39,872 nucleotides of DNA from Patescibacteria group bacterium (lineage in GTDB: Bacteria; Patescibacteriota; Patescibacteriia; UM-FILTER-42-10), in the NCBI GenBank assembly GCA_018825385.1, contig JAHJEX010000054.1, positions 1 through 39,872 on the forward strand, given 5' to 3'. The notes below the pieces were generated by a model. That model did not search any database, had not been told where the DNA came from, and was given only the letters and a program-made list of their open reading frames with translations. Shown one piece after another: positions 1 to 39,872 of the stretch (positions are counted from its first letter, which is position 1; each line of letters starts with the position of its first letter). A program made the translations under genes and the position numbers.

Positions 1-27
1 AATATTTTACTAGACCAAATAATTGTT

Positions 28-942
28 TCATGAATTTTTACTTAATACTATAAATATTTTAGAACCACAATTAGGTAAAAGCTTACTCAGAACTTTATCA
101 ATAAAAGGATTTCCCAGAATTTTTCTCTTGCCTAAATATTTGTATGTTGAATAATCATCAATGCTATAATTATCAAATTGATTTGTTAGATTCATAAATC
201 TATTTTTAGAAAAACCAATTTCCTTATTAACAATACTCCCAGCGGTCGGTGAATGGTAATCAACTAATTTTTGCAATTCACTTGCTGTTAACTCCTTTTT
301 AATTATATCATTTGACAATAATTCTTTATTTACTTTACTGACTAAATTGCCAGATATTTTAGTTGAAGCAATACGTTTATTGTTTTTAACAATTATTTTG
401 TATGAGTAAATAGTATCTAAAAATTTATTAATTAAATAAATTGATTTGCTATTATAGTAAAGATTGTTCGGCTCATGAGCAATAATAATTTTACCATCAA
501 GTTTTAAATAATGATTTAATTTGTTAAATAAAATACTCAAATCAGGAATATGATGTAGTACAGAATTGAGTAATATGAAATCAAATTTATTTTTAAATCC
601 GTTGATTTCATATTTACTATCTTTAATTAATACAAAATTACTGTAGTTATGATTAATATTATCTTTTGATATTCTTAACATTTCTGGTGATGGATCGGCT
701 AATGTGATTTTACTATTTGGTGATATATAATCTTGTATAATTGAAGAAACAAAGCCAGTGCCTGCACCAAAATCTAAAATATCATATTTACTGTCAACGA
801 GGTATTTTTTTGCAATACCTTGCCATAATTCTATTTCATCACGAAAAATTTCATCATGTCTTCTATGGTATATAGAAGCTTCATATTTGTGCCAAGTTTT
901 ATTTATTTCAAATACTTTTTCTGGGCTGATTTTCATTGTCAT
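28..942 (-). CDS. Class I SAM-dependent methyltransferase
   Basis: A 304-residue protein with the class I methyltransferase signature: motif I ILDFGAGTG near residues 55-63, an acidic strand end (TLADPSP) that would bind the SAM ribose, and LLNSVLHHIPD, the usual post-II/III segment of Methyltransf_11/25 proteins. The C-terminal half (about 160-304) is not recognisable and probably holds the acceptor-binding part. The first ATG is used; a second ATG lies two codons in. It is the last complete gene of the leftward glycan cluster and ends in TGA 28 bp from the window edge. The likely role is methylation of a sugar or glycan intermediate in the cytoplasm. The fold is secure; the substrate is unknown. 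Confidence 0.85.
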   Translation of the reverse strand: MTMKISPEKVFEINKTWHKYEASIYHRRHDEIFRDEIELWQGIAKKYLVDSKYDILDFGAGTGFVSSIIQDYISPNSKITLADPSPEMLRISKDNINHNYSNFVLIKDSKYEINGFKNKFDFILLNSVLHHIPDLSILFNKLNHYLKLDGKIIIAHEPNNLYYNSKSIYLINKFLDTIYSYKIIVKNNKRIASTKISGNLVSKVNKELLSNDIIKKELTASELQKLVDYHSPTAGSIVNKEIGFSKNRFMNLTNQFDNYSIDDYSTYKYLGKRKILGNPFIDKVLSKLLPNCGSKIFIVLSKNS

Positions 943-964
943 AATGTTTCTTAAAGGTATACTA

Positions 965-2023
965 CTAACTAGTCTTAAATAAGTTTAAATAATTATCAAT
1001 AAAATAATCTAGATTGAATTGCTTTGCTGCTTCAAAACTTTTCTTTGACATCTCAAATACCTTACGCTCATTTTTAATGAGATTCGTTACCTCTTTTGCC
1101 ATTAGATCAAATCTACCATCGTCTACGAGAATTCCATTTGATAAATTAACTACTTCCTTTGTGGCAGAATTATTATATGCAATAATTGGCAAACCGCTTG
1201 CCATTGCTTCTACTGTTGTAATACCAAACATTTCGTGAGTTGAAGTTGTTGCATAAATTCTTGATTCTGATAGTAATTGGATCTTTTTTTCTTCAGAAAC
1301 TTTCCCATGAAAAGTAATGCAATTCTTTAAAGATAAATCCGACACCATTTTTATGATCTGATCATAATATCCTTGTCGCATAGTTTCATAACTCCCAATT
1401 ATATCAAGGTGAATTTTGGGATTTATTTTATGTACTAAGTTAAACATTTTAATAAGATCAGAATAGTTTTTACGGGAGCAAATTCTACCAATTGTCAATA
1501 TATTATACCTTTCAAAATTACTTATAGAGTATTGATTAATTTTGACAGGGTTATAAATTACGTTAATACTATCTAAATATTTGCCGCCTAATGAAACACT
1601 TTTAGCATAGTTGGATACTGCTACCAAATTATCGTAGAGCCATACAACTACAAACGTTATTCTATTTACTATCCAATTTGAATATTCAGAAACACTGCCA
1701 CAAAAAATTAGATTAGTAATAATTTTTCTTTTCAGCAATTTAATTAAAAAAGTTAGATAGAAATAATTTTTATATGGCTCAAAAACACATAATACATCAA
1801 TTTTAAATTTATAAAGAACTTTTAAAATATTATTTGCGTTTAAATAGTAAACGTGCATCCCGTCTTCGAAAGAGTAATTTAATATTTTGTAGTCCGAATG
1901 ATCAGCTAGAACGTAAATATTACACTTCTCGTCTTTTTGAATTAAGCCACTACCAAGATTTCTCATTATTTCTTGAATGCCACCCTGAATTTTACTGTAT
2001 TTATAAACGAATAAATAATTCAT
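965..2023 (-). CDS. GT4 family glycosyltransferase
   Basis: A 352-residue retaining GT-B glycosyltransferase. The C-terminal nucleotide-sugar domain shows ILTIGRICSRKN (about 175-186), IHLDIIGSYE, and the EX7E motif in EMFGITTVEAMASGLP near residues 262-277. The N-terminal half begins with an acceptor domain (KIQGGIQEIMRNL). It lies 22 bp upstream of the terminal methyltransferase and is separated from the methyltransferase before it by 112 bp rich in inverted repeats. It probably adds one sugar to the lipid-linked glycan on the inner membrane face. Donor and linkage cannot be read from the sequence. Confidence 0.88.
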   Translation of the reverse strand: MNYLFVYKYSKIQGGIQEIMRNLGSGLIQKDEKCNIYVLADHSDYKILNYSFEDGMHVYYLNANNILKVLYKFKIDVLCVFEPYKNYFYLTFLIKLLKRKIITNLIFCGSVSEYSNWIVNRITFVVVWLYDNLVAVSNYAKSVSLGGKYLDSINVIYNPVKINQYSISNFERYNILTIGRICSRKNYSDLIKMFNLVHKINPKIHLDIIGSYETMRQGYYDQIIKMVSDLSLKNCITFHGKVSEEKKIQLLSESRIYATTSTHEMFGITTVEAMASGLPIIAYNNSATKEVVNLSNGILVDDGRFDLMAKEVTNLIKNERKVFEMSKKSFEAAKQFNLDYFIDNYLNLFKTS

Positions 2024-2043
2024 ATCTTGTTATTAAAGGAATG

Positions 2044-2130
2044 TATTCTACGTTCTAGTCATTTTTGAACGTGGAATATTAAACCACGATCATGAAAACT
2101 ACGAATCCATTTCTGTCGTCAAAAATTCGT
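2044..2130. other. Cluster of overlapping inverted repeats
   Basis: The 112-bp gap between two glycan genes holds a 12-bp stem (2044-2055 with 2067-2078, one G-T wobble, 11-nt loop), a second stem CGTGG/CCACG (2070-2074 with 2084-2088) that reuses the right arm of the first, and a third, ACGAAT/ATTCGT (2101-2106 with 2125-2130). The first two are mutually exclusive. Neither is followed by a convincing T-run on either strand, so these are not plain intrinsic terminators. They could be an RNA processing or attenuation element between the two cistrons. Confidence 0.5.
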
Positions 2131-2135
2131 TTCAT

Positions 2136-2798
2136 TCATTTATTTGCAACAATATAGTAGCCACTATGGTATTTCATTAGTCGTTTATTTTTTTTGACCC
2201 ATTTACTATTATCAAGTTTTACAGCTAGATCCATTAATGGGTAGAATAAGTAAAAGAAATGTTTGATAGGGAATGGTAATAGTTTTATCAACTCCTTTTT
2301 CATATCCATTAGAACAGTAAAATATCTACCCATTATCACAATTTTACTAATCTGAAAGCCCACTTTTACTAATTCGTTTTTCCATTTATCTTCAGTCCAC
2401 CTTTGAAAATCATTAGGGTCGGCATGGACAGGGTACAAGAAAGGTACACATATTATTATTGTACCGCCGTTTTTTAGAACCCTATAACATTCTTTCAATC
2501 CATCTTCTATCCTTTTAACGTGTTCAAAAAGCTCAATAGCATTTATTACATCAACACTTTCTGATTTGATTGTATCCATATGGGATACATCTAATACCAA
2601 ATCTGGTTTATGCTTCTTATTGATGTCAGTATAAATCCATTTCTTAACTTTCCCCATCGGCTCTTTAAATTGGCCTCGTTTCCGACCACCAATATCTAAA
2701 ACAAATCCATTATAGAAATGAATATTCTCTTTTAAAATTCGATCAATACTCTTCCTTCTATATGTGGCCCAAAAATAATAATTTACATTTTTTAGCAT
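2136..2798 (-). CDS. SAM-dependent methyltransferase (Methyltransf_11-like)
   Basis: A 220-residue protein with motif I FVLDIGGRKRG (about 32-42), an acidic motif II (WIYTDINKK), then DVINAIELFEHV and CYRVLKNGGTIIICVPF (about 100-118), a pattern typical of methyltransferases in polysaccharide loci. The GG-R-K-R-G form of motif I, rather than GxGxG, is seen in a sub-branch of such enzymes. It starts at an ATG about 66 nt downstream of a predicted start point (promoter 2871-2899), so it may head its own transcript with the two genes to its left. Sugar or glycan O-methylation is inferred from context only. Confidence 0.82.
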   Translation of the reverse strand: MLKNVNYYFWATYRRKSIDRILKENIHFYNGFVLDIGGRKRGQFKEPMGKVKKWIYTDINKKHKPDLVLDVSHMDTIKSESVDVINAIELFEHVKRIEDGLKECYRVLKNGGTIIICVPFLYPVHADPNDFQRWTEDKWKNELVKVGFQISKIVIMGRYFTVLMDMKKELIKLLPFPIKHFFYLFYPLMDLAVKLDNSKWVKKNKRLMKYHSGYYIVANK

Positions 2799-2870
2799 TT
2801 ATATTTTGCAATGATAAACAACATGATATATTTGATTGCTATTTTTTTATTAAACTGTATTCTCCAATAG

Positions 2871-2899
2871 ATTATAGGCTAGATAAATGATTTAATCAA
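2871..2899 (-). promoter_or_regulatory. Sigma70-type promoter inside the glycan cluster
   Basis: On the minus strand, TTGATT (2899-2894) is separated by 17 bp from a perfect TATAAT (2876-2871). The predicted start near 2864 leaves a leader of about 66 nt before the methyltransferase ATG at 2798. It sits in a 135-bp gap between same-strand genes, where an internal promoter would be expected. Read by eye; not tested. Confidence 0.5.
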
Positions 2900-2933
2900 A
2901 TTGGTATAATGGTTTAATTGAATACATAATAAA

Positions 2934-4013
2934 TTAAGTTATAAATTCTTTAAAACCTAATTTCTGGTTTACTTCTAAAATTTGAGTAATTATGGATATG
3001 CCCCATAAGAACATTACTGTGCCATGAATATCTGGTTCATTCTGACCACGCGAAATCTTTGCGTCGTAGTATGTTGTGTTTGCCTGACCTTGATTAAAGG
3101 AAAACCCGCCTAATTTCGGATAATAATATTTGTGATAAATTTTTAGGCGGTCATAAGCGAATTCTTTAATTTTTGATGATTTATACTCACTACTTATCTG
3201 ATTGCAGTATTTTAGAACATAAACAATATTGAAATTATCGCAGGCTTGTTCATTATGTTTCGCTGCTAGGCATAAGTCAATTAATTTATCTGGGTATTGA
3301 AAATTCAATTTATTAACAACTTTCAAACCTGTGATTACTTTCATTGCACCATTTATTTTTTGTTGCAAACTTGGTTCGTTTTTGTACCATGAACCACTTT
3401 TTGGATCTTGAAGTTTATTAACCCAATCTACTGAGTAATTAATTAACTCAGATTTATTATTTACATTACTATTTTGCAAAAAGAACATCAAATGCGAAAA
3501 ATGACTTCCTGCTCCCCAGGGTTTTTCCCAGTCAAGATTAATTAAATAAGTTTCAACTCTCTCTTTCGTTTTTGGAAATTCTAGATAAGGAATTTCAGGC
3601 CCTTCTTCTAAAAGGTTCAAGGCAGAAATTGCTTGTCTTGTTTCAGCTCTAATTGTTGATTTATGAAAAAAATTGCTATAGTCTAAATTTCTCAATCCTA
3701 CCAATTTATCTCTCAAAAATGTTTTTCTTTTTACTAATGGGTCATATAAGGATCCATCTTTCTGTTGAAAGCTCTTAATAAAATTTGCCATTGCTTTCCT
3801 TTCTTTGACTGGCAATTTATCTAACAAATCTAATGAATAATAAATCTTAGTCGCAAAAACAGTATTACCCAATCCCCATTTAATATTATCGTCATATAAA
3901 TCTCCCGACAAAGAATAATGAAAAAAACCAGGTACGTTGTCAACTTTCAATTTATCCAAGAATAATGGAACATCCTGTTTCAAATTTTCTATCCATTCTA
4001 TTTGCTTATTCAT
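2934..4013 (-). CDS. Alpha/alpha-toroid (prenyltransferase/terpenoid cyclase-like) protein of unknown function
   Basis: A 359-residue protein with no signal peptide or membrane segment. It shows the irregular helical-repeat character of the terpenoid cyclase/prenyltransferase alpha/alpha-toroid superfamily: repeats built around a Gly-rich turn and an aromatic (QQKDGSLYD near 70; DPKSGSWYKN near 205; KLGGFSFNQGQ near 300), each leading to a helix, ending with EPDIHGTVMFLWGISII (about 327-343). No DxDD motif of squalene-hopene cyclases is visible, so lipid cyclisation is not supported. It sits between two blocks of glycosyltransferase genes. A glycan-processing role (lyase or hydrolase with a toroid fold) is possible but unproven. 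Confidence 0.6.
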   Translation of the reverse strand: MNKQIEWIENLKQDVPLFLDKLKVDNVPGFFHYSLSGDLYDDNIKWGLGNTVFATKIYYSLDLLDKLPVKERKAMANFIKSFQQKDGSLYDPLVKRKTFLRDKLVGLRNLDYSNFFHKSTIRAETRQAISALNLLEEGPEIPYLEFPKTKERVETYLINLDWEKPWGAGSHFSHLMFFLQNSNVNNKSELINYSVDWVNKLQDPKSGSWYKNEPSLQQKINGAMKVITGLKVVNKLNFQYPDKLIDLCLAAKHNEQACDNFNIVYVLKYCNQISSEYKSSKIKEFAYDRLKIYHKYYYPKLGGFSFNQGQANTTYYDAKISRGQNEPDIHGTVMFLWGISIITQILEVNQKLGFKEFIT

Positions 4014-4022
4014 ATAAGAAGT

Positions 4023-5048
4023 CTATTTAAGTTTACTTTTAATGTTCCAAAAATTTGTCATAAGCAATAGATGATACAGATGGAATATATTTGGCATTTT
4101 TTGCTTATACATACCATTTCTAGATTCTTCGAATATTTTATGAGCAAATCTATAATAATTTTCTCCAACTGCTTTAATTTTAGGCAAATCAATTTCATTT
4201 TGGTATTTCAGGTAATTATTTGTAATCATATCGATTTTATTAATAACATCAGCTTTACTTTCAAAAATTTCTCCTGCTTTATTTATTATTTCTCTGTGCC
4301 CGCCATCATTTAGTGTTACAGCTGGGAGACCACATGATAATGCCTCAATTAGTGAGTTGGAACAGGGATCTACTTGACTTGCTGTTATGAATATATCATG
4401 ATTTTTTAAAATCCCAGCAATCTTTATACTGTCCATGGGTTTTAACCATTTAATATTCTTAAATTTTACTGGAGAATTACCAATAAAAGTCATTTCATAC
4501 TTTGAAAAATCTAAGCTATTATCTAAATATTTGTAGATTTCGAAACCTTTTCGCCAGTTAGCTGACCAACTTGTGGCTATTAGTTTTATTTTTCTTTGTT
4601 TACTAAATTTGGCCTTACTATCATTATTGAAAATATGTGGATCAGAAGCATTGATAATAGTAGTTTCGAAATTATTTTTTTTAATACCTAGTTGGTTGTT
4701 GGCCGTCTTACACCAGTTAGACTGAAATATTGTGCCATCGGAAAATTGATCGTTAAAGTTATATATTATTTTGTCCACCTCATAATCTTTATTTCTTATT
4801 TTAGAAATTGGTCCATCAACACGATGAATTATTATCTTACCTGCTTTTTTTAGATTATAGATTTGTTTAAAACGGAATTCTTCTCTGAAAGGAAAACTGT
4901 TAAATAATATTACATCAGCTTTTGTGGGGTCTTCCGAATATGCGTTCATAGATAAAAATTGCTGACGCAAAATTTTTAAAAATTGGTTGCCACCACCAAA
5001 GGGACCAGTTTTAAGTTTATATAGTATGTGAATTTTAATTTTATTCAT
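4023..5048 (-). CDS. GT4-like glycosyltransferase
   Basis: A 341-residue GT-B protein. The N-terminal domain has the glycine-rich acceptor loop (KTGPFGGGNQFL, about 13-24) and a conserved IIHRVDGP segment near residue 72. The C-terminal domain carries the nucleotide-sugar site in DPCSNSLIEALSCGLPAVTLNDGGHREII (residues around 225-253, read in parts). The first Glu of the EX7E pair is Asp here. Its start overlaps the stop of the upstream glycosyltransferase by 4 bp, so the two are probably translationally coupled. The family call is good; donor and acceptor are unknown. Confidence 0.82.
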   Translation of the reverse strand: MNKIKIHILYKLKTGPFGGGNQFLKILRQQFLSMNAYSEDPTKADVILFNSFPFREEFRFKQIYNLKKAGKIIIHRVDGPISKIRNKDYEVDKIIYNFNDQFSDGTIFQSNWCKTANNQLGIKKNNFETTIINASDPHIFNNDSKAKFSKQRKIKLIATSWSANWRKGFEIYKYLDNSLDFSKYEMTFIGNSPVKFKNIKWLKPMDSIKIAGILKNHDIFITASQVDPCSNSLIEALSCGLPAVTLNDGGHREIINKAGEIFESKADVINKIDMITNNYLKYQNEIDLPKIKAVGENYYRFAHKIFEESRNGMYKQKMPNIFHLYHLLLMTNFWNIKSKLK

Positions 5049-6103
5049 AATTTCTTATATATCTCATCATAATACTTACTGGCAATTAATCTCCAGTCAA
5101 ATTCTTTGACAGACGTTAGGCCATTATTAGTAATTATTTTCCCTATTTTCCTATCTTCAAATATATTGAGAGATTTTGACAATAGGTTAGATATATCATC
5201 TATTTGTGTAAGCATGCCATTTTGCTTATCATTAATGATATCAGGAGCCATACCCACCGTGGTTGATACTATAGGAACACCACAAGCCCATGATTCTAAA
5301 ATTGCTTTAGGTCCACCTTCTTCACGCGAGGTCATCAAGTATAAATCTATAGCATTGTAGTAATCAACAATATCAAGGTAATTCTTAAGATAATCATGTT
5401 TATAGTTTATTTTTGCATCCTCCAACCTTTTTTTTACGTACCCCCGGGCTGGTCCGGTCAGCAATACAAAAATTGGTGATCTTTTTGATAACTTTTCGAC
5501 AACATCACAGAAAATATCAGGACCCTTTACTAATTTGGGTTCAATTCCTTTTCCCCAACCTACGCCGTCTTTTTGAAAGGATCCAATAATAAATTTATCT
5601 AAGGGTAATCCTAATCGTTTCTTTATCCTATTTTTTTCATCTGAACTCATAGGTTTAAAATAATCTAAATCAACACCTAAGGGGATAACAGTGATTTTAT
5701 TTTCAGGGATTCCAAAACCAACTAATTTTCTTTTAGTATTATTGGAAGCAGTATGAAAAATATCGACTACTTTTAATAATTGCGGGATAAATTTAACTTT
5801 CTTGTCATTTTCAATTATATGAAACCAGGTTAAAATTATCTTATTGCTCTTATCAATATTAGCCACATTTTCGTGATCGATTATTGTGTTAATTGATCCA
5901 AAATGGATGATTTTATTTCTCAAACCAAGATAAGTGGTGCTTGTTCTGGATCTGATTAATTCTAATTTATTCAAATTATCGGTGAGCTGCCTTCCGTCCC
6001 AATTGATTGACCACTCTGGTTGCTCGACAACATAAACAAGTTCGTGACGCTTATCAAGTGTATTTCGGGTAATACTTTTTATTTTATTGAGTTTACTGAT
6101 CAT
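5045..6103 (-). CDS. GT4 family glycosyltransferase
   Basis: A GT-B glycosyltransferase of 352 residues from the chosen start. The C-terminal half shows KFIIGSFQKDGVGWG, FVLLTGPARGYV and the EX7E motif EEGGPKAILESWACGVPIV near residues 260-278. The ATG at 6103 overlaps the TGA of the upstream methyltransferase in an ATGA arrangement, which favours it over an in-frame ATG at 6127 that would add eight residues. The gene belongs to the tightly overlapped stretch 4023-6738. It probably transfers a hexose or deoxyhexose to a lipid-linked glycan in the cytoplasm. Confidence 0.86.
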   Translation of the reverse strand: MISKLNKIKSITRNTLDKRHELVYVVEQPEWSINWDGRQLTDNLNKLELIRSRTSTTYLGLRNKIIHFGSINTIIDHENVANIDKSNKIILTWFHIIENDKKVKFIPQLLKVVDIFHTASNNTKRKLVGFGIPENKITVIPLGVDLDYFKPMSSDEKNRIKKRLGLPLDKFIIGSFQKDGVGWGKGIEPKLVKGPDIFCDVVEKLSKRSPIFVLLTGPARGYVKKRLEDAKINYKHDYLKNYLDIVDYYNAIDLYLMTSREEGGPKAILESWACGVPIVSTTVGMAPDIINDKQNGMLTQIDDISNLLSKSLNIFEDRKIGKIITNNGLTSVKEFDWRLIASKYYDEIYKKL

Positions 6104-6738
6104 ATGATTTTTACAGCTACTGCCCATACTTCGCCAAACTGAACGGTTTTAGAGTCAACATTCCAACCTGAGGCATTTAGCTCTTCTTTCAGTGTGTCAG
6201 GAGTATATTCAATGTAATGTGTTTTATCTAGTCGATATTCGAAATTATTCTCTTTTTTATAAATTGTTAACCAGTCTCTATTGATAAGGGGGACTCTTAC
6301 TAAAATAATATCTGAAATTTCATGCAAATCGTACAAAAAAGATTTTCGATCTTCAATATGCTCTAGAACATTTGATAAAACAATTTTACTGAATCTTTGC
6401 TTAAAATCTCGTTTAGTAGCATCTCCGACGATAAAATTCAAATTGTCACGAAAATATTTACTCTTAGCAAATTCTATATTTTTTTGAGAGATATCAATAC
6501 CTACAACACTTTTAGCTTTTTTAGCGATATCATAGGTGTTATTTCCGCTACCGCAACCTAAATCTAATATAATGTCATCGGAAGAAATGTTATCAACAAA
6601 GAATTTATGGTAATTAATTATTCTGTGTTTCGGATGAATTCCATTATTTATTTTTACAGATAATAGGGAGATTTTATCATACGAATAATTATGTAACAGA
6701 ACAAACAGATTAGTTAATAATAAATATATTTTTTTCAT
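6100..6738 (-). CDS. SAM-dependent methyltransferase (Methyltransf_11-like)
   Basis: A 212-residue class I methyltransferase. Motif I is IILDLGCGSGNNTYDIA (about 55-71), the acidic residue after strand 2 is in VVGIDISQKN (about 78-87), motif II is FIVGDATKRDF, and motif III is VLSNVLEHIEDR (about 119-130). The N-terminus is hydrophobic enough (KKIYLLLTNLFVLLHNYSY) to allow loose membrane association. It is coupled by a 4-bp overlap to the following glycosyltransferase. The chemistry is secure; methylation of a glycan sugar is inferred from the neighbours. Confidence 0.86.
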   Translation of the reverse strand: MKKIYLLLTNLFVLLHNYSYDKISLLSVKINNGIHPKHRIINYHKFFVDNISSDDIILDLGCGSGNNTYDIAKKAKSVVGIDISQKNIEFAKSKYFRDNLNFIVGDATKRDFKQRFSKIVLSNVLEHIEDRKSFLYDLHEISDIILVRVPLINRDWLTIYKKENNFEYRLDKTHYIEYTPDTLKEELNASGWNVDSKTVQFGEVWAVAVKII

Positions 6739-6842
6739 TTGTGATTTAAAAAAATTAGTAAAATAGTATGACTACTGAAATATACAAATTATCTATAAAT
6801 AGCACTTACGATAAGTTTATTAAAGAAAGAATTTCTATCACA

Positions 6843-6862
6843 ATATGTTATGATATGTTATG
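6843..6862. repeat. Perfect tandem 10-bp repeat (2 copies)
   Basis: ATATGTTATG occurs twice head-to-tail just beyond the stop codon of the gene ending at 6871, within a 132-bp intergenic gap. A weak -35/-10 pair (TTGTAT, 16 bp, TATTTT) lies further along the same gap on the minus strand. The repeat could be a binding site or simple slippage. Confidence 0.6.
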
Positions 6863-6870
6863 CTGGCAGG

Positions 6871-7983
6871 TTAATGCATTAGTTGCTTATATATCATATT
6901 TTCTTTTTTAACAATGCTTTCAAGATTAAAACTATTTTCTACACTTATCCTAGCCTGTTTACCAATGTCTTCACGGAGTTTTCTGTTCCCCATTAATTCG
7001 ATAATACCGTTTCTAATACTTAAAGTATCAGTATTAATTAGTAAGCCATTTACTTTATTTTTAATTAACTCGTTAGTTCCATTAACGTTTGTACCTAGGC
7101 AAGCCATTCCACAGGCCATTGCTTCAATCAATGTCTTCGGCATCCCCTCATAAAAAGAAGGCAATATGTACATTTTATAATGATTGAGTATATATGGCAA
7201 TTTGGAATTAGGAATATTTCGTATAAAATTTATTTTGACGTTCTTACTTTTTGCAAAATCTGATAATTTTACTCCCAAAACTCCTGAGCCGTAAATATCT
7301 AAAGAATAATCGAGATTTTCCATGGCTTCAATTAAACTGAATAAATTTTTCTGATCGGTAAGTCTGCCAACAAAAACAATATCTTTATCTTTCTCTATAC
7401 CTAAATGTCTAAAAAGGTTCATATCAACAAAATTATGAATCAAACTGACATCTGATTTAATATTATAATTACTAATGATATATTGTTTATCGTGTTTGCT
7501 GGTGACAATACTATGGTCGGCAAATTTATAAGCTAATTTCTCCACTAATCTATATATAAAACGCAAAAACTTTTTATTCTTTAAAAATAATGTCATTGTG
7601 TAGCCTGTTCTGATCAATAATTTACTCTTATAAATTATTTTACTGATAACTGCGCTCCAACTACCTGGCATTTGATTTGTCTTCAAAATGGTACATTCTT
7701 TAATATACCTTTTTTGTAGTAGTGGCAATAGAAAAGAATATAGGAGTGAGCCATATTTTATATTAAAAAAAACCGGTTTTGGTATGATAATAATTCCATT
7801 TTGCAAGTATTTTTCATATTTTTTATCATCAGAGCCATAAGTAAACCAATAAATACTATCAAAGATATTTTTTTTGATAAATTCTTCATATAACAATTTC
7901 TCACGTTCAAGCAAGTCCATTTTTTCCCACCTTTCTACTGATACACCTTTGGTAAAAAATACACCTAATGTTTTATGATCCAT
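6871..7983 (-). CDS. GT4 family glycosyltransferase
   Basis: A 370-residue GT-B enzyme. Recognisable parts are the inter-domain segment DHSIVTSKHDKQYI (about 156-169), IVFVGRLTDQKN at the start of the donor domain (about 203-214), LDIYGSGV, and EX7E in YEGMPKTLIEAMACGMACL near residues 280-298. It overlaps the upstream GT2 gene by 11 bp, suggesting coupled translation, and is followed by a 132-bp gap, so it may end a sub-operon. Cytoplasmic glycan assembly is inferred. Confidence 0.87.
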   Translation of the reverse strand: MDHKTLGVFFTKGVSVERWEKMDLLEREKLLYEEFIKKNIFDSIYWFTYGSDDKKYEKYLQNGIIIIPKPVFFNIKYGSLLYSFLLPLLQKRYIKECTILKTNQMPGSWSAVISKIIYKSKLLIRTGYTMTLFLKNKKFLRFIYRLVEKLAYKFADHSIVTSKHDKQYIISNYNIKSDVSLIHNFVDMNLFRHLGIEKDKDIVFVGRLTDQKNLFSLIEAMENLDYSLDIYGSGVLGVKLSDFAKSKNVKINFIRNIPNSKLPYILNHYKMYILPSFYEGMPKTLIEAMACGMACLGTNVNGTNELIKNKVNGLLINTDTLSIRNGIIELMGNRKLREDIGKQARISVENSFNLESIVKKENMIYKQLMH

Positions 7984-8950
7984 TATTTTTGTATCTCAAG
8001 AATCTGTATATATTATATGCATTTGGCATAGTGACAATTAAAGATAATAGCAATTTAGAAAAGTAATTGCCATCATAACTTTTCAAAGAGTCTTTGGCGA
8101 ATGAGTATTGCTGCTTTTGCAAATAAGATAACACATTTAGCTCAATTACTTTATTATTTAATTCTTTTTCGCTTATTTCTAAAAAATCAAGGGTATTGTT
8201 CAAATTCTCAAAAACCAATTTATCATAAGAATCATGATTTAATTTCGTTCTTTCAAAATAGAATTTACTTGCTAGCGATTTATTTAATAATTGCTGTTTT
8301 AAATTTATACTAGATACACTCTTTTCATTCAAAACACGATGATATATTAATGGCTGATTGAGATTATCAATTAGAAGATTCTTGGTTAGTAGATTCAAAT
8401 AGAAATCATAATCTTGGGAAAAGGTAAATTTTTCACGATAAAGCATTCCTTTTATATTTCTAAACAATATTGTTGGATGGATTAGGCAATTTTTTGACTC
8501 CAAAACTCTTTTAATATTATTAGAACCATAAACTAGTTTTACAGTATTTAATTTATTTCCATTCGCGTCAATTTTGATTGCCTCGCTACCCAATAAGAAA
8601 ACATTTAAATTTTCCTCTAAAAAATTATACTGCTTTTCAAATCGATCAGTGAAAGCGATATCATCACAATCCATTCTTGCAATATACTTTCCTTTGGAAC
8701 ATTTTAATCCTATATTCAGCGACTTTGTAAGACCAAGGTTAACTGGGTTATTTATTACAGTAATTCTTTTATCTGATTCAGCAAATCCGTTGATAATTGT
8801 TAATGAATTATCTATTGATCCGTCATTTATAATAATAAATTCAAAATTACTGAATGATTGATCTAAAACTGACTTAATAGCTTCAGTAAGATAATTTTCA
8901 CCATTAAAAGCCGACATGATAACAGATATCGCTGGATTGGACATAGTCAT
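7973..8950 (-). CDS. GT2 family glycosyltransferase
   Basis: A 325-residue inverting GT-A enzyme. It shows the N-terminal nucleotide-binding strand ISVIMSAFNGENYL, IINDGSIDNS (about 38-47), NLGLTKSLNIGL, and the metal-binding acidic cluster ARMDCDD around residue 92. The remaining two-thirds fits an acceptor region, including SQDYDFYLNLL near residue 178. Two ATGs, two codons apart, could start it. It has 11 bp of overlap with the next gene. The family is of the hyaluronan/WaaV-like kind used for surface glycans; the sugar is not determinable. Confidence 0.87.
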   Translation of the reverse strand: MTMSNPAISVIMSAFNGENYLTEAIKSVLDQSFSNFEFIIINDGSIDNSLTIINGFAESDKRITVINNPVNLGLTKSLNIGLKCSKGKYIARMDCDDIAFTDRFEKQYNFLEENLNVFLLGSEAIKIDANGNKLNTVKLVYGSNNIKRVLESKNCLIHPTILFRNIKGMLYREKFTFSQDYDFYLNLLTKNLLIDNLNQPLIYHRVLNEKSVSSINLKQQLLNKSLASKFYFERTKLNHDSYDKLVFENLNNTLDFLEISEKELNNKVIELNVLSYLQKQQYSFAKDSLKSYDGNYFSKLLLSLIVTMPNAYNIYRFLRYKNNGS

Positions 8951-8951
8951 A

Positions 8952-9962
8952 TCAATTAAAAATTTCTGGTTTTAATTTTAAATACAAATCATCTTTTACC
9001 ACTCTCTTACTTTGAAGCATTGCCCTTTGTTTAAAGCTATTGTTTAATTTTCTTACAAATACGGAAATTGATGCAAAAAACGCGATAGCAATTCTTATTT
9101 CTCGGTATTTAATAGCGTACTTTATTGTTTTTAGAATTTGGAAAGTAACAAAAATCGGGAATCTAAAAATTAGATTAAATTTATTATAATTCTTGATAAT
9201 ACTTCTTGCATGTCCAGAAAATTGATATTTGTAATAATCAAGATAAATTTTACTTTCTCGTGAACGTTCAGAACCTAAATTGTAAACGAAACTTTTCGTG
9301 TAAAGCATATTTTTATAACCAAAAAGATATGCTCTTGGACCAATATCAATGTCATCAAGATGAAAAAGCTGAGATTGATCAAATCCACCAATTTTATCCC
9401 ATACATGTTTATTAAAGAACATAAATGCACCTGTTGGCCCGGCAATTTCTATTGTGTCCTCTGGATAATTTAATATTTTATCAATACTGACAGTCTTTTT
9501 ATGCCAATGTAATCCATATAGTGAAAAGTAAATACCATAATCGTTTGTAACCTTAGAGTTACTATCTAACAATGGTACTTGTATGAAAGCGTATTCATTC
9601 GAATAAATATTCAATAATTTATTTAATAATTGATCGTCTGTAAGTGAAATATCATTATCGATTGATAAAATAAATTCTCCACGAGCATGATCAATGCCAA
9701 TATTCTTTCCTTGAGAAAACCCCAGGTTCTTTTTATTCTTAATCAATTTAATATTATCGTATTTTTCAATGTAATGAATACTTTCGTCAGTTGAGCCATT
9801 GTCTACGATTATCACTTCGTAATTAGAATAATCGATTTTAAATACAGAATCTATAGTTCTTTTTAAATAATCTAGGCCATTAAAGTTTAAGATAATAATA
9901 CTAACTAATGGTTCGAGACCATGATTGCTGGTTTTATCTATTTGTTTTGAAGGCAACTGCAT
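8952..9962 (-). CDS. GT2 family glycosyltransferase (rhamnosyltransferase-like)
   Basis: A 336-residue GT2 protein with VSIIILNFNGLDYL, IIVDNGSTDES, NLGFSQGKNIGIDHARG and the metal motif SIDNDI near residue 102. Further on, HLDDIDIGPRAYLFGYK (about 203-219) is the acidic base-type motif found in the rhamnosyltransferase-like GT2 group. A C-terminal hydrophobic stretch (LIFRFPIFVTFQILKTIKYAI) may anchor it to the membrane. The presence of dTDP-rhamnose synthesis genes across the divergent promoter makes a rhamnosyltransferase plausible, but this is inference. Confidence 0.85.
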   Translation of the reverse strand: MQLPSKQIDKTSNHGLEPLVSIIILNFNGLDYLKRTIDSVFKIDYSNYEVIIVDNGSTDESIHYIEKYDNIKLIKNKKNLGFSQGKNIGIDHARGEFILSIDNDISLTDDQLLNKLLNIYSNEYAFIQVPLLDSNSKVTNDYGIYFSLYGLHWHKKTVSIDKILNYPEDTIEIAGPTGAFMFFNKHVWDKIGGFDQSQLFHLDDIDIGPRAYLFGYKNMLYTKSFVYNLGSERSRESKIYLDYYKYQFSGHARSIIKNYNKFNLIFRFPIFVTFQILKTIKYAIKYREIRIAIAFFASISVFVRKLNNSFKQRAMLQSKRVVKDDLYLKLKPEIFN

Positions 9963-9975
9963 CTGTATTAGTAAA

Positions 9976-10929
9976 TTAAAATTTTTCTGCTAATATATTT
10001 TTTATTATGACCCTTCTTCTATTAAATTCAATGCGCTTAATTTTACCGAATACTAATTGTAGAAATGAAATCAATAAGTGCACTATAAATCTGACAAAGA
10101 ATCCTACTTTTAAAACTATGTAATCAAAATATAGTTTATGCTTTCTAAAAAACTTTAACGAAGAAATGCAGTAGTTTCTACTATAATTATAAAAATCAAG
10201 TTTATTTAATGACTGTTGTTTAATGTGATAAAAGGGGATATCAGCTTTATACAATATTTTCTTTCCTAGTTTTTCAATTCTGTAGGATAGATCAACATCA
10301 TTATAAAATAAGGGAAAATTACGTTCATCAAACAAGTATTGCAATTTATCAATCAATTTTCTGTTCATTATTATGACTGCACCAGGCGCCTGTTCAATAT
10401 AAAAGTCTTTCTGAAAGTCCTTATTTAAAGATAGATACGCCTTAACATTAGGCAAAAGCCTCAAAATACTAAGTTGCCTTGAAAGACCAGTAGCTAATAA
10501 TGTGAAAGCAGAGGGAAAGCTGCGATACATGGTGTTTTGCACTGTGCCATCTAGATTAATCAGTTTGCCAGTCATAACTTGCTGATTTTTTTGCATCATG
10601 AAATCTAGCAGCCTATCGATTGACCCTTCTGGAACAATTATGTCGGGGTTCAGCAATAGAATATATTTTCCCTTAGATGCTTTGTATGCCTGATTATTGC
10701 CACCAGCAAAATAATTGTTTGAATTATTCCTTATCAGCTTAATATGAGAATACTTATTTTCAATCAATTCGGGCGATCCATCAGCAGAATTATTGTCAAC
10801 GACAATTATTTCATAACTATGACGATTTATAGTCTGTATTAAAGATTCGAGGCATTTAATGATAATATCTCGGCAATTCCAGTTTACTATTAATATTGAT
10901 AATTCAGTTTCTTTAGGAGCTGTGTTCAT
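9976..10929 (-). CDS. GT2 glycosyltransferase, WbbL/rhamnosyltransferase-like
   Basis: A 317-residue GT2 enzyme. It carries LSILIVNWNCRD, IIVVDNNSADGS, NYFAGGNNQAY, the metal-binding LLLNPDIIVP (about 92-101), EQAPGAVIIMNR and FYNDVDLSYRIEKLG (about 208-222). This order of motifs is that of the WbbL/RfbF-like rhamnosyltransferase branch, where the acceptor is often a polyprenyl-diphosphate sugar. A C-terminal hydrophobic helix follows (FFVRFIVHLLISFLQLVF). Of the GT2 genes here, it is the best candidate to use the dTDP-rhamnose made by the rml operon. It overlaps the upstream methyltransferase by 17 bp. Confidence 0.85.
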   Translation of the reverse strand: MNTAPKETELSILIVNWNCRDIIIKCLESLIQTINRHSYEIIVVDNNSADGSPELIENKYSHIKLIRNNSNNYFAGGNNQAYKASKGKYILLLNPDIIVPEGSIDRLLDFMMQKNQQVMTGKLINLDGTVQNTMYRSFPSAFTLLATGLSRQLSILRLLPNVKAYLSLNKDFQKDFYIEQAPGAVIIMNRKLIDKLQYLFDERNFPLFYNDVDLSYRIEKLGKKILYKADIPFYHIKQQSLNKLDFYNYSRNYCISSLKFFRKHKLYFDYIVLKVGFFVRFIVHLLISFLQLVFGKIKRIEFNRRRVIIKNILAEKF

Positions 10930-11797
10930 TATTTTTTACTGTTACTACTAATCTAGATGATCTTTTGAATAGATATGGAATCACAGCAAAAGGAAACAAT
11001 AGCGCAGTGAATAACAAGTAATATTTGTAATTCAATCTTGGAAATTTCAATTTAAAGAAATTATATAGTTCATTAACTGTAAATTCGTTTTTGACGGTTG
11101 TTACAAATGAAGGATCGGCAAACAATATTTTGATAGACTTTTCAGAAAAAATATTTAGATGTCTTGGTGCATCAAATACGTAAGTGTGATTTTTAAACCA
11201 CCTTAGAAATAAAAATGTTGAATTAGGAGTCTTAATAAAAATTTGCCCATTGTCATTAATAAATCCTTTAATTTTATTTACAATTTGTTGAGGATGATAA
11301 AAATGTTCTATTACATGACTCATTATGATAAGGTCATATTTTTCCTCAAAAACCAAATCTTCAAAATTGCCTATCTTTATGTCAATTCCTATTTTGGATA
11401 ATGCTTGCATTTCCATCTCGTCAATGTCGGTAGCAGTCACTTTGTACCCTTTCCGAAAAAAATATTTTGAGAAAAGCCCGCTACCTGCGCCTATCTCAAG
11501 TATTCTAAAATCTTTTCTATTTTGTACTTGACTTAGCACTTTATCTATCAATCGTATTGCTAATAGTTTCCTAATTTTATTAAATAATTTGTTCTCGAAT
11601 TTGCTGTAATTTTTAGGATAAACAAATGCTATATCTTTTTGGTTAAATGGATTGCCTAAGAATAAGTTGTCACATTTAGTGCACTTATTAAAATAAAATT
11701 CTCCAGAAATGCAATTGTATGGATCTTTTATACCTGTATAAAATCTTTCTTTAATCTCTCCACTTTTGCAAATGGGACAGTTTAACAAATTTTTCAT
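10913..11797 (-). CDS. Zinc-ribbon class I methyltransferase
   Basis: A 294-residue protein with an N-terminal zinc-ribbon-like module, CPICKSG at residues 7-13 and CTKCDNL at about 39-45, followed by a class I methyltransferase domain: ILEIGAGSGLFSKYF (about 99-113), VTATDIDEM, KIGNFEDL and LIIMSHVIEHFYHP (about 153-166). The C-terminal segment LLFTALLFPFAVIPYLF is hydrophobic and may touch the membrane. Methyltransferases with such a zinc module are common in bacterial O-antigen and deoxysugar clusters. It is overlapped on both sides (17 bp and 4 bp), so it is firmly part of the operon. Confidence 0.87.
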   Translation of the reverse strand: MKNLLNCPICKSGEIKERFYTGIKDPYNCISGEFYFNKCTKCDNLFLGNPFNQKDIAFVYPKNYSKFENKLFNKIRKLLAIRLIDKVLSQVQNRKDFRILEIGAGSGLFSKYFFRKGYKVTATDIDEMEMQALSKIGIDIKIGNFEDLVFEEKYDLIIMSHVIEHFYHPQQIVNKIKGFINDNGQIFIKTPNSTFLFLRWFKNHTYVFDAPRHLNIFSEKSIKILFADPSFVTTVKNEFTVNELYNFFKLKFPRLNYKYYLLFTALLFPFAVIPYLFKRSSRLVVTVKNNEHSS

Positions 11798-12819
11798 AAT
11801 TTCAGCATATTTATTTTATTTACCAGATCACTGGTATCTTTATTCCTAACATAAATTCCATTATCTTTTAAAATTCTACGATTTTCAGGTAAATCAAAGC
11901 AAATAACTTTTAATCCCATAGCTATATAATTATACAACTTGGCGTTTGCTTCACCGCTATCCGTAGTTTTTAGGGAAATTGCTATATTGCCTAGCTTCAA
12001 ATAAGCGGGTGCTTGCTCATATGGTATTTTTCCAGTAAAAGTAATTCTATTTAGTATACCAAGTTCTTTTGCAATTCTTTGGCAATCCTTTTCTGGGTAT
12101 CCCATAATTAGAAAATGAAACCTATAATCAGTAGATGCAATCGCATTTAAAAGATAATCAAGTCCTTTATATAGTTGTAGGCCACCTAAATAAGTAATCA
12201 CTATTTTATTTTTTGGAAGGTCCAGTTTTGCTGATTGAACTTGAGAATTAAACAGTGTATCATTGGGAAGATCTTCTTCAACGACAATATTTTTAACTTG
12301 AAAATTATCTAAAAGAATTTTTTTTAATCCTTCATTACTAGCAATTATCTCATCAGATTTTTGTATAATAAATTTCTCTAAGCGATAAACTATCTTAAAT
12401 ACCAGACTATTTTTCTTAATTGTCTTCTGCGTAGTCAATTCACCAGTCAAAGAACCTTGGTTGTCAAAAATTAGTTTTTTTCTAAAAATTATTTTCAGAA
12501 AATATCCAATAAAAGCTCCCTCATATAAGTGAGCATATACGACATCATATTTACCAATCAGCATTTCCTTAATAGCTTTGAACAATAAAAGAAAATCTAA
12601 AAATGGTTTGTAAAAAGAAAAACCGGGCTTTGTTTGATGGTAGCCAGGTACTTTAGATATTCTTTTCGTTTCTACCCCATCCATATCTCTTCCTAATGGA
12701 TAGGTGAGTAATAGGACATTATGTCCAATATCTTGTAAATTAAGATAACTATTCAGTACCCTTATATGACAACCCCGATCGGAAAAAAATGGCGTTGGCG
12801 CCAGCATTAATAGCTTCAT
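11794..12819 (-). CDS. GT4-like glycosyltransferase (divergent)
   Basis: A 341-residue GT-B protein opening with MKLLMLAPTPFFSDRGCHIRV, the classic acceptor-domain start. The donor domain shows VITYLGGLQLYKGLDYLL (about 207-224), FLIMGYPEKD and ITFTGKIPYEQAPAYL. The usual EX7E segment is replaced by SGEANAKLYNYIAMGLKVICFD, similar to the PNKLFEYMAxGxP form of one GT4/GT1 subgroup. It overlaps the next gene by 4 bp (ATGA) and the previous one by 1 bp (TAATG). Its role in glycan chain assembly is inferred. Confidence 0.82.
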   Translation of the reverse strand: MKLLMLAPTPFFSDRGCHIRVLNSYLNLQDIGHNVLLLTYPLGRDMDGVETKRISKVPGYHQTKPGFSFYKPFLDFLLLFKAIKEMLIGKYDVVYAHLYEGAFIGYFLKIIFRKKLIFDNQGSLTGELTTQKTIKKNSLVFKIVYRLEKFIIQKSDEIIASNEGLKKILLDNFQVKNIVVEEDLPNDTLFNSQVQSAKLDLPKNKIVITYLGGLQLYKGLDYLLNAIASTDYRFHFLIMGYPEKDCQRIAKELGILNRITFTGKIPYEQAPAYLKLGNIAISLKTTDSGEANAKLYNYIAMGLKVICFDLPENRRILKDNGIYVRNKDTSDLVNKINMLKL

Positions 12820-13802
12820 TAGGATTTAGCATCTGAATTAGCTTCATCATCTTCATACTTATTCTCGATTATTTCCTTTATTGAGTAAGTACTCCTTTTT
12901 TCGTTATAGTATGTCTTAACAGCAATATCTGCCAGCAAACCGGAGATGAAAAGCTGAATCCCTGTTAAAACCAGAAAGACAGCAATTAATGGCCAAATAC
13001 TATTTTGAAGAGCAATTTTACCTAATATTCTTGCCACTGCAAGATACGTTCCTAAAAGCATTCCTAGAGTTCCAGATATGATTCCCAAACCTCCAAATAA
13101 GTGAAGTGGCCTCCCTGAATATTTCCGCCAAAACCAAACTGAAATCATATCGATTAAACCTTTTAATACTCTTTTCCAGTTGTATTTTGTTTTGCCTGTG
13201 GTTCTGGGGCGATGATTGACCTTTATTTCAGCAATTCTAAATCCCAGCCATCGAAGAATCCCAGGAATAAATCGATGAATTTCTCCGTAGAGAGTAAGAT
13301 TTTTAAAGCATTCAGCCTTATACGCTTTTAAAGAGCACCCTGAATCGTGTATTTTGTCATTGATAAAAAATTTTCTCAAAAAATCTGCACCTCGAGAGAA
13401 AAATCTTTTTGAGAAATCATCCTTTCTGTCAATCCTCCAGCCAGAAACCATATCATAACCCTCAGACATCTTTTTAATTAGTTTTGGAATATCTACAGGG
13501 TCGTTTTGGCCATCTCCGTCCATAGTTATGAATATCTCTCCCTCTGCATTCTTGAATCCTGCGTCTAATGCTGCAGTTTGACCGAAATTTTTTCTAAACC
13601 TTATTATCTTTATAGGTGATAGAGAATTAAGTTTTTCAAAAGTTTTGTCGATTGAGCCATCATCAACAAAAATAATTTCATAGGGTTGCTGCATTTTATT
13701 CATCGCGTCTTTGATCTCACTAAAAAGCGGCTGCACTGATTCTTCCTCATTGTAAACCGGAACTATTACAGAGTATTTATATTTTTTCTCAATATCACTC
13801 AT
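12819..13802 (-). CDS. GT2 polyprenyl-phosphate glycosyltransferase (GtrB/ArnC/DPM1-like)
   Basis: A 327-residue membrane GT2 enzyme. The soluble part holds YSVIVPVYNEEES, IFVDDGSIDKT, NFGQTAALDAGF, the metal site FITMDGDGQNDP (about 92-103) and RPRTTGKTKYNW (about 198-209). Two transmembrane helices follow at roughly 236-258 and 268-293. This matches enzymes that load a sugar onto polyprenyl phosphate for use outside the membrane (glucose, mannose or aminoarabinose types). It is second in the leftward operon, 5 bp after the epimerase. It implies that at least one sugar is added extracytoplasmically by a GT-C partner not present in this window. Confidence 0.9.
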   Translation of the reverse strand: MSDIEKKYKYSVIVPVYNEEESVQPLFSEIKDAMNKMQQPYEIIFVDDGSIDKTFEKLNSLSPIKIIRFRKNFGQTAALDAGFKNAEGEIFITMDGDGQNDPVDIPKLIKKMSEGYDMVSGWRIDRKDDFSKRFFSRGADFLRKFFINDKIHDSGCSLKAYKAECFKNLTLYGEIHRFIPGILRWLGFRIAEIKVNHRPRTTGKTKYNWKRVLKGLIDMISVWFWRKYSGRPLHLFGGLGIISGTLGMLLGTYLAVARILGKIALQNSIWPLIAVFLVLTGIQLFISGLLADIAVKTYYNEKRSTYSIKEIIENKYEDDEANSDAKS

Positions 13803-13807
13803 AAGTT

Positions 13808-14761
13808 TTACTTATAGTAGTCTTTATACCAGTTAATAAAATTTTTAATTCCCAATTCCACACTGGTTTTAGGATTGAAGCCAAGCATTTTGTTTGCCTT
13901 CGTTATATCAGCATATGTTTTCACAACGTCGCCAGGCTGAAGCGGCAATAAATTCCTTTTTGCTTCAATTCCAAGCTCTTTTTCAATAACTGAAATGAAG
14001 TATTCAAGCTCAACCGTCTGGGAATTACCAAGATTAAAGATTTCATAATCGTGTGGTTTCTCCAAAGATTGTATTACTCCATCAATAATATCATCTATGT
14101 AGGTAAAATCACGCTGATGCTTTCCATGATTGTAAACATCTATCGGTTCACCGCTAAGGATTTTCTTTGTAAATTTATAATATGCCATATCCGGCCTACC
14201 AAAAGGACCATAAACTGTAAAAAATCTTAGGCCAGTTACATTTAGTTTATATAGGTTGTGATAAACATGTGCAAGCAATTCAGATGACTTCTTTGTGGCC
14301 GCATATACCGAAACAGGGGAGTCTACAGGATCATTTTCAGAAAATGGTACCTTTCTGTTCCCACCGTATACTGAAGACGACGATGCGAATACGAAGTTGC
14401 TGATATCGTTGTCTTTTGACAGCTCCAGTAGGTTTAGTGTGCCTTGGATGTTTACTTCCTGATAGCTAAAAGGATCATTAATCGAGGCTCTTACTCCGGC
14501 CCTGGCTGCTAAATGACAAACTCGATCTATCTTGTATTTCTTGAATATCTTCTTTAAGCCTTCGAAATCACAAATGCTTATTCGATGGACTGGAAAGGTG
14601 TAATCTCCTAAAAACTTTGATATTCTGTCTTCTTTGATTCGCGGGTCATAGTAGTCATTGAAATCATCCACGCAAACTATGCTTTCTCCACTTTCTAACA
14701 GTCTTTTCGATGTGTGAGATCCAATAAAACCTGCGCCACCAGTTACAAGAGTTGTACCCAT
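13808..14761 (-). CDS. UDP-glucuronate 4-epimerase-like NAD-dependent epimerase
   Basis: A 317-residue extended short-chain dehydrogenase. It has the NAD motif TGGAGFIGS (about 7-15), the DDFNDYYDPRIK segment typical of CapI/LpsL-type UDP-glucuronate epimerases, catalytic Ser in FASSSSVYGG, YAATKK as the YxxxK pair (about 155-160), and FFTVYGPFGRPDMAYYKF followed by KHQRDFTYIDDI. The expected reaction is UDP-glucuronate to UDP-galacturonate, supplying an acidic sugar. UDP-galactose or UDP-GalNAc epimerisation is less likely given those segments. It is the first gene of the leftward glycan operon, facing rmlA. Confidence 0.85.
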   Translation of the reverse strand: MGTTLVTGGAGFIGSHTSKRLLESGESIVCVDDFNDYYDPRIKEDRISKFLGDYTFPVHRISICDFEGLKKIFKKYKIDRVCHLAARAGVRASINDPFSYQEVNIQGTLNLLELSKDNDISNFVFASSSSVYGGNRKVPFSENDPVDSPVSVYAATKKSSELLAHVYHNLYKLNVTGLRFFTVYGPFGRPDMAYYKFTKKILSGEPIDVYNHGKHQRDFTYIDDIIDGVIQSLEKPHDYEIFNLGNSQTVELEYFISVIEKELGIEAKRNLLPLQPGDVVKTYADITKANKMLGFNPKTSVELGIKNFINWYKDYYK

Positions 14762-14794
14762 TATTTATTGATTATTTGGTTAATATACCATGAA

Positions 14795-14823
14795 ATTATA
14801 CTAGATTTTAGCAAATATTACCA
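14795..14823 (-). promoter_or_regulatory. Possible promoter of the leftward glycan operon
   Basis: A perfect minus-strand TATAAT lies at 14800-14795, about 34 bp upstream of the epimerase ATG. At 17 bp spacing the -35 hexamer would be TGGTAA, a poor match, so only the -10 is convincing. It sits back-to-back with the rml promoter 3 bp away, and both -35 regions occupy the same few dozen bases. Confidence 0.4.
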
Positions 14824-14825
14824 GC

Positions 14826-14854
14826 TTGTAAAGATGAGCGGAAAATACTATAAT
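14826..14854 (+). promoter_or_regulatory. Sigma70-type promoter of the rml/SAH operon
   Basis: TTGTAA (14826-14831), 17 bp, then perfect TATAAT (14849-14854). The predicted start near 14861 leaves a leader of about 40 nt before the rmlA ATG at 14902. It is the only good plus-strand promoter in the 140-bp divergent region. Confidence 0.6.
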
Positions 14855-14901
14855 GCTTAGCGTGTAGGGGCACTTCGTAACCAATTATTCAACATCCGAT
14901 T

Positions 14902-15624
14902 ATGAAAGGAATAATTTTAGCGGGAGGACAAGCAACACGTTTGAGACCACTGACATTGGTAACCAATAAGCATTTGCTACCGGTTTATGATAAGCCAATG
15001 ATTTACTATCCACTATTGACCTTAGCAAATGCCGGGATAAAGGATATTATGGTTATCTCAGGCAAAGGACACGCCGGCCACTTTTTAGAGCTTCTGCGGT
15101 CCGGAGATGAATTTGGTGTGCGATTATCATACGGCGTTCAAGAAGAAGCGGGTGGAATAGCCCAGGCATTAGCGTTGTGCAAGGATTTTTCCGATGAAGA
15201 AAAAATAGCTGTTATATTAGGAGATAACATATTTGAAAAAAACGTTGCAAAGAAAGCGGTTAATGATTTTGAAAAGCAGGAAAAGGGGGCCAAGATTTTC
15301 ATTAAAGAAGTCCCTGACCCAGAGCGCTTTGGTGTTGCGGAAATAAACAGGGACAAAATAATGGGTATTGAAGAAAAACCCAATAAGCCAAAAGGTTCAA
15401 TGGCAGTGGTTGGCTTGTATATGTATGACAATCAAGTGTGGAATGTTATTGAAAATCTTAAGCCGTCTGGTAGAGGTGAACTTGAGATAACCGACGTCAA
15501 TAATTTCTATATTGATCAGGGAATAATGACTTATGAAGTATTGGATGGTTTGTGGACAGATGCTGGCACATTCGATTCCCTGTATAGAGCTAATAAAATT
15601 GTTGCAGAAAGAAATAACCAATAA
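14902..15624 (+). CDS. rmlA: Glucose-1-phosphate thymidylyltransferase (short form)
   Basis: A 240-residue nucleotidyltransferase making dTDP-glucose from dTTP and glucose-1-phosphate, the first step to dTDP-L-rhamnose. The N-terminal loop is LAGGQATRLRPLT (residues 6-18), followed by NKHLLPVYDKPMIYYPL, VILGDNIFE (about 108-116, the metal-binding Asp) and GRGELEITDVN (about 191-201). Classical RmlA is near 290 residues; this one lacks the C-terminal helical extension, as do short archaeal-type forms. TAA is followed after 4 bp by the RmlC-like gene. Confidence 0.92.
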   Translation: MKGIILAGGQATRLRPLTLVTNKHLLPVYDKPMIYYPLLTLANAGIKDIMVISGKGHAGHFLELLRSGDEFGVRLSYGVQEEAGGIAQALALCKDFSDEEKIAVILGDNIFEKNVAKKAVNDFEKQEKGAKIFIKEVPDPERFGVAEINRDKIMGIEEKPNKPKGSMAVVGLYMYDNQVWNVIENLKPSGRGELEITDVNNFYIDQGIMTYEVLDGLWTDAGTFDSLYRANKIVAERNNQ

Positions 15625-15628
15625 ATAT

Positions 15629-16108
15629 ATGATCGATGGTGTAATAATAAAGGATCTAATTGTAAGAAAAGATATACCTGATAGAGATGAGGATATATCA
15701 AAACCAGGATTTTTGATGGAGGTTCTGCGTGATGACGATAAACTGCTTACTAAATTTGGCCAGACGACATTTACTGTGGCGTATGAAGGGACAATAAAAG
15801 CTTTTCATTATCATGAAAAGCAAGATGATCTTTGGTTTGTAGCAACCGGCAAGGCAATGATCGTGCTGTATGATTTACGAAAAAACTCTCCCACAAATGG
15901 TGAAACTCAAGTTATATTTGCCGGTAAAGATGATTACAAATTGGTTGTTATACCTATTGGGGTTGCACATGGTTATAAGGTTCTTTCTGATGAACCGGTT
16001 TTGCTTTTTTATCAAACGACCGAGAGTTATGATCCAAAAGATCCAGACGAAAAGCGAATGCCTTACAATGATCCAAAGATTGGGTTTGACTGGAATAAAA
16101 CCCTGTAA
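15629..16108 (+). CDS. rmlC: RmlC-like dTDP-4-dehydrorhamnose 3,5-epimerase family protein
   Basis: A 159-residue cupin of the dTDP-sugar isomerase family, starting at ATG 15629, 4 bp after rmlA; an upstream in-frame ATG inside rmlA is not needed. YDLRKNSPTNGE (about 90-101), VIPIGVAHGYKVLS (about 117-130) and a C-terminal NDPKIGFDWN match RmlC. However, the usual RGLHxQ region reads IKAFHYHEKQDDLWFV: the His is kept but the Arg-Gly and the later KLV lysine are missing. This pattern resembles a short RmlC-like lineage I recall from archaea. With rmlA, rmlB and rmlD in the operon, 3,5-epimerisation is the best guess; a 3- or 5-epimerase of a related sugar is possible. Confidence 0.82.
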   Translation: MIDGVIIKDLIVRKDIPDRDEDISKPGFLMEVLRDDDKLLTKFGQTTFTVAYEGTIKAFHYHEKQDDLWFVATGKAMIVLYDLRKNSPTNGETQVIFAGKDDYKLVVIPIGVAHGYKVLSDEPVLLFYQTTESYDPKDPDEKRMPYNDPKIGFDWNKTL

Positions 16109-16113
16109 TTGGC

Positions 16114-16653
16114 ATGAAAAAGATTTGGGATACAACTACATCAGAGACTGCGCTTTCAAATAAGTGGCTTAAAGTTATACACGACAGGTATATTCTGCCC
16201 ACAAAAGAAGAAGGGGATTACTTTTATGTCAAAACAAACGGATCATCAATAGTTGTTCCTGTCATGGATGATCGAAAGATTGTTCTTGTAAAGCAATATA
16301 GATACATAAATAAGAAAGTTTGTGTTGAACTGCCTATGGGAGGTTTAGAAGATAATCAGCTTCCACTGGATGCAGCAAAAGCAGAGTTAGAACAGGAGAC
16401 AGGTTATGTCGCAGAACAGTTTACAAAAATAGGGGATTTTAATCCCTTTACCGGTGTAACAAATGAAGTCTGCAATGTTTACATTGCGAGAGGACTGACA
16501 AAAACTACACAGGCACAAGATAATACTGAAGATATTGAAGTACTTGTTAAAGATCCAGAGGAAGTTGATCAACTTATTAAGGAAGGTAAGATTTGGGATG
16601 GGCAAAGCATAACAGCTTGGTATTTGGCACAAAAATATTTAAAACAGAAATAG
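16114..16653 (+). CDS. Nudix hydrolase family protein with degenerate Nudix box
   Basis: A 179-residue Nudix-fold protein resembling ADP-ribose/ADP-sugar pyrophosphatases (KIVLVKQYRYINKKVCVELPMG before the box, and FNPFTGVTNEVCNVYIARGL after it, both typical of that group, read in parts). The box itself (residues about 74-96) departs from GX5EX7REUXEEXGU: the first Glu is Gln, the Arg is Ala, and the middle Glu of the EE pair is Gln; Glu16 and Glu20 of the motif remain. Activity may be altered or weak. It lies 5 bp after rmlC and 1 bp before the adenosine kinase. It may hydrolyse ADP-ribose or a nucleotide sugar. Confidence 0.82.
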   Translation: MKKIWDTTTSETALSNKWLKVIHDRYILPTKEEGDYFYVKTNGSSIVVPVMDDRKIVLVKQYRYINKKVCVELPMGGLEDNQLPLDAAKAELEQETGYVAEQFTKIGDFNPFTGVTNEVCNVYIARGLTKTTQAQDNTEDIEVLVKDPEEVDQLIKEGKIWDGQSITAWYLAQKYLKQK

Positions 16654-16654
16654 C

Positions 16655-17587
16655 ATGAATATATACATTTCAGGTTCACTTGCTTATGACAGAATTATGG
16701 ATTTTCCAGATTATTTTAGAAATCACGTACTTCCTGAAAAAATACACATTTTAAATGTAAGTTTTTTGATTAATTGTTTGAAAGAAAATTTTGGGGGAAC
16801 GGCAGGAAATATTGCGTATACATTAAAGTTGCTTGGTGATGATCCAAAGATAGTTGGTATTGTAGGAAGAGATTTTAAACCATATCTCGAGTGGCTCAAA
16901 AAAAATAGAATCAGTTCAGACAATATTAAGATAGTGAAATCTGAATTGACCGCAGGTGCATATATAATTACGGATAAAACAAATAATCAAATAACAGCAT
17001 TCCATCCAGGAGCAATGTCACATTCTATTGGAAAATTACCGAAGTTTGGCAAAGGTAGTTTAGTAATAATTTCACCTGGAAATGTTTCTGATATGGTAAA
17101 GATTGCAAAGGAATGTAAGAAGAAAGAAATTCAATATATTTTTGATCCTGGCCAGCAAATACCCGCACTTCCGACAAAGGACCTGAGATATCTTCTGAAT
17201 GGCTCATATATGTTTATTGTGAATGACTATGAATATGCTCTGGTTTCAAAGAGATTGAAGGCCAATAAGTCAAAATTAATGACAATGACTGAGAACATAA
17301 TTGTAACTAGAGGAGAGAAAGGATCAATAACAACCACTAATGACGGAAGCTTCTCTATCAACGCTGTTAAGCCTAGAAAGCTAGTTGATCCGACTGGAGC
17401 GGGGGATGCATTTCGTTCCGGGTTAGTTCATGGTATAATAAAAAAGTACCCAATTAAGAGGGCTGTTCAGCTGGCTACTTTGGTGGCAACATACCCAATT
17501 GAGCGCTATGGTACGCAGGAGCACAAATTTACAAAAAAGGAGATTTCGTTGCGTTTTTATAAAAATTTTAGGGTAAAAATCAGCTAA
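16655..17587 (+). CDS. PfkB-family adenosine kinase
   Basis: A 310-residue ribokinase-fold kinase. Its N-terminus (SGSLAYDRIMDFP, LPEKIHILNVSFL, FGGTAGNIAYTL) closely follows, from memory, the Mycobacterium-type adenosine kinase, as do FHPGAMS near residue 113 and FIVNDYEYALV near 187. The second PfkB signature DPTGAGDAFRSG contains the catalytic base Asp251. The expected reaction is adenosine plus ATP to AMP plus ADP. The gene for SAH hydrolase, which releases adenosine, follows 214 bp downstream, which strongly supports adenosine as substrate over a sugar. Confidence 0.88.
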   Translation: MNIYISGSLAYDRIMDFPDYFRNHVLPEKIHILNVSFLINCLKENFGGTAGNIAYTLKLLGDDPKIVGIVGRDFKPYLEWLKKNRISSDNIKIVKSELTAGAYIITDKTNNQITAFHPGAMSHSIGKLPKFGKGSLVIISPGNVSDMVKIAKECKKKEIQYIFDPGQQIPALPTKDLRYLLNGSYMFIVNDYEYALVSKRLKANKSKLMTMTENIIVTRGEKGSITTTNDGSFSINAVKPRKLVDPTGAGDAFRSGLVHGIIKKYPIKRAVQLATLVATYPIERYGTQEHKFTKKEISLRFYKNFRVKIS

Positions 17588-17606
17588 AAATTAAATTAAG
17601 AGCTCA

Positions 17607-17723
17607 ATGAAGCTATCCTATTTCAAGAAGAGTAATACAATGAAGGTGCTATCTATAGTGCTTGGTCTTGCTATAATAGCTTACCTGGTATTTGGGATCA
17701 TAGCGGTAAAATTAGGAGAATAA
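17607..17723 (+). CDS. Putative 38-residue single-span membrane microprotein
   Basis: ATG at 17607 opens a 38-codon frame ending in TAA at 17723. It has a basic N-terminus (MKLSYFKKSNTMK), one hydrophobic helix (about residues 14-34, VLSIVLGLAIIAYLVFGIIA) and a short KLGE tail. A second ATG at 17640 would leave 27 residues. There is no strong ribosome site. The layout (basic end, one membrane helix) looks like a real bitopic microprotein, but part of the frame also contains an extended -10 promoter motif, so it could be chance. No homologue is recognised. Confidence 0.4.
   Translation: MKLSYFKKSNTMKVLSIVLGLAIIAYLVFGIIAVKLGE
17669..17677 (+). promoter_or_regulatory. Extended -10 promoter candidate upstream of ahcY
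   Basis: TGCTATAAT (TGnTATAAT) at 17669-17677 has no good -35 but does not need one as an extended -10. The start would be near 17684, giving a 118-nt leader that contains the hairpin at 17725-17770. It would let ahcY-rmlB-rmlD be expressed apart from rmlA-rmlC-nudix-adoK. Confidence 0.4.
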
Positions 17724-17724
17724 A

Positions 17725-17770
17725 ACAAGGAGAACCATAGCTAAAGTAGGGGTAGCTCCTCTGCTTTTGT
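17725..17770 (+). other. Layered stem-loop in the ahcY leader
   Basis: Nested arms ACAA/TTGT (17725-17728 with 17767-17770), AGG/CCT (17728-17730 with 17758-17760) and AGCTA/TAGCT (17739-17743 with 17753-17757) enclose a G-rich 9-nt loop. An alternative AGGAG/CTCCT pairing (17728-17732 with 17756-17760) is exclusive with the inner stem. The T-rich tail CTTTTGTG is too weak for a convincing terminator. It may be a regulatory leader or a partial terminator. It does not match any SAH or SAM riboswitch core I can recall. Confidence 0.4.
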
Positions 17771-17801
17771 GTCTTAAAATCATTAATAACTACAATCAAA
17801 G

Positions 17802-19079
17802 ATGAGTAAAGCAAAAAAGTCAACAAATTATGATATTAAAAATATCCGTTTAGCCAGCCAGGGAAAGAAAAAAATTGACTGGGCTGAAAAGCAGATGGAT
17901 GTCTTGCGTCTTATTAAAAGCCGGTTCGAAAAAGAAAAGCCACTTGAAGGCATTAGAATATCTGCTTGCTTACATGTCACAACCGAGACGGCAAATTTGA
18001 TGAATACATTAAAATCCGGGGGGGCAGATGTTGTTTTATGCGCTTCAAATCCTTTGTCAACACAGGACGATACAGCCGCGTCAATTGTGAAGAATTTTGG
18101 AATACCTACATATTCTATTTGTGGAGAAGATCGCAAAGTGTACTATCAGCATTTAAAGGCTGCGCTGGATCATAAACCACACATAACAATGGATGATGGA
18201 GCTGACTTGGTTTCAGAGCTTTTGTCAAAGCGAAAGAAGCAGACTAAAGAGATATTGGGATCCTCCGAGGAAACAACGACTGGTGTTATCCGTCTAAGAA
18301 GTATGGAAAAAAAGAAAGTGCTTCGTTTTCCAGTAATTGCCGTTAATGATGCAAAGACCAAGCACCTATTTGATAATTATTACGGCACCGGCCAAAGCAC
18401 ACTGGATGGAATACTGCGTGCAACAAATATCCTGTACGCGGGTAAAACTGTAGTAATTGCAGGTTATGGGTCATGTGGCCGCGGACTGGCAATTCGGGCA
18501 AAAGGGATGGGTGCACATGTCATTGTGACTGAAGTTGATCCGCTTTGTGCGCTTAAGGCACAAATGGATGGTAATCAGGTAATGCCGATGAGCCATGCTT
18601 GTAGGTTGGGAGATGTTTTCATCACTGTGACTGGAAACACAAGTGTGATTAGAAAAGAACACTTTGTGAATATGAAGGATGGAGCAATTGTCTCGAACTC
18701 AGGGCATTTTGATGTTGAACTTGACGTTGAGCAACTTAATAAGATGAGCAAAGAAATTTCAGAACCGCGTGACTTCGTGCAAGCATTTATGCTCAAAAGC
18801 GGAAAAGTAATTAATATTTTAGCGGAAGGCAGACTAGTTAATCTTGCTGCAGCCGAAGGGCATCCGGCCTCAGTAATGGATATGAGCTTCGCAAATCAGG
18901 CACTGGCAGCTGAGTACATTACAAAAAATCATGAAAGTCTGGAAAACAAAGTATACGCAGTACCGGAAGATATTGATGCTGAGATAGCAGCATTAAAACT
19001 AAAATCTATGGGCATAAATATTGACCAGCTGACACCTAAGCAAAAGAAATATCTTGCTTCCTGGACTATTGGAACCTAA
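17802..19079 (+). CDS. ahcY: S-adenosylhomocysteine hydrolase (archaeal/Thermotoga-type)
   Basis: A 425-residue NAD-dependent enzyme splitting SAH into adenosine and homocysteine. Visible are LHVTTETANL (substrate His), MDDGADLV, SSEETTTGVIRL (catalytic Glu), NDAKTKHLFDNYYGTGQST (catalytic Lys and Asp; the YGTGQS form marks the archaeal/Thermotoga branch, where bacterial-eukaryotic types read YGxxES), the NAD-binding GYGSCGRG at 221-228, and GHFDVELD. It ends at QKKYLASWTIGT and lacks the Lys-Tyr C-terminal tail of long forms. It relieves product inhibition of SAM-dependent methyltransferases, four of which sit in the divergent glycan cluster. Some archaeal homologues use S-inosylhomocysteine, an alternative less likely beside an adenosine kinase gene. 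Confidence 0.95.
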   Translation: MSKAKKSTNYDIKNIRLASQGKKKIDWAEKQMDVLRLIKSRFEKEKPLEGIRISACLHVTTETANLMNTLKSGGADVVLCASNPLSTQDDTAASIVKNFGIPTYSICGEDRKVYYQHLKAALDHKPHITMDDGADLVSELLSKRKKQTKEILGSSEETTTGVIRLRSMEKKKVLRFPVIAVNDAKTKHLFDNYYGTGQSTLDGILRATNILYAGKTVVIAGYGSCGRGLAIRAKGMGAHVIVTEVDPLCALKAQMDGNQVMPMSHACRLGDVFITVTGNTSVIRKEHFVNMKDGAIVSNSGHFDVELDVEQLNKMSKEISEPRDFVQAFMLKSGKVINILAEGRLVNLAAAEGHPASVMDMSFANQALAAEYITKNHESLENKVYAVPEDIDAEIAALKLKSMGINIDQLTPKQKKYLASWTIGT

Positions 19080-19088
19080 AAACACCCA

Positions 19089-20186
19089 ATGAAATTACTG
19101 ATAACTGGTGGAGCCGGATTTATCGGCTCTAACTTTATCCATTATTGGCTTAAAAACCATCCAGACGATAAAATAGTGAATCTGGATAAGTTGACGTACT
19201 GCGGTAATTTGGAAAATCTCCAGTCTATTGAGAAAAATCCCAACTACAAATTTGTTAAAGGTGATATTTGTGATCTAAATCTTGTTGGAGCAATACTCCA
19301 AGAGAACAAGATTGATACGATTGTTCACTTTGCTGCACAGTCACACGTAGATCAATCGATCCTCAATATTGATAAAGAGGGGAGAGAAAGTAATGAGACG
19401 ATACAAAAACTGTTTGAACATTCACTGCCGTATGATTTCGTTTTAAATAATACGTGGGGCACTCATGTTCTACTTGAAGCAGCGGTGAAGGCCTGGCGTG
19501 GCGAAGAATTTAGAAATAAAAAATTTCATCATATCTCAACTGATGAGGTTTTTGGAGCGTTGCCATTAGATGACGCGGGCAAATTCAGTGAAAGTACAAA
19601 ATATGATCCCCGTAGCCCGTATTCCGCGTCAAAGGCAGCTTCGGATCATTTAGTAAGTGCATATTATACAACTTATGGACTTCCGGTTACCATTACGAAT
19701 ACATCAAATAATTATGGCCCCTATCAATATCCTGAGAAACTGCTTCCATTGGCAATAACAAACTTGCTGGAAAATAAGAAAGTGCCAATTTATGGAGACG
19801 GAAAGTATGTCAGAGATTGGCTGTACGTGGAGGATCATTGCAGAGCAATAGAATTGGTATTAGAAAAAGCAAAAATAGGAGAAACGTACTTAATTGGCGG
19901 TCTTACCGAGGATGTTAATAACCTAGAACTCATAAACCGCGTGTTGGCAATAATGGGAAAATCGGAGGAAATGCTGGAGTATGTAAAAGATAGGCCAGGT
20001 CATGATAGACGCTATGCTGTTGACTGGACAAAGGCAAAAAATGAATTAGATTATAAACCGCTTTATGATTTAGATACTTATTTAGAAAAAACAATCAACT
20101 GGTATAAGGAAAATGAATCATGGTGGAAACGAATTAAATCCGGGGATTATTTGAAGTACTATAAGAAGCAATATGAGAAGCGATAA
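19089..20186 (+). CDS. rmlB: dTDP-glucose 4,6-dehydratase
   Basis: A 365-residue extended SDR enzyme converting dTDP-glucose to dTDP-4-keto-6-deoxyglucose. It shows TGGAGFIGSNF at the N-terminus, FAAQSHVDQS (about 81-90), the catalytic STDEVFGA (Thr151, Asp152, Glu153), the YSASK pair (Tyr178, Lys182) and NTSNNYGPYQYPEKLLP. All catalytic residues are present. Between SHVDQS and the NNTWGT strand is an insertion of about 20 residues not seen in classical RmlB. It starts 9 bp after ahcY and overlaps rmlD by 14 bp. Confidence 0.95.
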   Translation: MKLLITGGAGFIGSNFIHYWLKNHPDDKIVNLDKLTYCGNLENLQSIEKNPNYKFVKGDICDLNLVGAILQENKIDTIVHFAAQSHVDQSILNIDKEGRESNETIQKLFEHSLPYDFVLNNTWGTHVLLEAAVKAWRGEEFRNKKFHHISTDEVFGALPLDDAGKFSESTKYDPRSPYSASKAASDHLVSAYYTTYGLPVTITNTSNNYGPYQYPEKLLPLAITNLLENKKVPIYGDGKYVRDWLYVEDHCRAIELVLEKAKIGETYLIGGLTEDVNNLELINRVLAIMGKSEEMLEYVKDRPGHDRRYAVDWTKAKNELDYKPLYDLDTYLEKTINWYKENESWWKRIKSGDYLKYYKKQYEKR

Positions 20187-21006
20187 ACTAATTCTTATTT
20201 TAGGCGCAAAAGGAATGCTCGGATCCGAGCTTTCTATTATTTTTGCCGACTTGCAACCGATTTGCTGGGATATTGATGATTTAGATATTACCAATGAAGA
20301 AATTGTGCAAAAAAGAATTCGGGAAATATCACCATCAATTATCATCAACGCTTCGGCCTATACGGACGTTGATGGAGCGGAACACAATCAAGAGCAGGCC
20401 AACAGGATAAACGGAACGGCAGTAGGTCATTTAGCAAAAACGGCACAAACAATAGGAGCGAAGCTTATACATTATTCAACTGATTATGTATTCAGTGGCA
20501 CAAATAAATCCGGCTATAAAGAAAATGATGATACAAATCCTGTAAATGCATATGGGTATTCAAAATTGCAAGGAGAACAAGCAATTCAAAATATATGCAG
20601 GGAGTATTACATTATCCGGACATCATGGCTATATGGAAAGAATGGAAAAAACTTTGTTGATACGATGTTAAATATTGGAAATAAGCAAAAGGAGATTCAA
20701 GTTGTAAATGATCAATTTGGTAAGCCAACGTATACTGTTGATTTAGCATTGCGAACACGTAGGCTTATTGAGGATAAATTACCCTATGGGGTTTACCACA
20801 TTACCAACGAAGGGCAGGTTTCATGGTTCGAGTTTGCCAAAAAAGTTTTTGACCTGTCAGATATGTCTGTTTCTGTCTTACCTGTAGCATCAGATAAATT
20901 TCCACGTCCAGCAAAGCGGCCGAATTATTCGTCGTTGATTAACACAAAAATACCACTATCTCGACAGTGGCAGGTGGCGCTAAATGAGTATATTTCAAAA
21001 CGCTAG
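20173..21006 (+). CDS. rmlD: dTDP-4-dehydrorhamnose reductase
   Basis: A 277-residue SDR enzyme performing the last, NAD(P)H-dependent step to dTDP-L-rhamnose. It has the Rossmann loop LGAKGMLGSEL (about 10-20), NASAYTDVDGAE, HYSTDYVFSG, the YGYSK catalytic pair (about 126-130), RTSWLYG, NDQFGKPTYT and HITNEGQVSWFEFA. Length is normal. It overlaps rmlB by 14 bp and ends tail-to-tail with the PEGA protein gene with one base between the stop codons. Together with rmlA, rmlB and the RmlC-like gene, the dTDP-rhamnose pathway is complete in this operon. Confidence 0.93.
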   Translation: MRSDKLILILGAKGMLGSELSIIFADLQPICWDIDDLDITNEEIVQKRIREISPSIIINASAYTDVDGAEHNQEQANRINGTAVGHLAKTAQTIGAKLIHYSTDYVFSGTNKSGYKENDDTNPVNAYGYSKLQGEQAIQNICREYYIIRTSWLYGKNGKNFVDTMLNIGNKQKEIQVVNDQFGKPTYTVDLALRTRRLIEDKLPYGVYHITNEGQVSWFEFAKKVFDLSDMSVSVLPVASDKFPRPAKRPNYSSLINTKIPLSRQWQVALNEYISKR

Positions 21007-21007
21007 C

Positions 21008-22351
21008 CTACTGAATCGGTTGTTGGAATAAGTTTTGAGAAGAGTCATGGAAAAACAGGACTTTATTATTTTTGTTTACTGCAAATGGTATGATGTCGGT
21101 TTGCGCGAGATTTACTATGTTACGTTTTTCGCGCCCATCAAGTTCAATAGCTTTTATAAAACCCTCGTGACTATAAATCATCCACCTTCCATCGGGTGAC
21201 CAGTCGGCATATTTTATTTGCTTGCTTGATCTTATCAGTAGCTCTTGCTGATCTTGCTCTGGATTAAATAGCCAAATCTCGAAATCATTGTAAAGTAATA
21301 AATTGTTCTCGTCTGGTGACCAAACAAACCTTGAGACATTTAGATTTAATTTATTTAGTTTGAGTGAAAACTGATCTTGAATCCCAATTAATGACAGTTC
21401 ATTATTCTGAATATCGTGAAGCGTGAGATAATTTTGTGTTATGTATGATAGAAGACATTCACTATTATGCGAAAGAGTGAGCAGTTTGTGAGAATTATCA
21501 AGGTCATTCAAATCTGCTTTCATTAATACAGACACGTTTTCTTGTACTTCAATATAGTAAATTGACTGGCCTATTTCAACAACATCCTGAATAATTCCAT
21601 CAACAAATCTTTTAAAAGTTTTTTCTTCAACATTGATTTGTTTAATACCACTTTCTGATATTGCATACAGGACATTGGCTTTTGAAGATTCAGTAATTCT
21701 TTTTATAGGTATATAAGAAGGTGAAATCAGATCAAGTATAATATCATATTGCCCGTCTACAGAAATGATCCTTGTTATGTAATTAGTTTCAGGATTAATC
21801 AAATATACATAGTTTGCATTGCTTGAGAAAGCTAACTTTGTTTTGACATCAATGCCTTCAATAGAATGAATGGTACGGAGTGTGCCTTGTTGCTTAATAA
21901 TCAAATCATTAGTCTTTTTTTCATTCACAATCGTATAAGCAAGATATGAGTCATTTGGCGAAAAAACTATATTTGAAACTCTTTCTTCAACTACAAGTGT
22001 AGGACTGCTAGATTTAAGAAGAGACACTCTTTCTGTTGAAGTGGATCGGTTTGGAAACACTTGCAGAGTTTTTTCCCAGGTAAAATAATCCTCTTTCTCA
22101 ATTATTACAGAGTAGTCTCCAGGGAATAGGTTTTTAATCACAGTTGGAGTTTTTGAACCAAATTTCCCTCCATTTATTGTGATTTGAGCATTGCGAGGAT
22201 CTGAATCAACTGATAATACCCCGGTCTTTATAACTTTATGGTCATCAAAATCATATCGATATCCTGTAGCATAGAGCACTAGGAGGGGAGCGACTACAAT
22301 AAATACCAATACCAGGGTAAAAGCGTAGATTCTGCGGTATTTCTTCTTCAT
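21008..22351 (-). CDS. Membrane-anchored PEGA domain/beta-propeller protein
   Basis: A 447-residue protein with one N-terminal membrane helix (about 8-28, FTLVLVFIVVAPLLVLYATG), then a PEGA-type domain (about 43-111: GVLSVDSDPRNAQITING, TPTVIKNLFPGDYSV). The rest is made of TolB/WD40-like blades, e.g. NIVFSPNDSYLAY, RFVWSPDENNLLL and YADWSPDGRWMIY. It is presumably anchored in the membrane with the propeller outside the cytoplasm. It is divergent from murA, which may point to envelope work, but no substrate or partner can be read from the sequence. Similar PEGA proteins are frequent in candidate-phylum genomes. Confidence 0.8.
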   Translation of the reverse strand: MKKKYRRIYAFTLVLVFIVVAPLLVLYATGYRYDFDDHKVIKTGVLSVDSDPRNAQITINGGKFGSKTPTVIKNLFPGDYSVIIEKEDYFTWEKTLQVFPNRSTSTERVSLLKSSSPTLVVEERVSNIVFSPNDSYLAYTIVNEKKTNDLIIKQQGTLRTIHSIEGIDVKTKLAFSSNANYVYLINPETNYITRIISVDGQYDIILDLISPSYIPIKRITESSKANVLYAISESGIKQINVEEKTFKRFVDGIIQDVVEIGQSIYYIEVQENVSVLMKADLNDLDNSHKLLTLSHNSECLLSYITQNYLTLHDIQNNELSLIGIQDQFSLKLNKLNLNVSRFVWSPDENNLLLYNDFEIWLFNPEQDQQELLIRSSKQIKYADWSPDGRWMIYSHEGFIKAIELDGREKRNIVNLAQTDIIPFAVNKNNKVLFFHDSSQNLFQQPIQ

Positions 22352-22352
22352 T

Positions 22353-22381
22353 TTGACCAGAATGAAATTAGTAGGTAATAT
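22353..22381 (+). promoter_or_regulatory. Promoter of the murA-ctpA-acyP-rplI-pyrG run
   Basis: TTGACC (22353-22358), 17 bp, TAATAT (22376-22381): a strong -35 with a moderate -10. The start near 22388 would leave about 48 nt before the murA ATG. It abuts the start codon of the divergent PEGA gene, so the two transcripts share this 84-bp region. AGGA about 8 nt before the murA ATG may be its ribosome site. Confidence 0.5.
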
Positions 22382-22435
22382 GTATCATATAGGATAACTA
22401 ATTCTACCATGTTTTGAAATAATAGGAATTTTTTT

Positions 22436-23698
22436 ATGGAAAAATTTGTAATAAACGGAAAAAATCCTCTTTCAGGAGAAATTGAAGTAAGAGGTGCTAA
22501 AAATGCAGTAATGAAGATATTGCCCGCTGCTTTGCTTTCCAAGGGGACAATTACTATTAAAAACCTTCCTAATATAGAAGAAATTCATAAAGCAACTGAT
22601 ATTCTTAAAGATCTTGGCGCATCCATTAAACTAGATGGAAGAAATTGCACTGTGTCAATTACAGAGATTAAGAAAAATATTCTTGAGCCGGAGTTTGCAA
22701 ATAAGTTTAGGTCTTCAGTAATGTTCGCCGGTCCTCTTCTAGCGCAAACTGGTGAAGTTAGATTTCCTCATCCCGGCGGATGTGTAATTGGTGCTGGTAA
22801 ACGGCCGATCGATTTATTTCTTGACGGTTTTGTTGCATTAGGTGCTGAGGTTGAAGAAAACGATGATTATTATGTTGTGAAGGCAAAAAAATTAATTGGC
22901 GGGAATTATTTTTTTACAACTGCCAGTGTAACAGGAACGGAAAGCATGATTATGACGGCAGTTCTCGCAGAAGGAGTAACAACTCTGGGGAATTGCGCAA
23001 TGGAACCAGAGATAGTTGCTTTGGCGGATTATTTAAACAAAAATGGTGCAAAGATATTAGGAGCAGGTACTTCGACAGTTATCATTGAGGGTGTAAAGGA
23101 AATATCCGCAGGCGAATACACAATAATTCCAGACCGGATCGAAACGGGAACATTTGCGATACTTGGTGCTGCAACAAAATCAGAGTTGACGATAACAAAA
23201 TGCAATCCAAATAATATTGAGTCTCTATTAGCTGTATTTCAAAAAGTCGGGATTTCTTATGAGCGTGGAGAAGACTGGTTGAAAATAAAGCCAGCAAAGT
23301 CTTTAAGGCCGATAGATATTAAAACACACGAGTATCCAGGCTTTCCTACTGACCTACAACCCCCATATACTGTCCTGATGACTCAGGCGGAGGGGAGGTC
23401 TGTGATACATGAAGTGATATATGATCGGCGCTTACTATTTACGGACATGTTAGTGCAAATGGGTGCGGATATTATTATGTGTGACCCACATCGTATTGTT
23501 GTTAATGGGCCAACAAAGCTTCACGGTAGAAAACTAACTAGCCCTGATTTAAGAGCAGGGATTGCTGTTGTAATAGCTGCTGCGCTTGCAGACGGGCAAA
23601 CAGAGATTGATAATATTTATCAAATTGACCGTGGGTACGAAAAAATAGAAGAACGCCTTCAAAAAATAGGTGTAAAAATAGAAAGGGTAAACGAATAA
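22436..23698 (+). CDS. murA: UDP-N-acetylglucosamine 1-carboxyvinyltransferase
   Basis: A 420-residue enolpyruvyl transferase catalysing the first committed step of peptidoglycan synthesis. It opens with the family signature FVINGKNPLSGEIEVRGAKN (residues 4-23) with catalytic Lys in AKN. The catalytic Cys is Cys116 in HPGGCVIGAG, so it keeps the fosfomycin-reactive form. Later are TGTESMIM, PDRIETGTFA, the loop around FPTDLQPPY and the C-terminal SPDLRAGIA. Length is that of the family. The stop is one base from the ctpA start. It implies a peptidoglycan cell wall. Confidence 0.96.
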   Translation: MEKFVINGKNPLSGEIEVRGAKNAVMKILPAALLSKGTITIKNLPNIEEIHKATDILKDLGASIKLDGRNCTVSITEIKKNILEPEFANKFRSSVMFAGPLLAQTGEVRFPHPGGCVIGAGKRPIDLFLDGFVALGAEVEENDDYYVVKAKKLIGGNYFFTTASVTGTESMIMTAVLAEGVTTLGNCAMEPEIVALADYLNKNGAKILGAGTSTVIIEGVKEISAGEYTIIPDRIETGTFAILGAATKSELTITKCNPNNIESLLAVFQKVGISYERGEDWLKIKPAKSLRPIDIKTHEYPGFPTDLQPPYTVLMTQAEGRSVIHEVIYDRRLLFTDMLVQMGADIIMCDPHRIVVNGPTKLHGRKLTSPDLRAGIAVVIAAALADGQTEIDNIYQIDRGYEKIEERLQKIGVKIERVNE

Positions 23699-23699
23699 T

Positions 23700-24938
23700 A
23701 TGGAGAATCACACTCGCAAACCATCTCGGGTACAGCGATACTTTAAGTTTTATTCAACTTTGGTAATTATATTTATTGCATTTCTTGGTGGGATATTATT
23801 TGGTGCATGGAAATTTAATGGCGTGGCTGTTTCTCAAGTAGGGGATATAGTTGTTAATAAATTTACTGATAATCCGGAGACACAAGAAATTGATTTTGGA
23901 ATTTTTTGGGAAACTTGGCGGACAATACAAAACAAATATTATGACAGGCCTGTAAGCGAGAAGGACCTTTTTTATGGTGCATTGGTCGGAATGTCAGCAA
24001 GCGTACAAGATCCTTATACTGTTTTTTTCGATCCGGAAATAAGCCAGGATTTTAATGAACAAATTAGTGGTACTTTCGAGGGAATAGGAATAGAGATAGG
24101 AATCAAGGATGATCAATTAGTTGTTATAGCACCATTACCAGAAACACCTGCATATAATGCGGGAGTGCTTGCGGGTGATCAAATAGTCAGCATTGATGGC
24201 ACTGATACCACTGGAATAACGCTTGATCTTGCAGTGGGCATGATTCGAGGTGAAAAAGGCACTTCAGTGGAATTAGGTATTAGAAGAGAAAATGAGGAAG
24301 ATTTAGTATCGATTTCAATTGTTCGTGAAACAATAAAGGTTGAATCAATTTCCTGGAAGATGCTAGATGGTAATGTGGCACATATCGTGCTTTCTGATTT
24401 TAACGAAAATACAGAAAAGGGATTCGAGAAGGCGGTACGTGAAATTATCCTTGAAGAACCAAAGGGTGTTATATTAGATTTAAGGAACAATCCTGGTGGT
24501 TTTTTAGCGACAGCAGTTAATATTGCCGGATATTTTGTTGCGGAAAATGACGTTGTATTGGTTGAAGATTTTGGGAACGGCAATGAAAATTCATATGTTG
24601 TAGAAAATGGTGAAGATTTTATCGATTATCCGATGATTGTTCTTGTAAATGCAGGTACGGCGTCTGCATCAGAGATTGTTGCGGGGGCTATCCAAGATCA
24701 TGGAATTGCGACAGTTTTGGGTGAGCAAACATTTGGAAAGGGTACAGTGCAGGAATTAAATGAATTTGCTGACGGTTCGTCACTAAAAATTACAGTGGCT
24801 GAGTGGCTTACCCCCAATGGACGTTCGATTGATAAGGAAGGTATTACCCCGGATGTTATTGTAGAAATTACACTAGATGATATTGAAGCAGGGCTTGACC
24901 CTCAGTTGAATAAAGCCGTTGAATTGCTAACAGAATAG
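23700..24938 (+). CDS. ctpA: C-terminal processing peptidase, S41 family
   Basis: A 412-residue membrane-anchored serine protease acting outside the cytoplasm. There is one N-terminal membrane helix (about 18-38), a leader domain with DPYTVFFDPE, a PDZ domain (about 112-190: GIGIEIGIKDDQLVVIAPL, AGVLAGDQIVSIDGTD) and the S41 catalytic core. The Ser-Lys dyad is Ser322 in GTASASE and Lys347 in FGKG, 25 residues apart as in CtpB and D1P. LDLRNNPGGFL precedes it. It likely trims or degrades secreted or envelope proteins. It is in a run with murA one base upstream. Confidence 0.94.
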   Translation: MENHTRKPSRVQRYFKFYSTLVIIFIAFLGGILFGAWKFNGVAVSQVGDIVVNKFTDNPETQEIDFGIFWETWRTIQNKYYDRPVSEKDLFYGALVGMSASVQDPYTVFFDPEISQDFNEQISGTFEGIGIEIGIKDDQLVVIAPLPETPAYNAGVLAGDQIVSIDGTDTTGITLDLAVGMIRGEKGTSVELGIRRENEEDLVSISIVRETIKVESISWKMLDGNVAHIVLSDFNENTEKGFEKAVREIILEEPKGVILDLRNNPGGFLATAVNIAGYFVAENDVVLVEDFGNGNENSYVVENGEDFIDYPMIVLVNAGTASASEIVAGAIQDHGIATVLGEQTFGKGTVQELNEFADGSSLKITVAEWLTPNGRSIDKEGITPDVIVEITLDDIEAGLDPQLNKAVELLTE

Positions 24939-24968
24939 TAAACAAAACCGTTTTTTTCTGCTATACTC

Positions 24969-25244
24969 ATGAAGAAGAAAAGAGCAAGGATTAGAATATA
25001 TGGTACTGTGCAGGGCGTTTTTTTCCGATATAATGCCCTAGAAAAAGCAAAAGAGTTACAGATTACTGGTTGGGTTAAAAATGAATCAGACAAAACAGTA
25101 AAAATTGATGCAGAGGGTGAAGAAAACAATCTGCAAAATTTTATTGATTGGTGTCACAGTGGCCCTGATCAGGCAAGTATCAAGAAAGTTGAGATTGAAT
25201 GGGGTGATTATAAAAACATGTCTAGCAATTTTAAAATAAAGTAG
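24969..25244 (+). CDS. acyP: Acylphosphatase
   Basis: A 91-residue small enzyme hydrolysing carboxyl-phosphate bonds of acyl phosphates. The P-loop-like segment is RIYGTVQGVFFRY with catalytic Arg20, and the second catalytic residue is Asn38 in GWVKNESD, with the 18-residue spacing of the family. Length is standard. It lies 30 bp after ctpA and 16 bp before rplI. Physiological substrate is uncertain in all organisms with this family. Confidence 0.92.
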   Translation: MKKKRARIRIYGTVQGVFFRYNALEKAKELQITGWVKNESDKTVKIDAEGEENNLQNFIDWCHSGPDQASIKKVEIEWGDYKNMSSNFKIK

Positions 25245-25260
25245 GAGTTCAACACTTAGT

Positions 25261-25707
25261 ATGAAAGTAATATTTCTAAAAAATGTACCGCCTCATGTGA
25301 AGAGAGGTCAAGTCAAAAATGTGACTGATGGTTACGCTCGGAATTATTTGTTACCCAGAGGTCTTGCCGCCCCGTTTACACAAAAGATTGAAGAAAGCTT
25401 AGAACTAGAGAAAGAAAAAAGTGAAAAATCAGCCAAAGGCGATAAAGAGAAAGTTGAAAATGTTTTTAGTGCCCTAGACGGAAAAAGAATTGTTCTAGTA
25501 GTGAACGCAAGCGATGATGGAACTCTCTATGCAGGGGTTGGGAAAAAAGAAATTGTACAGAAAGTACAGAAGGTCTATAAGCTCACTTTAAACGAAAACC
25601 AAATACTGTTAGAAAAACCGATAAAATCTGTAGGCGATCATGAGATTGCTGTCCAAGCTGAACCGAAGAAACAATTAAAACTTTTGGTAAGTATCGAAAA
25701 AGAATAA
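25261..25707 (+). CDS. rplI: 50S ribosomal protein L9
   Basis: A 148-residue L9. The N-terminal rRNA-binding domain begins MKVIFLKNVPPHVKRGQVKN and continues VTDGYARNYLLPRGLAAP; a charged connecting helix (about 45-75) leads to the C-terminal domain. An AGGAG at about 12 nt upstream may serve as ribosome site. Some candidate-phylum lineages are reported to lack L9, so its presence helps to narrow the lineage. It is 5 bp before pyrG. Confidence 0.95.
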   Translation: MKVIFLKNVPPHVKRGQVKNVTDGYARNYLLPRGLAAPFTQKIEESLELEKEKSEKSAKGDKEKVENVFSALDGKRIVLVVNASDDGTLYAGVGKKEIVQKVQKVYKLTLNENQILLEKPIKSVGDHEIAVQAEPKKQLKLLVSIEKE

Positions 25708-25712
25708 ATTTT

Positions 25713-27371
25713 ATGCCTGAATCAAGGAAGAAAACAAAATACATATTTGTAGTAGGCGGTGTAATGTCATCTGTAGGAAAAGGGGTTACCACTGCTTCTA
25801 TCGGAAGGATACTGCAAAGTAGAGGGTATAGTGTAGCTACAATTAAATGTGATATGTATATCAACATTGATGCAGGCACAATACGGCCGACAGAGCATGG
25901 TGAAGTTTTTGTTGGTGAAGATGGCATTGAGGCTGATCAAGACTTGGGTAATTATGAACGTTTTACAGGAGTGGATTGCGTAGCTGATAATTATATAACA
26001 ACTGGTCAGGTATATCGTGAAGTTATAAGGAAGGAAAGAAATCTTGAGTATGCCGGAGAAGACGTTGAAGTTGTTCCCGATATTCCTAATGAAATTAATC
26101 GTCGTATTAATTCCGCTGCACGGAAAAACAAAGCAGACATCGTGATAATTGAGTTTGGAGGGACGGTCGGAGAATATCAGATTTTGCTGTTTTTGGAAGC
26201 GGCAAGAATGATGAAACTTAAGCATCCTGATGATGTGGTATTTGTGCTTGTAAGTTATTTACCTATTCCAAAAGTGATTGGCGAAATGAAGACAAAACCA
26301 ACCCAGTATGCTGCACGCACTTTAAATTCAGCAGGAATACAGGCAGATTTTATAATTTGCAGGTCTGAAAAAGTATTGGACAAACCGCGACGAGATCGTC
26401 TTGCAACATTTTGCAGTATTCCAAAAGATCATGCGATTTCTGCTCCAGACCTTGAAAGCGTTTACGAGGTACCAATGGTCTTTGAAAAAGAACAACTTGG
26501 AGAAAAAATGCTAAAAGCACTCAATCTCAAAGAAAAAAAGAATGACATGATTGAGTGGAAAAGAATGGTGCAAAGAATCAAAAGTTCAAATAAAGAAATA
26601 AGAATAGGTGTAGTTGGTAAATATTTTGGAACAGGAAATTTTACTTTAGCTGATTCCTATATTTCTGTAATTGAGGCTATTAAACACGCATCCTGGCATC
26701 ATAAGCGAAAGCCGATACTAACTTGGATAGACTCTGAAGAGTACGAAAAGAATCCAAAGAAGGTTTCAGAGCTAGAGGGATATGATGGAATAATTGTGCC
26801 AGGTGGGTTTGGCTCAAGAGGCATAGAAGGTATTATTAGTGCTATTAAATATGTAAGAGAGAATAATATTCCTTACTTGGGTCTATGTTATGGAATGCAG
26901 CTCGCGACAGTAGAAATTACGCGTAATGTCCTTGGATTAAAAAAAGCAAACACAGTTGAAATTGACAAGAATACGCCCCATCCAGTAATCCATCTTAACC
27001 CATACCAAAAAAGAAATATCAGGGTAAAAAGCTATGGAGCTACAATGAGACTCGGTGCATACCCATGCATACTTGATACTGATTCGTTAAGTTTTGCTGC
27101 ATATAAGACAAAAAAAATATCTGAACGTCATAGACATAGATATGAATTTAATAATACATACAAGACAAGATTAGAAAAAGCTGGTGTTCGATTTGCCGGA
27201 ATTTATCCTAAGAATAAGCTTGTAGAAATAATTGAATTAAAAGACCATCCTTGGTTTGTCGGGGTTCAGTTCCATCCAGAATTTAAATCAAGACCACTTG
27301 ATCCACATCCACTTTATAGAGACTTTATTGCTGCAGGAATTAAAAAACAAGCAAAGACCAAAAAGAAATAA
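25713..27371 (+). CDS. pyrG: CTP synthase
   Basis: A 552-residue enzyme making CTP from UTP, glutamine and ATP. The synthase domain has GGVMSSVGKGVTTASIGRIL (about 15-34), HGEVFVGEDG and DLGNYERFTG. In the usual KLDPYINVDPGT segment this one reads KCDMYINIDAGT, a notable departure. The C-terminal glutaminase has VPGGFGSRG, the nucleophile Cys392 in LGLCYGMQ, and FHPEF with the His-Glu pair. It ends just before a strong intrinsic terminator. Activity is expected to be normal because catalytic residues of both domains are in place. Confidence 0.95.
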   Translation: MPESRKKTKYIFVVGGVMSSVGKGVTTASIGRILQSRGYSVATIKCDMYINIDAGTIRPTEHGEVFVGEDGIEADQDLGNYERFTGVDCVADNYITTGQVYREVIRKERNLEYAGEDVEVVPDIPNEINRRINSAARKNKADIVIIEFGGTVGEYQILLFLEAARMMKLKHPDDVVFVLVSYLPIPKVIGEMKTKPTQYAARTLNSAGIQADFIICRSEKVLDKPRRDRLATFCSIPKDHAISAPDLESVYEVPMVFEKEQLGEKMLKALNLKEKKNDMIEWKRMVQRIKSSNKEIRIGVVGKYFGTGNFTLADSYISVIEAIKHASWHHKRKPILTWIDSEEYEKNPKKVSELEGYDGIIVPGGFGSRGIEGIISAIKYVRENNIPYLGLCYGMQLATVEITRNVLGLKKANTVEIDKNTPHPVIHLNPYQKRNIRVKSYGATMRLGAYPCILDTDSLSFAAYKTKKISERHRHRYEFNNTYKTRLEKAGVRFAGIYPKNKLVEIIELKDHPWFVGVQFHPEFKSRPLDPHPLYRDFIAAGIKKQAKTKKK

Positions 27372-27382
27372 GCCGGATACTA

Positions 27383-27408
27383 AAAAGACCCTTCACACAG
27401 GGTCTTTT
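27383..27408. terminator. Bidirectional intrinsic terminator between pyrG and rpmA
   Basis: A perfect 9-bp stem AAAAGACCC/GGGTCTTTT (27383-27391 with 27400-27408) with an 8-nt loop. It gives a T-run after the stem on both strands, so it can end pyrG (plus) and rpmA (minus). It lies 11 bp after the pyrG stop and 16 bp past the rpmA stop. Confidence 0.9.
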
Positions 27409-27424
27409 GCTATTGTTGTATTAA

Positions 27425-27706
27425 CTAATTTTGTGTTTCAATTTCTACGACTTTAGTGCTCTGTAGTCGGCCGTCATATTTTCTTAGCTTCTTGCTTTTG
27501 AATGTGACAACACCGTTGACTAATGCATAAAGGGTATCATCAGCTCCACGCTTTACATTCTTTCCGGCATGGAATTTTGATCCTCGCTGTCTTACGATAA
27601 TTTGGCCAGCCTTAGTAAACTGCCCTCCAGAGACTTTTACGCCTAGTCGTTTAGATTGTGAATCTCGCCCGTATTGTGTGGAACCACCTGATTTTGTATG
27701 TGACAT
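27425..27706 (-). CDS. rpmA: 50S ribosomal protein L27
   Basis: A 93-residue L27 with the N-terminal [20 protein letters not shown] that reaches the peptidyl-transferase centre, then [15 protein letters not shown] and [13 protein letters not shown]. The N-terminus begins directly with this form, with no Firmicutes-type cleavable extension. The partner rplU (L21), often next door in bacteria, is not adjacent. It has its own near-consensus promoter and shares a terminator with pyrG, so it is probably a single-gene transcript. Confidence 0.96.
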
Positions 27707-27737
27707 GAATCAATTGTTTATATTTAAGGTTGTATCT

Positions 27738-27766
27738 ATTCTAGATAAAACATCCAAGGCTGTCAA
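27738..27766 (-). promoter_or_regulatory. Near-consensus promoter of rpmA
   Basis: On the minus strand a perfect TTGACA (27766-27761), 17 bp, then TAGAAT (27743-27738). The start near 27731 leaves about 25 nt before the rpmA ATG at 27706. It begins 10 bp past the stop codon of the surface protein gene. High strength fits a ribosomal protein gene. Confidence 0.75.
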
Positions 27767-27775
27767 TACCCGTGT

Positions 27776-28960
27776 CTATTCAGTTTTTTTTGGGCGAAAG
27801 ACAACTAGCACAATCACCACGATCAAAAGTAGTACACCAAAGATTGCTACGGTTGATGTAAGTGAAGTTTTCTCTATATCTGAAAGCTCTGGGTTAGGTA
27901 ATTCAAGTTTTTTCTTCACGATGTGACCTGAATTATCAGCAAGCAACGTATAGCCATTATTAGCTTTAAATCCGTCTGTAAGCCCATCGTTACTTGTATC
28001 AGGGTCATATCGGTTTGACCCAAAAGCGTCTTCTACAGTATCCGGAATCCCATCGTTGTCCGAATCAATAGCCTGCTCAGCACCTGCAAATCTTGCACCA
28101 TTAATTGCTTGAATAATCTTTTGATCAGGCGAGCGAGCTGGAGTGTTGTTATCATCGATAAGCGGGTTGAATTCGTGTTCTTTCTCAAAACCGTCGGTAA
28201 GTCCGTCATTATCTGTATCTGGATCATTTTGGTCTGTCCCTGTTTCAATTTCCTCAACATCAGATAAGCCGTCCTCATCAGTATCAGGAGTATTTGAGAC
28301 TGGTGCATTTAAATTGGAATTAGTATTTCCATTATCATTAGTAAGTATGGGACTATTTGCATTTCCATTAATATTCAGATTCAAATTGGATGGAATGTTT
28401 ACGTTAGCATTTTCAGAATTAGTGTTTTGATTAGCATTGAAATTAGTATTTTCATTTGTATTTATGTTAGTGTTCTGATTTGTGTTTTGATTTTGGTTCA
28501 CATTATAGTTCCCAGGAGGTGTGCTGTTGGTATTTTGGTCAAAATCTGGAATACTACCGCCTGCGTTATCAACGTATATCCTATTAATATCACTGAGATA
28601 AGTTGAGTTATTTGCATCAACAGCAACAGCGTGTACACGATAAACACCGTCAATTGACTCATCAGTACTCCATGAATAATCCCATACATTATTTCCAGCA
28701 TCTACACCTTCGTAGGTAAAGGTGAATCTGCCAACTTCATCTATAAAGTAAAACTCAACCTTAGACACAGCCGAACTAGTTTGCGCACTGGCATATATCT
28801 CACCACTCAATAAAGTGCCATTTGATGGATTCAGAAGAGAAACTTGGATTTCAGCACTCATGACCTGAGATGCGAAAAATAAATTAATAAAGAGCAGGCC
28901 CGCAACTGTTATTACTACAATCAAAAATGTTGGAATAGTGATGGTTTTAAGTATTCTCAT
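27776..28960 (-). CDS. Bitopic surface protein with Asn-rich stalk and calcium-type DxDxDG repeats
   Basis: A 394-residue protein from ATG 28960; GGGAGG lies 10 nt upstream, which decides this start over an in-frame TTG at 28978. Order: N-terminal hydrophobic helix/signal (about 8-35), an Ig-like beta domain (about 38-132, VSLLNPSNGTLLSGEIYAS to YLSDINRIYVD), an Asn/Thr-rich linker (about 138-222), acidic DxDxDGxxD repeats like thrombospondin type 3 (DTDEDGLSD, DTDNDGLTD, DSDNDGIPD, DTSNDGLTD; about 224-335), and a C-terminal membrane helix (about 364-387) with RPKKTE tail. It follows three pseudopilin genes. An adhesin or pilus-associated surface anchor is inferred. Confidence 0.8.
   Translation of the reverse strand: MRILKTITIPTFLIVVITVAGLLFINLFFASQVMSAEIQVSLLNPSNGTLLSGEIYASAQTSSAVSKVEFYFIDEVGRFTFTYEGVDAGNNVWDYSWSTDESIDGVYRVHAVAVDANNSTYLSDINRIYVDNAGGSIPDFDQNTNSTPPGNYNVNQNQNTNQNTNINTNENTNFNANQNTNSENANVNIPSNLNLNINGNANSPILTNDNGNTNSNLNAPVSNTPDTDEDGLSDVEEIETGTDQNDPDTDNDGLTDGFEKEHEFNPLIDDNNTPARSPDQKIIQAINGARFAGAEQAIDSDNDGIPDTVEDAFGSNRYDPDTSNDGLTDGFKANNGYTLLADNSGHIVKKKLELPNPELSDIEKTSLTSTVAIFGVLLLIVVIVLVVFRPKKTE
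28297..28550. repeat. Degenerate Asn-codon repeat tract
   Basis: Irregular repeats of AAT/AAC with ACT codons (minus-strand reading) encode the NxNxNTN stalk of the surface protein. Unit length varies and no spacer structure exists, so it is a coding low-complexity tract open to slippage and length change between strains. Confidence 0.7.
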
Positions 28961-28962
28961 GA

Positions 28963-30447
28963 TTACTTTTCCTCCCAAGAAATAATTGCGTATTCACCAA
29001 CTGTAGGAAAATTCGGGGGTGGTGCGTAAAAAAGATTAGAATCAAAATTCAAATTTCTAAACAGATAACCAGTTCCATCTGTATAAGCAAATCCATAGCG
29101 GTCATTTGAGGCAAGTGAACCAAACAGCGTTAGAGTGTCTCTGTATACATAGCTTGCGCAACCAGCAGGACTTTGAGTGTATCCAGACCTGTTTGGGTAA
29201 TAATATCGTCCTACACGGCCATTTTGCGCTATTACAGACGCATCAATCCTCAGGTTGTCTTCACTGAAAAAGCCAACAGAGATGTCAGTTTGTGCGATAA
29301 GGCCTATTGCGTCAGTTCCATCATAATTTATGTATTCCAAATCGTTATTAACTACGATAGTCGCATCTCCTGATGCCAGAGGCTCTCTGGCAGCAATAAG
29401 CGTAACTCTCTGGCCATCAACTTGTCCGTCAACCCAAACATCATCCTCCACAAAAATAATGTAATTAGTTGGCATTGGCAAGCCTATTGAACTCTGGCTT
29501 TCATAAGTAAACGCACTTTCATTTCCAATTGACCAAATATCTGAATAAGCAAACCACCAAAACCACCATCGATAGGAGCAACTACTTTGGCTGGTAACAC
29601 GAGTAATATCTACTGTGTCATCCGGATTAAAATGTATGTGATAGCCTTGAGCACCTGAAGCACCAAGATATATTCCATTGTCAATTGCTCTTGCCTTCAG
29701 ATCAGCTAAATCTGTTGTTATGCCATTAAAATCAATTGGCGCTACGGGAAAAAGTCTGCCAGCTCCAAATACATCTGGTCGGCTGGGAACAGCAGCAGGT
29801 GGCTGGGGGTCAACAGGCGAAATGTGAGTATGCACTCCAAACTCATCACCACCACCATGGTCCGGATCATTGTATTGATCACGGGTTGAGGAAATAATAT
29901 TATGTGCGTACCCATCAAATCTTATTCCATCGTTGGAATGAACAGGACCCCATATTTCTGTGCCCGTGCCAAAACGCATTTCATCGTTTGCAACCACAGC
30001 AAAACTAGAAAAAGAGGGATTACCTAATTGAAGTGCAATTGTCCTTTTGGTTTTTGGGAAATCTATTAAATAGCCAGTTGACTCTATCGTAACGACTGTA
30101 GAGCCACTTTCCGGTGGAATGATATTTAGGGAATATTCGCCAATCAAATTTCCATTAATGTCATAATATTCGTGAACATACGGACCCGGTTCTCCAGTAC
30201 CATCTGTAAAATCATCAGTAACGTGGGCTAGATGCCAGCGATAGTATGTGATACCAGCCTCTGCAATTTCCAATGCTTTTTGATCTCTAATTTTTGCATT
30301 TGTAACTTTTGCCTGACTAACAACATATCCAGAAGCAGCAACAAGTAAAACAACAAATATACTTGAAAATACCAAAAGCATCACTAGTGCAAAACCAGTC
30401 TGATTTACATTGGTTAGATGTTTAAACTTGTATCTTGATTTGCTCAC
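28963..30447 (-). CDS. PilX/GspK-like pseudopilin lacking Glu+5
   Basis: A 494-residue protein with GTG start, 4 bp after the upstream gene. The N-terminus has a prepilin-like leader ending at Gly18 before FALVMLLVFSSIFVVLLVA; position +5 is Met, not Glu, as in PilX/GspK-type pseudopilins. EIAEAGITYYRWHLA (about 66-80) is the PilX N-terminal domain pattern. The C-terminal bulk is beta-rich, including FGTGTEIWGPVHSNDGIRF (about 155-173) and a tryptophan-rich segment WWFWWF at 294-299. It probably caps a pilus tip with the two neighbouring pseudopilins. The start codon is not fully certain. Confidence 0.75.
   Translation of the reverse strand: MSKSRYKFKHLTNVNQTGFALVMLLVFSSIFVVLLVAASGYVVSQAKVTNAKIRDQKALEIAEAGITYYRWHLAHVTDDFTDGTGEPGPYVHEYYDINGNLIGEYSLNIIPPESGSTVVTIESTGYLIDFPKTKRTIALQLGNPSFSSFAVVANDEMRFGTGTEIWGPVHSNDGIRFDGYAHNIISSTRDQYNDPDHGGGDEFGVHTHISPVDPQPPAAVPSRPDVFGAGRLFPVAPIDFNGITTDLADLKARAIDNGIYLGASGAQGYHIHFNPDDTVDITRVTSQSSCSYRWWFWWFAYSDIWSIGNESAFTYESQSSIGLPMPTNYIIFVEDDVWVDGQVDGQRVTLIAAREPLASGDATIVVNNDLEYINYDGTDAIGLIAQTDISVGFFSEDNLRIDASVIAQNGRVGRYYYPNRSGYTQSPAGCASYVYRDTLTLFGSLASNDRYGFAYTDGTGYLFRNLNFDSNLFYAPPPNFPTVGEYAIISWEEK
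29551..29568. repeat. Tandem 9-bp repeat coding WWF-WWF
   Basis: AAACCACCA occurs twice in direct tandem (plus-strand reading). On the minus strand it encodes Trp-Trp-Phe twice in the pseudopilin, a recent small duplication in frame. Confidence 0.8.
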
Positions 30448-30451
30448 AGTA

Positions 30452-31045
30452 TTAGAAGTTTGTTTTTAGATTTCTTATCATAATGCTGGTTTCTATAGAT
30501 ATTTGGTCGGGTGGAAGATTTGGATCAATATCTACATCGAATTTCATATGCACTAGTCGCACTTCTGCTAAATTGATCGGGTGAGTTAACGGGTCCTCAA
30601 TTCCTGTATAGTTTTCATCAAAGTACGTAAAAATTGAATCAATATTTCTAATATTTTCAACAACAGTTTCTATTACTTCGTCTGCACTCGGAGGGTCTAT
30701 GATACCTCTTTGAAAGTTTGTTCCAGAAAGAAAATACCTTAACCTCTCTCTGCTGTCGTCACCATCAACATCAGAGTAAAATGTAATTGATTGTTCCTCA
30801 GCATTGGCAAGAAGATAAGCACCGGTATCGGCGTTCTGTGCAGCTCTTAATTCTTTAGCTACTGATGTCATTACTTTGCGTAATGTATCCTGCGCCAATG
30901 CTTGATCACGTGACTGATTGAATAAATCGTGCCCTTGCAAAACAAATTGATAAATTATAGTCGTGAGTACCCCCATAATCCCGACAACAACAATTATTTC
31001 AATTAATGTAAATCCCGGCTTTGATTTTTGATGTTTCAAAATCAT
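30452..31045 (-). CDS. Type IV pseudopilin (PilW/GspJ-like)
   Basis: A 197-residue prepilin. The leader ends KPG and the mature N-terminus is FTLIEIIVVVGIMG with Glu at +5 (residue 16), cleaved after Gly11 by a prepilin peptidase not in this window. One hydrophobic helix (about 12-33) leads to the globular part, with LFNQSRDQALAQDTLRKVMTSVAKELRAA (about 48-76, read in parts), a pattern typical of PilW/GspJ. Its ATG directly follows the stop of the giant pseudopilin gene without a gap. It probably belongs to the minor-pilin tip complex. Confidence 0.85.
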   Translation of the reverse strand: MILKHQKSKPGFTLIEIIVVVGIMGVLTTIIYQFVLQGHDLFNQSRDQALAQDTLRKVMTSVAKELRAAQNADTGAYLLANAEEQSITFYSDVDGDDSRERLRYFLSGTNFQRGIIDPPSADEVIETVVENIRNIDSIFTYFDENYTGIEDPLTHPINLAEVRLVHMKFDVDIDPNLPPDQISIETSIMIRNLKTNF

Positions 31046-33226
31046 TTATAATGGATTTAGAAAGTATTCCGATTGTGTAGTTCCGTTAACTGTAACGGAA
31101 GTATTCAATACTTCATAACCGGCAAGAGTGATATCTATTGAATAGGTGTCAGCGTCCAGTCCGCTGAAAAATACTTGTCCAGGAGGAATGCATGCTGATG
31201 TGTAGCCGAGCTGTAGGCTGGTGACAATGGGGGAGTAAGCTATGTTTTCACTGGACAAGAATACTTTATACTTTGCATATTGGTCGCCGTTATGGCCCTC
31301 ATGAATTTGGGTCCCACTTGTTGCATAGTAACTTCCACTTGTTCCATCTGGGCCGATAAAACCCCATGTTGAGTTGTCCGTATTAGTAGCTAGTTGAACT
31401 TTCATGCTTTCTAAACCAGTTTCAGGTTGCTGTGCAAAAGGGGTCCAGGTTAGTGTTCCAAAAGTGCTTGTAGTGCCTGTGTTAAAAGAAGAAGATGTTA
31501 GTGATCCAGATGATTGAAATGCTTCAATACTGTATGAAATTGTTATATCTTGAATTGCTGGTGTTACTAGAGGATCAATCGTTGAAAGTTCAGCCCTAAA
31601 CATCAAATCTCCACCAGTAGTAACGAAATCATGCTCTACGCCAACTGTCACTGGCTCAAAATTAATTCCACCGTTTGCCGATATGAAATATGAAATTGTT
31701 TGACCATCTAACGTCTCATTCACAGAAAGCGTTGCTTTTGTTAGCTTACCAAGTTCTGTATTAAGCTTTGTAGTTTGAGCTACTCCATTAAGCATATATT
31801 CACCAGCATTGTCCGCAAGCTGTATTTGCTCAAAGGCTGTGTTCCAATCTGCAGTAGTTGCAGTTGCATCTTTATAGTTATCTGTTGAAAAACTATCGAA
31901 AAAATTACCAGGAGTTTCAAAAGAAGAAAGAATAAGGTTCCCTGGCGTCGAAGTAACATCAACTGTTCCACTATCAATCTCGTATTTAGTTGAATCACTA
32001 TAGTCTGATTGGCCACTTCCTCCTGACCAGTCATTCTGCAGGAAAAAACCATAGCCAGTTATTTTGGATTCATCGTAGCCGGATTTACTCAATCTAACAT
32101 CTGCAGCAGTTAATGCGATCTCAGTTCCTGCATCTTTGACGGAAACGCGTAATGAATTAGTAGTATGATCAGCTAAAACAAGTGATGTAGTTTGAAATGT
32201 GTTGGGCAAAATATTAAGTAAGACCGGAGGAATTATTCCAGCAATATCATAATCAGTTGCTGTTTCTAGCAAAGTGTAGCTGTCCCATTCCAAATCATCT
32301 AATTCAAGAGTTCCTTCTGAATTTGTGGGTGGTTCAGAAGAATACTTTAAAGTATCAGGATCAGTTCCTATCAGTTTTTCTCCCCAGATTGCAAGAGAAA
32401 TATTTGGCATCATTTCGCATGCGCTACCAACAGTGTTAATGGTTAGTGAACTTACAAGATCAATTGCAAAACTGGCTTCTGTGACATCTTCTTCAACAAT
32501 TGTTAAGTCCGGCTTGATGGGGTGGGGGAGATTAATTAGATCAACTGCGTAAGTTGAATCATTGCTGTACGAATCTTTAGAAACCTCTACGTGATAGCCT
32601 CCAACACTTGGTGGTAAGCTAAGAACCTGCAGATTTCCATCATTGTCTGTTGTATTTGTAATGTCTATCCAAGGATCTACAAGCGTGTTTGTAATATGTA
32701 CTGTTGCCTGCGGAACAGGTTGTCCCGAGGCATTGAAAACTTGTATTAAAAGTGAGCCTGTATTCTCTGCAGACTCCAATCCTTTTGGCGCAACTAGCGT
32801 TGATAGCAATACAGGATCTGCGAGCGGTTTATTCCACTTAACACTAACTTCAACCTTCTTATAGTCGTTTGGGGTCGTGTCTTGAGGTTTTCCCACGATT
32901 GTACCGGCAGCATTGCCATCAAAAGGATCGTCGTGAAAGTCAATTCGAGTCTCAACGACAAATTCGAAATTATTTCTTAGCAGAGTTGTGGTGGACGGAA
33001 GATTACCAGGAGGCCAACCAGTGGTCGTTCCAACATCTGCATAGGGCATATTTCGTACTATTTCCAGCTTCTCGTTGGCGATGGCAGTCGCCGTCACTTT
33101 TGATCTTGACATAGCAAGCGCCTGGATGCCTCTATCAAAGCCTGAAATTATAAAAACACTGGATGTAACAAAAATTCCTATCACAACAATCAATTCGATT
33201 AGACTAAAACCTTTTTGTTGTTTCAT
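31046..33226 (-). CDS. Giant type IV pseudopilin with Ig-like/carboxypeptidase-regulatory-like domains
   Basis: 726 residues from ATG 33226; an ATG at 33247 would add seven residues but would sit almost at the predicted transcript start. Leader MKQQKG, then mature FSLIELIVVIGIFV with Glu+5. AIANEKLEIVRNMPYADVG (about 53-71) is the PilV/GspI pattern. Beyond residue 165 come beta domains: SGQPVPQATVHITNT with GGYHVEVSKDSY (carboxypeptidase regulatory-like), more beta repeats, and a final GLDADTYSIDITLAGYEV at the C-terminus. Ordinary pseudopilins are 100-250 residues. The extra beta domains suggest an adhesin presented at the pilus tip. First gene of its operon. Confidence 0.85.
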   Translation of the reverse strand: MKQQKGFSLIELIVVIGIFVTSSVFIISGFDRGIQALAMSRSKVTATAIANEKLEIVRNMPYADVGTTTGWPPGNLPSTTTLLRNNFEFVVETRIDFHDDPFDGNAAGTIVGKPQDTTPNDYKKVEVSVKWNKPLADPVLLSTLVAPKGLESAENTGSLLIQVFNASGQPVPQATVHITNTLVDPWIDITNTTDNDGNLQVLSLPPSVGGYHVEVSKDSYSNDSTYAVDLINLPHPIKPDLTIVEEDVTEASFAIDLVSSLTINTVGSACEMMPNISLAIWGEKLIGTDPDTLKYSSEPPTNSEGTLELDDLEWDSYTLLETATDYDIAGIIPPVLLNILPNTFQTTSLVLADHTTNSLRVSVKDAGTEIALTAADVRLSKSGYDESKITGYGFFLQNDWSGGSGQSDYSDSTKYEIDSGTVDVTSTPGNLILSSFETPGNFFDSFSTDNYKDATATTADWNTAFEQIQLADNAGEYMLNGVAQTTKLNTELGKLTKATLSVNETLDGQTISYFISANGGINFEPVTVGVEHDFVTTGGDLMFRAELSTIDPLVTPAIQDITISYSIEAFQSSGSLTSSSFNTGTTSTFGTLTWTPFAQQPETGLESMKVQLATNTDNSTWGFIGPDGTSGSYYATSGTQIHEGHNGDQYAKYKVFLSSENIAYSPIVTSLQLGYTSACIPPGQVFFSGLDADTYSIDITLAGYEVLNTSVTVNGTTQSEYFLNPL

Positions 33227-33255
33227 TGGTATAATTGCACGTTGCATTGAATTTT

Positions 33256-33264
33256 ATTATACCA
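33256..33264 (-). promoter_or_regulatory. Extended -10 promoter of the pseudopilin operon
   Basis: Minus-strand TGGTATAAT (33264-33256) fits TGnTATAAT; the -35 at 17 bp (TTCGAT) is poor. The start falls about 33248-33250, 1-2 nt before ATG 33247 and about 22 nt before ATG 33226, which favours the second as the true start. Confidence 0.6.
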
Positions 33265-33288
33265 TAATATCAGAAAAAATCGAACTAA

Positions 33289-33317
33289 TTGACACTTAGA
33301 ACAGAAAAAGATATTTT
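33289..33317 (+). promoter_or_regulatory. Promoter of the cysteine desulfurase gene
   Basis: Perfect TTGACA (33289-33294), 17 bp, TATTTT (33312-33317). The start near 33324 leaves about 11 nt before the ATG at 33335. It diverges from the pseudopilin promoter 25 bp away. Confidence 0.65.
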
Positions 33318-33334
33318 ATCTGTATCAGCAAAAT

Positions 33335-34519
33335 ATGAATTCAAAAATAAAAAATAGAATATACCTTGATTATGCTGCAACTACACCTTTGGATCCATTG
33401 GTAGTAAAGGCAATGGAGCCATATTTTGTTACCAAATTTGGTAATCCAAATAGTCCTCATGGTTTTGGACAGGAGGCATTGGCAGCTGTTGATCTGGCAA
33501 GGGAAGTGCTTGCCAGATTTTGTAATTGCTCTATGGGGGAGATTATTTTTACATCTGGTGCAACTGAAAGCAATAACCTTGCTATCCGTGGAGTTATCAG
33601 GAAGTATCAGCAAATAATTGAAAAACCAGAGATTATCACAACAAGAATTGAGCACCCCTCTGTTTTAAACACATGTCGTGATATGGAAAATCAAAATATG
33701 AAGGTGAAATATCTTTCAACAGGTAGTGATGGAATAGTGAAAATTGCAAATTTTAAGAAGCTAATCACTGATTCTACAGCACTAGTAAGCGTAATGTATG
33801 CAAATAATGAAATCGGTACAATCCAACCGATCAGAGAAATTGGAAAACTATTGGAGAATATCAACAAAAATCGCAAGACACCTGTATTGTTCCACACTGA
33901 TGCTGTCCAAGCTGCAGGAACATTAAAATGTGATGTTGACTATTTGCATGTTGATTTGCTCTCACTCTCCGGGCATAAAATTTATGGTCCAAAGGGAGTT
34001 GGTTCGCTATATGTTAAAAACGGTACACCAATTCATGGAATTCAAACTGGTGGTGATCAGGAATATACTTTAAGGGCAGGCACAGTTCCAGTTCCCAATA
34101 TTGTAGGTTTCGGAAAGGCGGTCGATTTGCTCATCTATCATCAAGAGCAGGATAAAAAAAGGATGGAATTTCTGCGTAATTGGACATTCGAGCAGATTGT
34201 AAAATTAATGCCGGATATTAAAGTATCTGGTGACTTAAATAATTCAAGACTTGCTAACAATCTACATTTGCGCGTCGATAAAATAAATGGTGGAGACGTT
34301 ATGTTTCTACTAGACACACAAGCAAGTATAGCCGTTTCTACTGGTTCAGCATGCACGGCCGGAGCACCAGAGCCTTCAAAAGTTTTAACTGAAATTGGGC
34401 TGAATCAAAAACAGTCCCAAGAAGGAGTTCGGGTTACTTTAGGTAGAATGACAACAAAATCAGAAATGAAAAAATTTATTTCCTGTTATATTCACGCTAT
34501 AAATACTTTGAAGGAGTAA
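33335..34519 (+). CDS. Cysteine desulfurase (NifS/IscS family)
   Basis: A 394-residue PLP enzyme taking sulfur from cysteine for Fe-S clusters or tRNA thiolation. Seen are YLDYAATTPLDPLV at the N-terminus, TSGATESNNLA (about 75-85), EHPSVLNT, NNEIGTIQPI, FHTDAVQAAG (about 186-195), the PLP Lys215 in SGHKIYGPKG and the persulfide Cys340 in STGSACTAGA. It is a lone plus-strand gene between two pilus blocks, with no iscU or mnmA beside it. Its stop is one base from that of the convergent small pil gene. Confidence 0.94.
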   Translation: MNSKIKNRIYLDYAATTPLDPLVVKAMEPYFVTKFGNPNSPHGFGQEALAAVDLAREVLARFCNCSMGEIIFTSGATESNNLAIRGVIRKYQQIIEKPEIITTRIEHPSVLNTCRDMENQNMKVKYLSTGSDGIVKIANFKKLITDSTALVSVMYANNEIGTIQPIREIGKLLENINKNRKTPVLFHTDAVQAAGTLKCDVDYLHVDLLSLSGHKIYGPKGVGSLYVKNGTPIHGIQTGGDQEYTLRAGTVPVPNIVGFGKAVDLLIYHQEQDKKRMEFLRNWTFEQIVKLMPDIKVSGDLNNSRLANNLHLRVDKINGGDVMFLLDTQASIAVSTGSACTAGAPEPSKVLTEIGLNQKQSQEGVRVTLGRMTTKSEMKKFISCYIHAINTLKE

Positions 34520-34520
34520 A

Positions 34521-34811
34521 CTACTGAAATGGATTTGAAGAAGGAAAATATATTCTAGTTGATTTTTTAACTTTTTCCTCAGAGTGAGTTATTACTTGCT
34601 CAAAAAGAGTTTGGTTGACAACCTCTTTTTTTCTTTGGATCAAAGCTGGATCAATCGATGTTTGATTAAAAAATGGTATAAATAAGTTTTGATAGAGGAA
34701 GAAAAGGATATAAAAACAGTAAAGAATGATTGCAAGATAAACAACCCGGTGGCCATTACGTTTCACATATGGGAGGTATTTGCCAAAAGAAATTGATGTT
34801 TTCATTTTCAT
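34521..34811 (-). CDS. Small membrane protein at the pilP position
   Basis: 96 residues from ATG 34811, 1 bp past the pilO stop; an ATG at 34865 would overlap pilO by 53 bp and is disfavoured. A cytoplasmic N-terminus (MKMKTSISFGKYLPYVKRNG) leads to one membrane helix (about 22-46) and a polar tail of about 50 residues. It follows pilM-pilN-pilO, where Gram-negatives carry pilP, but no lipoprotein signal or PilP motif is visible. It is probably an accessory of the PilMNO inner-membrane assembly platform. No homologue is recognised. Confidence 0.65.
   Translation of the reverse strand: MKMKTSISFGKYLPYVKRNGHRVVYLAIILYCFYILFFLYQNLFIPFFNQTSIDPALIQRKKEVVNQTLFEQVITHSEEKVKKSTRIYFPSSNPFQ
34602..34632 (+). 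terminator. Intrinsic terminator for the cysteine desulfurase, inside the opposing gene
   Basis: On the plus strand AAAAAGA (34602-34608), a 4-nt bulge, GGTT (34613-34616), a 3-nt loop, AACC (34620-34623), then TCTTTTT and further Ts to 34632. It lies about 83 bp past the desulfurase stop, within the coding region of the convergent small membrane protein. Confidence 0.45.
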
Positions 34812-34812
34812 A

Positions 34813-35358
34813 CTATTGCCAATAAACTTTTGATGAAATTTGGACACTAATTTTACCGACTGCATCTTCGTTTGGAGAATTTTCAGAGGAAAGTGTCATT
34901 GTGTCGATAATTAGATAAAAAGGTTGTTGTTCAATCGCTAAGGCCCAATTGATTAATTCTGTGTACGATGAATTATATTTGATGTTAATAGTGCTCATGA
35001 ACAAGCCTGACTCAAGAGCAATTGGATTTGATAAGCTAAGATCTTGATTATTTATATTGCTTTCTCGAGCTATATTTTCGAGCACTGTGATCAGTTCTAA
35101 AGTATCCTGCTGCGAAAACAATGTTGACGAAACCCTGCCATGATTTGCAGCAATTTCCATTATCTGACGTTCCAGATGTACAAGATCCTGTCTCTGCTGT
35201 GTTATGAATTCATAATTTACCCTCTGATCGTAAATATCTTGATCAAGAGAGATAATGTTACGTTGTTGCGGCAAAATCACTGCAAAAACAATTACCAGTA
35301 CTGCAGTTATCCCTAGTGCTGCAATAATCAAAAGTTTAATTTTTGGTGTTAGCTTCAT
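34813..35358 (-). CDS. pilO: Type IV pilus assembly protein PilO
   Basis: A 181-residue bitopic protein: short basic N-terminus MKLTPKIK, one membrane helix (about 9-29), a coiled-coil segment (about 35-70, SLDQDIYDQRVNYEFITQQR), then a ferredoxin-like C-terminal domain with ELITVLENIARESNI and ELINWALAIEQQPFYLIID, the PilO pattern. It partners PilN in the inner-membrane alignment complex. The start overlaps the pilN stop by 4 bp (ATGA), so the two are co-translated. Confidence 0.85.
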   Translation of the reverse strand: MKLTPKIKLLIIAALGITAVLVIVFAVILPQQRNIISLDQDIYDQRVNYEFITQQRQDLVHLERQIMEIAANHGRVSSTLFSQQDTLELITVLENIARESNINNQDLSLSNPIALESGLFMSTINIKYNSSYTELINWALAIEQQPFYLIIDTMTLSSENSPNEDAVGKISVQISSKVYWQ

Positions 35359-35921
35359 AGTGAGCCTACCTCAATCTGAGGATTAATAGTTACTTGTCCG
35401 CTGAGTGTGAATGAAATATTTTCTTTCGAAAGTAAATTTGAAATAGGGGACTCGATATTACTATAAAAAGGAGATTGTTCTAGATTATTCTTGAATGCCA
35501 ATAATGAATCACGCGTGTCAGCATTGCCGGAAAATTGGAACGTCAAATTGGTTTTTTGGATTGTAAAAGAGGTTAGCGTAACACCATTTGCCACAGTCTT
35601 TGCAGTTTCAATCAAAACAGGTGACCATGCGACATATTCAGATTGTATTGCACTAACATTTCCTAAAAGCGAATTAAAGTTTTGCACGGTCTGACCAAGA
35701 TTCAATGATTTTTCATTCTCGGTTTGCTCTTTTAAAGTGAGAGTGTCTGACGCAATAGTATCCAGCTTACTTTGCAAAACCATTTGAGAGGCAAATAGGG
35801 TTGCCGCAATAATTATTAATACCACCACAGACAATACTATTATCGACTGCACTAATCGATAATTCTTTTGGAATTGATTCGCGTCCCGCTGTGCGGGGGA
35901 TGTAAAATTAAGTGTTATCAT
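35355..35921 (-). CDS. pilN: Type IV pilus assembly protein PilN
   Basis: A 188-residue bitopic protein. The N-terminal MITLNFTSPAQRD is a variant of the short PilN motif that docks into PilM, followed by one membrane helix (about 27-48, VQSIIVLSVVVLIIIAATLF), a coiled-coil segment (about 50-85) and a ferredoxin-like domain with FTIQKTNLTFQFSGNADTRD (about 120-139). It overlaps pilM by 14 bp and pilO by 4 bp. It forms the PilM-PilN-PilO platform linking the cytoplasmic motor and the pilus. Confidence 0.86.
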   Translation of the reverse strand: MITLNFTSPAQRDANQFQKNYRLVQSIIVLSVVVLIIIAATLFASQMVLQSKLDTIASDTLTLKEQTENEKSLNLGQTVQNFNSLLGNVSAIQSEYVAWSPVLIETAKTVANGVTLTSFTIQKTNLTFQFSGNADTRDSLLAFKNNLEQSPFYSNIESPISNLLSKENISFTLSGQVTINPQIEVGSL

Positions 35922-36945
35922 GATTTAATGCCCTAAGTGCAAGCCCAATAGCAGTTGCATAAGATGATTGTGTTTCTACGGTGATAAGATTTGTGTCCTT
36001 ATTTGAAATATTTAGGAGTGAATCTCCCTTTTGGATCTTCAAGCCAAGTCTCAAAACTAATTCATTTTGTAGCTCAAGCAGGTTTGCGCCACCGCCAGTT
36101 AGTAGGATGCTTGAAACTGGGTTTTGGCCAGTGTGATGTGCCTGATAAAATTCAATTATTTGCTTCACTTTTTCAACTAATGATTCTAATTGATTGCTAA
36201 GTATCGATGCTACTGCTCCTTTACCAACATTTTTGCTTAAACCCCCTATCCTTTTTGCTTTCTCTGCCTCCTCATAAGAAAGTGACAGATTTTTCATAAT
36301 CAAACTTGTCATTAGATTGCCTGAAATCTCAGTAAGAGCAGATGTAAATTGAATAGTTGAATGATCAACAATAACAAAGCTTGTACGATCAAGACCAATA
36401 TCGATTACTAGAACGCTCTCCTTTGAATTTAGAGGTTCTTCAGGCATTATGGCTCGAACAATTGCAGCTGATTCAATTTCTAAAACGTACGGAACTAGCT
36501 TCGCTTTGCCAATTACATCTTGATAGGATTCTACGATTGACTTTGGTACTGCTCCTACTAAGATGGATTCACTCTCTGTCCCTTTGTTTACTATTTGCCA
36601 GTCAATATACATTTTTGAGAGATCGTCAGGTATATGGTTTGCAAGTTCAGACTTAATGATTTCGTCTGATGGTTCAGAATTTTCTTTCATGTGCAAGACT
36701 TTTATGAAACTTTTCCGCTCTGGAAGACACGATACAACCTTTTTGGAATGTGGTCTCCGTGGTTTTGCGGCTTGAACAAGATTAGAGATTATAGATTGCA
36801 GCGAGTCCGGTTTGACAATTTCGCCTTCATTGATAATGCCGGGAGGGACCGGAACTTCACTTACAGATTCAATAGAAACACTTTTCCTTTTCTTTTCCAA
36901 GGAAACAAGTCTTAACATCCTGTCACTTATATCTAAACCAAACAT
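35908..36945 (-). CDS. pilM: Type IV pilus assembly protein PilM
   Basis: 345 residues from ATG 36945, 4 bp after pilC; an in-frame TTG at 36963 would overlap pilC and add six residues. It is an actin-like ATPase fold protein: MFGLDISDRMLRLVSL opens as in PilM, with VVSCLPERKSFIKVL (about 67-81), LVIDIGLDRTSFVIVD (about 190-205) and SILLTGGGANLLEL (about 282-295) as phosphate and adenosine motifs. It sits at the cytoplasmic face and binds PilN. Confidence 0.9.
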   Translation of the reverse strand: MFGLDISDRMLRLVSLEKKRKSVSIESVSEVPVPPGIINEGEIVKPDSLQSIISNLVQAAKPRRPHSKKVVSCLPERKSFIKVLHMKENSEPSDEIIKSELANHIPDDLSKMYIDWQIVNKGTESESILVGAVPKSIVESYQDVIGKAKLVPYVLEIESAAIVRAIMPEEPLNSKESVLVIDIGLDRTSFVIVDHSTIQFTSALTEISGNLMTSLIMKNLSLSYEEAEKAKRIGGLSKNVGKGAVASILSNQLESLVEKVKQIIEFYQAHHTGQNPVSSILLTGGGANLLELQNELVLRLGLKIQKGDSLLNISNKDTNLITVETQSSYATAIGLALRALNHDNT

Positions 36946-36949
36946 TGAA

Positions 36950-38053
36950 TTATATTTGTCCAACTAATGAATAAATAGGCATTATAACCGCAAGGGCAAC
37001 TGCACCAACGGCAACTCCAATCACGAGCATTAAAACTGGTTCAATAACAGCAGCCAAATTCTCCATGGTATTGGATACTTCTTCTTCATAAAAATTAGCC
37101 ATGTCTTCTGAAGTTGTATCTAGTGTTCCGGATTCTTCTCCAATATTTATAATTTGTGTGATTAATGGAGGAAACAGATCAGGATTCTTTTCTAGCGTTT
37201 CTCGGACCGAGATTCCCTTTTTTAATTCTTCTGCGGATTGCTTTAAATAGTCCTTATAAATAACATTCTTAGATGCCCTCGAAATAATCAAAAAAGTCTC
37301 AACAATTGGAATATCTGTTTTTAGTAGCGAGCTTAAGCTTCTAGTGAAATTAGCCAGATTAACCTTTTTTATAATTGGTGAAACAATTGGTATTTTAAGC
37401 AGCAAGGCGTGATATTGCCTTTTGCCTTTTACAGTTTTTAAGTAACGAGCCAAAAGGAAAATGACTAAAGCGACAGCGATTATAACATAAATTAAATATG
37501 TAGACATGAAGTCGGTCAATCCTATCAAAACTCTTGTAGGTAAAGGTAAGTCGGCTTGTGCGTCCGTGTAGAGTGATGTGATGTTCGGTAGAACGAAGAT
37601 CACCATGGCTATGCCAATTGCAACCATAGCGATTGTAACTATAGCAGGATAAGTCAGTGCATTTTTTACTTTTGCTCTAAGTTCGTGACTTTTTTTAAGT
37701 TGAATACTAAGTCTGCGTAATACTTCATCCAACTTACCACTTGCTTCGCCAGCTTCTAACATGCTAACAAAAGTTTCGGAAAATGTTTTGGGATGTTTTC
37801 CCGCAGCCTTTGAGAGTGGAGTGCCTTTTTCAACATCTTCACGCATTTCTTGGATAGTTTTCCTGAATCCTTCATGTTCAACTTGCAGATTAATTGTTTC
37901 TAAGGCTTTTGCAAGAGAAAAACCAGTTCTTACCATGATTTCTAATTGCTGAACAAAGAAAAGTCTTTGGACAAGCGTAATTCTTTTCCGAGGGCCAAGA
38001 AAACCTTGCTTTTTTTTCTTTTGCTTGTTTGCTTTTTTTTGTTCTTCTGCCAT
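36950..38053 (-). CDS. pilC: Type IV pilus inner-membrane platform protein PilC
   Basis: A 367-residue polytopic protein with two T2SF domains (about 28-155 and 235-360). The first has QLEIMVRTGFSLAKALE and FVSMLEAGEASGKLDEVL; the second has FTRSLSSLLKTDIPI and QIINIGEESGTLDTT, the repeated E-x-SGxLD signature. Membrane helices are near 138-160, 180-203 and 335-357. The N-terminus is strongly basic (KKANKQKKKKQGFLGPRKR). It starts 3 bp after pilB and forms the core through which PilB drives pilin insertion. Confidence 0.93.
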   Translation of the reverse strand: MAEEQKKANKQKKKKQGFLGPRKRITLVQRLFFVQQLEIMVRTGFSLAKALETINLQVEHEGFRKTIQEMREDVEKGTPLSKAAGKHPKTFSETFVSMLEAGEASGKLDEVLRRLSIQLKKSHELRAKVKNALTYPAIVTIAMVAIGIAMVIFVLPNITSLYTDAQADLPLPTRVLIGLTDFMSTYLIYVIIAVALVIFLLARYLKTVKGKRQYHALLLKIPIVSPIIKKVNLANFTRSLSSLLKTDIPIVETFLIISRASKNVIYKDYLKQSAEELKKGISVRETLEKNPDLFPPLITQIINIGEESGTLDTTSEDMANFYEEEVSNTMENLAAVIEPVLMLVIGVAVGAVALAVIMPIYSLVGQI

Positions 38054-38056
38054 TGC

Positions 38057-39790
38057 TTAATCCTTTGTTACACGGAGCACTTCCTCAATTGTAGTTATCC
38101 CGCTTTTTGCTTTTATAAACCCATCTTGGATCAGACTAATAAATCCTTGCTTATTTGCTTCTTCATAAAGTTTTTCAGGAGGTGCTTGATTAACAATGAG
38201 TTCCGCCATTGCTTTATTAATCTCCAAAATTTCATAAATGCCCATCCTCCCTTTATATCCTTCGTGATTGCATTCTTTGCATCCATGGCCGCGATAAAAA
38301 AGTAATGAACTCATTGGTGAATCAGCCGAATCAATAATTCCCTCTCTTTCCATTACTGACAGAATATCCTTAAAATTAAGCTGTGATTCCAATTGAGTAA
38401 TATTACTCTTAGTTAGTTCATAACTCTCTATACAATGAATACATACTTTTCTTACTAAACGCTGTGCCACAATAACGTTTGTAGTAGAGGCAACAAGAAA
38501 GGGAGGAATGCCCATTTCCTGAATTCGGGGAAGTGCACCAACAGCGTCATTGGTATGAAGCGTTGATAATACTAGATGCCCCGTCATGGCAGAATGGACA
38601 CCAATCTCCGCAGTTTCTTTATCGCGGATTTCTCCAACCATGATAATATTTGGATCCTGCCTGAGCAATGAACGTAATCCTTGAGCAAATGTTAGGCCAA
38701 TCCGGGGATTAACTTGCGTTTGATTTATCCTAGGCATTCGGTACTCGATTGGGTCTTCAATTGTAGAAATATTTACCTTTGGATTATTCAGAATATTCAG
38801 GATAGTATAGAGTGTAGTCGTTTTGCCTGACCCTGTAGGCCCCGTAACTAAAATCATCCCATGAGGCTTTTTTACCGCTCTTTTAATTATTTTCAGCGGA
38901 TTTGCTAAAAATCCTAGTTGTTCTAATGTAAGAATCTGTGATGATTGGTCTAGAAGACGTAAAACAGTTTTTTCCCCGTCAAATATTGGAATAATTGAAA
39001 CACGAAATGATACTTTATATTCCTTAGATTTTATTTTAAATCTGCCATCTTGTGGTAGTCGGTGTTCATCTAGCTTTAGGTTGGCAAGAATTTTAATCCG
39101 AGCAACTATTCCCGAATGGATTTGTTTTGGTAAAGTCATAGCGTCGCGCAATACTCCATCAATTCGATACCTGACAATAACCTCGTTTTCAGCAGGTTCA
39201 ATGTGAATATCTGAAGCATCTTCAAATATTGCATATTCTAAAATCGTATCAACAATTCTTATTACAGGAAGATCCTTTGCTAACTCCTTCAGGGTTCCTT
39301 TCGCTGAATCCTTTTGGGTTTTGTCATCCTCATGAGTCATTTCATCCACCGTTGCCTTTAAACCTTTGTGATACATCTTCAATGCTTCTGTTATCATCTG
39401 GGGAGAAGTTACATACACGCTTGGTTCTTTTCCAGATTTCTTTTTTATGAAATCAAAAATCTCCAAATCCAAAGGATCAAGAGATGCGATCTTTATTTTA
39501 TCGTCTGTCTGGTCAAACGCAATTACATTGTGAGTCTGTGCAATTGATTCAGGTAAGAAATTTAGTATATCCTTTCGGATTGTCAGAGTTTCAAGACTAA
39601 TAAATGGGACATGCAAAGACTTTGCATATAATTCATACAGTGATTTCTCACTTATAATTTTTTCTTTATAAAGATGCTCAACCCAGTCTTTGTTTTGCTT
39701 TTTTGCTTCTGCCTGCGATTCTGATACGTCGGCTTCAGAAAGAATTTTATTTGTGAGTAGGAGCTTCTCTATTTGTTTTAACGGTAGCAT
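38057..39790 (-). CDS. pilB: Type IV pilus assembly ATPase PilB (GspE family)
   Basis: A 577-residue secretion ATPase. The N-terminal MshEN-like domain (about 1-150) contains FISLETLTIRKDILNFLP. The catalytic core has DASDIHIEPAENEVIVRYRIDG (around 193-214, read in parts), Walker A GPTGSGKTTTLY (about 315-326), the Asp-box LLRQDPNIIMVGEIRD (about 370-385), the His-box MTGHLVLSTLHTND, and a zinc-binding pair of CxxC motifs, CIHC (about 447) and CKEC (about 505). It powers pilus extension from the cytoplasm. First gene of the pilB-C-M-N-O operon behind a strong promoter. Confidence 0.95.
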   Translation of the reverse strand: MLPLKQIEKLLLTNKILSEADVSESQAEAKKQNKDWVEHLYKEKIISEKSLYELYAKSLHVPFISLETLTIRKDILNFLPESIAQTHNVIAFDQTDDKIKIASLDPLDLEIFDFIKKKSGKEPSVYVTSPQMITEALKMYHKGLKATVDEMTHEDDKTQKDSAKGTLKELAKDLPVIRIVDTILEYAIFEDASDIHIEPAENEVIVRYRIDGVLRDAMTLPKQIHSGIVARIKILANLKLDEHRLPQDGRFKIKSKEYKVSFRVSIIPIFDGEKTVLRLLDQSSQILTLEQLGFLANPLKIIKRAVKKPHGMILVTGPTGSGKTTTLYTILNILNNPKVNISTIEDPIEYRMPRINQTQVNPRIGLTFAQGLRSLLRQDPNIIMVGEIRDKETAEIGVHSAMTGHLVLSTLHTNDAVGALPRIQEMGIPPFLVASTTNVIVAQRLVRKVCIHCIESYELTKSNITQLESQLNFKDILSVMEREGIIDSADSPMSSLLFYRGHGCKECNHEGYKGRMGIYEILEINKAMAELIVNQAPPEKLYEEANKQGFISLIQDGFIKAKSGITTIEEVLRVTKD

Positions 39791-39819
39791 AGTCTGTTTT
39801 TAGTATCAAAACTGCTAAA

Positions 39820-39848
39820 ATTATATCACAGAATTGCCATAAAGTCAA
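39820..39848 (-). promoter_or_regulatory. Near-consensus promoter of the pilBCMNO operon
   Basis: Minus-strand TTGACT (39848-39843), 17 bp, perfect TATAAT (39825-39820), also preceded by TGA to give an extended -10. The start near 39813 leaves about 23 nt before the pilB ATG at 39790. No clear Shine-Dalgarno sequence is present in that leader. Confidence 0.75.
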
Positions 39849-39872
39849 TTAACGAAGGTAATGTCTAAACAC

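Follow-up and report, generated by a model that had tools for sequence, protein, structure and literature searches.

A probable I/PilV-type modular type IV minor pilin of a Patescibacteria group bacterium and its putative role in ligand binding at the pilus tip

In the DNA stretch analysed here (the window; 39,872 nucleotides of contig JAHJEX010000054.1 from a Patescibacteria group bacterium), a gene on the minus strand (31046..33247, stop included) encodes an I/PilV-like minor prepilin of 733 aa. We consider it likely that this protein is a modular I/PilV-type type IV minor pilin, most likely one that binds a ligand at the pilus tip. Its nature as a modular minor pilin is very likely, and it is likely the I/PilV-type subunit of a tip complex.

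The open frame lies on the minus strand, while the plus-strand reading of 31046-33247 is full of stops. A preliminary description had located the gene correctly without giving its strand, and used an inner ATG at 33226, from which the product would have 726 aa. From the outer start, the N-terminus reads MQRAIIPMKQQKG^FSLIELIVV, with a class III leader at residues 1-13 (MQRAIIPMKQQKG; 33209..33247, minus strand) placed by the N_methyl match and by alignment with the leaders of relatives; from the inner ATG, the predicted leader would be 6 residues long. The hallmarks of a class III prepilin are present and kept in relatives: KQQKG^FSLIELIVVIGIF, a polar leader ending in Gly, a hydrophobic helix and Glu5. 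Together with the Pfam N_methyl match above cut-off (residues 8-27, E 2e-5), these features uphold the prepilin N-terminus claimed earlier. Judged from its sequence, the leader would be processed by PilD, and the genome holds one prepilin peptidase homologue (Peptidase_A24 on contig C60, E 6.1e-11). By eye, an extended -10-like element, TGGTATAAT (TGnTATAAT), was seen at about 33257-33265 on the minus strand, some 10 bases upstream of the outer ATG (33247); the promoter scan did not list this element. Lying so close to that ATG, it would argue for translation starting at the inner one (33226).

Two genomes of the same family carry full-length homologues with 64-66% identity, and other genomes carry homologues with 40-47% identity. 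Since they share length and order with the window protein, the frame is neither an accidental ORF nor a fusion created by a frameshift, and the idea of a protein unique to the source organism was likewise rejected. A comparison of the whole 733-aa protein with PDB sequences gave no match.

The domain core was defined by an alignment of 24 sequences (the window protein and 23 relatives). It consists of the pilin head and three domains, D1, D2 and D3, is common to the family, and measures about 439-458 aa where uninterrupted. D1 (residues 160-272; 32432..32770, minus strand) is a CarboxypepD_reg domain (PF13620), matched above the Pfam cut-off at residues 169-232 (E 3.8e-9). D2 (residues 276-362; 32162..32422, minus strand) is SpaA/prealbumin-like, based on a profile match to PDB 9lty (E 1.1e-4), an isopeptide-forming fimbrial protein. 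SpaA was detected in D2 of 7/21 members and stands above cut-off in the insert-free relative L052; in the window protein, the matches to SpaA (residues 307-331) and to PEGA (residues 695-724) are both sub-threshold. D3 is encoded in two halves, of which the first (residues 362-397; 32057..32164, minus strand) was placed by alignment to the uninterrupted D3 of relatives and the second (residues 684-733; 31049..31198, minus strand) by alignment and the weak PEGA match. hhalign relates D1 to D3 (97.6%), and both are CarboxypepD_reg-like in L052. The mainly beta chain of about 700 residues with a carboxypeptidase-regulatory-like domain, as read in the preliminary description, is thereby confirmed. 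Structure prediction of the C-terminal domains, proposed there as a check, was run as a full-length AlphaFold model, which reached a pLDDT of 36 (10 fragment rows, shallow alignment) and was used for no claim; the head alone (residues 8-160) gave a usable model. Domains of the D1-D3 type are also common as non-binding spacers.

The pilin head (residues 8-160; 32768..33226, minus strand) was modelled with AlphaFold using five relatives. The model has a mean pLDDT of 68.8 and shows an alpha-1 helix of 50 residues (9-58 in model numbering, corresponding to about 16-65 of the full 733 aa) and then four beta strands; the mature chain has its Glu5. Its best PDB matches by Foldseek are I-type pseudopilins, headed by chain R of the XcpGHIJK filament (116 residues), EpsI:EpsJ and XcpV:XcpW, with probabilities of 0.93-1.00 but weak E-values (best 4.9e-3). 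Nearly all top matches are EpsI:EpsJ or XcpV:XcpW entries, and the matched chains of 76-116 residues are presumably the I subunits, judging from this length, which is too short for J, and from what is known of these entries. When the N-terminal regions of 21 relatives were compared with NCBIfam, ComGE was matched in 14/21, GspI in 11/21 and PilV in 6/21; the window protein itself matches the curated GspI, PilV and ComGE models below their cut-offs. Membership in the I/PilV group is thus carried by the head fold and by the adjacent J- and K-type partners, and not by the curated sequence models; the head matches and the gene order together support an I/PilV-type subunit. A tip adhesin of the PilC/PilY1 kind does not fit, as the Pfam scan found no PilY1 propeller and the protein has a prepilin leader.

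The gene neighbourhood is that of a type IV pilus cluster. The genes upstream on this strand are pilB (38057..39790; T2SSE E 8.2e-132, with MshEN), encoding the extension ATPase, pilC/gspF for the platform protein (36950..38053; Pfam E 9.5e-56), pilM (35908..36963; Pfam E 1.4e-42), pilN (35355..35921; Pfam E 2.2e-6), a pilO-like gene (34813..35358), assigned from gene order and a sub-threshold Pfam match (E 0.0063), and a small ORF. Directly downstream, also on the minus strand, follow genes for a PilW/GspJ-like minor prepilin of 197 aa (30452..31045; N_methyl E 1.3e-6, with GspJ and ComGF among its families) and a PilX/GspK-like protein of 494 aa (28963..30447; PilX_N weak at E 0.007, best member 1.5e-4), and then the gene for a TSP3-repeat protein. 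The modular pilin and its two partners form a GspI/PilV-, GspJ/PilW- and GspK/PilX-like trio. Partner profiles found PilW-like and PilX-like genes directly downstream in 43 of the 45 loci with enough flanking DNA to test both partners, and the usual order in most relatives is pilB-pilC-(modular pilin)-PilW-PilX-pilM-pilN-pilO. Based on the alignments, Glu5 is kept in the modular pilin and the PilW-like protein and absent from the PilX-like protein, in the window as well as in relatives. Absence of Glu5 is expected of a K-type cap such as GspK. In described systems, filament assembly is initiated by the HIJK set, which also forms the cap (PMC9934059). As an I-J-K-like trio is the tip-capping complex in known systems, the gene order supports placing the 733-aa pilin at the pilus tip, where it probably sits.

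Several further features of the region were recorded. A divergent cysteine desulfurase gene (33335-34519, plus strand) lies between the pilO side and the modular pilin; the pil cluster is interrupted by it in the window and in the loci L037 and L038 and is unbroken in most relatives. The small ORF after the pilO-like gene (34521-34865, minus strand; 114 aa) has no family match and is kept in L037 and L038, and weakly in L054. The TSP3-repeat protein (27776-28978, minus strand; 400 aa, TSP3 E 2e-11) has an Asn-rich spacer and a C-terminal membrane segment. Its start overlaps the end of the PilX-like gene, an adjacency kept in two further genomes (G001 and G002), and it is possibly a further surface component. 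Before the pil cluster, a long run of minus-strand genes (28-14761) resembles, from the translations, glycosyltransferases, methyltransferases and sugar epimerases and possibly serves a surface glycan or glycosylation.

The same evidence could be read as pointing to a short filament of the type II secretion or competence kind, in which the trio would start a pseudopilus serving to export proteins or take up DNA, with cargo or DNA, rather than a host, as the ligand of the beta domains. The best head matches are indeed T2SS pseudopilins, ComGE and GspI models match the N-termini of relatives, and the beta-solenoid module of Thermus ComZ is thought to bind DNA (PMC8179133). However, the cluster encodes PilM, PilN and a PilO-like protein as in type IV pili, and the genome has several PilB/PilT-like ATPases, so that we regard this alternative as improbable. 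Across the source genome (G000; contigs C60, C89, C20 and C32), nine N_methyl prepilin matches were found, two of them in the window, and the PilB/PilT-like ATPases lie outside the window, alongside the one prepilin peptidase; with so many prepilins and ATPases, the organism may have two or more type IV filament systems.

Returning to a type IV minor pilin, we compared sizes across the family, as the preliminary description had suggested. Lengths range from 439 to 1526 aa, a spread that comes from additional modules at three constant positions: within the head at ~112-118 (site A), between D1 and D2 (site B) and within D3 (site C). The window protein, unusual in length for a pilin and typical of this family, has its D3 split at site C by a linker and two modules, J1 and J2; in the sister clade, the insert consists of the linker and J2 without J1. 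The linker (residues 398-446, GFFLQNDWSGGSGQ...; 31910..32056, minus strand) is conserved in all site-C members. Both modules were delimited by alignment: J1 (residues 446-574; 31526..31912, minus strand) is absent from relatives of ~590-707 aa, and J2 (residues 574-685; 31193..31528, minus strand) is related to J1 in the C-terminal halves (hhalign 94.6%). J1 matched neither Pfam families nor PDB profiles, and for J2 the PDB profiles gave weak, unrelated-looking matches only. Since 2/17 members match F5/8 type C weakly, a beta-sandwich is plausible for J2. Stretches related to J1 and J2 also occur in proteins of 2,030-3,773 aa from the same class (L057, L058, L061 and L072), some of them with kelch or fibronectin III domains, and scans of viral contigs with P0001 and J2 returned no relatives.

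The protein has two cysteines, Cys277 at the start of D2 (codon 32417..32419, minus strand) and Cys686 just after the insert (codon 31190..31192, minus strand). All 18 aligned site-C members have both, and the six insert-free relatives lack them, suggesting a disulphide between C277 and C686 that probably holds the site-C insert together at its base. On a tree of the head and D1 (51 rows), site A changed once, site C once and site B at least five times, and a single clade was rejected for B. A reading of the cysteine pair as repeated co-evolution with the insert is weakened by this result: as site C and the pair arose once, the pair is conserved within one clade and was not gained repeatedly.

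In the relative L092, site B holds a ConA/laminin-G lectin domain (Laminin_G_3, E 1.1e-18), and in other relatives it holds repeats of the BNR/BNR_2 (L055), PD40 (L096) and SBBP (L094) types. Lectin and propeller modules at this position are as expected of a binding arm, which the modules probably form. An alternative is an assembly-priming spacer, in which the I subunit starts the filament, the beta domains space or shield the tip, and the adhesin is the PilX-like protein, the TSP3-repeat protein or encoded elsewhere. In Streptococcus sanguinis and in type II secretion, the I-type subunit has a structural role and no extra modules (PMC9934059), the modular candidate adhesin of TM7x is PilX2 and not PilV (PMC12206443), and insert-free relatives of ~440 aa exist. 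A pure spacing role, however, would hardly account for the repeated changes at site B and the lectin and propeller modules found there, and we judge the spacer unlikely, if less so than the secretion or competence filament. The long adhesive arm at the tip proposed in the preliminary description is thus supported in part: the tip placement gains support from the I-type head model and the I-J-K-like trio, and the modules of relatives are of kinds that a binding arm would carry.

Next, we considered how widely the family is distributed. A profile of the head and D1 matched 201/287 sampled genomes of the phylum at E 1e-5, the weaker matches (E 1e-5 to 1e-30) being mostly short ordinary pilins, and about 60 of the 287 genomes reached E < 1e-30 among the matches listed. 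Within the same class, 92/144 genomes match somewhere, with many of these matches being insert modules in other proteins. One genome of this class shares an identical contig with Parcubacteria group bacterium GW2011_GWA2_40_23, which places the window in a Patescibacteria (CPR) class that this bacterium belongs to. The "giant pseudopilin" of the preliminary description is therefore as large as stated but far from a one-off. One genome (G411) carries two strong copies, on C4 and C12, with frames of 466 and 464 aa, which are possibly paralogues.

Comparing our results to previous studies, the kind of protein is a known one. Modular pilins have been defined as a class of >1,200 proteins in 264 architectures, in which PF13620 is one of the frequent additional domains and several CPR proteins are included (PMC8179133), and the 733-aa protein is a member of this already described, widespread class, combining N_methyl and CarboxypepD_reg domains that are both above cut-off. 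The patescibacterial modular pilins of that InterPro-based survey share its prepilin N-terminus joined to CarboxypepD_reg or other domains and include an 860-aa protein from Falkowbacteria. The bimodular minor pilins PilB and PilC of S. sanguinis likewise join a pilin module to non-pilus domains (lectin, vWA), are modelled at the tip complex and have been shown to bind ligands (PMC8179133, PMC9934059); the ConA-like lectin module of PilC and the site-B insert of L092 share a superfamily. In contrast to PilB and PilC, the protein described here has a prealbumin-type stalk, in-chain modules at fixed sites and no vWA domain, and modules are carried by the I/PilV-type subunit, whereas the I-type counterpart in S. 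sanguinis, PilA, is non-modular. Nanosynbacter lyticus TM7x has comparable patescibacterial minor pilin sets of PilV, PilW and PilX, in which PilX1 carries a jelly-roll-like domain and PilX2 a beta-propeller, and loss of PilX2 about halves host binding, so that the pilus with this propeller-bearing subunit promotes attachment to the host; pilV1 appeared essential in TM7x (PMC12206443). There the modules sit on PilX, while here the variation lies on the PilV-like subunit. The large minor pilins CofB/TcpB and ComZ have beta-rich extra domains, that of ComZ being inserted into the pilin sheet, a placement comparable to site A (PMC8179133); their extra domains differ from those of the 733-aa pilin, and no sequence relation to it was detected. 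The head fold, the order I-J-K and a third subunit without Glu5 recall GspI/EpsI/XcpV with GspJ and GspK, but GspI is short and has no extra domains, whereas the 733-aa pilin carries a chain of beta domains. A limited search of the open literature found no description of an I/PilV carrier with a conserved prealbumin-type stalk and three fixed sites across a phylum.

In the mechanism that we propose, the head, with its alpha-1 helix and small beta-sheet as in GspI, XcpV and EpsI, would join the J/PilW-like and K/PilX-like proteins in a priming and capping complex. The prealbumin/CarboxypepD-type stalk of D1, D2 and D3 would project from this head, with binding modules at fixed points facing outward; in the window protein, J1 and J2 would interrupt D3, with the base of the insert probably held by the C277-C686 disulphide. 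The pilin could bind a carbohydrate or protein displayed on another cell, or a surface, and attachment of an episymbiont to its host by means of this pilin is plausible.

A further-reaching idea, which we put forward tentatively and hold to be possible rather than probable, is that in Patescibacteria the I/PilV subunit, which elsewhere merely starts the tip complex as a structural part, has turned into a standard scaffold for display with three fixed insertion points. Lectin, propeller and beta-sandwich modules would be exchanged on it between lineages, thereby helping to set which cell is recognised, and the C277-C686 pair would be a clade-specific staple that allows a domain to be split by ~280 residues. 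If this is true, the family would be one of the main factors in cell recognition by the pilus, and the I subunit, besides K or PilY1, could carry tip effectors. Insert-free relatives provide natural controls, and the module boundaries are defined for expression and ligand tests. For partner-cell recognition by Patescibacteria, the family represents a concrete and widespread candidate outside Saccharibacteria.
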